Assembly: GCA_015227615.1 (NCBI GenBank)
Contig: JAALGZ010000070.1
Location: 59,291-123,290 of the forward strand
DNA length: 64,000 nucleotides
Source: Labyrinthula sp. Ha
Lineage: Eukaryota; Sar; Bigyra; Labyrinthulida; Labyrinthulaceae
Direction of reading: 5' to 3'
Below, piece by piece: positions 1-64,000 of the stretch. The position numbers were made by a program, and so were the translations under genes. The number at the start of each line of letters is the position of its first letter. Positions within the stretch are counted from its first letter, which is position 1. Under the pieces are notes generated by a model. That model searched no databases. It was not told where the DNA came from and saw only the letters and a list, made by a program, of their open reading frames with translations.

Positions 1-222
1 AGTTTCAATAGGAAGCCAGCGTCTTTACGAATTTCACGGACTCAAAATATCTTTAAAAATCATAAAAACTTACAACGATAAAAAGAGAGCAGTCTTTAGA
101 AGAAAAGGAGTGATAATAAATAATGGAGTCCAATTGACTAAATAAGAATTAAAGAAAAGTAGAAGAAAGACCTGGTCAGATCTGCATCAATATCAAAAAT
201 TGGGGAAAAGGAGAAAATACCA

Positions 223-690
223 TTGCTTTCAGTAGAACAAGTTTCAAATTGCCAGCTGAGTATTGAAGATATTTCCAAGATAGTCCAGCTTTTTAAAAAT
301 CAAGATAGAAGAGAGGTAGATGTTTTGGAAGTAGAAAAAAATCATAGTAGATCATCTGCTTTAAAGATAATTTTTGGAAATAATAAATATAATATTCTTC
401 TTGATAGTGGAGCATGGAAAAGTTGCGCTGGTAAAAAATTAGTAGGTGGTTTAACCATATATAAGAATGATGAATTGCATAAGAAGGCCCCCGAGATGTA
501 AAAGAGTTTCTGGCGCTCAGATTGATATTATAGGCTATATAAAAATCCATTGCTGTTTAAAAGGGGAAGGAATATTTCTAGAGCTTCCAGAGACGCAATT
601 CTATGCCCTATGCTGCATCACAAATAAGTTCATTTTAGGAAATAATTGGCTAAAAGAGACGAAGATCAGTCCTCTAGAGTTATTAAAAAA
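223..690 (+). pseudogene. Retroviral-type aspartic protease domain of element A, frameshifted
   Basis: The frame from 223 contains LLDSGAWKSC, the catalytic D-S/T-G motif of retropepsins (D-S-G-A). The C-terminal part continues from about 467 in another frame and contains FILGNNWL, which matches the usual I-(L/I)-G-x-(D/N)-x-L flap-proximal motif. One frameshift between 467 and 500 separates the halves. The enzyme would process the Gag-Pol polyprotein. Its position only about 330 bp upstream of the methyltransferase, rather than in front of RT, is unusual and is shared with element B. The gene is not functional as it stands. Confidence 0.7.
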
Positions 691-864
691 TTGATCTCAA
701 CGTAAATTAGAAGTAATTTCAGAATTAAAAAGAGTAGAAGTTGCAACAGTTCTCGATAAATGGGAGGAGTTTAAAAAATGAAGGTAGTTGAGAGAAGAAG
801 ATATCGTTCCAAATTGTCCAATCTATTAGAAAGTGATCCTGAAAGTTTAATGGTCCATTTTCGG

Positions 865-1549
865 TTCCCCTGCTGACTCATATTTTACTATAAAATATAA
901 AAGAGAAGAGAAGTTTAAGGATCTTGTATTATGGAGGCAGGCAGCTGGAAGCAAGTTAAAAATCGGGGATGTAAGATGTCAGGATCTAACGTCATCTGGC
1001 AGATTTGGGGTTTTAATGATCGATCCCCCGTGGGAAAATCAAGCCTCATCAAGTTCTACGAGAGGGCTAACCATAAAATATCCTACGTTAACAGATCGAG
1101 AACTTTTCAATATATTATTTGCACAACTTGTGGAAGATGGTGTTGTAGGTTTATGGGTAACCAATAATAAGATAGATGTCGGACGAAAGTTGATGAGCAA
1201 CCAAGGTTTCCGTCTAGTAGAATACGTCATCTGGAGCAAAAGAACCAAGAATGGTTACCAGCATTCATCACAAGGTCAATACTTAAGGCATTCCAAAGAA
1301 ATTATGCCCGTAGGTATTAAAGGAATTCCAATTTTGGCTAAACAAAGAAGTTCAGATATCATTGTTTCCACCGTTCTTCAACAAAGTCGAAAGCCTCGAG
1401 AAGCGTATGAGGTATTGGAAAGATTAAATCCAGGAGATATGAATTTGGAGATTTTTGGGAGGTATTGGAGTTGTAGAAAAGGTTGGTGGACATTTGCTGC
1501 GCCATTTGATTGGGAGAAAGGGATAAAATATGAAGGACTCGCACCTTAG
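865..1549 (+). CDS. MT-A70-type adenine methyltransferase domain (element A)
   Basis: The open frame runs from just after a TAA at about 862 to the stop at 1549; the first in-frame ATG is 1016. The catalytic DPPW motif lies at 1022-1033. Downstream are the features expected of the MT-A70 family (METTL3/METTL4-like): a WVTN strand, VIWSKRTKNG, an H-S-K-E segment followed by VGIKG, SRKPREAYEVLER, and LEIFGR near the end. The family uses S-adenosylmethionine to methylate adenine N6 in RNA or DNA. DPPW is the motif of catalytically competent members, so this copy keeps its key residues. It lies about 330 bp behind a protease domain and is probably the C-terminal piece of the Pol polyprotein, not a free gene. 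Substrate and activity are unknown. Confidence 0.8.
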
Positions 1550-2034
1550 AAGAGAGCGGTGAAGAAATACGTGGAGTTTTGGTGAGTATTCGCGCTCGTA
1601 AGTTCTGGTAAACGATCGTTTTGCAATTTATTGTATTTACAAAGTTGCATTTTAACAGTTTTTGATTATATCGATGACGTGGAATGATGAATGAAATCAA
1701 GTGATGTGTATTTCAAGTTAAAGTAAAGCTAATTGAAAGAATACCGGTAAGAAGATTATAACAAAATACAGGAAGTTGCAGTATAAAGACTAGAATATAA
1801 TATTGTATTAGTTAGCTGTAGAAATTGTTTCAGTTAGAAGCCTTAGACGTAGTACTCAGCAGACACTAACTTAATAGTTAAGAAGAAAGAAAAGAACTCG
1901 TGTCGACTTTTCCTAGCGAATTTAGAAAGGAGAATCAGAAGATCTAGATCAAAATTTTAAGACAATTAGAAGCAAAAGAAAACTTACAAGAAAAATATTT
2001 TAAACAAGTAGAAACCTATACTAGCACTCCATAG
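1550..2034 (+). repeat. Probable 3' LTR / 3' UTR of element A
   Basis: This is about 480 bp of non-coding sequence between the methyltransferase stop and the start of transposon F. By position and length it corresponds to the 470-bp LTR that follows the methyltransferase in element B, with weak local similarity (a stretch resembling the B LTR near 1835-1865). No second copy exists in the window, so the LTR assignment cannot be proven. Confidence 0.4.
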
Positions 2035-2352
2035 ATGTAATTTATAACTTGTATTTGATTGGTTGAATTTTAGTGAGAGTGACCAATTATGCCATTGTTG
2101 AAACTAAGGCATTAATGACATTTAAATTTTGGGCACGAAGCAATAAATGTAGTTAAAAGTCCTTGCCTCAACGAAGCTGTTTGACTTCGACCTCCGCGGA
2201 GGGCCTAGAGTGTGCGACCCAACGTGAACAGACTACTTACAGTCTCTATGAACACAGGTGGTCTTACTACAACAGAGCTTAACTTTTTGGAAGAAAAAAT
2301 TCAGCAACTGTCAATTCTGATGTTGAAATAGCTACATGCAAATGGCTACAAG

Positions 2353-2700
2353 ATGTTGAAGGAAAAGGCGAAAATCAACGGTAGCAAAGGTACGAGGTTT
2401 TTTTCAAAACCGTCTACTAGAGCTGCAGGCGTAGCGACCTACTTGGCCGAAGAACTTGCTTGCAACGTCTCTTCAGTTCAAAGTAATGATGACAGGATCC
2501 TGAAAATAGTTTTCAAGATACCGGCAAGAAAAATATTAACTTAAAAGAGTCAAGCCGGTTAATAAGAAACCTGAAAAAGAAAGGAATGTTACTTTTTAGG
2601 TGGAGATTTAAATGCAAAACTGAGTAGAGTGGCACTGAAGAGGGTAGAGAAACTGGGGCTTAAAACACAGGATCAAGAACAACGACCAAGTGAAACTATC
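2353..2700 (+). pseudogene. LINE-type DNase I-like endonuclease remnant inside F-left
   Basis: The short frame at 2353-2544 carries a segment containing AGVATYLAEEL followed by DDRILKIVFKIP, which resembles the GV-x-I-YL...DRI-x-K-I pattern of apurinic-type LINE endonucleases. After a stop and frame change, GGDLNAKLSR (about 2600-2630) matches the GGDFNA motif of the same domain. Only a small part of the domain survives, with stops between the pieces. The same remnant occurs inverted in F-right (43500-43817). It is probably a captured or nested LINE fragment, not an F-encoded function. Confidence 0.5.
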
Positions 2701-3768
2701 TGGAACAAGCAGCAGGGTACATCAAAACTTCACAGTCAACATCAACCTTTTAACCTATGAACATGGACTCCTTGGATTTTCTGGAATATGTGCATAGCAG
2801 GGAACTTGAATTTTCAGAAATACTCAATGCATAAGTAACACGTCTGAAAACAACAACTGTACCTAAAAGATATTACAACCCAACCTGCAATAGAACATAG
2901 CTCCCTCTCTCTCGCTCTCTCCCAGAATAGACCAGAATACAGCCAAAATGAACCTCACAACCTTCCTAGCTCTATCCCAACCCAAACATCCAAACAGTCA
3001 AAATTCACATCCTAAACCTGAAACCAGCAGGAATCTCCACGATACATCCCCATTTAACCTCTAAGAAACATAGATAATAAAAATATACCTTTCACGGCCC
3101 TGAATCAGCTTCAGCTAGAACCTGATGAATCAGAATAGCCGAGAAACCCCACTTCACCACCTTCCACTCAAAATCAGCAATAGCCACTCGGAAACTTGCT
3201 CAACAAACCTCCATGCTCCTCAATACATCCCTCAAAAGCATCTTTCAGTTTCACCGTCGCTTTCTTGGAGCTCTTCCGACTTGGCGTGAGATAATTTCAA
3301 TCTTCTTCAATTTGGTTTGATTTAAGATTAAAATTTGGGAAATTAAGAATAGCCCAATCTAGAGTAATACAACCTTGGACGAATGAAATCAGGTATCCTG
3401 GGAGACTGACCAATAAAAGCCGGAGAAAGTGGATAAGGTATTGATAGCAACAAGAAGAGTATAGAAAATGACAAATGACTCTCAGTAGGTTAAGAACATA
3501 GTAAGCACCTGGTTCGTAGAAGGTTTGGCCAGTAGGCCCATTTAATCCTTAAATAACTAACTAATAATCCAACAATCAACAAGTGCATATGAAAAGACGA
3601 TCAAAACATCGTGACCTCCAAGAGAGGTTTAAAACAGTGCGAGATGCATGCAGTTCCTCTCACTCGTTGTGAATAAACTTTATTATTATTTTTTTAATTC
3701 TTAAGTTTGAATAAAAAGCAATGAGAAACAATATGAAGTCAAAATGAAAAGAAGTCGAAACGAAAAAG

Positions 3769-3960
3769 GATGAAAGTTTAACAAAAATATGAAAAAGCAA
3801 ACGAAAACGATGGAAGTTTAACAAGAAAATATGAAGTGGAAAACAAAGAAGAAAAGGGATGAAAGTTTAGCAAAAACATAAAAAAAACGAAGAAGGATGA
3901 AAGTTTGACCAAAATATGAAAAAGGAAACGAAAAACGATGAAAGTTAAAAAAATTGCACC
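3769..3960. repeat. Degenerate tandem repeat, about 40-50 bp units, in F-left
   Basis: Five copies of a block beginning with GATGAAAGTTTA or a close variant start near 3769, 3809, 3859, 3897 and 3938, separated by purine-rich sequence. The same array lies inverted at 42224-42420 in F-right, so it predates the duplication of the two arms. Confidence 0.65.
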
Positions 3961-5033
3961 TAGATTAAAGTATCAATTCACTCAACTTTTAAATTCCAAT
4001 TTTAACAAAAATCTAAATCTTCTGAATCTCAGCTTTCAAAATCATGTGTTTTAAACTTCTAATTATGTTAGTTCACAAATGCATTTAAAAAAGTTCAGAT
4101 ATATTTTCGATTTTTTGCATTCAACCTATGGAGAAAGATTTAAATCCATCCTCATCTTCATCGAGGGCCGAGTGTGGAGAGAAGGCAGAGTCATGGGGGG
4201 GGGGTATTTTTAAAGACACGGGAAGCATTAAAGGCCCCCCACCACGCTAGGGTAATGCAACTTCACATTTTAATATTTTATAACTTTTAATATTTATTTT
4301 CTATCTTCTAGTACACTTCACTTTGTTCCCAGCCTTCTTTGTATTTCATCAAATTCTAAGGAAGTGGAATTATATTTAAAAGAATAAGTTAATCCTTGAA
4401 TTTATATTTACGAGAAAATAGAAACAAGAGAACAATTGCTAAAATAGCACTGCAATATTTTCTGTTATGTTTAAAATACTAAAGGTTAAGATTACAACTT
4501 CTGAAGTAAAAAATACTGAAGTCCTTTTGAACCGCTTGAAGCAACCGTTTGCAACCGTTGAAAGGTGCAAAAACATCTCGCTTTCTGTAGCAACTTCAAA
4601 ATGTAACTAAATTTCTAGCTCCATTCTTTTTGGAGAGTTTTCTATACCCTTTTCGTTTTCAAGTTAGTTCTCAATACGGTTCTCAATTCTTAGTATTTCT
4701 TCTTTTTTTTTGTTTTTTCTGATATTGGATCGAATTGCCCACTCTTTCCCTCCATTACCTCAAAATTTTCGTACAGTATAATTTTTGGTGATATGACCCA
4801 AATTTGAAATCCTGAAATCACAAATGTCATTAATGTCTTTATTTCAAAAATGAAATAATTGGCCATTCTCACTAAAATTCAACCAATTACATACCGAGTA
4901 TAAATTACACGCGTGTAAAAAAACGGATTCCCATATCTGGACAAACATTTTTACATACGAAGACTTTTATATTACGACATTTAATTTCATTCAATTAAAT
5001 TATCTATTCTTATACTTTATCTTTCTATCTTTA

Positions 5034-5203
5034 TGTTCAATAGTAGTTTTTTTTAGATAGGGGTATATGTTTAATTATTTTTTTTAATTCTCTGTATACA
5101 ATATTGTTTTATCTTTTCATAACGTTCTAATATAGACACTACTTCTTATATAATATCGGATACAGAGTCCGGACTGGGCCATATGGCCTTCTTGTATTTA
5201 ACA
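5034..5203 (-). repeat. Solo LTR of Copia family E in the TIR of F-left
   Basis: The reverse complement matches both LTRs of element E (33124-33298 and 37326-37495), with ends TGTT...AACA. It sits in the right TIR of F-left at the position corresponding to the E insertion in F-right, in the same relative orientation. The simplest reading is a full-length E that lost its interior by LTR-LTR recombination after the arms were duplicated. The left flank lacks about 10 bp that is present in F-right, so no clean target duplication is seen. Confidence 0.8.
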
Positions 5204-5322
5204 AACTCAATTCGATTCGAACTGTTTATTTTTTAATTTATTCTCTCGTGTTTAATTCTACTTTATATTCACTTAAAAAAAATCCTGTAGAAAGATTAGA
5301 GACAAAGCTAAAAAAGAAAATA

Positions 5323-7455
5323 ATGAAAAAAGCTGTTAAAGCTTACCAAATTCCGAAAAAGCTAAGATTTCAGGGCACTGGGCAAACTTCGTCTCATTTG
5401 TTAAAAGAATATACTGATAAAGTTTCTGGAACTGAAATGAAACCAAAATTTCAACCTCACATCTTGCTGGGTGGTGATTTTAAGGATTTAGTAGTGCAAA
5501 GTACAATATTTGCTGACAAAAGTCTGTTTATAAAAGATATTATAGAGGATTACTGTAAAACATTATTAATAGCAATGCCACGACGTTGGGGAAAAACTGT
5601 AAACCTTGATATGCTGAAGAGGTTTCTAGAAATACAAGTTGACAGTAAGGGTGAACCAATAAGTGAAAGAGAGAGTGATAATTATAAGCTGTTTGCCGGT
5701 GGTCAAATTGATGGTGATATTCGTGGAAAAAGAGAAATCTTTCCTTTAAAAATAGCGAAAACAAAACTATTTGGGGTAACAGAATCTTTAACTATACAAG
5801 GAACGTATCCAGTCATACATGCTGATTTTAAAAACTGTAAAGCTGGAGATTATAATTCCGTAAGAGAAAAGATCAAATATGCCTTAAGGCAATGTTTTCA
5901 GGAGCATGATTATCTTAAAAGCAGTAAAGCACTTGATAGTGAAGCTAGAATACTTATACAGAAATATGCTGGATCTATTTCATCAAAATCTCTTAGCGAT
6001 GATGAGATAATGTATAGCCTGCAGTTTTTAAGTGAAATGCTCTTTTGTCATTATGATAAGAAAGTTTGGATATTGATAGATGAATATGATGCTGTGGCTA
6101 ATATCGCATATAGGGAGTTTGATAAAGATAATCTTGACAAAACAATCAAGTTATTTTCAGGTATCTATGAGACTGCTCTAAAGAGTAATTCTTACTTAGA
6201 AAAAGGAGTACTAACAGGAGTTCAGTATATTTCGCAAAGCGGTATGCTCTCTGGACTAAATAATCTTTGTAAAATTGATTTTACTAGTGCTAAATATGCG
6301 CAACATTATGGCCTTGATGAAACTGAGATTGATTTATTCTTTGAGCATTTTGAAGTACCTAAAGAACTTGGGGACAAGGCTAAACTTTGGTACAATGGAT
6401 ATAAAGTTAAGAGATATTGTCCACAAAATAAAGAAGTGCATTTAAAGGAAATAGTTGGCAAATATAATATCTGGTCAATCGCTAGTTATTTAGGAGAAGG
6501 TGAGTTTATTAAATTTAAATCTTATTGGGAAAAAAGCGGAAGTATAAATTTTATCGATGTCTTATTTGGCAACCCAGAGGTTAGAGAACAAATGGAAAAG
6601 CTGATAAATGGTGAGAGCATTTACTTAGAAAGAAAAGATGACTTTTCGGTATCTGACTTTGAAATTCTTAAGAATATAACCGGTGGTAATAAAAAAATCA
6701 GTTCAGTTGGCTTAAACTTATTATTTTCTTACTTATTTATAGGTGGATATTTAACAAAAGATGGCAAAAAGAAAGATTGCTATGAGTTACCTAATATGGA
6801 AATTAAATATGAAATGAGAAACAAAATAATAGACTACTATCGAGACATTTACAGAATAGATTCCAAGAATTTTGAAACCTTAATTGACATCGTGCGAAGT
6901 ATAATTGATACAAAAGAATATAATCAAAATAATATTAGAGCACTATTCAAAAATTTCTATAATCAATTTAAAGAAATGATCAAAGGAGTTAAACTAGTTA
7001 ATGATCACAATATTGAGGGTGTGTTTACTAATGAGGATGTAGTACATTCACTATTAAATTATATAGTATTGCAGACGCAACATTTCACATTTGGCAGTGA
7101 AATTTATACTAGTAAACTGGACTCAGGTAAAAAAGGTAGAGCTCGTATAAAACTTACCAATGGTGATGTAGGTATAATAATAGAATTGAAATGTGTATCA
7201 GTACCAACTACTGACGATGGACACATGAAAGACGCTTTACAACAAGCAAGAAGTTATGGAAATTTATTAAATACTAGGAACAAAATATTTGTTGCTATAA
7301 ATGTAGAGAGAAAAGAAGTAAAACCTGAAGAAAGATCCATAGAACTTTTATATGCCTCAGATATGTTCAATGAGAAAGATATTTTTGGAATAGATGTATT
7401 TGGAAATGAAAATATGTTTAATATCAGTAGTGATTTTTTGGACAGCTTCTATTAA
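5323..7455 (+). CDS. AAA-ATPase-like protein with C-terminal PD-(D/E)XK nuclease-like domain
   Basis: This is an intronless, uninterrupted gene of about 710 residues from the first ATG (5323); the frame is open back to 5248. The N-terminal half has the Walker A-like segment AMPRRWGKTVNLDML, typical of the AAA-ATPase-like family (PF09820 type) where the usual form is RPRRFGKS. Walker B is KVWILIDEYDAV. LTGVQYISQSG and LWYNGYKV are further family hallmarks. The C-terminal region has GRARIKLTNGDVGIIIELK followed by an A-L-x-Q-A-x-x-Y segment, matching the DUF1703 PD-(D/E)XK nuclease-like fold. These proteins are common in bacteria, notably intracellular symbionts, and appear sporadically in eukaryotes; their role is not well established. 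The start lies about 50 bp beyond the TIR of F-left, which may serve as promoter. An inverted broken copy is at 15795-17933. Acquisition by horizontal transfer is likely but inferred. Confidence 0.85.
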   Translation: MKKAVKAYQIPKKLRFQGTGQTSSHLLKEYTDKVSGTEMKPKFQPHILLGGDFKDLVVQSTIFADKSLFIKDIIEDYCKTLLIAMPRRWGKTVNLDMLKRFLEIQVDSKGEPISERESDNYKLFAGGQIDGDIRGKREIFPLKIAKTKLFGVTESLTIQGTYPVIHADFKNCKAGDYNSVREKIKYALRQCFQEHDYLKSSKALDSEARILIQKYAGSISSKSLSDDEIMYSLQFLSEMLFCHYDKKVWILIDEYDAVANIAYREFDKDNLDKTIKLFSGIYETALKSNSYLEKGVLTGVQYISQSGMLSGLNNLCKIDFTSAKYAQHYGLDETEIDLFFEHFEVPKELGDKAKLWYNGYKVKRYCPQNKEVHLKEIVGKYNIWSIASYLGEGEFIKFKSYWEKSGSINFIDVLFGNPEVREQMEKLINGESIYLERKDDFSVSDFEILKNITGGNKKISSVGLNLLFSYLFIGGYLTKDGKKKDCYELPNMEIKYEMRNKIIDYYRDIYRIDSKNFETLIDIVRSIIDTKEYNQNNIRALFKNFYNQFKEMIKGVKLVNDHNIEGVFTNEDVVHSLLNYIVLQTQHFTFGSEIYTSKLDSGKKGRARIKLTNGDVGIIIELKCVSVPTTDDGHMKDALQQARSYGNLLNTRNKIFVAINVERKEVKPEERSIELLYASDMFNEKDIFGIDVFGNENMFNISSDFLDSFY

Positions 7456-7646
7456 CCTAACGTAGTAGTATGTTGCTAAGTGATCAAAGTTTTAAATAAT
7501 TCCATGATTCTTTTGACTTAACTACTTAACTAGACGGCTTAAGAATATAGGTCTTAGTCTTACTTCTTGCTTCCATTTATTCTTCCTAAAAAATAAATAG
7601 TTAGACATTGGGAAAACGTCTTAAAGGTTTTTCATAGTTTTACTCT
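7456..7646. other. Downstream flank of the AAA gene, shared with the inverted copy
   Basis: The first 120 bp (to about 7575) recur inverted at about 15675-15794 beside the second AAA copy, so the inverted duplication extends past the stop codon. The remaining 70 bp up to the LTR of element B is unique here and shows nothing recognisable. Confidence 0.6.
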
Positions 7647-8116
7647 TTTTGACTCTGGGTCAGTGAAAGGAAAAGTGTTCCAGTTTAAGGAAAAAGAAAG
7701 CACGTGGAAGGAGATACAGTCACTTTTGGACCCCTATGCTGAAAACTCGCTGTATTTTAAAACGTTGGTCACTAGCCAGAATACGGAGAATATGAGGGAC
7801 GGAAAACATAAGAAGACACAAAAGAGCAACGCGGCTTGGGTGAACGACGGAACGCAAATAAGTGGTGGAGAAATAAAATAGTTGCAAAAGAGTAAGAGGA
7901 ATATAAATTAATGGATATGAAGTTGGTCAGGTCGCAACGTTGAGTAAAGGGTGGTTAGAAATATATATTTTTATGAACAAGCAGATTTAATTGAAGCAAC
8001 AAAAAAGTAGTTTAAAGTTAAGAAGTATATTATTAGGGATACTTCAGTTAAGTCGCAGAGCAGTAAGAAGTAGAAGAAACGTCAAGCCATCAAGAACATC
8101 CTGTTAAGGTTAAAAT
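7647..8116 (+). repeat. 5' LTR of element B
   Basis: It is nearly identical over 470 bp to 14849-15317, with only scattered substitutions and single-base indels visible. It contains a short open frame (7663-7881) that is the same reading frame which, in the 3' LTR copy, continues the methyltransferase C-terminus. That frame is therefore probably a duplicate of a coding tail and not a gene. Confidence 0.85.
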
Positions 8117-8152
8117 TGAATTCAATTCGTAAAAATTTAAGAAAAAGCAAGT

Positions 8153-9570
8153 ATGGCTACGGGAAAAAGAACTATAATGACAAGAAGCACATCGATATTA
8201 AATAGGATACCACAAGTAGAGGAAGAAGAAAGGATACAGAATGATGTTGATACTTCTCTATCTCAAGAAGAGCAGCAACAAATAACGTCAACCCCAAGTG
8301 AAACAGGGGATGCAAATGGTGTTAATGATAAGTTCGGGTCTGAAGAACAGATTGAAGAAATCGGATCTGAAATAGAAGAAACAGTTGTTCAGACCGATAA
8401 GGAAAATGGTTTGAACGCGACGGATGTTGAAAATATACTAGAAGATAGACTCGCAAAAGTCTTGGAGAGTATGTACCAAAAGGGGATCTTAGCCCCGGGA
8501 CCGAACTTCAATCAATATATAAATACAGAAAAAGAAAATCAGAATAAAAAGTAAATAAACCAAAAAAACAAAACAAAAAAATAGTGAGTTACACAATATA
8601 AATGAAAGAAGGGAAGAAAGCAGGATATCGGATAGACCCGTGCTGGAAAGTTTAGAAGCAGAAGAGGTCGCTAAATTCTTAGTAATGTTCGCTAATTATG
8701 AAGAAATAACAATAAGAAGAGTGATAGGGTTGGATGAATCAGATATCACCAGGAGTTTAAACTAAAAAACTATCTTGGAACTTCAAATGGTTGGGGTCAA
8801 TCCGACGGATCGGGGGAGAAGTTATCTCTTATTTAACAAGGCTTAATGAGCAAAGCTGGAGCGCCCAAAAACACACCTTAGTGCAAAGGGCGAACAAGAA
8901 GCTCAAATGGAAGAACATGGGCGATGTTCACACGTCCATGAGAAAATAGCTGAGTGTGGCAGACAGCCTGATTTTAGTAATGAAAATAGCTGAAGACAAA
9001 TATCTTATGAAAGCCTAGAGTTTACTTGTATTAAAGAAACTGCCATTAACTTTCAGAGGAAAAGATGCAGAATATACCCAGAAATACAAGGGCTGGAAGG
9101 ACTATAATAAAATGAAGATGGAACTTATGTCACTTTCCATAGTCCTTGCCTCCCACGACTATATGGATCCTCAAATGAAAATGAATCAAGGAACCGAAGA
9201 AAAAGGTCCCAGTCGCAAAGTAGAGATTAAACAGGAGGTTCAAACGACTCCCAAAAAGATAGTTGTGGAAGAGAAAAAGCACGGAAAAAGACACAAGCTA
9301 CTGAGTTGGTGGTCCAAAGACCAGAAGAGAAAATATGGAATGGATAAAGGCTTGTGTCTTTACTGTTTTACCGATAACCACAGGGCCGCATCCTGCCCCT
9401 TGTTGGCTGTAAATGGAACAGCTAAAAAAGTGATTGTGGCGCCCAAGGATAAAGAATCTCTGGAGCTACAGACGAAAGTGCTAGTAGAAATACTGAATGA
9501 ATATCAAAGACTAAGTGATGAAGTAGAGAATATAAATGAAGATGAATATGAAGAAGTGGGAAAAGCCTGA
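8153..9570 (+). pseudogene. Gag of element B (acidic N-terminus, capsid remnant, zinc knuckle)
   Basis: A 133-residue acidic, glutamine/glutamate-rich N-terminal frame starts at ATG 8153, 36 bp after the LTR, and ends at 8554. The stretch 8555-9111 contains broken pieces of the capsid region. The frame 9112-9570 holds a basic region and a nucleocapsid-like knuckle, CLYCFTDNHRAASC, of the form C-x2-C-x4-H-x4-C with N where the usual G precedes H. Gag would package the RNA into particles. It is broken by several stops and frame changes in the middle. Confidence 0.65.
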
Positions 9571-11340
9571 ATGGTAAAGATCGTTGAAACTCGGACAGAA
9601 AATGGATTGTGTCAGAAGGATGAGAAGTTATTAGAGACAGGAGAAGAAGGAGAATTTATATCTGAATACGTTGGAAAAAGTGAACCTGGGTTCTTTGAAA
9701 ACATAGAAAAGGATGAGGTGGAAAGAGAAGAAAATAAAAAAGAAGTATACAAACAACTAGACCAGCAAATGCGGAAAATACACAAAGATGACCTATTAGA
9801 AGAGGAACAATGGGAAGAGCTGAAAAAGCTATATTTGGAATATACAGATGTGTTTGCTGTAGGTCAGACCGGGCGCTCAATGAGCCACCTTAGTCCAATG
9901 GAAGTTTTTATAAAACCAGGAGATCAACCCTTTAACAGCAAGCTCCATCCAGTTACTGGAGACAAGAAAAAGATTCTGGAGAAAAAACTGAGGGATCTTG
10001 AAGGAATAGGAGCTCTGGAAAGAGGTCCAAATCCGTACTTTAGCAGCCCTGCGTTCATAGTTCCAAAGCCCCAGAAAAATAAGTACCGAATGGTGATAGA
10101 TTTAACGCGCTTGAATAGAAATACAGAAGCCAACACTGGATCTTTACCTCATTGGGAGACTCAATTCAGCTGGTTACCAAGAAATTGTTTGTATTTTGCT
10201 CTATTTGACACCCTTTCTGGATTTGACATGTTGAGAATAACTCCTGAGAGTGAAAAGTATTTTGGAATATCAACAATGATGGGGGTATATAAATTGAAGT
10301 GTGCTCCAATGGGCTACCACAGTACGCCCTTCATTTATAGTGAAAGGACTATCAGTGAAGTGTTGAACGCAGAAGAACCCCACCTTTTCGGGGCTGCAGA
10401 GGCAGGAGTTTTGCAATGGCTAGATGACAGCCTCCTATATTCAACTAGTTGGGAAGGTTTTTTGAAGGTTAGGCAAGCTTGTCTAGATAGATGCAGAAAG
10501 AAAAACTTAAGGTTGAACCTCCTGAAATGTGAATTGGTTAGTAAAAGCCCCACTTGGTGCGGCAGAGTCATCTCAAAGGAGGGTTGGGCGTATAATGAAA
10601 AACATTACAACAAAATCAAACAAATACCCCGCCCGGTAGACTTCGGTCATCTTGAAACAATATTGCACCTTAGTAACTGGCTTTCGACCAGCATTCCGAG
10701 CTATGCAGAGATACGGCAGTAGCTGTGGGATAGGCTACTCGAACTTACTAGTTTACTTTCAACTGAAAAACAGCGCAAAAACAAGAAAAGAAGGAAACAG
10801 ATTTCAATAGAAGAAAGTTGGACTGAAGGGGATCAGCGAGCTCTAGAAGAACTAAAGTCACTTATTGAAGACACCTGCAAGAAACAACTCTCAAACTATG
10901 ATGCAAAAGCCATAATTGGACTATTTAGTGATGCAAGTGATGGTCATTGGAGCTCTATTTTAGTATGCAAAAGTACGGAAGAGGAGGCATGGAAACCCAT
11001 ATTCTTTCTTTCAGGATCATTCAGACAAGCCAGCCTTCGTTGGAGTGTCACGTCTAAGGAGCTCTATCCCATACCGAAAACATTTACCAGGTTCCGATAC
11101 CTCTTATTGGGGCATCCTACTTCAATAAGAGTTTATACATATCACAATAACCTGGTAGGATTATTTGATGTAAACTCGGGAAACAAAACAAGTACTATTG
11201 GTCGTCTGCAGAGATGGAAGCTTTTAATACAGGAATTCAATGTTCAGTTTGAACATATTCCAGGTGAACAAAATGTAGTGGCTGATTTTCTATCAAGATG
11301 GGGTATAACTATGAAGCACCCAATACGCCGACTGAAGTAG
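9571..11340 (+). pseudogene. Reverse transcriptase and RNase H of element B, one in-frame stop
   Basis: One frame runs from 9571 to 11340 with a single TAG at 10720. RT motifs are RMVIDLTRLN, FDTLSGFDML (metal-binding Asp, about 10204-10233) and QWLDDSLLYS, with the catalytic Asp pair at 10423-10428. The position usually occupied by Tyr in YxDD is Trp. RNase H follows, with GLFSDASDGHWSS, SKELYPI and NVVADFLSRW as three acidic sites. The normally conserved TDH before the loop reads TYH, a possible loss of one catalytic Asp. No protease sequence occurs between Gag and RT. The last 43 bp overlaps the integrase frame, implying a frame change of unknown origin. Confidence 0.8.
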
Positions 11341-13304
11341 AAAAAGAAACGATGCCAGTTCGCATAGATGGTGTCTTAATTAATGTCCCAAAACAAAAGA
11401 TGTTACGACTATTGGGTAGGGATAATCTAGTTGCCAAGGTAGCAGCCCCATCAACTCTTTTGAGAAGCCCGAAATACAGGGAGTTCGTAGAAGCAAGAAT
11501 CAGCTACCTGTTTCCAGATAGAGAACCTCTTCATAAATCCCGAGAGCTGTTAACGACCAAGGATCTATTTGAAATTCAACAGCAGCATAAGAAACCCGAG
11601 TGGGAGTTCAATAGCAAACATGGATGTTACGTCAAATGAAGAAGGAAAATCGTCCCTGTAGGATGGTTGATAAGACTTTTGAGTCAACTCCATGTTTGCG
11701 GTAACTACTCGTCGGAAGAAGCTCTCAGAAAAGAGGCAACGAAGTTTTATTTTCATGAAGTGACTCCAGGAGAATTGGAAGAGGCCGTGAAGCTAGTGCA
11801 TCATTTTTGCCTACACTGTGATAATAGTCCACATATTAAGAGAAGAAGATATACTGCAATAATCCACGCGGAGACATCCAATAAAGTCTTGCATACGGAT
11901 TATTTATATATTGTTAACGGATATGTGTTGGTGTTAACCGATGACTTGAGTAGAAAAGTTTTATTACACTATACGAAGAATGCGAACGCGATAAATGTGA
12001 TCAAAGCAATAGTAAAATGGAAATCAGCTTGTGGTTTACCGGACAAGTTCGTTCTCTACAGTGACCAGGGAGCGCATTTTGCAAATACTCTGGTGAAGGG
12101 TCTAGTAAGGGAACTAAGAGGCAAACACAAGATGAGCACAGCTTATGCACCGTGGACGAACTCGGGTGCGGAGAGAACGAATCGGGTTATATTATCGGAA
12201 ATGCGGTCGCTTTGCAGCGAACTACTTTATGATATGGAAAACTGGCCGGACCTTTTACCAATGGTGGAATGTTTTATGAATAACAGAAAAAGGGAGAGCT
12301 TAGGGTTTACGCCAAACGAAATATTTTGGGGCAAAAGAAATATAGACGCCTTAATGCCGGATGAAAATCAAGAACCGTTTTCAATAGAAGAAACACATGT
12401 AGTGATTTCAAGGGGCAAAGAATGGGATGTCAAACAAGCGTCGGAAACTGCAAGGAGATATATGGAAAGGATTGCGGACAATATGGAAATAGATCATGGA
12501 AAAATATTCCAGCAGCTGGATAGGAAACGTCAAAAAGCCCGTGATAGTCTAAATAAAAGATTCAATGTCCAAGACATACAATACGAAATAGGGGACTGGG
12601 TTCTATTGTCTACTAAAGGAACAAAGGTTCATAGAGAGAAATTGAGATTAAGGTGGGCAGGACCGTATAGAATAACGGGCATAAAAGGAAATCACCTGTA
12701 TGAATTGGAAGATATCAATAAGAAGAAGAAGGAAGCCCATGCCCAACGAATAAAGTTTTACTGCGGAAAATGGATGGAAACTGACGAGCTGGTGAAATCG
12801 GCATGGTTGTACAACGAAGGCAGTTTCGAAGTGGATGAATTTATTGGAGTAAAAGCCTCTCAAGAAGGATACCTACTCCTAATTAGGTGGAAAGGTTTTG
12901 AGTCGTTTGATCCGACTTGGGAGAAGCTGTCAGAAATGGTGCGGGTAGTTCCAGAACGGATTGAAAGTTTTTTGAAGTCTTCATATGGGGGAAGGAGAGT
13001 GAAGGAAGAAATTAAGCGAATACTCAGTGGGTCGGCAAAGGCAGCACAGAGAATACCCCTATACCACTATGTTATTCTAAAATATCCAGTAGGTATAGCC
13101 GCGTTGTCTGAACCTGTGCGACCAGGACTATCAAGGTCAAGAGGATGGATAGATACGGAAAGAGAAGTTTTGGATGCGCTCATCAGATACAAAGGATTTG
13201 GAAAGTGGAACAAAATGCTGAAAGTGGGAGCACTGCCAGGAAAAACAAAGAGCCAGGTGATAAATGAAGTCCAGCAATTGATACGCTCCCAACGTTTAGC
13301 GTAG
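11298..13304 (+). pseudogene. Integrase, chromodomain and SANT-like domain of element B
   Basis: The frame 11298-13304 is interrupted by one TGA at 11637. From 11667 (545 residues) the zinc-binding HHCC region shows VHHFCLHC at about residues 44-51. The DDE triad is visible as LHTDYL (about 77), YSDQGAHF (about 133) and GAERTNR (about 169). A chromodomain occupies about residues 389-427 with LLIRWKGFESFDPTWE, which is expected to bind methylated histone tails and bias insertion into heterochromatin. A Myb/SANT-like helical domain lies near residues 492-542 (RGWIDTEREV, GFGKWNKM). The same frame continues after the TAG at 13302 into the protease region, so this was probably one long Pol polyprotein. 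Confidence 0.8.
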
Positions 13305-14271
13305 TTCACAGGGTTACGAATCTCGTATTTACGTCTACGAGCATTTAATGATTTGCAGCCGGGTTTCAGGAGAAATGGAATATTAGTAGAAACAAAATCG
13401 GACTTACCAAGAGACGAGGGTCGTCGTAGGCTAGAAGAAGTACGAGCACAACTGAAGAATATGGAGGATCAAGTGGATTTTAAAGATATTCCGAAGCTGC
13501 TACCTGCTGATGTTTCTATTATGGCTCTTACAATCGAGGACATTGAAGCGTATCTAGTTTTCTTAGCAACAGGAAGATCTTATTCAGTTTCTCGTCCGCC
13601 AGTAGATAGAGAGAGGTTCCACACAAGAGGATGGGCAAAGAAGAGTGAGAAGTGGTTAGAGATCTCAACTCCGCTCGATAGCGGGGGCCACATTTACTTG
13701 TGGATCGTTCGCGGTATTTGAGAGGCACCTTAAAGTGAAGAAGGATGATGAAACTCATAGCAAACTTAGGAGGGTTGAATTGGCAAACCAAGAAATAGCA
13801 AAGACGGCAGGATATGTATGCGTGGATCTTAAGCTGAAAATATATTCGAACATGCAGTCAAAGGAGTTGATTATTGAAGAGGTGAATATTTACCTGATTG
13901 AAGGCGACTTCACGGATCTTTTAATAGGACGAGATATATTGCAGGCTTTAGGGGCGACCCCTGAGCAAGTTTTACTAAAGACAAGTTCAAAGGAAAAGGC
14001 TTATCAGCTGCGGGCGATGGATCCCGAGACAGAATGGAAAAGGCTGCTAAATCAGGAGAATAAGCGGAAAGTATTAAGAGGTAGGCTGCAGCAGGAAATC
14101 AAACATGTATGCTCAAAGGTGCCGTACGGACTATGGATGGATAAGAAGAGAATAACCTGTGGCTCTTGGCAGTTTAAATTATCGAAGGGAAACTGTTTTT
14201 ATGCTTGGAATAAAGATTTGCCAGAGAGTTTTAGGTTTGAAGTTTGGATCCAGCCTCCATGTAGTCAGTAG
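13305..14271 (+). pseudogene. Relocated aspartic protease region of element B, frameshifted
   Basis: The frame 13353-13721, in phase with integrase, encodes a charged linker and ends with TPLDSGG (about 13668-13690), the retropepsin D-S-G motif. The conserved residues that should follow continue after a one-base frame change; the second frame (13735-14271) contains LLIGRDILQALG, the C-terminal protease motif (I-G-R-D-x-L). A further 110 residues of unassigned linker precede the methyltransferase. This protease lies after integrase, chromodomain and SANT, not before RT. Element A shows the same protease-methyltransferase adjacency. Confidence 0.75.
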
Positions 14272-15083
14272 TATGTGCTGGATGTCTTCGAGTTCGTGGA
14301 AAGAAAAGAGAAGTATGATATCATAGTCATCGATTTTCCGTGGAAAGGATCCGCCTCCAGCACGCCTACGAGAGGGATGACGTTATCGTAAGAAACATTA
14401 CCCGATGCGGATCTATTTAGAGTTCCCCTGTCCAGATTGGTTTCAAGTGGATACGCATGTGTTTGGGTTCTTTCGAATAAGCTTAAGGTAGTTACAGAAT
14501 GGTTATCTGGGTGTGGGTTCGAAATCGAAGAAGTCTTGGTATGGGTGAAGAAAACTCGATTAGGTAAGAACTTCATTACGCAAGGAGGTCTCCTTTTACA
14601 TAATAATGAGATTTTATTAATTGCAAAAAGAGAAAGGTTTAAAGGTGCCAGAAGACATAAATTCTTGGATGTTTGTATGCTCCTCATCGATATCCTTCGC
14701 GAAAACCGGATGAATTATATAGACTCATAGAGGACATGTTTCCAAGCTGCAGAAATTTAGAGCTGTTTGGAAGACGATGGAACTGCAGATCGAACTGGAC
14801 TAGAGTGGGGAAGGAGGTGCTGGAAACTGGAACTTTAGAAGGATGCAGTTTTGACTCTGGGTCAGTGAATGGAAAAGTGTTCCAGTTTGAGGAAAAAGAA
14901 AGCACGTGGAAGGAGATACAGTCACTTTTGGACCCCTATGCTGAAAACTCGCTGTATTTTAAAACGTTGGTCACTAGCCAGAATACGGAGAATATGAGGG
15001 ACGGAAAACATAAGAAGGCACAAAAGAGCAACGCGGCTTGGGTGAACGATGGAACGCAAATAAGTGGTGGAGAAATAAAATAG
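14272..15083 (+). pseudogene. MT-A70-type methyltransferase domain of element B, frameshifted, tail runs into the 3' LTR
   Basis: The domain starts near 14280 with YDIIVIDFPW; the catalytic motif at 14332-14343 is DFPW instead of DPPW. There is a stop near 14390. From 14437 the frame reads VWVLSNK, VLVWVKKTR, then HNNEILLIAKRE, matching the family H-x-x-E-x-x-L-x-G segment. After a frameshift near 14680 it continues with SRKPDELYRLIEDMF and NLELFGRRWNCR, clear MT-A70 hallmarks. The last frame continues about 230 bp into the 3' LTR and stops at 15083. The methyltransferase would use S-adenosylmethionine to modify adenine; whether DFPW is active is unknown. Confidence 0.75.
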
Positions 15084-15317
15084 TTGCAAAAGAGTAGGAG
15101 GAATATAAATTAATGGATATGAAGTTGGTCAGGTCGCAACGTTGAGTAAAGGTTGGTTAGAAATATATATTTTTATGAACAAGCAGATTTAATTGAAGCA
15201 ACAAAAAGTAGTTTAAAGTTAAGAAGTATATTAATAGGGATACTTCAGTTAAGTCGCAGAGCAGTAAGAAGTAGAAGAAATACCAAGCCATCAAGAACAT
15301 CCTGTTAAGGTTAAAAT
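14849..15317 (+). repeat. 3' LTR of element B
   Basis: This is the direct copy of 7647-8116. Its first 235 bp is open in the frame of the methyltransferase. Similarity to the 5' LTR ends at 15317, after a run ending TTAAAAT. Confidence 0.85.
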
Positions 15318-15674
15318 CCGGAGGTGCTGGGCGGCTTGCTGGGGAGCTAAATATATTATTGGAGGAGAACTCGGAAGAGCTAGGGCCAGAAAGCCCAAGA
15401 ATGGTAGGAGAAAGTAGGGACAGGATGAACGAAATGAGGGACATGATCCCATAGGAAATAATATATATATATATATATATATACGTATCAGGGATTGATA
15501 GAAAAATAGTAAGAAGAGGTTTAAGCTTTTAAGGCATAACTAAATCAACCAGAAAAAGATAATATTAATGAAAAGGCTTTAAAGCAGCAGATCTTACGCG
15601 GAATCTATTCAACGTTATTAAACCCCTAACAGTACATATATCCTAGGGTGTCACAATATACAGAACAGACTTAA
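15318..15674. other. Unique spacer near the centre of the inverted duplication
   Basis: This interval shows no recognisable gene. The first 130 bp is purine-rich and open in one frame (an acidic, Gag-like composition), so it may be a scrap of another element's Gag region, but no motif supports this. A (TA)n microsatellite lies at 15457-15482. From about 15675 the sequence is the inverted copy of 7456-7575. Confidence 0.4.
15457..15482. repeat. (TA)n microsatellite
   Basis: An uninterrupted alternating TA run of about 25 bp. It is simple sequence with no further function implied. Confidence 0.9.
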
Positions 15675-15794
15675 GGGAAGCAAGAAGTAAGACGAAGACC
15701 TATATTCTTAAGCCGTCTAGTTAAGTAGTTAAGTCAAAAGAATCATGGAATTATTTAAAACTTTGATCACTTAGCAACATACTACTACGTTAGG

Positions 15795-17933
15795 TTAATA
15801 GAAGCTGTCCAAAAAATCACTACTGATATTAAACATATTTTCATTTCCAAATACATCTATTCCAAAAATATCTTTCTCATTGAACATATCTGAGGCATAT
15901 AAAAGTTCTATGGATCTTTCTTCAGGTTTTACTTCTTTTCTCTCTACATTTATAGCAACAAATATTTTGTTCCTAGTATTTAATAAATTTCCATAACTTC
16001 TTGCTTGTTGTAAAGCGTCTTTCATGTGTCCATCGTCAGTAGTTGGTACTGATACACATTTCAATTCTATTATTATACCTACATCACCATTGGTAAGTTT
16101 TATACGAGCTCTACCTTTTTTACCTGAGTCCAGTTTACTAGTATAAATTTCACTGCCAAATGTGAAATGTTGCGTCTGCAATACTATATAATTTAATAGT
16201 GAATGTACTACATCCTCATTAGTAAACACACCCTCAATATTGTGATCATTAACTAGTTTAACTCCTTTGATCATTTCTTTAAATTGATTATAGAAATTTT
16301 TGAATAGTGCTCTAATATTATTTTGATTATATTATTTTGTATCAATTATACTTCGCACGATGTCAATTAAGGTTTCAAAATACTTGGAAACTATTCTGTA
16401 AATGTCTCGATAGTAGTCTATTATTTTGTTTCTCATTTCATATTTAATTTCCATATTAGGTAACTCATAGCAATCTTTCTTTTTGCCATCTTTTGTTAAA
16501 TATCCACCTATAAATAAGTAAGAAAATAATAAGTTTAAGCCAGCTGAACTGATTTTTTTATTACCACCGGTTATATTCTTAAGAATTTCAAAGTTAGATA
16601 CCGAAAAGTCATCTTTTCTTTCTAAGTAAATGCTCTCACCATTTATCAGCTTTTCCATTTGTTCTCTAACCTCTGGGTTGCCAAATAAGACATCGATAAA
16701 ATTTATACTTCCGCTTTTTTCCCAATAAGATTTAAATTTAATAAACTCACCTTCTCCTAAATAACTAGCGATTGACCAGATATTATATTTGCCAACTATT
16801 TCCTTTAAATGCACTTCTTTATTTTGTGGACAATATCTCTTAACTTTATATCCATTGTACCAAAGTTTAGCCTTGTCCCCAACTTCTTTAGGTACTTCAA
16901 AATGCTCAAAGAATAAATCAATCTCAGTTTCATCAAGGCCATAATGTTGCGCATATTTAGCAGTAGTAAAATTAATTTTACCAAGATCGTTTATTCCAGA
17001 TAGCATACCGCTTTGCGCGATATACTGAATTCCTGTTAGTACTCCCTTTTTTTAAGTAAGAATTACTCTTTAGAGCAGTCTCATAGATACCTGAAAATAA
17101 CTTGATTGTTTTGTCAAGATTATCTTTATCAAACTCCCTATATGCGATATTAGCCACAGCATCATATTCATCTATCAATATCCAAACTTTCTTATCATAA
17201 TGACAAAAGAGCATTTCACTTAAAAACTGCAGGCTATACATTATCTCATCATCGCTAAGAGATTTTGATGAAATAGATCCAGCATATTTCTGTATAAGTA
17301 TTCTAGCTTCACTATCAAGTACTTTACTGCTTTTAAGATAATCATGCTCCTGGAAACATTGCCTTAAGGCATATTTGATCTTTTCTTTTACGGAACTATA
17401 ATCACCAGCTTTACAGTTTTTGAAATCAGCATATATGACTGGATACGTTCCTTGTATAGTTAAAGATTCTGTTACTCCAAATAGTTTTGTTTTCGCTATT
17501 TTTAAAGGAAAGATTTCTCTTTTTCCACGAATATCACCATCAATTTGACCACCGGCAAACAGCTTATAATTATCACTCTCTCTCTTTCACTTATTAGTTC
17601 ACCCTTACTGTCAACTTGTATTTCTAGAAACCTCTTCAGCATATCAAGGTTTACAGTTTTTCCCCAACGTCGTGGCATTGCTATTAATAATGAAGTACAG
17701 GAATCCTCTATTATATCTTTTATAAACAGACTTTTGTCAGCAAATATTGTACTTTGTACTACTAAATCCTTAAAATCATCACCCAGCAAGAGATGAGGTT
17801 AAAATTTTGGTCCCCTTTCAGTTCCAGAAACTTTATCAGTATATTCCTTTAACAAGCGAGACAAAGCTTGCCCAGTGCCCCGAATTCTTCTCTTTTTCGG
17901 AATTTGGTAAGCTTTACCTGTTTTTTTTTTCAT
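15795..17933 (-). pseudogene. Inverted, broken copy of the AAA-ATPase/PD-(D/E)XK gene
   Basis: The protein matches the intact gene at 5323-7455 nearly residue for residue, including PRRWGKTVNLDML, KVWILIDEYDAV and GDVGIIIELK. Three lesions are visible: a frameshift near 17575, a frameshift in a T-run near 17045, and a Glu-to-stop change near 16330. The start codon equivalent is at 17933 within a lengthened A-run. Element C is inserted about 50 bp upstream of the start, separating the gene from the F TIR. The high similarity of the two copies suggests fairly recent duplication or gene conversion. It is a pseudogene unless the lesions are assembly errors. Confidence 0.85.
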
Positions 17934-17983
17934 TATTTCCTTTTTTCTTTGTCTCTAATCTTTCTACAGGAGTGTTTGTAAAG

Positions 17984-18353
17984 TATTGAGGTTTTCCGTC
18001 CTTGTAAATAAGTAAAAAAAAGACGCACGTAACCAGAACGTGTGAACGCAAAGATATTAAAAGCAGTCAAGTGTATTCTTGACAGTAAAGTATCCAAATA
18101 TAGCTCCAAAAACAATAAATAGTGAACGAAGACTTTCTTTATTCCAAACTTGACTTTTATTACCACCAATAACGGCTATATTTCACTGTTTCAAATTGCA
18201 TTTAATGATGTGTTCATATGACACTAGTTCCTTTAAATCATGAATATCACAACTGCATAAATATGCACCCTTATTTCAAAATCAAGTCAGCTCAGTTATC
18301 ACATCAATCGGAAATGAAGTGACACTTCCTGATAAACCTGTTTCTACTCAACA
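17984..18353 (-). repeat. 3' LTR of element C
   Basis: Matches 24974-25342 with a few substitutions. The terminal dinucleotide has drifted at its 3' end (CAATA where the 5' LTR has CAACA). Confidence 0.85.
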
Positions 18354-18490
18354 CCCCCCCCCCCCTCATCACTTTATTACCGCTTTCACAATATATCAAC
18401 ATATAACATACCCACTTATAACATAACCTCATCCCCTACTGACAACCATCCCTCTCTTAAGTTGTTATTTCTAGCAAATAAATCCACCTT

Positions 18491-19084
18491 CTAAACTCCA
18501 TTCTTGCACAAGCTATCGATTCTTTCATAGAACTCAACTGGTTTACACGAATTACCAGCTCTCACACCGAAGATAAGCTCCTTACCAAAAAACCTCGTTT
18601 TTAATTCTCTCGGAAATTCTCCCACAAGTCCTATAAGACATTCCTCCTTACAACTACCAGTAACTACACCTTGCGACAAAACTATCTTTTCATGTGTCGA
18701 CATTTTCACCCACAAAAATCTCCCTAAATAATCAATCCCGTTTCTTTCCATCAACTGCAAAGTTATCTCCTTTTTTGAAGGTAAAGTCCAGCTGAAAAAT
18801 AGTATATTTCTCCCCAAACTTTTTAAATTTAGGAGACCAATATCAGCATCACTCATTGTGTTGTATATAATCTGCGGACCTCTCACCGGATCTGAAGAAA
18901 AAATACGATATGGTGGGTCTATAGTAACTACTGGAAACCTCTCAGTACAGGTTGCCAGATAATCCTGAACCTTCATTCGACATGTTCTTGCGCCTATTGT
19001 TTTTTTCCAAAAATACATTCTCAACTTTCGTCCAATCACATCCAACCTTACCAAGTTCGCAATAGCCGACTTCTCAAAACTACA
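18491..19084 (-). pseudogene. MT-A70-type methyltransferase domain of element C
   Basis: This open frame follows directly, in phase, after a TAG at 19085-19087 that separates it from the SANT frame. The catalytic motif VVTIDPPY is at 18908-18919 (DPPY), followed by FSSDPVRGP, NTMSDADIGLL, an FLWVKM strand, SCKEECLIGLVG and a C-terminal KPVEFYERID matching the family's KP-x-E-x-Y-x-x-I-E. This is a divergent subgroup shared by C, D, G and H, different from the A/B type. The 190-residue segment has no internal stop, so the domain itself is intact. It is probably produced as the tail of Pol. Confidence 0.72.
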
Positions 19085-20119
19085 CTACGCTATAACAAAT
19101 TCACTCCCCATGAAATCAGTGTTGATGATCTTTCTGGCTTTCTCTCTATACACCTCAATCTCCTTTCCTCTATTCAACAGTTTATCAATCAAAATAATCA
19201 TCACCTCTCTCAACTCCTTCACAGAGCGAGACCACTTTGGTAGTCCGTTCCATTCAACCTGACCTCCACGAATCAGCTCATTTAATTTACTGAGAACCTT
19301 CTTTAATCCTTCAACAGATAAGAAATCATACGCCTCAACACCTTCAAACCGATTAACCGCCAAATCGTTCTCTTGATGCATTTTAGCATATCTCCATCTC
19401 GTGAACATCATCCTAACTATCTTCACCTTCTTGCTCAAAGGTAGACCCAGAACCCTGTACTTATCCCCAAAGCTTGCGATGTTTTGCTTTCTAATCTTCT
19501 CCAAATTAAACTTCAAACCATGAAACTTCTCTAATGATTGCTTCCGAATATACCTCTGTATATAATTATAAATTTGCTGCTTGCTTTTGCTTGGCAAATG
19601 TTTCCTGATCATCTCAAAGTTCCCCATCCCATACACTTTGATGCAACACTTCAATTCTTCGAACTCATAAATACTCCAATTCCTTTGGATGATCCGACCA
19701 TCAGCTTCTACTATGACAAGATCTTTCTCCACCTTCCTAATTAGATCATCCACTATATCAACTTTCCTTTGCTCAACCTTATTGACTTGCAGATTTCACC
19801 AATATACACTTTCCGGAAAAGCCAACCTAAGAAACTCCGTCACCTCCAGTTTCCATTCAGATGACGTCCTGCTTAAGAAACCTATAATCATTGCAGGTAT
19901 ATCATCAAACAGCGAGAATGCAGCTTCCCAGGTGTCCCTGTCCATCCCGAAACCCTTCCATCTCACCTTGAACTGAAACTCCCCACCTGAGGTTTTTCTT
20001 ATATCCAATATCTTCTCCACCTCCAGGCGATCATGGTCCAGAATACAAACCGCTCGAGTATCTGCGCTGGGTAAGAAGCTGCTGGGAGCGTAAGGGATAA
20101 GTAGACTAGCATGTCTCAC
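19085..20119 (-). pseudogene. Chromodomain and SANT-like region of element C
   Basis: The frame 20119-19796 holds the chromodomain: RLEVEKILDIR, then VRWKGFGMDRDTWEAA. The frame 19753-19085 begins with a Myb/SANT-like helix set (ELKCCIKVYGMGNFEM) followed by SKQQIYNYIQRYIRKQSLE and a HGLKFNL segment. This last module recurs in D, G and H and looks family-specific. A frame change between 19796 and 19753 interrupts the two. These domains would bind chromatin and position the integration complex or methyltransferase. Confidence 0.7.
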
Positions 20120-20149
20120 TTTCTCATTACCCTCTAAATCCTTGATCTT

Positions 20150-21759
20150 TTACAGCGTGTTGGAGATGATTTCCACAATCTGGACGGGTCCGGTCCACCT
20201 AGGGCGACACTTATCCTTATGGCCCGATTCAAATCCTTTCTCGGAGAGTAAAACGTAATCACCCGGGTGAAAGTTTATTGGTCTCAGTCGCTTATTTATC
20301 CTCTTGTTGGCTTGGTATCGGTACAACAGTCCCTTCCTATATGCATCCTCCCGGTAGCTTCTTATCCCCTCCTGTAGCTCCTCCGATATTCTTCTCAAGT
20401 TTTGTGCATCACGATCAGCTAGCTGCAGCATCTCACCTCCAATCAAAGATACCCTAGGCTTCACTCCCATCAACAATTCCACTGGGAATTTATTCCCTCC
20501 TCTACAGGTTAGCGGCGTGGAATTCAAAAAAAGCTTGCACCATCAAAATAACTTCACTCCAACGATTGGATGGCAATCCCAGTTCAGAAACAAGGGATCT
20601 CAAGTACCGAAGAACCTCTCGGTTCTGCACTTCGACCATACCAGCGGTCTGCGATATGTACGCTGCAGTTACTCGATGAGTACCGTTGCAGCTCCTCAGA
20701 AAATCATTCACCAACCGGTTAACAAAGTGGCTACCTTGATCGGTAACGAGTAAGAATTCAAACGCAAGATGGAAATGCGAGTGTCACTTCCATAGTGCCT
20801 TAACTACCTCCTTCACTTCTACCTTCTGACAGAAATATAATAAAATTGTTCGCGTTAAACTATCAATCACTGTAAGTATCCACCCTGACCTGTTAATGTA
20901 CAGGAAATCGCTAAATAATACTTGGCGTGCTTCTCTTCCAAATTCAGTAATATTCAAAGGTCTTTTTATGATTAGGGAGCGCCGCTGATAATGCAGACAC
21001 TGCTTCCTGAATCTCTTCAGCGTTTGCAGAAATAACCCTTTCAATCCCTTCTCAATAGAATAATGTTTCCTAATAAATTCAGCTTCCCGTTTCTCAGCCC
21101 CATGGTTGAAGACTACATGCGCATGCACTATAGCATATGGAATCAGGTGTCTAGACAGAACTATCTTTCCTTTCTCTCTGCGTACTTCCCTCAGGTTCGC
21201 GTTATCAAGCTGATGTATCTTCAGAACAAACAATTCATCCATCACCCCCAAGATGTAGCAGGGCTACGATTCCTACTGGAGTGCCTCCCGCTCACATGAA
21301 AGCTGTCTACTAATTTCCAATATCCTTCCTCTGCACGAGTCACTATTTTCACTGCGATCTGTTCCTCCCCAGTGACCTCTGGGTTCATCCAGCGACTGAT
21401 GATGTCTGGAGGAATATTTCTGTAGCCAGGTAAATGATACACCTTCAGGTTCATGGTCGTAAAATTGGGTGCTCAACGACCTAGTCGTGCAGCGTAAGCT
21501 TTTATGTGAACCTGTTTTGGTGACAATATTCCCACCAAGTTCCGATGATCCGTGAACAGGATCGTTTCGCGGAAATTATACAGCAAATAATAAGGGAACT
21601 TTTAAGGGCTACCACCACTGGAAACAATTCTTTCGAACTTATGTGCCTGTCGAATGCTGACCCTTTAAAGGTCCCGATAGTCATGGAAATAATTCTGATG
21701 TTCGAAGCGTACGGATTCTCGATGTTTACTTCTTCTTCTGTTTGGGCCAGAATTAGACT
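20150..21759 (-). pseudogene. RNase H and integrase of element C, several frameshifts
   Basis: RNase H pieces follow RT: SSKELFPVVVALK (about 21640) and NIPPDIISRW (about 21410). Integrase begins with HAHVVFNHGAEKR and QCLHYQ, where the last zinc-binding Cys is replaced by Tyr. The first catalytic Asp is in LFSDFLYI, the second near 20740, and the Glu in MVEVQNREVL (20650 region). The C-terminal part to 20150 includes the GDYVLLSEKG segment seen before chromodomains in this lineage. At least three frame changes are visible. Confidence 0.7.
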
Positions 21760-23082
21760 CTAGTAAAAATCGCTAGCATCGCAGAAAATGTAGGTAGGTT
21801 CCAGATGATTGTAATGGCCTAGAGTTCGATACAATGATTTTTTCAGCGCCTCTTTCAGTTGTTCAAAGGCTTTTTTCATCTCATCCGTCCATTTTATTAA
21901 CAACTTCTTCCTTTCTAGTGTTTCGATCTTCCCCGCTACACTGCAGTTCTTTGTTATTCTGTGGTGTAACTTAGAAAATCCTGGTAAAATAGAACAAAGG
22001 AAGTTGGCCGTGTAAATGAACTGGGCTAACTCATGCACGTATTTTGGATTCGCCCGAGATAATAGCTCATCTACATATGAACGGTCATACTGGTCTCCGA
22101 AACCATCCACTTTCCTTCCACAGAAGGTAGCAAATAAGCCCACCAGGTGACATTTATCCACATTCAGTCGTAAATTCAATTCTGCTATTCTTTTCAGGTA
22201 TCTTTCCAATATTTTGAATAATTCTTCTTGTGATGTAGCCATAATGACGGTATCATCAATCCATTGCATACAGTTCCTTGGCCATATTTCAGCTTTTAAT
22301 AGTACATCGTAGATCTGGCGCATGCTGAACAACGATGGCGTGTTGCTCCATCCCTGAGGCGCTCCTTTAAAACTATATGCCACCCCTGACGGGGTAGTGA
22401 AAGTAAATAAACGCCCTGTTTCCATTGTGCAAGGCAAATAATCGAAGCCCGAAAATAAATCAAAGGAACCAAAAAACTTCATCTTCCGCGCCCGCAACAG
22501 CTGTACTTCTATCTTTGGCAAACTATTACTCACCTTCTGCGTTATTCTGTTAAGTGGGTGGAAATCAACCACCAGCCTAAACTTCTTAGGCCCTTTTTCC
22601 GGTACAACCAGTACCGCCATTGCCGTAGTCGGGTTGTTGTTAACCCGAATGATGCCGGCCTTTAGCATCTGCTTAAGCCTACGATCAAGAAATTCTTCCT
22701 GTTTGTAGCCTAGTGGGCGCTGGTTTAATACACCTACCGACTTACCCTCCATGATATTACATTCAATTGAAGGTAAGCTACTCAATACAGTAGGAAACTC
22801 TCCATCTCCAAACGAACCACTGTATTTCACAAATAGGGATGTAAATCTTGTTCTCCACACCTCAGAATTGTTGAAGACTTTAGGATCCAAAGAGCTCATC
22901 ATTGTTAACAACTTAGCTGCTATTCTTTTTTTATCCTCCTCACGGCTTACGCCCAGATTAGCTTCAACATCAATCTTCCCATCATTGTCAAAATCTTCCT
23001 CTTCATTCTCTGGATCGAAATTAACTGGTTCTTCTGAGCAGAGTTTCACGGGCCAAGATATTGCCCTAACTATCTGTTCGAA
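21760..23082 (-). pseudogene. Reverse transcriptase of element C
   Basis: A continuous 429-residue frame (23049-21760) stays in phase with the protease upstream. RT motifs are FRLVVDFHPLNR, FFGSFDLFSGFDYL and MQWIDDTVIM, with the catalytic Asp pair intact and Trp in place of the usual Tyr. APQGWSNTPSLF corresponds to the template-grip motif. The frame ends with the beginning of RNase H (FCDASDFY). The core RT appears intact. Confidence 0.82.
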
Positions 23083-23853
23083 TTATTTCTCTGGAGGCAA
23101 AATATATTCCACATCATCATCATCTTTTTCCACTTCAAACTCTTCTAGCTTTAAGACTCTCTCATCCTTCCATTCCTCCATCTCTCTAAACCAGTTAACA
23201 TCTTTCTTGTACATTGCGGTTACTCTCTTCACAGTAGCCACTTCCTCCAAGAACCAATCCACTAGTGGATAGCTCTGCTCTATCACCTTCACTTCTTCCT
23301 TGTTCGTTTGCATCTTATTCCTCAAAGTCGAAATCGGGTCTAAACAACGACATCTCAGAACGTCATTTCCAATTATTATATCGTCCCATTTTTCAACTTC
23401 TAAAATCATAGCGTAAACATTCGGCAAAATATATGTAGTAGCATCAATAAAAATTTTCACCTTTTTCATGTACCCAACCTCATGCACTTAATATTGAGAT
23501 CCAACTGCCGCAACTACCTTCACAGAGTTCCTTAGTTTAACTACCTCCGTACAGAATTTTTTCAACCTGGAGTTGATAGCGCTTCTGAAAGCACCACTAT
23601 CCAACAAGGCAAAAAACATCTCATCTCCTCCATTGATTCTTACCTTAACTTCCGCATCCATCTGCACCCTGTTATATCTAACTATCTTAGGGCCATCCTT
23701 AAAACTCTTCTCTACTCTACTCGCCACAGTATTTCTCTCCACTAAACAGTTCATCATGATGTCATTTCCAAACAAATCGTTAGCGTGTTGAATTTGATCA
23801 ACCTCATAATCCTCTCCCTCTTTGATTTCATTCAACTGAATTATTTTTGTATC
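23083..23853 (-). pseudogene. Aspartic protease of element C, one in-frame stop
   Basis: FALLDSGAFRSAI (about 23600) carries the D-S-G catalytic motif; after an in-frame TAA at 23488 the second half contains DIIIGNDVL, the C-terminal protease motif. It lies between Gag and RT in the ordinary Gypsy order, in contrast to elements A and B. Confidence 0.75.
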
Positions 23854-24061
23854 TTAAGAACGTTTACTTTCATCTATGGATATTTGTGTTTGGTTCATTG
23901 CCTCTGTCAGACCCGTAATAATATAAGCATTATCCCTATCTTGCTCAATGCCAGCAACATTATTATTCTCATGTGTTTCTCGTTTCTGATCCTCCTTCTT
24001 CTTTTTCCACTTCTTAATATATTTGTCCCATCTTTCATTAAGTATTCTCACACTAGGCCGT

Positions 24062-24865
24062 TCATATCTCGGCTTGCCATGTTTTTTTCAACCAGCATCT
24101 TGCTTCATGATGCCCAAAGGAAAAACAGTAAAGGCATAAATATTTCTCTTGAAACCTGCACTCCCCACCATAATCGGTTTTCTTGACAGCTATCCTCGTA
24201 ACGTTCATTTCCTTTGCCCTCGCTATCACGTGTTCCGGGGGTATGCAAGACATAATATATTTTTTGAGGTTTTTCCTATCTTTACTTTTCAGATCATTCC
24301 TGGTCTCCAAATCCTTGTGTCTCACCCAAATGTAATTAGGGAGTATTGAGAATATGGCCTTCGCTTTCTGCTTGGGTTTGATTTCTGCACTAGGCGGTAA
24401 TTCCGCAACTAACTTGCTCACTTTGATGAAAATCAATTCCACAGCTTCTTCGGGTTCGATATCTTCTATGAACTCTACATATTTTTTGATCATCTCTCCT
24501 ATGGTTAAATCTTCTCTGATCTTATTCTTTTTCAATTTCTCCTTCAAGTATTTTATGATACTCTCATTAGATACCGTTTTCCCCAACGCTTCCATTGCTT
24601 CGTAAGCTTTAAAAGAAATTCTTTGCTTTAATTTAACCACAGTCTTTTGTTGATCTCTCAAACGTTTGTATTGGTCTTAAAATTTCTCAAACCCTTCGAC
24701 CGAAAAGTCTCCAAGTTCCTCTATCTCGGGAGTTTAATTTACTAAAGTTCCCATAAGGGTGATTAATATTTTCACATGATCTTCGTTTAATTCTTGTAGC
24801 ATCTTCTTCATTTGAGCTTGATTCATCGCTCTAGGAGTAGTCTCTTTCTTTTCCACTCCACTCAT
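24062..24865 (-). pseudogene. Gag of element C (capsid and zinc knuckle), two in-frame stops
   Basis: It starts at ATG 24865 (MSGVEKKE) and is in phase to 24062 with two TAA codons near 24735 and 24680. Near its end it has a conserved YIMSCIPPEHV segment also seen in D and G, then a zinc knuckle CLYCFSFGHHEARC of the type C-x2-C-x3-G-H-x4-C. A 65-residue highly charged linker (24051-23854) in another frame leads to protease. Confidence 0.75.
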
Positions 24866-24973
24866 AATTTCAGACCCTTAATAGAATATCACTTGGTTTC
24901 TTCTTATTCCACTTCTTAAAAACTTCTCTGTATAAAATTCACCTTAGTTCCAGGAAATTTTTCAATATTGCAA

Positions 24974-25342
24974 TGTTGATGTTTTCCGTCCTTGTAAATA
25001 AGTAAAAAAAGACGCGTGCAACCAGAACGTGTGAACGCAAAGATATTATAAGCAGTAAAGTGTATTATTGACAGTAAAGTATCCAAATATAGCTCCAAAA
25101 ACAGTAAATAGTGAACGAAGACTTTCTTTATTTCAAACTTGACTTTTATTACCACCAATAACGGCTATATTTCACTGTTTCAAATTGCACTTAATGACGT
25201 GTTCATATGACACTAGTTCCCATAAATCATGAATATCACAGCTGCATAAATATGCACCCTTATTTCAAAATCAAGTCAGCTCAGTTATCACATCAATCGG
25301 AAATAAAGTGACACTTTCTGATAAACCTGTTTCTATTCAACA
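24974..25342 (-). repeat. 5' LTR of element C
   Basis: It pairs with 17984-18353. The Gag ATG is 109 bp downstream of its inner edge (24974). Confidence 0.85.
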
Positions 25343-25364
25343 AAAGTGAATATACAGTAGAATT

Positions 25365-26042
25365 TATTGCACTTCACGTCTTCTAAATGTATGTACTTAA
25401 GACTTCAGCGGAAAGAAATATGCGACTTGACCAGTAAACTTCAAACAATAGATAATAGAAATATAAATCCTAACTTTGTATGTAAAAAATTCGCTTACGA
25501 ATAAAGACTTCTTCTTTTATATTAAAAAAACTTCTTCAAATTATTCGTGTTAACGGCTTATTTATTTCAAAGACTAACTATTCCAAAGATGCTAAATATG
25601 ATATATTTCCAAGTATTTCTGATACCAAATTATGCTATTTTAGTAGGTAACTATAGTGTTTTACTTCCTACAAATCCATCTCACATTATCTCACTTCAAT
25701 CGTGATTAACGGTACTCCACTTCAAATCCATATCAACCAATGTCACGTAATGTAAATTCATAGCATAAAAACATCAATAAAATGCACACCCTCATATAGC
25801 ATCACGGGCAAAAATATCACCAAATACGAAAGTAAAAAGACAACAAATATATCCCCAAATCATATAAAAATGACAAAATCTTCCAGAAAACATCACAGAA
25901 AGTGTCATAAACATCCTATCGCCATTGTAAATATAACGAGTAACTCTCATATAACAAAAGTAAAGTTTCTTTGAACCAAAAATCGTATCTCACGCTTAAG
26001 AATCCTCGTAAGCTAAAAAATATAACAGTGGAACACACAACA
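25365..26042 (-). repeat. 3' LTR of element D
   Basis: Near-identical to 32388-33069; differences are mostly single substitutions and short A-run indels. Confidence 0.9.
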
Positions 26043-26150
26043 TTGCCCCTTACAGCATAACATGTTTTAGAGTTCGTTTCCTAAAGTAAATTAGTTTTCC
26101 CTTAAGTTGTTTTTCCTACCAAATAATTCCAGGAAAAGAGCATTTTTTGT

Positions 26151-26610
26151 TCAATTCTTTTCAAGTAACTCATATAATTCAATTGGTTTTTCAGAATTTC
26201 CAGTGCGTCTTCCATATAAGATTTCCTTGCCTAAAGATCTAGTAAGCAACACTTCTGGTAAATTGCCTTTAACACCCAAAATAAATTCTTCTGTACATCT
26301 CATGTTAAGATTCCTTAAAGTTGACAAAATCTTATCATACCTGTTTGTCTTAACCCAAATGAACCTACCCATTTTTCGTTTTCCGTTTTTCAGAAATAAG
26401 ATTTCCACTACTTTCTTCTTTCCTCTTACTAACCACACACAGAATAAAGCGTTCTCTATAACCCTGTTTAGATCTTATTCTCCAATTTCAATTTCGCTCA
26501 TCGTAGTGTATGATACTGCAGGGCCTCTGATTGAATCTCCAGAGAATTCTCTCCGAGGAGGATCTATAACTACAATATCATATTTTTCTTCTGCATGAAG
26601 AAGAGAGTCT
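26151..26610 (-). pseudogene. MT-A70-type methyltransferase domain of element D
   Basis: YDIVVIDPPR (motif at 26553-26564) replaces the final aromatic residue of DPPW/Y with Arg. It is followed by SIRGP, YTTMSE, a stop, then the frame 26438-26151 with FIWVKTN, CTEEFILGVKG and GNSEKPIELYELLE. The aromatic residue of this motif normally packs on the target adenine, so DPPR is unlikely to be fully active. Confidence 0.65.
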
Positions 26611-27099
26611 CGTACCTCATCAGAATAAAAGCTTCCAATACTTCCTGCTCCCCATTTGAATACAATGCAATTCAGTTTTTTTAGTCAATTTTTAACAGAT
26701 TCGGAGTCTTACATCGTTCCACACTAAAATCTTCAGTTTTTTAGGGAATATTCTTACCACTCTCTATCATATACTCTAACTTATCCATAGCATCTGAAAT
26801 ATCCTTTTCTCTTTTCCTTAAATCACTCCATAAAGTTTTCAAAAATTACAAAAATCTTTTCGTGATCCTGAATATTTCAGAAAATAAAAGGATAAATCTG
26901 CGTCAATTTTTCTAATATATTTCAACATCTGCTGTACACCATAAGCGTATGTAAGGTTAATGACTTGCAGCTTAATCTCTTTCTCCTTCTAACATACTTC
27001 TTCATGTTGTTTTGCATATTTCCTTTTAAATAAATACTTCATCATCAAAGCTTGTTTGCTACTTATAGGCTTCTTATGAATATAATATTGTTCTCCAGT

Positions 27100-27760
27100 A
27101 AAACGAAAATTATCCTACCTCAAAATATTAACATCTAAATATAATCCATGACAGAATTTTAAACTTTGTCTTCCTGTCAACTTCTGCAACTTAGTATAAA
27201 TCTGTTGCTTATTCTTACCTGAGACAACTCCTTCAACCCAGCAAAATCATCAAAACCTATACTTAAAGTACCTTGCCTCAAAGCCTCTGTTTCAAAATTA
27301 GACCAGTAGAATCTTTGCCACTCTCCTGTAGCATTTATTATAATTTTCTCATAAACCAACTTTTTAGGATAAGATGATTCCTCTGTAGAACCCATAGTAT
27401 ATAGAGCTCTCACACCAGCATCAACTTCAAACTTATCAGGATATAAAACTTTTAAATATTGAAAAAGGTCCCTCCTCAAAGATCCAGGGTTTTTTAAAAT
27501 AAGCTCTTCAACTAGCTAAGGAATATCTTTGTACATCGTAGTTACTGGCTCGTGTGTATTTTTGGACTTACTAAAACCACGCCAGCGTACCTCAAAAGTT
27601 AAATTCTTTTCATCTTCCTTCACAAGTTTATCTAAACTTTTAACTTCAAGTGTTTCTTTATCCATGGAATAAGTTAGTTTAGTAGGTGGGTTGGGTAAAA
27701 ACCACACAGGAGCAAAGGGAATAAGTAAGGTGGAATGCCTAACTTTTGTCTTTCCGTCCA
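27100..27760 (-). pseudogene. Chromodomain and SANT-like remnants of element D
   Basis: The chromodomain remnant (about 27700-27516) reads LEVKSLDKL...FEVRWRGFSKSKNTHEP. The frame 27479-27177 then ends in a SANT-like segment (GFDDFAGLKELS). In an adjacent frame (27225-27120) KNKQQIYTKLQ and RQSLKFCHGL match the module seen in C, G and H. Stops and frame changes separate these pieces. Confidence 0.6.
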
Positions 27761-28760
27761 CATCCTGCACCTCATAAATGTGCTCAGTAATGACCCCGGG
27801 GATTTGACATGGCTCGCACCACCGTGGTTTAGCTTTGTCTTTGCTACCTGATGCTACTTCTTTTTCAGATAACCAGACTTGTTCTACCGGGTGGAAGAAT
27901 ATCGTTTTAGCGTTTCCACTTCTTCTCAAGTTATTCTTGGCTCTGTATTCTAGTCCACAGATACTTGCTTTCTCTTGTAATGCCATTAACTTCGCACGAA
28001 AATCCACCGCAGCCCTCTCTAACTTCTTGAAACCAGCTCTTTCCATGTTCTTATATACACTACCTAAATCACATCTCTTTTCATCTGTTCTAATCATAAG
28101 TTGTAGCGGTGACAACTTAGGTTCCATACAAGTAAGAGAGACTGATTTATGAATGTTTGAATCATTGGTAAAATATCGGGCCAATCTTCATTTCCAAGGT
28201 AAAACTCGCTAAGTAAAGTTCGTAAATGCCTAAGATCTCTTTGTTCTGAGCTTCGGTAGCGCCAGCAGTATGCGACACATACGTCGCAGTGAACTTGTGT
28301 ACACAACCGCTATCCTTTAAAAAATTTTCAACTACACATGTGGTAAAATGGTGACCCCTGTCCGTCACCAGGGTAAACCGATCCCTTTATTGAAACACAC
28401 TTTTCTAGTCCCATAATATAGAGACCAATTGATCTGTGGTTGCTTTCCTAAAATATCTTAAAATAGTTGTTCTGGTAAGGCTGTCAACCAGAGTTAATCT
28501 CCAACCTTTTGAATTAATATAGAGGAAGTCAGATAAGAGTACTTCCCCAGCTTTTGCAATCTATTCCATTGTATTGAAAGGGCGTCTTACTATCAAGCTC
28601 GGCTTTTGAAAATGCGTTCCCTGCCATTTAAAAGCACGGTGAACCTCATTAAATAAAGTTTCAGTTCTTTTTCAATAAAATAATTCTTTTTTATGAAACC
28701 AGTTTTTGTCATCTTTGATCCATGGTTGTACTAAATATGGGTATGAAGCAATACAAATTG
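27760..28760 (-). pseudogene. Integrase of element D, broken
   Basis: Fragments include a LVTDRGHHF-like second catalytic Asp region (about 28365), TAAYVS/ATEAQNKE carrying the Glu (about 28250), and NPLSC-like and VWLSEKE segments typical of the integrase C-terminus in this lineage. The HHCC region near 28700-28800 is badly degraded. Confidence 0.55.
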
Positions 28761-28967
28761 TATCATAGACTTAGTGATTACCAACTTGCCATCCTTCTTA
28801 AATAGTCTTTGAACACATTTCTTGTTGTCTTTAGCTTGCAGCTTCAATAGAAGATCGTCATCTATATTCTGCCATCCAATATCCAGAAGATTCAGACTTC
28901 CAGGATGTCGCGGCAGAACATGTAACAGGTCAATAGATCTCCAAAAATAAATCTCTGTACTCCTATC

Positions 28968-30560
28968 CTAACTTCTAGATATAGCTTTGCAAATAACGTC
29001 CAAGACCATTCCATCATCTCTATACTTCGGATTCAACCATATTGACAAACAATCTGCAGGGATGTTATGATAGCCATCAAAGTGATGAACTATCAGATTC
29101 AGCTCCATAAATTCCGTTGCCCACCTGCTAAGACTTGAAGCGTGGGTCTTAAGTTTGGTCTCTTTTGGGTTCAACACTTATACTAAGTTTTTGTGGTCAG
29201 TGAAAAGGACCTTTTCTTTGATGTTGTATCTCAAGTAATATAGAACTTCTTTGCTGATATTAATACAGGAAATAACTCTTTGCTAGAAATATGCCAGTTT
29301 AACGACGACCCACCAAGACTTCCTGAACCCATAGCGATGACTCTGAAATTACTAAGAGATGGGTTTATTCTGTCCACCTTCTCTGCGGTCTGGGTAATGA
29401 ATAAACTATAAAATTTATCGCAAGCATCAGTAAAAAGGTAAACATCCTCTTCAGGCTCACAATATCCCAAAGAGTGAGTCATAGACTCTTTTATCGCCTC
29501 GATCATGTGGTCATAGGACTTATTCATCTCCTCAGTCCAATCTACAACCAACTTCATTCTTTCTAAATTCTTCAGCTTACCTGTGACCTTATTACTACCC
29601 AATAGTAATTTGCGAATTCTTGAGAACCCTGGCATCGATGCAGAAATAAAACTTGCAGTGTAGAAGAGTTGTGCAAATTCATGAAGATATACAGGTTTTA
29701 CCCTGTCAAGTAGACCTTTGGCATAGCAGCTATAAAACTTCCAGCCGTCCTTATCTACTTCTCTGCCATAAAATTTTAACCTGTTCGACATCAATTCACA
29801 TTTCTCTAGATTCAGCTTTAAATTCTTTCTTTTAATCTGCTGTAAAAATCTCGACGTATTATCATAGAGTTCCTGTAATGTATTCCCCATGATAATAGAG
29901 TCGTCAATCTATTGCAAGAATTTCTTTGGCTAAAGTTCACAAGGCATCAAAGCTTCTTCAATCTGTCTCATAGAAAATAAACTAGGGACATTACACCAAC
30001 CCTGTGGGGCTCCTAGGAATAAATAGGATACTCCCCAAGGTGTAGTGAACGTAAAATACTCTCCTGATTGCTCCTCGCAAGCTAAATAGTCGGAGCCAGA
30101 AAGCAAATCGAGTCCATCGAAAATTTATTTCCCTTCACCCTGTCTAACTGGACATTAATTTTTGGTAAAGTGTTAGTGACTTTCTTAGTCACCCTATTCA
30201 AAGGCTTGAAATCCACCACTAGCCTAAAGCGTTTAGGTTCTTTTTTGGTACTACTAAAACACTAATGGCGATGGTAGGATTTTTATTGACCTGTATAATT
30301 CCTGCACGTAACATTTGCTCAATTCGTTTAAATAAAAAATCTTCCCGCTCTTGCCCCAATGGGAATTCTTTCTGAACCCCTACATAAATTCCTTACAGAA
30401 TATCGCAGCAGATCGGATGTATGTCCGATAACTGCGTATAGCTTTCCGAATCTCCGAATGCTTCGGGGTTCCCAGCGAACAGATTCTGAGACTTCGTTTT
30501 CCATATAGCAGAACCTTCAAAATTGTCGAGCGGTAACTCTGCCACTTTTTTTTTAAAAAC
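28968..30560 (-). pseudogene. Reverse transcriptase and RNase H of element D, broken
   Basis: RT pieces are visible: FRLVVDFKPLNR, and the IDDSII catalytic loop near 29900, where the preceding Trp codon has become a stop. The frame 29890-29231 continues through the thumb into RNase H with LFTDACDKFYSL and SSKELFPVL. The frame 29177-28968 supplies NIPADCLSIWLNP. The Asp pair itself survives, but the chain is interrupted several times. Confidence 0.65.
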
Positions 30561-30858
30561 CAACTCCTTTATGCGCTGGTCATCTTCTTTCTTATCTGAA
30601 ATATCAGCCCCGCGCCTACGTCAACATTTTCCATTCCTAAGAACTCATCCTCTTTGGGCCAATCCCATCCGAAAACTTCTGGAGGTATCCCATTCTTGTT
30701 ACAGAGGTACTCTTCCTGTAGTCCAATGGAATTCACCTCTACCGACTCTTTACCTACCACATTCACAAACCATTGTGCCAGGTTAGTTCTAACTTTGCCC
30801 GGCTTCTATTCCCCCATTCTTCTTTCCAAAGCACTGAGGGGATCCAATCCATATCGGC

Positions 30859-31302
30859 TTAAAATGTCATTTTATAGAATAATATAGCCCATTCAGGAAC
30901 TTCTAGGATTATAAGATCGACATCTTTTGGCTTAAACGTATTTAAACCGGGGTTTTCGCTTTTAAAATCCATTTCTATAACAAGTCCTACTTCATGTATC
31001 GGGTATACTACACCCCTGGCTGCTTGTACCCGAATGGGTTTATCCAAAGTCTTTAATTTATCATATCGACTTTTGTGTTTTCCATTCCTCACACTTCTAA
31101 ACTCACCTGAATCCAATAAACCCGTAAGATTTATCTCCAAAAACTCCACTCGAATAACTGAGTTATTTTTCACCGTTGCTATTTTATTCACTTCTCCGTC
31201 TCCTTCATCTACTCTCTGCAAAAAACTGCCAAATTTTATAGCACTGGCACTACATGCCTTTTTCCTTTCTTTCCAAGAGAAAAAAATCCCTAGGGCATTC
31301 AT
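30859..31302 (-). pseudogene. Aspartic protease of element D
   Basis: The frame contains GLLDSGEFRSV, with D-S-G followed by Glu where Ala or Thr is usual, then the conserved YPIHEVG segment aligned with C. The C-terminal glycine motif is degraded (DVDLIILEV). It is located between Gag and RT. Confidence 0.6.
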
Positions 31303-31499
31303 CGAGAGCTAATAACTGATTTTCCTCAAAGCAACTCTCAGTCATCTTTTCCAAGCCAATTTTCTCTACTTTCATATCAAGCTTCTTTGCAGAAATCACG
31401 TGACTCTTATTCTTCTTAGCCATGTATACTGCTAGTCTTTTTTTCTATTTTCTCTCGACCTGGAAAAGGTTCAGCAGGCTTCTTCGCCTTCAAAGCATA

Positions 31500-32288
31500 G
31501 CAGATTTTTTTGTGTGCCCGTAGGTCCAGTCGTTGTCGCGTAAATGCTCATCCACGTCCGGTAAATTCGTTTTTTTTGCCGGTACAGTAGACTTCACTGC
31601 ATGTTTCGGATTCTTCGTAGCCGCACCCAGCCCTGGCTTTCCCGCTTTCTTTCAGGCGTAAAACTCTTTTAATTCTTTCCTAATGTGCTTCGGCGGAATA
31701 CTCTTCAGCACATAACTCTTTAACTCAACATGATTCACTTCCATCAAGCACGGTTTCATGTTCAGGTCATCCTTCTTAACCCAAATATGGCTGGGAAGCA
31801 GATCCAAAATAGTTTCAGCTGTCTTCTTCGGTTTAATCTCTGCCTCTTCAGGAAGTAATCCCAACGCTTCATTTACTTCTTTTAACAGTATTTCAACTGC
31901 TTTTTCCCTCATTAATTCCACTTCTAAAAGTTATTTCCTGTTTTGAAAGTGCCTCAGCACTGCCAACCTCTTGCAGCATTATCTCCAAAGTTTTCTTTTT
32001 TAAAACCTGAATTATCTCTTCGTTGAAATTGATTTTCCCTAGATAGTCTAGCTGACTATATGCATCAGTATCCAGTCTATCCTTCATATTTATATATTTT
32101 CTTGTGCTCTTGATCTGTTTTTCATGTTTTCTGACAAATTTTTGCATCCTCTTTAAAGGAAAACTGTCCAAAACTTCAATGTTTGCGTTCATTCCCGCAA
32201 GAGAATTAAAGATTGCTTCAATTTGCTTTTGAGATTGTTCTTCCTGATTCAACAAAATTTCCTCAAACATTTTCATTATTTGCCCCAT
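31500..32288 (-). pseudogene. Gag of element D
   Basis: The frame 32288-31893 encodes a coiled-coil-like, glutamine/lysine-rich N-terminal region. The frame 31921-31652 contains the conserved YVLKSIPPKHI segment also present in C and G. A decayed basic, lysine-rich region toward 31500 occupies the knuckle position. Frames are shifted relative to each other. Confidence 0.6.
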
Positions 32289-32387
32289 ATTAAGGGGTCT
32301 ATCCGTTATGTTTATTTTCTCTTATCAATCAAATATCTGGTAGCTCAAAAAGTTTTAAAAGTTCTCCTCAGCTTCACGGTATAGCAA

Positions 32388-33069
32388 TATTGCACTTCAC
32401 GTCTTCTAAATGTATGTACTTAAGACGTGAGCGGAAAGGAATATGCGGCTTGACCCGTAAACTTCAAACAATAGATAATAGAAATATAAATCCTAACTTT
32501 GTATGTAAAAAATTCGCTTACGAATAAAGACTTCTTCTTTTATATTAAAAAAAACTTCTTCAAATTATTCGTGTTAACGGCTTATTTATTTCAAAGACTA
32601 ACTATTCCAAAGATGCTAAATATGATATATTTCCAAGTATTTCTGATACCAAATTATGCTATTTTAGTAGGTAACTATAGTGTTTTACTTCCTACAAATC
32701 CATCTCACATTATCTCACTTCAATCGTGATTAACGGTACTCCACTTCAAATCCATATCAACCAATGTCACGTAATGTAAATTCATAGCATAAAAACATCA
32801 ATAAAATGCACACCCTCATATAACATCACGGGCAAAAATATCACCAAATACGAAAGTAAAAAGACAACAAATATATCCCCAAATCATATAAAAATGACAA
32901 AATCTTCCAGAAAACATCACAGAAAGTGTCATAAACATCCTATCGCCATTGTAAATATAACAAGTAACTCTTATATAACAAAAGTAAAGTTTCTTTGAAC
33001 CAAAAATCGTATCTCACGCCTAATAAACTTCGTAAGCTAAAAAAAAATATAACAGTGGAACACACAACA
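32388..33069 (-). repeat. 5' LTR of element D
   Basis: It pairs with 25365-26042 and is followed outward by the AATT target duplication and then the F-right TIR. Confidence 0.9.
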
Positions 33070-33123
33070 AATTAAACATGTGAGAATAAAGTAGAAAATT
33101 ATCAGTTCGAATAGAATTGGGAT

Positions 33124-33298
33124 TGTTAAATACAACAAGGTCATATGGCCCAGTCCGGACAAAGTATCCGATATTATATAAGAATTGGTGTCCATATTAG
33201 AACGTTATGATAAGATAAGACAATATTGTATACAGAGAATTAAAAAAAATAAATATATACCCCTATCTAAAAAAACTACTATTCAACAGGTAAAGAGT
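33124..33298 (+). repeat. 5' LTR of Copia element E
   Basis: Matches 37326-37495 and the solo LTR at 5034-5203. The Gag ATG follows 29 bp after its end. Confidence 0.9.
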
Positions 33299-33326
33299 CT
33301 AAAAGCAAAAAAAATCTACCTAAAAA

Positions 33327-34100
33327 ATGGACGCTAAAGAATTACTCAAAGGATACTTCACTTTAGACAAAGAAGAAGACTTTGTTAGATGGAAGTTCAT
33401 GATAAATGACTCACTAGAAGCACCTGGTGAAGTATATAAAACAGTGCTAGCTGGAGTTAGAAGTAACGTCGTTCTTAATAGAGAACAGACTCAAGAGATA
33501 TCGATGATTGATACTGAACAAAGGATCCTCATAGTCAAATATCTTGGCAGCAAGTATTTTCCTCTGGTTACAGGAGCTACAAGTAGCCATGAGATATTTA
33601 CAGCTTTGAAACTCCACTTCAATAAAAACAGTAAGATCAACTTACACGTTACACAGAAAAATCTATCAGCTTTGAGAATCAAGGATAGTAACGTCTTCAA
33701 GTTTATGGACACTTTCGCTCAGAAGTATTCTTAATATCAACGTTTTGGCGGTAGCATAGATGACAACAAACTATTCAAACTTCTCTTTCAAAAGCTTCCT
33801 TCACACTTGAGCGGGTTATTCAACGACCTTTGGTCCGACGCAGCCATCAGAAAAGATGGGAAACAAAATTTCACTACGGTGTCCAATACAATAAAGCTTT
33901 ACACGGCCTCTGCAGATAACCATGATACTAAGATACAACAGAACAAAATCAAGAATAAGCCTAGTACATTTAAGAAATGGTACAACATCTGCAAGAAAAA
34001 TGGAAATCTCACGCGAAAGCACAAGAATCCTGAAAATAATGACAAAGAATATATTAAGAAGAAGAATGTGAACGTTGCCAGAGGTAATACATCAGATTCT
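33327..34100 (+). pseudogene. Gag of Copia element E
   Basis: It begins at ATG 33327 with 135 residues of Copia-type capsid (LLKGYFTLDKEEDFVRWKF, KYFPLVTGATSS), a TAA at about 33732, then continues in a second frame with LPSHLSGLFNDLW. A degenerate knuckle around 33975-34025 (WYNICKKNGNLTRKHKNP) shows lost cysteines. Confidence 0.7.
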
Positions 34101-34490
34101 TCCAGGAAATGTATTGATTCTGATGTGGATTCCGTCCATTCAGCTGTGGTGAAGATGGCAAATCATTCAACGTCAGATTTATCTTTTTCTAAATTTATAA
34201 TTGATTCTGGTGCAGCGGTACATATTGTTACTACCAATAAGGATATAACTAACTACAAGCCCTACGTCTTAAAGTTAGACACGTTAAAAAATGGTGGTGA
34301 CATATATAGCCGTGGATATGACACATTGAAACTTACGTTAGATAACGGTAAGAGACTTACTGTTAAAAAGGTATACGTTGTACCGGAAGCTAATGATAAC
34401 ATTTTATCATTAAAAAGATTGGTAACATCAGGGTTCCAAATGGTTGCCTCAAAACACAATACTGTGTTAATGTAAAAAAAAAGGGATTTT
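34101..34490 (+). pseudogene. Aspartic protease of Copia element E
   Basis: FIIDSGAAVHIVTTN (34196-34240) carries the D-S-G motif, followed by a typical Copia VKKVYVVPEANDNILSLKRL segment ending the domain. The frame stops at 34475 before the integrase zinc-binding region. Confidence 0.75.
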
Positions 34491-34599
34491 TACAAAATTA
34501 AGAATAGTGATGCTCTACGGTATATTCAGACAGCTATTAAAACGAATGAAAAGCGAAAAAAAAAACAGCAAAGAAAACGAAATTAAAAAATGAAGTAGC

Positions 34600-35237
34600 T
34601 AAGGTTGCAAAGAAGTCTGGCATCATAGAATGGGACACCTAGTGTCTAAAGGACTTGATATCCACAGTGACATATCAGATGCAAAAGTCAAGTTTGACTC
34701 TAATCATACGCCGCTCTGCGAAGGATGTATCCTCGGGAAAACGCAACAAAAGTAAATTCCAAACATTTCAAGAAACATTTTAAAGCTACAAAACCAGTCC
34801 AGAAGATTCATGCCGATATAATGGGACCTTTTACTCCCATTTCTCCCCACAAATATAAATATACTCTTCTCTTGGCAGATAGTTATTCGAAGTTTTGTTG
34901 GGCAATATTTGCAGCTAAAAAATTGGGACTTTCAGATAAACTCATCACCAAATTGAAGAGAAGTCAAAACTTGTGGAACAAGAAGATATCTATTTTTTAT
35001 TCGGATGAAGGGACTGAGTTCACAAATAATATTCTGCAGCAGTATTTTAGAAGTGAAGGCATATCGCACCACCTAAGTAATGTGGATACTCCGCAACAAA
35101 ATGGGCTAGCGGAAATATCAAATAAAATCAGCATTCAAGGATCAAGAACTATACTTTATGATGGAAAACTACCACTGGCATTTTGGGACTATGCATTATC
35201 ATACCATTTTTATCAACAGAATAGATCTCCAAGGTAA
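34600..35237 (+). pseudogene. Integrase of Copia element E
   Basis: The zinc-binding region shows H-x3-H around 34620-34640 and CEGCILGK around 34715-34740 in a broken frame. The catalytic core frame from 34725 contains HADIMGPF, YSDEGTEF and NGLAEISNK as the D, D and E sites, and FWDYALSYHFYQQNRSP at the end. The triad residues are intact despite flanking frame changes. Confidence 0.8.
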
Positions 35238-37195
35238 TGGCCTAATACAGATAAAAACGACAAAAGATTTATCACTGCATTTGAGATTTTATCTGGAAAG
35301 AAGCCAAGTTACAAGTTTTCAGAATATTTGGATCCAAAGGTTATGGTGTTCGGCCTGGAGTTAAAACAAAACTTGAACCTAAATAGGAGAAGTGAACTTT
35401 TCTTAGAGGAACATCCAAGTTTTCCTTCAAAGTTCATTGGGATAAAGATAACACTCTGGAAGAATCAAGAAAAACCTTCTTTAATGAATTATAGTTCCTA
35501 GAAATAATATTAAAATGAAAAGATAACTAGCAGTTTAAAAGTTTCACCAATATATTGCTCCCAAATACTATCGTGAAGCACTGGAGCATCCTGAAATAGG
35601 TCAATGGAAGCAAGCTTATCAGAATGAAATATTTTCACTTGAAACAGTTAGCAAATTTGAAGTCATATCAAGGCCGTCAGATACCAATATTCAAATACTT
35701 CCTATTTGTGAGCTATTTACCTATAAATATGATAACATAAAAAAGCAGATTATTCCAAAGGTAAGGATAGTAGCGAGAGGAGAGAAAGAAGTGTTGAATA
35801 GTGATGAGTGTCTATATTCTCCTGTAGCTAACTTAGAAAACATCAAATCATTTTTAGTTGCAGTAAAACTAGCGCATCTAAACTTCACAGCAGTGCAACT
35901 TGATATAAAAACTGTGCTCTTATATGCAAATCGTGAAGAATATATATATATATATATATATATCTTGAACTTTATTATGGTCAATTAAAAAGATCAGGTA
36001 ATGCAAACGTCTAAAGATCAAAGAATAGATTATATGGCTTAAGGGACAGCCCCATGTTGTGGGATAAAAGTATTGATGACGTGTTGATTGTATTTGGATT
36101 TTCTTCTTTTTTACTTGATTCTTGTATTTACAAATCTGGGGGAATTGCCCAAAAAGATATCTTTCCGGAAGACACAACATTTGCAAATAACTCGAATCAA
36201 ATTAATGAGCCAAATCAAACACGAGTCAAATCAAAAGATCCTAACATGTTTTTGATCCTCTATGTTGACGACATAATTGATGCTTGAAAAGAGAGTGAAA
36301 TAAACAAATTCAAAAAAAGTATTGAAAGATGAATTCAAGATTAAACAGTCTGAAAGAATTGACAAATTTGTGGGATTAGAACTTAAAGAAAATACATACT
36401 AATTGAAATTACATCAAAGTGGATACATTCAAGTTATTGCAGAACAATTAAGAGTCACTTGTAGCAAAAAACAAGCGTATCCAGTCAATCCTTCACGTGA
36501 CCTGTGACAAGAAACAGATAAACTGACTGATCAAAGAAAATACTAATCTATCCTGGGATTCTTATTATATGCAGCGATAAACACCAGGCCTGATATTTAC
36601 TATATAACTAATTTTTTAGCTCGTCAGATAAGCCGAAGCAACACGATGTTATATCCCACCTTGAAAGAAGCTGTCAAATATCTAAACGATACAAAGGATT
36701 AAGCTTCAAGAAAGAAGAAAAAAGAATTTTAACTATGTTTGTTCAAAGTAATAGTGACTGGGCATTGGAAATACATAATAGAAAATCTATAAATGGATTG
36801 ATTATTTATGCTAATGGAGGACCATTACTTTACCAGTCAAAGAAATAGAGTTTAACTGCATTATCCACAGCAGAGGCTGAATACATGACATTAAGTGAAT
36901 GCTTGAAAAAGGTGAGACAAGTCTATCAACTATTCAAGTGTTTACAAGTTGATATTGCTACACCCATTGAAACTGAAATTGATAATCAAGCAGCAATCAA
37001 ACTTATAAAATATAACAGGTCCATTGAACGGACTAAGTATCTAGACGTAGGACTCATGTACACAAGAGATATGGTAAAGCGTGGTTTAGTCAGAGTCAGT
37101 TATGTGAAAAGTGCAGATGATACCGCGGATGTGATGACAAAAGCATGCTCCGCAGGTGTATGTAAAAGTGTTCTACCTATGGTAGTGTACTAACA
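35238..37195 (+). pseudogene. Reverse transcriptase and RNase H of Copia element E
   Basis: RT pieces include VARGEKEVLNSDE, AVQLDIKTVLLY (first catalytic Asp region) and LILYVDDIIDA near 36255-36285 (YVDD). A (TA)n run at 35938-35964 has expanded inside the RT. RNase H follows with STAEAEYMTLSEC, DNQAAIKLI and the ERTKYLDV...YVKSADDTADVMTKA tail, ending at 37193. Multiple stops make it non-functional. Confidence 0.75.
35938..35964. repeat. (TA)n microsatellite inside Copia RT
   Basis: An alternating TA run interrupts the RT coding frame between the first and second RT motifs. Probably replication slippage. Confidence 0.9.
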
Positions 37196-37325
37196 CTCGA
37201 GGTAGAAGTAACTGGGTTTGTCACCGTAATATGTTTTTCCCTAATATATAAATGCATATTTTTATAAGGGAGTTATATTTATATCTTTTAGGATAGTTTA
37301 CTCCTATGATGAGAAACTGGGGGAA

Positions 37326-37495
37326 TATTAAATACAAAAAGGCCATATGGCCCAGTCCGGACAAAGTATCCGATATTATATAAGAAGTAGTGTCTATATT
37401 AGAACGTTATGATAAGATAAGACAATATTGTATACAGAGAATTAAAAAAAATAAATAAATATATACCCCTATCTAAAAAAAACTACTATTCAACA
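37326..37495 (+). repeat. 3' LTR of Copia element E
   Basis: It pairs with 33124-33298. One transition at the second base changes the terminal TG to TA. Confidence 0.9.
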
Positions 37496-38159
37496 GAGTT
37501 TAAAATAAAGATAAAAAGATAAAGTATAAGAATAGATAATATAATTGAGTGAAATTAAATGTCGTAATATAAAAGTCTTCGTATGTAAAAAGGTTTGTCC
37601 AGATATGGGAATCTGTTTTTTTGCACGCGTGTAATTTACACTCGACATGTGATTGGTTGAATTTTTGCGAGAATGGCCAATTATTTCATTTTTGAAATTA
37701 AGGCAGTAACGATATTTGTGATTTCAGGATCTCAAATTTGGGGCATATAGCCAAAAAAAAAACATATTTTGCGAATAGGATTTTTTTACTCCGGAGTCAA
37801 ATATTCCAAATTTTCATTGGCCGAATTTTCAACTGCCCAAAATTATTTTTTGATAAAAACAAACCAAAAAAAATCAAGATAAAAAATTTGAAATCATGAC
37901 ATCTCCATAGTAAAAGGCATCACAGGACAAAGCTAAGACCCAGAAAACATAATATTTTCAAAGATTCAACAAGATCGAAAAAGAATAAACAAGATTTTGC
38001 AAAAAATAAACAATAATTTACAAAAAATGAACAAAAGTTTACAAGAGGTATATACATTCAAGAAAATAGAGTGAAGGAAACTAGTAAGGGATAGCGGTAT
38101 ATTGTTTTGTTAATACATAGGTGTTCAGAGGGGCCAGCACTCATTTTTAATTTCAACAA

Positions 38160-38990
38160 ATACTTAGGGATCAATATTTTTATTCAAAAGGAATACAGGT
38201 TCATGATTTTATATTTAAAAAGAAAAAATGTTCAGGATTTTATATTCAAAAAGAAAACAGGTTCGCGGTTCAACAATCTATATTAAAAAAACAACTTCAG
38301 GATTTTATATTTCAAAAAGAAACAGGTTCAAGTTTTTATATTCAAAAGAAAAATGTTCAAGATGTTATATTTCAAAAGAAAAAAAATGTCCCGGGATCTA
38401 TTTTTTCTGCATGGTTGGGGGTTTAGGTTATAAGTATATTCAAAAAAAAAATAAAATTCAGGGTTCAGGAAATTTATTTTGGGATATGGTTGAAAATGTG
38501 AAAGAAAATTTTTAAGGATCAGGTTTCTTACTTTGGGATAGGGTTGAAAATGTGGTAGAGAATTCATTTCTCTTCTACATGGTTGGGTGGTAGGATTTAA
38601 CTTATATTTTAAAAAAGCAGCCTTAGGATAATGTATTAAAAAAAGTTCATGGTTCAAGGATTTACAACTTCAAAAACAACTTCAAATGTTCAAGGATTTA
38701 TATTTTCAAAAAAAGGGAGACGTGTTTGGGTTCAAGGTTATATATTTCAAAAAGGGAAGGGATTTGGGGTCAAGGATTTATATTTCAAAAAAAGGAAGGG
38801 GATTTGGGGTCAAGGATTTATGTTTCAAAAAAAAGGCTCAGGATTCAAGGATTTACATTTTCAAAAAGAAAAAAGTTCAAGGGTTCAATAATTTATATTT
38901 TATAAAACAAGTTCAAAGGTTCAAGGATTTATATTTTCGAAAACAATTTCAAGGGTTCAAGGTTTTATATTCAAAAAAAGTAAGTTCTAG
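38160..38990. repeat. Degenerate minisatellite inside the Mutator-like element
   Basis: Repeated variants of GGTTCAAGGATTTATATTTC separated by A-runs, with units of roughly 30-50 bp, fill most of this interval. Subterminal repeats of this kind occur in several DNA transposon groups and can be transposase-binding regions; that role is inference here. Confidence 0.6.
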
Positions 38991-39135
38991 ATTTATGTTC
39001 AAGAACAGGTCACTTTTCTCACTCATCTGTGACAAAGGTGATTTGAAAGAAGCCCAGAGGCAATGTGATGTTTTCTTCATTTCCCTTCCTTCTTTTGACC
39101 CTCTTCCTTGGTAACTCAAACATGATCCCACTTTT

Positions 39136-41187
39136 TTACGAAAATTCATCTAAATCCCCGAAGTCTCCATCTGCGTTCTCCCTGAGCGCGGCGGTCATCT
39201 TCAAAACTGCTGCGTAGCTCTTCTTCCAGCCCCCATTGCTGTTTTTCACCTCTTCACAGAGCGTTTTGCATGATGTGAGGAGCTTGAAATATTTAACTTC
39301 CGGCCTTCTTCGGACCTTAGCTGCTTTCACAGGTGGAACTTTCACTTTGAACTCAATACACCCACGTGTGCCATCGACTTCTTGTCCCATTTCCCTTAGT
39401 ACCTGCTTGAACACAGGATGCCCCTGGTACCTCTATCTCGCTGGAAGATGATCTATATCCATGTATTTGATTCTTTTACGATCAAAATACCGTTCATAGT
39501 GTCAAAATGGAAAAAGAAGACTTGTCCAGGTTTCACAAGTACATGATTGAAGTATTATCCCTTCTCTTTCAACAACCTCCAACACATGCTTTATCCCAAT
39601 TCTCATGTTTGAATCACTGACAATGAACTTTTTTGAACTCAACTCTTCAAGAATCCAGTATGCTCGCATCAACTTCAACTCTTTTGTGAACATTTTATCA
39701 GCTTTCTTTAAGAAATCTTTACCCCCCCTATCAAACCCTTGATCTTTTTCAAAGTTATCTCCGTGTACTTATCCACATTATTCTCGTGGTGAGTGACAAT
39801 TTCATCAAGTGTCCGTTTTTTAAGAGAACTTTTTAAAGAACCATTCTATTTGATAGCAGGGTGAAATGATTCAACCCTTTGAGTAGCGCTGTGAAAGAAT
39901 ATTAGAAGTTTTATAGTCATCTCCCAACACGTTTTTTTATTTTTCTTAATTGTTTTTAGGGCAAACTGCTGCCGTTCACCAGAAAAGTCAACCAACGTAT
40001 TTTCAATTAGCTGATCAAGTTCTTTTTCTTCTGAAAAGATCTCAGGAAGAAAATTACCCAAGTTGCTTGTAAATTTTTTTTATCCCTTTTAGGTCAGAGA
40101 TTGCTGAGTTCAAGGTTGAAAGAAAGTGTTTCCTGCAAAGAACATGAGATGCTCCAAGCTCTTCAACAGCTGCTTCCAGTGTTCGACTCACATTTATCAT
40201 GTTGACTTTTGCATCTTGAAGACCCAGAAGTTTCAGCCCTTTCACAACATCTTTACTGGACCAATTTTCCATCATTGAGCACTCAAAATTTATTGTTTTA
40301 CGGAAGCAATCAATTCCGCAAGGGAACATTGCCACCAAAAAATATCTACTCATTTGATGGGTAGTATCTACTTGGATACTATCCACGTATATTTTTTAAT
40401 TTATTTTGCAGGCATTTTGAAAGCTGACTCCATTTAGCATAACTTTGCCTTCTTTGGGGTAACCCCAAGTCAGATCAAAGTTTCCTCCACGTTCTAAACA
40501 TCTTTTCCCACACGTAATTAATTTTTTAATATTATTATCCTCGCCAGTGTCAACACCTTCCTTAGCTTTTTCCACGGTTTGTTTTACTAATATTTTGTCA
40601 AAAAATGTGCCTGGAAAATTACCATATAGAGCGACATCTGCTGCTGCAATTCCACTGTCGGCAGCTCCAAATTGTTTAATTCTTTTTAATTCTTCTGCTG
40701 TAAGCTTTTGTGCATATTTTGTAATCTTTCCTAGTGCTTTTTCCTTGTGATTACAGTGATTTTTGTTAATTACGACGAAAATATACTTGAAAGTTTCAAG
40801 ATCATGCTTTATATTAACATCAAACGAGCACTTTTTGTCTAAGCTACACTTAATTTTACATCTCTTAAATCTTTTTCAGTTCCAACCCCATTTAGCAAAG
40901 CTGATTTCCTTGTCAAAGTAGTGACAAACACGAATTCTCCCCTTAAAGCAACCACTGGCAAGTCTACTGATTACTTCCAGCATCTTTTCTAAAGTAGAAT
41001 ACGTTGCTGAAGTCCAGTTTTCAAATACTTCCGATTTGCTTTGTTCTTCAGGGTCTAGAACGTCTGGTTTGAGTTTTATCCCATTAGTTTCATCTTTTTG
41101 CATAGTTTCGTTCGTAGTTTTGTTTTGAAATTTGCCCAAAATATTTGTGTCTGCCCTCTTTAAATTTTCTCTAAGTATGGGATTCAC
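39136..41187 (-). pseudogene. Putative MULE-type transposase, broken
   Basis: Successive minus-strand frames (41187-40876, then about 40860-40390, 40386-40054, 40061-39846, 39693-39502, 39414-39136) appear to be pieces of one protein. The early part has C-x3-C and H-C-x3-H type residues (CKIKCSLDKKC, NKNHCNHKE), suggesting a zinc-binding DNA-recognition domain. VDTTHQMSRYFLVAMF resembles the first Asp strand of MULE DDE transposases, and VLCRKHFLSTL resembles their later C-x-x-H segment. Frameshifts and stops break it. The family assignment rests partly on the 11-bp target duplication. Confidence 0.45.
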
Positions 41188-42223
41188 AAATTCTGTGCAT
41201 CAATTATTCAGAAAAAGTATGAAAAAATCGAGATTCTGCGCACTCGAAATTTTGTCAAAGTATGGGAAATCGTCATTTTGCGCATACTTTATTCAGATGA
41301 AGTATGATGAAAGAAAATTTGGGAAATCGATCTGACCAATGAAATCACAAGGAGTATTTGACTACGGAGTCAAAAAATTTGAACCCTATATTTTGCAAAA
41401 TTTTTGAGGTAATGGAGGGAAAGAGTGGGCAATTCTATCCAATATCAGAAAAAACAAAAAAAAAGAAGAAATACTAAAAATTGAGAACCGTATTAAGAAC
41501 TAACTTGAAAACGAAACGGGCATAGAAAACTCTCCAAAAAGAATGGAGCTAGAAATTTAGTTACATTTTGAAGTTGCTACAGAAAGCGAGATGTTTTTGC
41601 ACCTTTCAACGGTTGCAAACGGTTGCTTCAAGCGGTTCAAAAGGACTTCAGTATTTTTTACTTCAGAAGTTGTAATCTTAACCTTTAGTATTTTAAACAT
41701 AACAGAAAATATTGCAGTGCTATTTTAGCAATTGTTCTCTTGTTTCTATTTTCTCGTAAATATAGATTCAAGGATTAACTTATTCTTTTAAATATAATTC
41801 CACTTCCTTAGACTTTGATGAAATACAAAGAAGGCTGGGAATAAAGTGAAGTGCACTAGAAGATAGAAAATAAATATTAAAAGTTATAAAATATTAAAAT
41901 GTGAAGTTGCATTACCCTAGCGTGGCGGGGGGGGGCTTTAATGCTTCCCGTGTCTTTAAAAATACCCCCCCCCCATGACTCTGCCTTCTCTCCACACTCG
42001 GCCCTCGATGAAGATGAGGATGGATTTAAATCTTTCTCCATAGGTTGAATGCAAAAAATCGAAAATATATCTGAACGTTTTTAAATGCATTTGTGAACTA
42101 AAATAATTAGAAGTTTAAAGCAAATGATTTTGAAAACTGAGATTCAGAAGATTTAGATTTTTGTTAAAATTGGAATTTAAAACTTGAGTGGGTTGATACT
42201 TTAATCTAGGTGCAATATTTTTT

Positions 42224-42420
42224 AACTTTCATCGTTTTTCGTTTCCTTTTTCATAGTTTGGTCAAACTTTCATCCTTCTTCGTTTTTTTTTATGTTTTTG
42301 CTAAATTTCATCCCTTTTCTTCTTTGTTTTCCACTTCATATTTTTTTGGTTAAACTTCCATCGTTTTCGTTTGCTTTTTCATATTTTTGTTAAACTTTCA
42401 TCCTTTTTTGTTTTCGACTT
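42224..42420. repeat. Degenerate tandem repeat in F-right (inverted counterpart of 3769-3960)
   Basis: Repeated AAACTTTCATC blocks at intervals of about 40-50 bp, complementary to the array in F-left. Confidence 0.65.
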
Positions 42421-43499
42421 CTTTTCATTTTGACTTCATATTGTTTCTCATTGCTATTTATTCAAACTTAAGAATTAAAAAAAATAATAAAGCTTATTCA
42501 CAACGAGTGAGAGGAACTGCATGCATCTCGCACTGTTTTAAGCCTCTCTTGGAGGTCACGATGTTTTGATCGTCTTTTTATATGCACTTGTTGATTGTTG
42601 GATTGTTAGTTAGTTATTTAAGGATTAAATGGGCCTACTGGCCAAACCTTCTACGAACCAGGTGCTTACTATGTTCTTAACCTACTGAGAGTCATTTGTC
42701 ATTTTCTATACTCTTCTTGTTGTTATCAATACCTTATCCACTTTCTCTGGCTTTTATTGGCCAGTCTCCCAGGATACCTGATTTCATTTGTCCAAGGTTT
42801 TATTGCTCTAGATGGCAATATTCTTAATTTCCCAAATTTTAATCTTAAGTCAAGCCAAATTGAAGAAGATTGAAATTATCTCACGCCAAGTCGGAAGAGC
42901 TCCAAGAAAGCGACGGTGAAACTGAAAGATGCTTTTGAGGGATGTATTGAGGAGCATGGAGGTTTGTTGAGTAAATTTCCGAGTGGCTATTGCTGATTTT
43001 GAGTGGAAGGTGGTGAAGTGGGGTTTCTCGGCTATTCTGATTCATCAGGTTCTAGCTGAAGCTGATTCAGGGCCGTGAAAGGTATATTTTTATTATCTAT
43101 GTTTCTTAGAGGTTAAATGGGGATGTATCGTGGAGATTCCTGCTGGTTTCAGGTTTAGGATGTGAATTTTGACTGTTTGGATGTTTGGGTTGGGATAGAG
43201 CTAGGAAGGTTGTGAGGTTCATTTTGGCTGTATTCTGGTCTATTCTGGGAGAGAGCGAGAGAGAGGGAGCTATGTTCTATTGCAGGTTGGGTTGTAATAC
43301 CTTTTAGGTACAGTTGTTGTTTTCAGACGTGTTACTTATGCATTGAGTATTTCTGAAAATTCAAGTTCCCTGCTATGCACACATTCCAGAAAATCCAAGG
43401 AGTCCATGTTCATAGGTTAAAAGGTTGATGTTGACTGTGAAGTTTTGATGTACCCTGCTGCTTGTTCCAGATAGTTTCACTTGGTCGTTGTTCTTGATC

Positions 43500-43817
43500 C
43501 TGTGTTTTAAGCCCCAGTTTCTCTACCCTCTTCAGTGCCACTCTACTCAGTTTTGCATTTAAATCTCCACCTAAAAAGTAACATTCCTTTCTTTTTCAGG
43601 TTTCTTATTAACCGGCTTGACTCTTTTAAGTTAATATTTTTCTTGCCGGTATCTTGAAAACTATTTTCAGGATCCTGTCATCATTACTTTGAACTGAAGA
43701 GACGTTGCAAGCAAGTTCTTCGGCCAAGTAGGTCGCTACGCCTGCAGCTCTAGTAGACGGTTTTGAAAAAACCCTCCTACCTTTGCTACAGTTGACTTTG
43801 ACCTTTTCCTTCAGCAT
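43500..43817 (-). pseudogene. LINE-type endonuclease remnant inside F-right
   Basis: This is the inverted counterpart of 2353-2700, with the identical AGVATYLAEEL and DDRILKIVFKIP segments. The two copies differ mainly in the first 15 residues. Confidence 0.5.
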
Positions 43818-44373
43818 CTTGTAGCCATTTGCGTGTAGCTATTTCAACATCAGAATTGACAGTTGCTGAATTTTTTCTTCCAAAAAGTTAAGCTCTGTTG
43901 TAGTAAGACCACCTGTGTTCATAGAGACTTTAAGTAGTCTCTGCTCACGTTGGCTCGCACACTCTAGGCCCTCCGTGGAGGTCGAAGTCAAGCAGCTCCA
44001 TTGGGGAAAGGGCATTTAATTGCTTTTCTTGCTTCATGCCCAAAATTTAAATGTCATTAAGGCCTTAGTTTCAACAATGGCATAATTGGCCACTCTCACC
44101 AAAATTCAACCAATCAAATACAAGATGTAACTTACATCACTGTAAAAAGGTGGATTCCTTCAAACTACAGTACTACTCATATCTGGACGAGCCTTTTTAC
44201 ATACGAAGACTTTTATATTACGACATTTAATCTCATCCAATTTAAATATCTATGGTTATGATTTATCTTTTTAACTTTACTTTAAACTCAATTCTATTCT
44301 ATCTGTTTATTTTCTACTTAATTCTCTCGTACTCAGTTCTGCTCTATGTTCACTTTACAATCGCTCCTGTTCT

Positions 44374-44536
44374 TGTTGATAAATTGGTATATTTGAACTG
44401 AACTAAAATAATGAATTAGGAATAACAAAGTGCTCATTTCTATGGGTGCTTTATAATTATAAATATGTTGAGGAAATATCATATTGTAAAAGTAGGGATG
44501 CAAAAAAAAAGAATCTTAAAATAAAACCGTTGTATA
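44374..44536 (+). repeat. 5' LTR of element G (partial extent)
   Basis: It pairs with 51486-51644. The true right edge may lie further on, because the 3' copy is truncated. Confidence 0.65.
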
Positions 44537-44689
44537 AATTAAGAACTAAGAACTTGCGAATGAAGTGTTTATTTGAACTGAAAGAAAATTTTCCTCATTC
44601 CATACCCAGTAGAAAACTCCTAGATCATATTTACTTCTGGATTTGTTCTAATAACCGAGTATTGATCAATGTTCCCCAGAATTACAATA

Positions 44690-45640
44690 ATGTCGGGAAA
44701 CAACGAGAATACGACTACAAGCGATAATGTAGGAACTGGAACTGATAATAGACGAACTAGAACACTTAATTCAAACCAGATTAATACATTGCTCACACAT
44801 TTTGCTAATGTATTGAGGGAGGTAAGTCGCAATAACCGTTGAGATAAAGAGTATTGTATGGACTTAGAAATTGATAAATTAACCGACTTTTCAAAGCAGG
44901 GTTGCAAATTTTTTATTTCTCAATACAAACTTTTGAATGCGGTACAGCGAAAGAAGGTGAATCTAAAGCCTGAAGATAGAAATAACGCTGTCTAAACACT
45001 TGAAGCGATTCAATGCGACTAGGTGTAACAATGTGCTTATTAAGCATCTACAGGATATAGTGGACGAAGAGAAAATGAAAGAGCTAAAAGCTCCTGGCCA
45101 GATTATATTGGTTAATGTTAGATTAAACTTGGGAATTTTAGAAGAAAACGCAGTTAAATCAATGTCCAGTGAAATTAGAGAAATCCTTTAGTTGTTATGG
45201 AGAGAAGTGCACGTTTGAAAAAGAAAATATGCTCATCTATATTTAGGCTGTTACCTTGTTATATTTGTGTACGACAAGATATGTTGACAATCAAACTCTC
45301 ACTATGTAATTTAGACTTTAAAAAATTGGAAAAGTATATAATAAGCTGCATACCACCATATCATGTAAGGGAGAAGATGTAGAAGGGAAATCCGTATGAA
45401 AAATAGATAAGAAACAGGATAAGTGGGAGCAGATTTATTAAGAAAGAACTGAAAAAGAGTTGAGATAACAGAAGTTTAAGAAGATGTAAACTGTTTTAAT
45501 ATGAAGCAGCTTCCTAATTGTGGGACAGATGGAGGTAGTGGAAACCAAAACTCGTGTCCATCTTGGCATAGATATGGACACAAAGAAGATACTTGCTACG
45601 CGAAGAGAGACTTTGTTGCTGGAAGGTAACAAAATCCCAG
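44690..45640 (+). pseudogene. Gag of element G
   Basis: Starts at ATG 44690 (MSGNNENTTT) with two stops in the first 100 codons. YIISCIPPYHVREKM near 45335-45380 matches the conserved Gag segment of C and D. The knuckle region around 45545-45605 (SWHRYGHKEDTCY) keeps part of the C-x2-C-x4-H-x4-C pattern. Confidence 0.6.
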
Positions 45641-45815
45641 ATTACTCTTTATACCGCCGGAAAATGTAATTTCAAAGCGTTTAAAAAGATATAAGGAGAA
45701 GTTGAAATTAAAATCGCAGAGGAAATATCCGGGTGTAGGGCGGAAGATGCAGCAGGTGGAGAATGAAGAAACGGATGTGGATAATGAGATGTAAGAAATA
45801 GAGGAGCCAAAAACA

Positions 45816-46310
45816 ATGAAACTTGCCTTTGAAAATGTTCAGACAAATGAAAATGGAAAATTAACAATGGCAGGGAAGAAAGTCATACGAGGATATAAAC
45901 AAGATATGACATTGTTAAATGTGGATATAGCATCAGAGGAGATATGTGGAAAAAAGGAGAATACTTATGATGTTGTAGTGCGGAAGGGTGTTCAGCAGTT
46001 TGTGGTATGTGGATGCTTGAATTATGGTACCGATATGTCTGCCGCAGCGAGGAGCAGGTTTGAGAAATACTGCAGTCATTTGAGGAGGCTGAAAGAACCC
46101 ATTAGAGTCAAAGATGCAAATGGAGTCAAGTATCGGGTGACACATTCAGGTATGGTGAGGATAAAGATACGTTTTGAAGGTAAAAGGTGTATGATTTTGA
46201 AGAGGTGGAAGTTCTATTACTGAATGAACTAGAAGAATAAACAAATTTACTCATAGGAAATGATTTGTTGGGAAGACATGGATTAAGTCTACTTCAACTT
46301 TTAAAGGAGT
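45816..46310 (+). pseudogene. Aspartic protease of element G, active site degraded
   Basis: The frame aligns with the proteases of C and D through SAAARSRFEKYC, ANGVKYRVTHSG and, in the next frame, LLIGNDLLGRHG (about 46252-46290). At the catalytic position the expected LLDSG reads CLNYG, so the Asp is lost and the enzyme would be inactive. Confidence 0.55.
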
Positions 46311-46579
46311 GAGGTAATGATTGTAAGATCAGTGGTAATAAAAGTGGGTAGTAAGGTTATGATAAATTGGTCTGAGAAAAAAATCCGGGGAAAAAAGAAG
46401 AAGGGGATAAAGATTAGGGAAATGAATGTAAAGTGAGTAGGAATCGTCAGCGAAAAGAAATTGCCTATAATATTCAAAGCATATAAAGATAAAGTGATGG
46501 AGGATGAGTTGAACAGTGGGTAAAACTTGGAGACTTCCATTGAGGAAGATGTTTTGAGGCTAAAAAAGGTAATTAATAA

Positions 46580-47617
46580 AAAAACTGGGAGATACAAAAA
46601 AAAATATTGTTCGGGTTGGGGATTTGAGTCGACTGGGAGGGATATTTATGAGTAACGCGTGCGGGTTTGGAGATAACAAGAGCCCAACCCAAGTATTAAG
46701 GTTGAAACATATCAAATGCAGTGTGAATACTGAGAACGAAATGGTTGTATGTACAGCGAGACCGATGGGACCGGAGAAGGAAGAATTTCTTAGAAACAGA
46801 ATAAAATAAATACTGAAAACCGGGATTATTAAGCCAAATTGGAACCTGACGATATCCATGCAGCCTTTTAATTGTGTCCAAGTTTGAACCAAAGAAGTAC
46901 TGTTTTGTTGTAGATTTCCGGTCGTTGAATCATTACACCAGGAAAGCAGACTCTAGGCTTCTAGATATTAACAACCAGTTGTCTAAAATTAAAGAGACTA
47001 TATATTTTGGCCAGCATGAATTCTTTAGTGACTTCGACTACTTACCAACGCAGGAGGGCTTTAAACGTTTTTTTTTTACTTTTTGAACGTCGTGGATTTT
47101 TTGCTACAGTTTTAGGGGGAGAGGGGGTTCCGGGATGATGTAATACACCCTCTTTGTTTTCAAAAAGATTAATAATTGAAGTGTTGGAACCGTAGGAACT
47201 GCTTTGTAAAAATACTCTACAATAAAAGAATGGTAATATTTTATGGATAGCAATGATTAAAAAAAATTGTGCGGTTACAGAAAAGTTTCTGAAGCAATAC
47301 GAAAGCGATTGAGATTGAATATATCTAAACGTGATTTTCTGAAGAAGAAAGCTACCTTTTGCAGACATTTAGTAACGGATAAATGTCACAGGTTGGATAA
47401 GAAGTATGTGCCTGAACTTTTGGGGAGAAGGAAACCGAAATATGTGCATGAACTAACACAGTTTATTTTTATTGGGAACTTAATCACAGGAATTTTGCCA
47501 TATTTTGCGTGGTTGAGGTTTACGCTTACAGAAAATTATTTAATAGTGGAGAAGATAAAGGTGCTGGAAAGAAAGAAAAAATTCATCATTTGGACGAAAG
47601 AGATCAATGCGGCATAA
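46580..47617 (+). pseudogene. Reverse transcriptase of element G, broken
   Basis: Pieces include ARPMGPEKEEFLRNRI, KKYCFVVDFRSLNH and FFSDFDYLP, the site of the first catalytic Asp. The region 47090-47265, which should hold the catalytic Asp pair, is scrambled by frameshifts and no intact xDD is readable. The thumb region resumes at 47267-47617 (RLRLNISKRDF, YVHELTQFIF). Confidence 0.6.
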
Positions 47618-49330
47618 AGGGAGTCGGTGGAGAAGCTGAAAGAGTCGTTCACGGCAACATTAAAATATTTTGATGCGAAGTTGGATGTCATTTTATTTGT
47701 GGACACGTCAAAGAAACATTGGGCTTACTATATATGTCAAATGAAAGAAGAAATTGATGTGAAACAAACTATGAACATGCAGTTTAAAGTAATAGTAATA
47801 TCTAGTGTTAACTTTTTGGGCTCAACGCTGTATTGACAAATTTACTCAAAGGAGTTGTTCCCAGTGATTGCAACATCTCGGAAGTATGATTATTATCTAA
47901 AAGGAAACTTGGTCAAGAAAACTTTGTTTACAGATTACCAAGTCTTGGTGCATGTATTGAATCCTAACCTGTTTAAGAAAAAGGCTTAATCGGAGAGGTT
48001 GTGTCACTGGAGCGTAATTTTCCAGGATTCACAGCTGGAGGCCCATCACACTGATGAAGATTATAATGTGGCGGCTGACGCGTTAAATAGGCTGATATAT
48101 CCAGAAAGTACCAGAGACAAATAAGAGTTGCTTAATATGTATGCTTTAGAGGTGTCGATGGAAGAGGTCACATGCATGGATAATTTTTTGAAAGAGATAG
48201 ATAAGGTACATTTGAGTTGTCAAAGTCCGAATTGCGCGGAAATTTGGCCTGGGATGGATGAAGTTTATATGTTATGGCTACAAAAAAGGGACTTGGGTGG
48301 GATAATAATAGGGTTGCAGAAGCGTGAAGGAAATTGGTGGGAACCCCGTCGCTGATACCCTCAATATTGATGCACACACATTTGTGTTTTAACACTGGAG
48401 CTGCTGAGCTTGAAAAAAGAGTAATTTAGAAGGAACATGTACCTTTAGACAAGAAATTGGCTGGTCTTCTCATGGATGGATGGATTAGATTTAGAAGACA
48501 ATGTGTTCATGGCCAGTGGCCTACAAAGATAATGACAAGACCGTTCGATATAACGAGCTTAGAAAGAAGTTGCAGAGAGTTTAGATTGAGTGTTTTTTGT
48601 ATCTTAGTAAGAGAGAGGAATATATATTGACGATTATTGACTAATTGTCGATGTTAACGATGCTGAATAGATGTAAGAAGGCCAAGACGAGCGAGGTAGT
48701 TACACCTTTGTGAATTCTTCATTCTCACTACGAACCAGCTGGTGATTTTGTTTTGAATTCAGATAAGAGGTAACATTTTTTAAACCGAGTGGTTACTGAA
48801 TTTGTCAAGAAAAGTGGAGGATCACAGTAGTTTTCATGTTCCTACGCGACGTTTTCCAATAGCGCGGCTGAAGTTTAGAACAGGCAAACCTTAAAACATT
48901 TTCGGATGTTTATATCGGATTTGTCGCTGACCACAGAGAATTGGCTTATGCTACTGGATAAGGTGCAATATTATTTAAATTCTGTGTCAATGAGGTCTAG
49001 AGAGAATTTATCATCGTTTCAAATATTCTTAGGAAAATACCTCGGAAAGATGTGTTGGGAAGAACGGGAGTTTTGGATTTGAAGAAAAAGTAAGAAGAAA
49101 CGTTAGAGGAGCCGATGAAGAGGATTCAGAAGAATATTCTCAAGTATCTAGAGAAGGTATTGAGTTTTTGCAGCGAGCTATAGAGTATCAAAACGCATTA
49201 TATAATAAGCGATTTAAGTTTACACCGTTATGTTTCAGTTTAGGAGAGTTTGTATTGGTAAGCAAGGCAGTCAAACACAAAAAGTTGAGGCCTCAGTGGG
49301 TTGGACTATATATTGTAAAAAGGCAACTGA
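47618..49330 (+). pseudogene. RNase H and integrase of element G, broken
   Basis: RNase H: VILFVDTSKKHWAYYI (about 47690-47740), QFKVIVIS and NVAADALNRL (about 48065-48095). Integrase: remnants at 48440-49060, including a LTIID strand, VLNSDKR-HF (second Asp) and SAAEV-NRQTL (Glu region). The C-terminal LGEFVLVSK segment lies near 49240. Many stops are present. Confidence 0.55.
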
Positions 49331-50289
49331 ATGAGCATCTTTACAAAGATGCAAAAATTATGGGTCAAACTATGGAGGTGCATCCTCCTTGTCTTATCTT
49401 TTTTTTTTGCTCCAAGTGAGCTCCCTCAAAATCCTAGAACGAAGGTAACGTTTTTAAATGATAGCGGAAAATTGGAAGTGCAAAGGCTCCGTGGTATAAA
49501 AGAAGAAACAGGAGGTTTTTTGTTGCAAGTGGATTTGAGAGGTTTTGGAAATGAGACGGATTGGACATGGCAACTGCTTAGCATCATGATTGAAGATCTA
49601 CCTAAGTTGGTAATAAAGTATTTGGCAAAAGAAAAGATTTAGAAGACGAATGAAGCTAAGAGATATTTGAAAGTGACATATCCTAATGGATGGGCAAGGT
49701 AAAAAGTAAATATGTTGTGGTTGAGGTAAAGAAAATGGAATTTGCACGAGTCAAGTATGACTTGGATGGCAAGCTGATAGAAGTTGATTGAAATACACAT
49801 CAGGCGCTATTGCTGAAAAATTTGGTGATGCACTTTAGATTTGCTAATTACAAAATGATTTTAAAGTATATGCCTCAGCACAATCACCAGCAGACATATA
49901 ATAAGCTTCAATCATGGATAAACATGCAAGCTATTGGTGACAATACTTATATTCGGTTGAATTTGGGTGTTGTTGGAAAGAAAAACAATAAATGGTTGGG
50001 AGAGCAATATAGAATAGAAAGGAGAATTAGCAATACTGTGGAATTGGATTTGCAAAAGTGGTGGACGCCATGAAATTTTTTTGGTATGCATGAGAGTTTG
50101 AGTAGCAAAATAAATTTGAATGTGCCAGTAGTAGTTCATGATTGGAACAATTTGGATCATATGAAAGCGAGATTAAGGATGATGGTGAAAGTGTTAAAAG
50201 GATGGAAAGAGAAGTGTAGAATGTATCCTGAATTGAGTAGTGATTCTGCTGCGGAGCTAGAGATGTTGAGAACGCGAGTTCTCGATTAG
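49331..50289 (+). pseudogene. Chromodomain and SANT-like region of element G
   Basis: The frame 49331-49642 ends with a chromodomain-like segment (KLEVQRLRGIK, LLQVDLRGFGNETDWTW, EDLPKLVIKYL). The frame 49810-50073 carries HNHQQTYNKLQSW, corresponding to SKQQIYN of C, and a RLNLGVVGKKNNKW segment. The next frame to 50289 ends in phase with the methyltransferase frame. Confidence 0.55.
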
Positions 50290-51061
50290 ATGAAACAGAG
50301 CAGCTTGATAACGGAGGATATGGAGAAATTTGATAGAATATACGAATTGATAAGGAAGGGGCAGATATTAATTGAGGATATGTCATGTCAAGTAGCTGGA
50401 ATAAGAATTGGAGATGGGGTTTACAATAATACAATCTTATTAAAGACAAGAAGGGTAAGAGTTTATAAGTGCGCAGTATCTGCAGGTTCGGTGAGCATTA
50501 AGAGGGATATGTTTCAATTGTTGAATGATTACAAAGGGGCAGCTTTTGATGTAATTATGCTAGATCCGCCATATTAGTTTTGTAAAGTAAATCCTACAAG
50601 GGGTCCGGCGGATAACGTCAATCAACTGGAAGATAGAAAATTGTTAGAGTTGAATTTTTAAAAGGCTAAAAGGAACACGTTGATTTTTATTTGGACATTT
50701 TGGGGCAAGAGAGACATCATATTCCAATATTTGGAGAAATGGGGGGTTGAAATATATAAATCATGTACTATGGATGAAGACTAAGCGTAATGGGAATGTG
50801 GGTTCTATGTTAGCAAATATCACATTACAGGGTGTAAAAGAATTGTTCATATGTGAAAAAGGTGAGTTACCCGTGAATTTGAAGAAAGGTAACTTTGGTA
50901 AAGAAATTTTAATGGCTCCTAGTACATGGACTTTTAGAAAGCCTAAAGAAATATATGAGCTGATTGAGGGGTGTTTCAATGCCAAGGTACAATATTTAGT
51001 TCTGTTGTGCAGGAAAAACATTTTGCGGAAAGGATGGATGTCAGTAGGAGATGAATTATAA
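50290..51061 (+). pseudogene. MT-A70-type methyltransferase domain of element G
   Basis: The frame 50290-50577 leads to AAFDVIMLDPPY (motif at 50563-50574), immediately followed by a TAG. Broken sequence follows. The frame 50747-51061 carries VLWMKTKRNG, ITLQGVKELFICEKG and FRKPKEIYELIEG, all MT-A70 features. DPPY is retained, but the chain is cut right after it. Confidence 0.65.
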
Positions 51062-51485
51062 TGTACTTGAAATAAACATGATGTGATAAATTGAGATAGA
51101 ATTGAAAGTTGATTTGATTTGATTTGGAATTTTGAACTTGGAGCTTGAGAGTTTATATTGAACTTGGACCTTCAAAATTTGTATTGAACTTGCTCCTTGA
51201 AAATTTGTATTGAACTTGGAACTTTGAAAAATTGTGTTGAAGTTTAGAACTTAAGGATTTGTGTTTGAATACGGAGTTTGAGGATTTATGTTAAACTTGG
51301 AATTTGAAACATGAAATTTGTTTAACTTGGAACTGGAGAGTTGGTGTTAGGATTATTTGCTGTGCAAGTAAAATATCGTGGGTTTTTTATGTTGGGGAAA
51401 GCGTTTGTGGTGAGATTGGAGATGATAGGAAGAAAGGAAGACTGAGATAAGAATGAAAATGAGACTTTGTTAAGAGGCAATCTCA
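51062..51485. other. 3' untranslated region of element G, with degenerate short repeats
   Basis: Non-coding and AT-rich. Between about 51120 and 51340 there is a loose repetition of TTGAACTTGGA-type blocks every 25-40 bp. No gene is seen. Confidence 0.5.
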
Positions 51486-51644
51486 TGGATAAATTTCTAT
51501 ATTTGAACTGAACTGAAATAGTGATCTGGGATTAGCAAAGTGCTCATTTCAATGGGTACCTTATAATTAAAAATACATTGGGGTAATGCTATATTGTAAA
51601 AGTAGAGACGCAAAAAAAAATTTCTTAAATTGTGTCCGTTGTAC
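51486..51644 (+). repeat. 3' LTR of element G (cut by element H)
   Basis: It pairs with 44374-44536 and ends where the LTR of H begins (TATTGAGAG at 51645). Confidence 0.6.
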
Positions 51645-51872
51645 TATTGAGAGTTTCCGTCCAGTAAATATACTCTTCTCTAGACGCGGCCGAGTAGCAG
51701 TCGTGTAGAGGTAAATATAATAGGTAGAAATTTGTTCTTCTTTTTGTTACCCTTAATAACTTAAAAGTGTGTTCGCTGACTACTTATGTAAACCAATGAC
51801 GTGGCGCGGTGTAAATGTAAATAACGAAATATAAATAAGAGATATTCATAAAAAAGGTAGCAAACCGTAACA
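51645..51872 (-). repeat. Probable 3' LTR of element H
   Basis: Recognised by its ends (TGTTACGG ... CTCAATA on the coding strand) and the adjacent polypurine tract; no second copy is available for comparison. Confidence 0.55.
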
Positions 51873-51963
51873 TTGCCCCAATATCTCTGAAGTTAGAAAC
51901 CCACTTGGTTCCCAACAGTTAACCAGCCTTTTCTTAGGTTATTATTTCTCCCTATAACTCCCA

Positions 51964-52459
51964 TTAAACAGCATTATTATTGAAAACATTCTCAATTATC
52001 TGATAAAGTTCAACTGGTTTTTCTGAATTTCCTCTTCTCACTCCATAGAAAACTTCTTTACCTATAAATCTTCTTTCTAAAGCATCAGGAAACTGTCCTC
52101 TTAAACCAATTAATACTTCCTCAGTACAAGCTCCAGTAACATTTCCAAGCGTGGATAAAATTCTTCCATCTTCATTAACTTTAACCCAAATGAGTCTGCT
52201 TAAAAATTTTATCCCATTCTTTGCCATCCATTTAAGTACTAGCTCTCTTTTTTTAAATATAGTCCAAACAAACCACATATTATTTGGTGGTAATCCATTA
52301 ACATTCAAGTTTAAAATAGCAGCATCATCCAAAACATCGTATTCAACTTTAGGTCCTCTTACAGGATCAGAAGAAAAAAATCTTAAAAGGAAGGTCCACA
52401 ATTAAAACATCTGGCTTCTCTTCCTGGTTAAAAATAAAATCTTGAACATCCTTATTGAT
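51964..52459 (-). pseudogene. MT-A70-type methyltransferase domain of element H
   Basis: It continues in phase from the integrase-SANT frame after a TAA at 52460-52462. The catalytic position reads VDLPF (52385-52396) where C and G have DPPY. A frameshift in a T-run follows, then the frame 52401-51964 with FSSDPVRGP, MWFVWTI, LIWVKVN, CTEEVLIGLRG and GNSEKPVELYQIIE. Loss of the first Pro and the aromatic residue suggests an inactive enzyme. Confidence 0.68.
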
Positions 52460-55072
52460 TTATCTCGAACCACGTGGTCTTTTCCAAATATAAAACTCCA
52501 CGTTGAGTTCCTGATTAACCGCGTGAACCATATTGATTGTTTTGGAACACTTTAACTGGTATCCTCTAACGAAGACTTCGACTCCTTCAAATTCATTTTT
52601 AACAATAACTCTAAGTTCTTCGAAACCTTCTGAAACATCACGCAAACGTTTAGAATATCCTTTAATACACCACTTAATTTGTTGTCTAAACTCGGTCAAA
52701 TCACCATTGTAATCAGGATATTTATCCCAAACACCTTCATCAGCAATCACTTGAGAAACTTCAGAATATAACTGCTTCAATCCTTCAATTGAAAATACAT
52801 CGTATACCACAAGTTTTACCTTAAAGTTTTTGCTATTATTTTTTATATGTTGTTCAGCATATCTCCATACATTAAAAAATCTCTTCATGCACTTAGTTTT
52901 ATCATCGAGAGACTTCTTATTTTTTAAATAATATTTTCCAGCCTTTAAATTATTTCTTCTCACCACATCTAAATTAACTTTGAGACCATGCAAATGCTCT
53001 AGACTCTGTCTTCTTAAATACCTTTGGAGGCGATTGTAAATTTGTTGCTTGGATTTTCCAGGTAACCATTTTTTAAACTCAACAAAGTTTCCCATACCAA
53101 ACTTAGCAACTAAAACCTTTAAAGTATAAGCTTCAAACAAAGACCAGGAATATTGAATCATCATATCTTCAGCGGTATCTACTATTCTTTGGCTCAATAA
53201 CTTATGCACTAAATCCTCAAAAGTTTCACGGGCTTGCCCCATTCTAAATACACGGTTCAATTCTGATCTATATTTAGCTTCAGGGTATAATAACTTCAAA
53301 AACTGCACCAACTCTTTAACAAGATTATTATTTTTATTTTCATCCAAATATTTCAAAAGTATCAACGGCACATCTTCATACATTATAACTGCTGCTTCCC
53401 AAGTGTTTCTGTCATCATCGAATCCTCTCCACTTGACACTAACTAGAAATTCATTTTCTGTTGTTTTCCTCAAATCTACAATAGAATCAAATTCTAGTTT
53501 ACCTTTATCTAAAAAAACTACAGTAGTGTCTGGGGATGGTAAGAATGAACTTGGAGCAAATGGCACTAGTAAAGATGTATGCCTAATCTTCATATTTCCC
53601 ATTAAATCTTTAACTTCAAATAGGTGTTCTGAAATCTGCATCGTCAACTGGTAAGGTCCAGACCATCTAGGACGACTTTTGTCCTTTTGCATATTACCTA
53701 AACCTTTCTCCGACAACCAGACGTATTCACCTAAGTTAAATTGAATGGGGGTAAGTCTCTTTCCTCTTCTTTTGTTCGCAATATATCTGTATTCAAGTCC
53801 CTTTTTATATGTTATTTCTTGGTAGTCTGCTATTTTCTTACGTAAATATACGCTTCTCTGTTTCAAAAGATCTAAATCCTTCTCTCTCAGTTTCAAAAGA
53901 TCTAAATCCTTCTCTCTCAGTTTCAAATTACCAGATCCTATTGATGCAAGCTTCACTTCTTCACCATAAATAAGTTCAAAAGGAGACTTTTTGGGATATC
54001 CACGACAAGTAAGTGGGTTAGAGTTCAAGAACCCTTGGACTAAAGTTAAAATACGAGGCCATTGATCCTCTTTTAATCCAAACTCAGATACTAATGATCT
54101 TAAGTTCTTCAAAACAGACTTATTTTGAACTTCAACTGTTCCTGCTGTTTGACTAACATAGGCTGCAGTCATTTTATGTAACCCATTACTTTCTTTTAGA
54201 AACTTAGTTACAATTGTATTTACAAAGTGACTGCCCTGATCAGTTACTAGAAAAAACTCATCGGCAAGAATAAAATGTGAATGCCATCTCCAGAGAGCAT
54301 CTACAACCACTTCAGAGTTAGCAGTTTCTGCATAGGTTAGTAACGTCAACCTCGTCAAACTATCAATTAAAGTCAATACCCAACCATGGGTATTGATGTA
54401 TAAAAAGTCCGCATACAAAACTTTGCGAGCTTTATCTCCAAACTCGGTTATATTTAGGGGTCTTCTAACAATTAAAAATTTTTTCTGACAGTGCATACAC
54501 TGCTTTCTAAACCTAGTAATGGTTTTATTCAAAAGCTCTTTATCTTCAGCTTTAATAACATAATTCTTCACTATATAATTCCATTCGAATTTTCTTGCCC
54601 CATGATTAAAAACTAGATGAGCATGACAAACAGCTACTGGAATTAAACTTCTGGTTAAAACTATTTTTTCGTTTTCTTTTAGAACTTCAGTAAGTGAAGG
54701 AATATCTTTCTTCTGATATTTAAATACAAATAAATCATCCATAACTTGCCAATTACTAGCAGAAGGTTTAGCATCATGAACTGGATGTCTCATACTAATG
54801 TGGTAAGAATCAACGTTTTTCCAGTATTTAGCTTCATCCCAAGAGGAGTTTATACTAAGTATTTTACTTATTCTAGAAATATATTTTTCTTCTTCACTCT
54901 CTTCAATATAATCAGGGTTCATCCAGCGCGACAAACAGTCGGCTGGAATATTTTTATCCCCATCTAAATGGAAAACTTTTAATCCTATGCTCATGAAGTC
55001 TACACTCCATCTCCCCAAACGACTAGCATAAGCTTTCGTTTTAACTTCCTTAGGTTCAATGATTCCAACCAA
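52460..55072 (-). CDS. RNase H C-terminus, integrase, chromodomain and SANT-like polyprotein segment of element H
   Basis: An 870-residue uninterrupted frame. Near the N-terminus NIPADCLSRWMNP closes RNase H. Integrase has CHAHLVFNHGARK and CMHCQK (HHCC), VLYADFLYI, LVTDQGSHF and GTVEVQNK (D, D, E), all intact. FNLGEYVWLSEKG precedes the chromodomain, which reads KLEFDSIVDLR and VSVKWRGFDDDRNTWEA. The SANT-like part has KFGMGNFVEFKK and SKQQIYNRLQRYLRRQSLE. A 10-residue block, LREKDLDLLK, is duplicated in the integrase C-terminal linker. A domain this intact downstream of a defective RT could act in trans. The frame is part of Pol and has no obvious start of its own. Confidence 0.82.
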   Translation of the reverse strand: MVGIIEPKEVKTKAYASRLGRWSVDFMSIGLKVFHLDGDKNIPADCLSRWMNPDYIEESEEEKYISRISKILSINSSWDEAKYWKNVDSYHISMRHPVHDAKPSASNWQVMDDLFVFKYQKKDIPSLTEVLKENEKIVLTRSLIPVAVCHAHLVFNHGARKFEWNYIVKNYVIKAEDKELLNKTITRFRKQCMHCQKKFLIVRRPLNITEFGDKARKVLYADFLYINTHGWVLTLIDSLTRLTLLTYAETANSEVVVDALWRWHSHFILADEFFLVTDQGSHFVNTIVTKFLKESNGLHKMTAAYVSQTAGTVEVQNKSVLKNLRSLVSEFGLKEDQWPRILTLVQGFLNSNPLTCRGYPKKSPFELIYGEEVKLASIGSGNLKLREKDLDLLKLREKDLDLLKQRSVYLRKKIADYQEITYKKGLEYRYIANKRRGKRLTPIQFNLGEYVWLSEKGLGNMQKDKSRPRWSGPYQLTMQISEHLFEVKDLMGNMKIRHTSLLVPFAPSSFLPSPDTTVVFLDKGKLEFDSIVDLRKTTENEFLVSVKWRGFDDDRNTWEAAVIMYEDVPLILLKYLDENKNNNLVKELVQFLKLLYPEAKYRSELNRVFRMGQARETFEDLVHKLLSQRIVDTAEDMMIQYSWSLFEAYTLKVLVAKFGMGNFVEFKKWLPGKSKQQIYNRLQRYLRRQSLEHLHGLKVNLDVVRRNNLKAGKYYLKNKKSLDDKTKCMKRFFNVWRYAEQHIKNNSKNFKVKLVVYDVFSIEGLKQLYSEVSQVIADEGVWDKYPDYNGDLTEFRQQIKWCIKGYSKRLRDVSEGFEELRVIVKNEFEGVEVFVRGYQLKCSKTINMVHAVNQELNVEFYIWKRPRGSR
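53861..53920. repeat. 30-bp exact tandem duplication within integrase linker of H
   Basis: Two adjacent 30-bp units (53861-53890 and 53891-53920) encode the same 10 residues twice without changing frame. This block is not seen in the other copies. Confidence 0.85.
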
Positions 55073-56374
55073 GTTGCGGTGGTCAGTGAATAAGACCTTT
55101 TCATGAGAATTGAATAATAAATAGTAAGGGTGTTTTTTAGGGCCATTACCATCGGGTAAAGTTCCTTAGAAGAAATATGACAGTTAAGCTGGCTGCCTCC
55201 AAAGCTTCCATTATTAAGAGCAATAACACTGTATCTCGCTTTAAGAGGGTTCTCGATTTCAACGTCGTCAGGAGTTTGACATAAATATAAACTCCAATAT
55301 TTATCACTTGCATCAGCGAAAATATAGATGTTTTCATTCTGTTTATAATACCCTAAAGAGCTAACTAAAGTTTTCTTCAAAGCTTCTTTAAGTTCAATAA
55401 AAGCTACTTCCATTTCTGAAGTCCACTCTATTAATAAGAATTTTCTTTCAAGGTTCTTTAATTTACCAACTAATTTGAAATCACCAAGTACTAGTTTTCT
55501 TATCCTAGAAAACTCAGGTATAATCCCACATAAAAAATTATCCCTATACACAAATTGCGCAAGCTCGTGCATATATTGAGGCTTAACTCTTTCTAAGAGC
55601 TTCGTAGCATAAGTAATATCATAATTATATCATTTGCCATTCAAAACTCTTTCACAAAAGGTCGCCTTATTATCAATAAAACTACATTTCTGGATGTTAA
55701 TCCTCAAGTTACGAGCTTGTATCTGCTTTAAATATTTTTCCAGTATTTTTAATAAACCTTCAAATGTTGGAGACATAAGAACAGTGTCACCTATCCACTG
55801 TATACTATTTTTAGGCCACAATCCAACAGGAGTTAGTACCTGATGAATTTGCCTCATACTAAAAAGAGCCGGGGTATTGCACCAACCTTGTGGTGCACCC
55901 TTAAAGCTGTATGCAACTCCCCATGAATTTACAAAAGTAAACAGCCTCCCAACAGCTTTGTCACAACGTAAATAGTCAAAACCAGAAAGTAAATCAAAAG
56001 ATGAAAAATAGTTCATGCCTTGGGCTCTGTGTAATTGTAGTTCTAATTTAGGTAAGGTATTAGTAACTTTTTTGTAGCATCGTTGAGAGGCCTGAAATCT
56101 ACAACCATTCTAAACTTTTTAGGGCCTTTTTAGGTACTACTAAAGTTCTCATGGCCGTTGTACGATTTGGATTAACCTCGATAATCCCAGCATCCAACAT
56201 TTGTTGGATCCTCTTCAATAAAAAACTCTCCTGCTCATATCCTAAGGGGTGTTGGTTCAAGACCCCAACACTTCTCCCTTCTTTGAGTTCACACTCAATA
56301 GGAGTTAAATTAGAGAGAGAGAGGTGGGTGATTTTGAATCACCAAATGCTTTGACATTCTTCTTTAGTAAATTA
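55000..56374 (-). pseudogene. Reverse transcriptase and RNase H of element H, 5' truncated
   Basis: RT motifs are YFSSFDLLSGFDYL (frame 56016-55630) and IQWIGDTVLM, in which the first Asp of the catalytic pair is Gly (codon GGT). The thumb and RNase H continue in 55572-55000 with NIYIFADASDKYWSLYL and SSKELYPMVMALK. The upstream part to 56374 contains LNQHPLGYEQESFLLKRI, matching C. The RT is catalytically dead and lacks its N-terminus. Confidence 0.75.
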
Positions 56375-56628
56375 AGGGTTAGGGTAATTCAGCTCCTTAA
56401 GGTTAAACTTTTTATCACACTCTTAATTATGTTACAGAAGTTTCTTTTTCTTTTCTTTCTTTCTCTTAAAACAGTGCACAAAGTATTCTTTCTTTCGTCC
56501 TTCTTTGATTGTTTTCTTCTTAACAGCCTCTTGCACACAACTTGAATGCCCAGCTTCGATGTACCGTTAGACTAACGGAAAGTCTGTACTTCAGACGTAA
56601 CAACTCACCAGGGTCTTTTTTACCTTGT
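56375..56628 (-). repeat. 254-bp 3' fragment of the R2-type non-LTR element
   Basis: It is identical by eye to 57230-57483, offset 855 bp, covering the 3' UTR and the last codons. It has the same GGGTTAGGG sequence at its 3' boundary and stops abruptly at the start of the 20-bp satellite. 5'-truncated copies of this kind are typical of target-primed reverse transcription. It interrupts element H. Confidence 0.85.
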
Positions 56629-57228
56629 TTAAGTAGTATGTTGAATGGACTAGGTTTAAGTAGTATGTTGTAGGTTTAAGTAGTATGTTGTAGGTTTAAG
56701 TAATATGGACTAGGTTTAAGCAGTATGTTGTAGGTTTAGGTAGTATGTACTAGGTTTAAGTAGTATATAGTAGGTTTAAGTAGTATGTTATAGGTTTAAG
56801 TAGTATGTTGTAGGTTTAAGTAATATGTACTAGGTTTAAGTAGTATGTTGTAGGTTTGAGTAGTATGTTGTAGGTTTAAGTAGTATGAAGTAGGTTTAAG
56901 TAGTATGTTGTAGGTTTCAGTAGTATGTAGTAGGTTAAAGTAGTATGTTTAAGTAGTATGTATTAGGTTTAAGTAGAATGTAGTAGGTTTAAGTAATATG
57001 GACTAGGTTTAAGCAGTATGTTGTAGGTTTAGGTAGTATGTACTAGGTTTAAGTAGTATATAGTAGGTTTAAGTAGTATGTTATAGGTTTAAGTAGTATG
57101 TTGTAGGTTTAAGTAATATGTACTAGGTTTAAGTAGTATGTTGTAGGTTTGAGTAGTATGTACTAGGTTTAAGTAGTATGTACTAGGTTTAAGTAGTATG
57201 TTGAATGTTTAAGTAGTATGTTGTAGGT
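56629..57228. repeat. 20-bp satellite array (about 30 units)
   Basis: The consensus unit is GTTTAAGTAGTATGTTGTAG, with variable positions around TTG/ACT/TAG. A block of about 180 bp (about 56690-56870) recurs 293 bp later (about 56983-57163), a segmental duplication within the array. The array lies between two 3' ends of the non-LTR element. Confidence 0.9.
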
Positions 57229-57374
57229 TAGGGTTAGGGTAATTCAGCTCCTTAAGGTTAAACTTTTTATCACACTCTTAATTATGTTACAGAAGTTTCT
57301 TTTTCTTTTCTTTCTTTCTCTTAAAACAGTGCACAAAGTATTCTTTCTTTCGTCCTTCTTTGATTGTTTTCTTC

Positions 57375-60281
57375 TTAACAGCCTCTTGCACACAACTTGA
57401 ATGCCCAGCTTCGATGTACCGTTAGACTAACGGAAAGTCTGTACTTCAGACGTAACAACTCACCAGGGTCTTTTTTACCTTGTCTAATGACGTGTTCTAA
57501 TGATTCTTTACTGACCACACCACCAGTAGAGAGAACAAACGGTTGAAATTGACCACCAAAATCTAGTCCAGTATTTTCTCTGGTCTTGGATGCCACTCTT
57601 TTCCTTAAGACATTTTCGGCTAACCTAAGCAAAATTGAAGATTCTCTGGAATCATTGTTTAAACGTAGAGAAGCCAAAGCTTCCCTCAGAGAATCAAGGG
57701 TTCTAAAATTCTTTTTAGATGTAAGAGAAACAACAGAAACATCAAATGCAGTTTTTCCTTGTGTAGTAGAAACTAAAAGATCAGCCCTTCGATTGTTGTT
57801 CTTGTTAAATGGCTCTAGTGAAACAACACAGTTTGTTTCTTTAAAAAAATCAGCTAAACATTTTTTAATGTCTTCATGTCGTGAAACCTTAACTTGAGAA
57901 AAACATGAACATTGCTCAAAATGGTTGATTCTGTCCTCAGAGCAGCCGTTCCTACAGCTAGGTGAAAGCAGTAATCTTGAGCAAATTGATGCACAGAAAT
58001 CTGGATTTAGAATTCTAGTTGAAGCTTCTACGGGAAGTGCATGCAACCATTTAGAACCAATTTCAGTAGAATTTTCCGCAAAACAAAGTTTTTCAAAGTC
58101 ATTGAATGAATCAAAGAGATTGTTCATGATTTGTTTGTAAGCATCTTTGAGTCTACTAGACTGCTTAATCACATCGAGATCAGAATGAAAATTTTCAGAT
58201 TCCATTTGCCACTTAGAAAGTTCTTTGCTTGCCTGGAAACCATGTTGAGAGATTAACAAAGGAGACATTAGCCCTAATCCACCATTGCGAATGGGTAAAT
58301 GTAGTAAATCAGAGTTGAACTTTGTAAACGAAAACTTTGAAGTCAAGAATTGAATGAATGAGTTGATTGAGGAATGTAGTTTTTGACATTGTTCGGCATC
58401 GACAGGTGTTGTTCGTAGAAAAAAATTAAGTTGAGGAAGGACACATGTCCGTAACAGGTAAAAGGCATCTTGATGATGCAAGAGTTTAAGTTTTTCTAGT
58501 TTTAAATTAAAGTCATCTAAGTGTTTGTTGAAGAGTGTTTCATTTTGAGAGAGTGTTGACCCAAAAAGTTGATCTTCATTAGAGCTAGAAAATATTTTTG
58601 TCTTTTCACTACAGAGTTTTAGATGTGATGATGTTTCAAAAGAGTTAAACACATCTTGAACTTTCTTGATTAACATTGTTTCATCAGAAGTTTTGGAAAA
58701 GATTACTAGATCATCCAAGTAAGTAAAAACTTCATCTTCAGGTAGGGCTTGTTCTAGTTTTTGAATGATTGGACTAAGTGCAATTGAGAAGAGTAAAGGA
58801 CCTAAGGGATCACCTTGTCGTACACCAGATGTTGAATGTAAGAAACTACCATCGCCTAAGAAAAGTTTTGCAGCTGAGCCGTAACTCCAGTTAAATGTCC
58901 TGCACAGTAGTTTACAGCTTTGCTTAAGTTCTTTCATTAAAAAATTTCTAGAAACCGAATTAAAAGCATTTTTAAGATCAAATGTAAAAACTTTAAGTCC
59001 ATCAGAAATCTGTTTTCGAGCATGATGAATCAAAGGTTCTACTCCACCAATTGATCCACAGCCTAGTTGGTTAAAAAGTAAGGAATTCGGTAACATGCGC
59101 AAAATTCCTTTCACTGCAATGCGGTAAAAGATTTCTCCAATTGCAATGGGCCGCAGACCACCAGAGGGTTTCTTGAGAACAATTAGTCTAGAGGTAGTTA
59201 ACGCTTCCTTAAAAAGTTGAGTTCCTTTTGAAATGTCCATCATTAGGAGTTGCAAAAATTTTTTAAATGAGTCCAGGTGCTTAATTGTTTTAAGTAAGGT
59301 GCCGTCAAACCCTGAGATCCCACCTGCAGTGTCTGTAGAAAATTGGTTACAAATGATTTTAACAAAGTCAAGAGAGAAATTTAGATTAGAAATGGGTAAG
59401 TTCTTCCAAGTGGAAAGTTGTTCAAAGGGATGTTTTTCCATGAGTTGCTGCCTTAGCTCTGGAGAAAAATCAAGCTGAATCTGCGAATCATCATCAGAGA
59501 GAGCTCTAGAGGCTCTTTTAATCTTCCTAAGTTTAAGTAGATGATTTACTTTAGTTTTTAAGTCAGTGTTCTTAGAAGAAAATGATGCATTAAAAGATGC
59601 ATGTAAAGTAGACGCGTCTAAATTGTTTGGAAATGAGGTAGCATTCTTTCTAAAATATGAGATCTTGTTTTTGGTAACAATTGCATTAGCCACGAGCTTA
59701 GGTAGACAAAGAATTTTGAGCAACTTGATTGCAGTGGGTGATTGGTTGTAATCATTACAGAGTGTGTTAAAAGTTTTAGAAAATATTTTGGTTTCAGTAA
59801 GATTAAGTGAAGTGTCTTTTCGTGGAAGTCTTGCCAAAAAAATTAAAGAGTTAGAAAGAGCAAGAGAGGAAGGTTGTTCCTCTTGTAAGACATCTAGTAG
59901 GAACTTAAACTCCGAAAGTAAGAATCTTCCATCTTCGGTTTCGATGGTTTCAGTTGTTGTTAAATCATCCTCGGTTAGGCTAGAAAATGAATTTTTTGAG
60001 AGAGATGATGCTGTGAAGCTTAGTGTTTTGTTGTTTTGAATAGTTTCAGGTTGAATAAAAGTTGTAACTGGAGTAGAAGCATTAGAAGATTCAACATCCA
60101 AGGCAAGTTTGCAGTAGCGAGCATGATGTGGCAAACTCTTAACCACACGACCACATCGACACTTTTTGAGGTCATAATTAGAAAGAACCTCAGTTGTAAA
60201 GCAACTTTGATGTCTCTTCAGTAGGTGTTCATGAATATTTTTATAGGTATTTTTACAGAAAGGACAAGTACTACAGACCAT
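57375..60281 (-). CDS. Non-LTR retrotransposon polyprotein: zinc fingers, reverse transcriptase, restriction-like endonuclease
   Basis: A single 968-residue ORF, close to the usual length of R2-clade proteins. The N-terminus has a C2H2 finger, CPFCKNTYKNIHEHLLKRH (residues about 6-24), and a second cysteine/histidine cluster, CRCGRVVKSLPHHARYC (about 41-57), expected to bind target DNA. RT occupies about residues 340-620 with GGLRPIAIGEIFYRI, VFTFDLKNAFNSVS, GVRQGDPLGPLLF and FTYLDDLVIF (about 516-525); the catalytic Asp pair is present. Toward the C-terminus a CCHC cluster, CRNGCSEDRINHFEQC (about 775-790), precedes the endonuclease residues RRADLLV and AFDVSVV, matching the PD-(D/E)XK type used for target-primed integration. 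The start ATG is at 60281, directly after the monomer region. It appears fully functional. Confidence 0.9.
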   Translation of the reverse strand: MVCSTCPFCKNTYKNIHEHLLKRHQSCFTTEVLSNYDLKKCRCGRVVKSLPHHARYCKLALDVESSNASTPVTTFIQPETIQNNKTLSFTASSLSKNSFSSLTEDDLTTTETIETEDGRFLLSEFKFLLDVLQEEQPSSLALSNSLIFLARLPRKDTSLNLTETKIFSKTFNTLCNDYNQSPTAIKLLKILCLPKLVANAIVTKNKISYFRKNATSFPNNLDASTLHASFNASFSSKNTDLKTKVNHLLKLRKIKRASRALSDDDSQIQLDFSPELRQQLMEKHPFEQLSTWKNLPISNLNFSLDFVKIICNQFSTDTAGGISGFDGTLLKTIKHLDSFKKFLQLLMMDISKGTQLFKEALTTSRLIVLKKPSGGLRPIAIGEIFYRIAVKGILRMLPNSLLFNQLGCGSIGGVEPLIHHARKQISDGLKVFTFDLKNAFNSVSRNFLMKELKQSCKLLCRTFNWSYGSAAKLFLGDGSFLHSTSGVRQGDPLGPLLFSIALSPIIQKLEQALPEDEVFTYLDDLVIFSKTSDETMLIKKVQDVFNSFETSSHLKLCSEKTKIFSSSNEDQLFGSTLSQNETLFNKHLDDFNLKLEKLKLLHHQDAFYLLRTCVLPQLNFFLRTTPVDAEQCQKLHSSINSFIQFLTSKFSFTKFNSDLLHLPIRNGGLGLMSPLLISQHGFQASKELSKWQMESENFHSDLDVIKQSSRLKDAYKQIMNNLFDSFNDFEKLCFAENSTEIGSKWLHALPVEASTRILNPDFCASICSRLLLSPSCRNGCSEDRINHFEQCSCFSQVKVSRHEDIKKCLADFFKETNCVVSLEPFNKNNNRRADLLVSTTQGKTAFDVSVVSLTSKKNFRTLDSLREALASLRLNNDSRESSILLRLAENVLRKRVASKTRENTGLDFGGQFQPFVLSTGGVVSKESLEHVIRQGKKDPGELLRLKYRLSVSLTVHRSWAFKLCARGC

Positions 60282-60333
60282 AATAATATCGGGTCAGAAG
60301 ATTCGACGATGTAATTGAATCAAACTTTTAAAA

Positions 60334-61010
60334 GCTTCTAGAATGAGTTATGTCAAGTTAAATATATGAATCTGGGTTAGTTTTCAACGAGTAATAAGAA
60401 TATATAATTAAATATAGAGTATAATAAGTTCTTAAGAAAATAAAGACTGAATGAAAGTATCAGTAATTTAATTCAATGAAAAAGTTTGGGTTCACTTCAG
60501 AAGCTTCTAGAATGAGTTATGCAACGTTAAATATATGAAAACAGGGTATTTTCCAACAAGAAGTAAGAATATGTTACCAGAAATTAAATACAATAAGTTA
60601 TAACTTCTCTGAGTTGAACACAAAAAATAGGTAATCAGATTGAGTAAAAAGTTGATGCTCGCTTGAGAAACTTCTAGGACAAGTTAACAACTGTAAAATA
60701 TATAAAATTGGGGTAGTTTTTAGCGATAAATGTAAATATATTAGTGAAAATTTCTTTTATAGATTCCTTGAATAACAAGTAAATATGTATAGAGAATATG
60801 GTTGATTAAAATGTCAAGAATGTCAATGTTAGTTTAATCACCTTCTAGATCGAGTTCAGAGAACTAAAATATATCAAACTGGGGTAGTTTTAAGAGTAGA
60901 GTTTGAAAATATCCTTAAAAATAAGCTTAAAAGTCTTCTTGGATATGAATAATCTCGATAAGAAATGCTGGTGATTAAATTACCCAGAATGCAAAAATCG
61001 ATTAAATCCG
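60334..61010 (-). promoter_or_regulatory. Four about 170-bp tandem monomers in the 5' UTR, promoter-like
   Basis: A block beginning with CTTCTAGA or CTTCTAGG recurs at 60335, 60504, 60671 and 60842 (spacings 169, 167 and 171). Each is followed about 40 bp later by a GGG(T)TAGTTTT-type segment. A weaker fifth unit may start near 61010. Repeated 5' UTR monomers act as internal promoters in some other non-LTR families, such as mouse L1; that function is inferred here. Confidence 0.65.
60500..60512. promoter_or_regulatory. Heat-shock-element-like motif in the second monomer
   Basis: GAAGCTTCTAGAA has three alternating GAA/TTC blocks with 2-bp spacing, the consensus for a heat shock factor site. 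The equivalent places in the other monomers are partial matches (60331-60343, 60667-60679, 60838-60850). It lies about 220 bp upstream of the start codon. No functional evidence is available. Confidence 0.45.
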
Positions 61011-61154
61011 ATTCTGATGGAAGTAAAACCAGGTAAGAGTAGCACAATAGTTATATTTATCTTCTTTTAGGCCACTTTCTTAACAAAAATATATTTGTAG
61101 TCACTTCTTGAGAAGATCAAGTTTCGTGTTAGAAATGTAGCTGCGCAATTAAGT

Positions 61155-64000
61155 AAGGGTAATTCAGCTCTTTAAGGTTAAACTTTTTATCACACTTTAA
61201 ATTATGTTACAAAAGTTTCTTTTCCTTTTCTCTCTTTCTCTTAAAACAATGCACAAATTATTCTTTCTTTCGTCCTTCTTTGATTGTTTTCTCCTTAACA
61301 GCCTCTTGCACACAACTTGAATGCCCAGCTTCGATGTACCGTTAGACTAACGGAAAGTCTGTACTTCAGACGTAACAACTCACCAGGGTCTTTTTTACCT
61401 TGTCTAATGACGTGTTCTAATGATTCTTTACTGACCACACCACCAGTAGAGAGAACAAACGGTTGAAATTGACCACCAAAATCTAGTCCAGTATTTTCTC
61501 TGGTCTTGGATGCCACTCTTTTCCTTAAGACATTTTCGGCTAACCTAAGCAAAATTGAAGATTCTCTGGAATCATTGTTTAAACGTAGAGAAGCCAAAGC
61601 TTCCCTCAGAGAATCAAGGGTTCTAAAATTCTTTTTAGATGTAAGAGAAACAACAGAAACATCAAATGCAGTTTTTCCTGTGTAGTAGAAACTAAAAGAT
61701 CAGCCCTTCGATTGTTGTTCTTGTTAAATGGCTCTAGTGAAACAACACAGTTTGTTTCTTTAAAAAAATCAGCTAAACATTTTTTAATGTCTTCATGTCG
61801 TGAAACTTTAACTTGAGAAAAACATGAACATTGCTCAAAATGGTTGATTCTGTCCTCAGAGCAGCCGTTCCTACAGCTAGGTGAAAGCAGTAATCTTGAG
61901 CAAATTGATGCACAGAAATCTGGATTTAGAATTCTAGTTGAAGCTTCTACGGGAAGTGCATGCAACCATTTAGAACCAATTTCAGTAGAATTTTCCGCAA
62001 AACAAAGTTTTTCAAAGTCATTGAATGAATCAAAGAGATTGTTCATGATTTGTTTGTAAGCATCTTTGAGTCTACTAGACTGCTTAATCACATCGAGATC
62101 AGAATGAAAATTTTCAGATTCCATTTGCCACTTAGAAAGTTCTTTGCTTGCCTGGAAACCATGTTGAGAGATTAACAAAGGAGACATTAGCCCTAATCCA
62201 CCATTGCGAATGGGTAAATGTAGTAAATCAGAGTTGAACTTTGTAAACGAAAACTTTGAAGTCAAGAATTGAATGAATGAGTTGATTGAGGAATGTAGTT
62301 TTTGACATTGTTCGGCATCGACAGGTGTTGTTCGTAGAAAAAAATTAAGTTGAGGAAGGACACATGTCCGTAACAGGTAAAAGGCATCTTGATGATGCAA
62401 GAGTTTAAGTTTTTCTAGTTTTAAATTAAAGTCATCTAAGTGTTTGTTGAAGAGTGTTTCATTTTGAGAGAGTGTTGACCCAAAAAGTTGATCTTCATTA
62501 GAGCTAGAAAATATTTTTGTCTTTTCACTACAGAGTTTTAGATGTGATGATGTTTCAAAAGAGTTAAACACATCTTGAACTTTCTTGATTAACATTGTTT
62601 CATCAGAAGTTTTGGAAAAGATTACTAGATCATCCAAGTAAGTAAAAACTTCATCTTCAGGTAGGGCTTGTTCTAGTTTTTGAATGATTGGACTAAGTGC
62701 AATTGAGAAGAGTAAAGGACCTAAGGGATCACCTTGTCGTACACCAGATGTTGAATGTAAGAAACTACCATCGCCTAAGAAAAGTTTTGCAGCTGAGCCG
62801 TAACTCCAGTTAAATGTCCTGCACAGTAGTTTACATCTTTGCTTAAGTTCTTTCATTAAAAAATTTCTAGAAACCGAATTAAAAGCATTTTTAAGATCAA
62901 ATGTAAAAACTTTAAGTCCATCAGAAATCTGTTTTCGAGCATGATGAATCAAAGGTTCTACTCCACCAATTGATCCACAGCCTAGTTGGTTAAAAAGTAA
63001 GGAATTCGGTAACATGCGCAAAATTCCTTTCACTGCAATGCGGTAAAAGATTTCTCCAATTGCAATGGGCCGCAGACCACCAGAGGGTTTCTTGAGAACA
63101 ATTAGTCTAGAGGTAGTTAACGCTTCCTTAAAAAGTTGAGTTCCTTTTGAAATGTCCATCATTAGGAGTTGCAAAAATTTTTTAAATGAGTCCAGGTGCT
63201 TAATTGTTTTAAGTAAGGTGCCGTCAAACCCTGAGATCCCACCTGCAGTGTCTGTAGAAAATTGGTTACAAATGATTTTAACAAAGTCAAGAGAGAAATT
63301 TAGATTAGAAATGGGTAAGTTCTTCCAAGTGGAAAGTTGTTCAAAGGGATGTTTTTCCATGAGTTGCTGCCTTAGCTCTGGAGAAAAATCAAGCTGAATC
63401 TGCGAATCATCATCAGAGAGAGCTCTAGAGGCTCTTTTAATCTTCCTAAGTTTAAGTAGATGATTTACTTTAGTTTTTAAGTCAGTGTTCTTAGAAGAAA
63501 ATGATGCATTAAAAGATGCATGTAAAGTAGACGCGTCTAAATTGTTTGGAAATGAGGTAGCATTCTTTCTAAAATATGAGATCTTGTTTTTGGTAACAAT
63601 TGCATTAGCCACGAGCTTAGGTAGACAAAGAATTTTGAGCAACTTGATTGCAGTGGGTGATTGGTTGTAATCATTACAGAGTGTGTTAAAAGTTTTAGAA
63701 AATATTTTGGTTTCAGTAAGATTAAGTGAAGTGTCTTTTCGTGGAAGTCTTGCCAAAAAAATTAAAGAGTTAGAAAGAGCAAGAGAGGAAGGTTGTTCCT
63801 CTTGTAAGACATCTAGTAGGAACTTAAACTCCGAAAGTAAGAATCTTCCATCTTCGGTTTCGATGGTTTCAGTTGTTGTTAAATCATCCTCGGTTAGGCT
63901 AGAAAATGAATTTTTTGAGAGAGATGATGCTGTGAAGCTTAGTGTTTTGTTGTTTTGAATAGTTTCAGGTTGAATAAAAGTTGTAACTGGAGTAGAAGCA
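61155..64000 (-). mobile_element. R2-type non-LTR retrotransposon, second tandem copy, cut by window end
   Basis: Same orientation and nearly identical to the first copy from its 3' end up to the window edge. Its 3' tail carries only a short AAGGG/TAAGGG stretch. The 5' monomer region lies outside the window. Confidence 0.88.
61295..64000 (-). pseudogene. Non-LTR polyprotein of the second copy, one frameshift
   Basis: It matches the intact protein throughout, but one T is missing in the run near 61678. This splits the frame into 61606-64000 (open to the window edge) and 61295-61597. The break falls between RRADLLV and AFDVSVV, in the middle of the endonuclease active site, so RT would be made without a working nuclease. 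Other differences from copy 1 are a few single substitutions, for example Ser to Arg in KQRCKLL. Confidence 0.85.

Follow-up and report, generated by a model that had tools for sequence, protein, structure and literature searches.

The window analysed here is a 64,000-nucleotide stretch of contig C122 (positions 59291-123290) in a eukaryotic genome of 50.8 Mb and 153 contigs. It holds six Gypsy copies, designated A, B, C, D, G and H, whose features are listed in Table 1. Using domains from other copies as tblastn queries, we found reverse transcriptase (RT), integrase, chromo region, a p1/SANT-like domain and an MT-A70 domain in this order and on one strand in copies B, C, D, G and H. Copy A is represented within the window by its p1-like and MT-A70 domains, and a genome search placed its integrase just 5' of the window (C122:57740-58144). 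The initial annotation had assigned to all six copies an MT-A70 domain preceded by a SANT-like domain, and both were recovered in each of them by Pfam and tblastn. The match to the MT-A70 profile PF05063 is significant for copies A and C and for pieces of copies B, D and G; a chance match is excluded because of the E-values of the window copies. For copy H, a 30-aa piece gave no Pfam MT-A70 match. Its region 51976-52386 is 49% identical to the MT-A70 domain of copy C (E 4.9e-39), and the copy matches, in pieces, the MT-A70 domain of an intact relative (E 3e-40).

The MT-A70 frames are broken in five of the six window copies. A nonsense codon had been described as the sole separator between the methyltransferase and the preceding frame in copies C and H. 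This holds for copy C, in which the MT-A70 frame continues in phase beyond a TAG at 19085; another TAG in the same phase, at 18491, interrupts the domain before its last motif. It does not hold for copy H, in which the TAA at 52460 is followed by a frame change about 28 codons on.

Table 1 Positions of the Gypsy copies and their domains, numbered from the first nucleotide of the window.
Feature	Position	Strand	Remarks
Copy A p1-like DNA-binding domain	5..196	+	Starts at or before window start
Copy A AMT1/MTA1-like MT-A70 domain	857..1513	+	Single open frame of 232 aa; Pfam E 2.9e-30
Copy B element	7647..15317	+	LTRs 7647-8116 and 14849-15317, 97.7% identical
Copy B integrase	11805..12341	+	Pfam rve in ORF 11640-13304
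Copy B p1-like domain	13137..13538	+	tblastn and p1 search
Copy B MT-A70 domain	14191..14819	+	Broken by stop codons and frame change; Pfam on piece E 4.5e-8
Copy C element	17986..25342	-	LTRs 17986-18353 and 24976-25342, 95.1% identical
Copy C integrase	20523..21014	-	tblastn
Copy C p1-like domain	19433..19702	-	SANT-like domain of the initial annotation; PDB p1 E 3.2e-6
Copy C MT-A70 domain	18425..19078	-	DPPY motif; Pfam E 4.1e-12; in phase with p1 frame
Copy D element	25365..33069	-	LTRs 25365-26042 and 32388-33069, 97.7% identical
Copy D p1-like domain	27061..27329	-	Split over two frames; tblastn
Copy D MT-A70 domain	26070..26678	-	Broken; Pfam on piece E 9.5e-14
Copy G old element	44378..51643	+	LTR pieces 44378-44534 and 51488-51643, 80.9% identical
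Copy G p1-like domain	49813..50043	+	Weak; tblastn E 3e-6
Copy G MT-A70 domain	50539..51058	+	Broken; Pfam on pieces E 4e-5 and 2e-6
Copy H integrase	53930..54514	-	Pfam rve in ORF 52460-55165
Copy H p1-like domain	52907..53155	-	tblastn and p1 search
Copy H MT-A70 domain	51902..52546	-	Broken by TAA at 52460 and frame changes

The window contains further features. Between copies A and B, a 774-aa frame (5131-7455) matches PF09820, a predicted AAA-ATPase (E 1.2e-22). A Copia-like element lies at 33119-37496, with 176-bp repeats that are 93% identical and Pol_BBD and integrase matches at 33735-35234. Two copies of a non-LTR-type retroelement, 99.5% identical, occupy the minus strand at 57233-60081 and at 61153-64000, the latter reaching the contig end; a 972-aa frame (57375-60293) carries RT and a CoiA-nuclease-like match. 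The stretch TTAGGGTTAGGG at 57228-57239 adjoins the first of these copies, and a 20-bp repeat array spans 56524-57349. The element at the contig end is possibly telomere-linked.

Intact copies elsewhere in the genome

In genome searches, an MT-A70 domain was found within 3 kb downstream of 134 of the 150 integrase matches listed and within 4.5 kb of 110 of the 150 RNase H matches listed. Two of the 16 integrase matches without a listed MT-A70 match carry the domain by direct reading (L029 and copy B of the window), and two others lie at contig ends. The union of three genome searches comprises at least 316 distinct MT-A70 places, host gene and fragments included. Among the 150 MT-A70 matches listed (150 scored of 354 candidates), 18 fall in frames that run for at least 2,000 aa without a stop codon. 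In this genome, copies of the Gypsy lineage normally carry MT-A70.

Twenty loci were read over as much as 10 kb each; as they were chosen for long frames, they are no representative sample. Eleven of them contain a single frame of 2,107-2,660 aa ending in MT-A70, and in the nine of these 11 with an LTR pair the frame ends near the 3' LTR. LTR identity is 100% in L018, 99.8% in L012, 99.1-99.5% in L011, L013, L014, L024 and L027, and 87-98.9% in L009, L010, L015, L016, L017, L019, L020, L021 and L022; an LTR pair of at least 200 bp was not found in L023, L025, L026 and L028. Flanking repeats of 4 bp were seen by eye in L009, L013, L017 and L018. Pfam searches on separate pieces of L018, L024 and L025 returned RT, RNase H, integrase and MT-A70 in order, with a chromodomain match in L018 (E 2.3e-5) and L025 (E 0.024) and none in L024. 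An LTR pair encloses gag-pol, and RT and RNase H precede integrase, as in Ty3/Gypsy elements. The element order is RT, RNase H, integrase, chromo, p1-like and MT-A70, in a single intact frame in some copies, and these copies confirm the earlier view of a fused ancestral form. The lineage is diversified, of chromodomain type and probably still active.

A protease motif was located before RT in L020, L024 and L027, and between the p1-like and MT-A70 domains in L009, L012-L019, L022, L025 and L026. At the latter position Pfam matched a protease in L025 (E 3.6e-4) and, marginally, in L018 (E 0.037). No protease motif was found in L021, L023 and L028; the frames of several loci are partial. A protease this close to the C-terminus of a Gypsy Pol is, to our knowledge, unusual. 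Just inside the 5' LTR of L009, L011, L017 and L018, at the expected primer site, lies a short palindrome-like stretch, either TTGGATCCAA or TTGAATTCAA. Another MT-A70 domain, divergent and scoring 134.7 bits, was detected on the minus strand of L027 at 9358-9888, next to the intact copy; it perhaps belongs to a neighbouring element.

Kinship of the SANT-like and MT-A70 domains

The Myb-type domain of L018 matched Tetrahymena p1 at E 5.2e-18 over 140 residues. That of L025 matched p1 at E 5.9e-14 over 97 residues, with other Myb chains at 5e-4 or worse, and the match of copy C covers 70 residues only. A Myb domain followed by a p1-type stretch is present in L018 and L025. When the genome was searched with p1, MT-A70 lay 451-992 bp downstream of 136 of the 150 p1-like matches listed; of the 14 without a listed MT-A70 match, two are host p1 genes and two are copy B and L029. 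On these matches, we identify the SANT-like domain as kin to p1, which binds DNA within the AMT1/MTA1 complex. No MTA9 (AMT6/7) or p2 part was seen in the element. MTA9 (AMT6/7) is the partner of AMT1, and the heterodimer is regarded as necessary, which weighs against the marking explanation given in the Discussion.

Scores of the MT-A70 domain were compared in a table that, like the tree described below, excludes repeat loci and pieces of fewer than 130 profile columns. The score to the better of two AMT1s exceeded that to METTL3 in all 35 rows, and the score to Tetrahymena MTA1 alone did so in 34 of 35. For L016 the METTL3 score slightly exceeded that to Tetrahymena MTA1, and L018 came close to a tie (112.8 bits to Tetrahymena MTA1, 111.3 bits to METTL3). 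A P-x-R-G insert follows the catalytic motif in 32 of the 34 rows covering the site, with variants in window copy A and L032. The combination of METTL3 as best match and absence of this insert was not found, and METTL3 was dropped as the source on the scores in all 35 rows. Deep branches are poorly separated in the MT-A70 tree, from which AMT2/5, AMT6/7, METTL14 and METTL4 are absent. A single clade was rejected neither for elements plus AMT1s (p 0.453) nor for elements alone (p 0.234), and the tree does not resolve the elements into one clade.

Judged by scores and insert, the MT-A70 domain of the elements is of the AMT1/MTA1 (DNA 6mA) kind and not of the METTL3 kind, and the earlier suggestion that the element marks its RNA is therefore weakened. 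Such marking would consist of m6A methylation of element RNA, as METTL3 performs on mRNA. The fold common to METTL3 and AMT1 and the nearly equal scores of L018 would accommodate it, whereas the higher score to an AMT1 in every row, the AMT1 insert shared by the elements and a partner domain related to p1 of the DNA complex make it improbable. Kin of two subunits of one complex within one polyprotein are the strongest sign that the captured system is that of DNA 6mA writing. A phage origin was also rejected: phage MT-A70 matches stood at 28-31% among the best 20 of 250 rows, and the five phage enzymes examined are without the P-x-R-G insert. IMG/VR, scanned with two domain queries, yielded no relatives, and no match was found in plasmid records.

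The catalytic motif reads DPPW in 23 of 34 rows, DPAW in eight, DPPY in two and DPPG in one (L019), with DP in all 34; the eight DPAW rows form one subfamily. Catalysis may be lost in some copies because DPAW, DPPG or DPPY replaces DPPW. Lineages that are 23-43% identical to L018 retain invariant or nearly invariant residues across the MT-A70 domain. These observations bear on the main rival to a marking function, according to which the two captured domains would resemble the chromodomain in anchoring integrase to active chromatin that is rich in ApT or carries 6mA, with methyl transfer unneeded. Such targeting would agree with a module that follows integrase and chromo immediately and without a change of frame, and with p1 being a DNA-binding subunit; DPAW and DPPG would be harmless to binding, and the DPAW subfamily lends this reading some weight. 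It does not sit well with the predominance of DPPW, with the DP kept in every row, whose aspartate is the residue altered in the D209A MTA1c structure 8xyx (by its title and our own residue count), or with the invariant residues across so diverged a domain. We consider targeting in place of marking unlikely, though deserving of serious attention.

Selection on the module and its probable shared history with Pol

The main comparison of dN/dS comprised eight pairs. For the MT-A70 domain, values of 0.06-0.08 were obtained in three pairs with L018 (bootstrap upper limits at most 0.15), 0.058 in L036/L037 and 0.09-0.23 in four further pairs, with an upper limit of 0.58 in L009/L010. The p1 domain gave 0.06-0.14. 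Comparably diverged pairs showed 0.04-0.15 for integrase and 0.03-0.07 for RT. Pairs with very few changes yielded scattered values (MT-A70 up to 0.43, integrase up to 1.81), and dS is saturated in distant pairs. Both captured domains are under purifying selection. The MT-A70 domain is the majority state among the integrase matches listed and is strongly constrained, a point on which the initial annotation could have failed. Its central claim, a Gypsy Pol polyprotein ending in an ancestrally fused, conserved and constrained MT-A70, is supported by the profile match, the genome survey and dN/dS.

In trees of 17 loci, the well-supported groups of RT match those of MT-A70 (Mantel r 0.94; 0 of 2000 permutations), with the placement of L023 and L028 unsure. 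This agreement is expected if the module was acquired once or a few times and then inherited with Pol. Chance adjacency of methyltransferase genes and Gypsy copies, or captured DNA left to drift, might have accounted for the broken frames in the window. It is already contradicted by the fixed spacing at more than 100 places, the single intact frames, dN/dS far below 1 and the agreement of the two trees, and we give it practically no credence.

Host genes of the same complex

Outside the elements, the host has its own AMT1 gene (L008, E 3.7e-73 to MTA1) and a p2-like exon (L055, E 6.6e-8). Two separate host p1 genes, L049 (1336-2490; E 5.9e-34 to p1) and L050 (1216-1899), rank first in the genome p1 search, before the elements. 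In its C-terminal part, L049 weakly matches Tudor-like chains of lysine demethylase 4 (E ~0.05). No METTL3 gene was seen among the matches listed, where the best match of the METTL3 query was the host AMT1 gene (43%). The host EF1A (L053, 1024-2370) matches a human segment at 70% and is without the 12-residue insert; this insert is typical of opisthokonts, so that the host is probably neither an animal nor a fungus.

A host that retains its cellular subunits, together with an element holding both subunits that would engage their partners, brings interference to mind: element p1 and MT-A70 would compete for host AMT6/7 and p2, lowering host 6mA and disturbing gene marking or defence. Pure competition would not need the catalytic residues, which are kept in most rows, and we hold this explanation to be very improbable.

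Discussion

From the domain matches we regard it as almost certain that the copies belong to a Ty3/Gypsy lineage whose Pol ends in a p1-AMT1-type fusion. An adenine-marking activity of the element, put forward in the initial annotation, is plausible on sequence grounds. In the explanation that we prefer, the p1-MT-A70 module would enter the nucleus with the pre-integration complex, the p1 part would bind the new copy or its flanks, and the MT-A70 part would methylate adenine in ApT, for which the element may borrow the host partner subunits AMT6/7 and p2. Bearing the same mark as the host places close to the start of active genes, the new insertion would escape silencing. The conserved module suggests that the elements either write the mark that such cells place on active genes or at least attach themselves to it. 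The functional part of this explanation (delivery, ApT methylation and mark mimicry) could, in our estimate, fall either way with equal chance, and the explanation as a whole, identity and function together, appears reasonably probable. Tentatively, and with slightly less than an even chance, the lineage may have hijacked the eukaryotic 6mA-writing complex as a two-subunit fusion delivered with integrase, each insertion self-writing the host's active-gene mark; the elements would then survive by applying a euchromatin mark to themselves, and the fusion would be an AMT1 writer that occurs naturally as a single chain.

According to the accessible part of PMC12695648, p1 and p2 co-occur exclusively with AMT1, and published maps show 6mA on active genes and no enrichment on transposable elements. 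A review describes it as unclear, in its accessible part, whether 6mA causes or follows permissive chromatin (PMC13297926). An element with its own writer would allow a test of whether 6mA causes such chromatin or merely follows it. Neither source mentions AMT1 or p1 in a retroelement in these parts. No report of MT-A70 in Ty3/Gypsy elements, or of AMT1 or p1 in a retroelement, was found in the open-access papers covered. The term MT-A70 is absent from PMC6338049, which treats the accessory domains found in polyproteins of retrotransposons.

The closest cellular counterpart is the ciliate AMT1/MTA1 complex (MTA1c: MTA1, MTA9, p1 and p2). Kin of its catalytic subunit and of p1 are both present in the element, but there they are fused behind integrase in a polyprotein, and MTA9 and p2 parts were not seen. 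Among mobile elements, KnitGypsy-Dnmt3 of Klebsormidium and the Symbiodinium DNMT retrotransposons carry a DNA methyltransferase under purifying selection (Ka/Ks <0.2), which in KnitGypsy-Dnmt3 lies inside the Gypsy Pol; these are cytosine enzymes of the DNMT fold, in contrast to the adenine MT-A70 domain described here, and the accessible sections of that source mention no second complex subunit (PMC5890265). The same sections describe DIRS elements with Dam-like N6A methylases, which likewise place an adenine methyltransferase in an LTR-bearing retroelement; their enzyme is bacterial Dam-like, whereas ours is an AMT1-like MT-A70 in Ty3/Gypsy together with p1 (PMC5890265). In orchids, Ty3/Gypsy elements have likewise acquired an adenine-modification domain, an AlkB m6A demethylase; as far as the available text goes, this is an eraser acting on RNA, encoded in an extra ORF of elements 25 kb long, and not a writer fused to Pol (PMC9289625). 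Going by these partly accessible sources, retrotransposons with cytosine or Dam-like methyltransferases are already known, and what appears to be new is the capture of relatives of two subunits of the eukaryotic 6mA writer, joined in one protein, by an element whose host retains cellular genes of its own for them.
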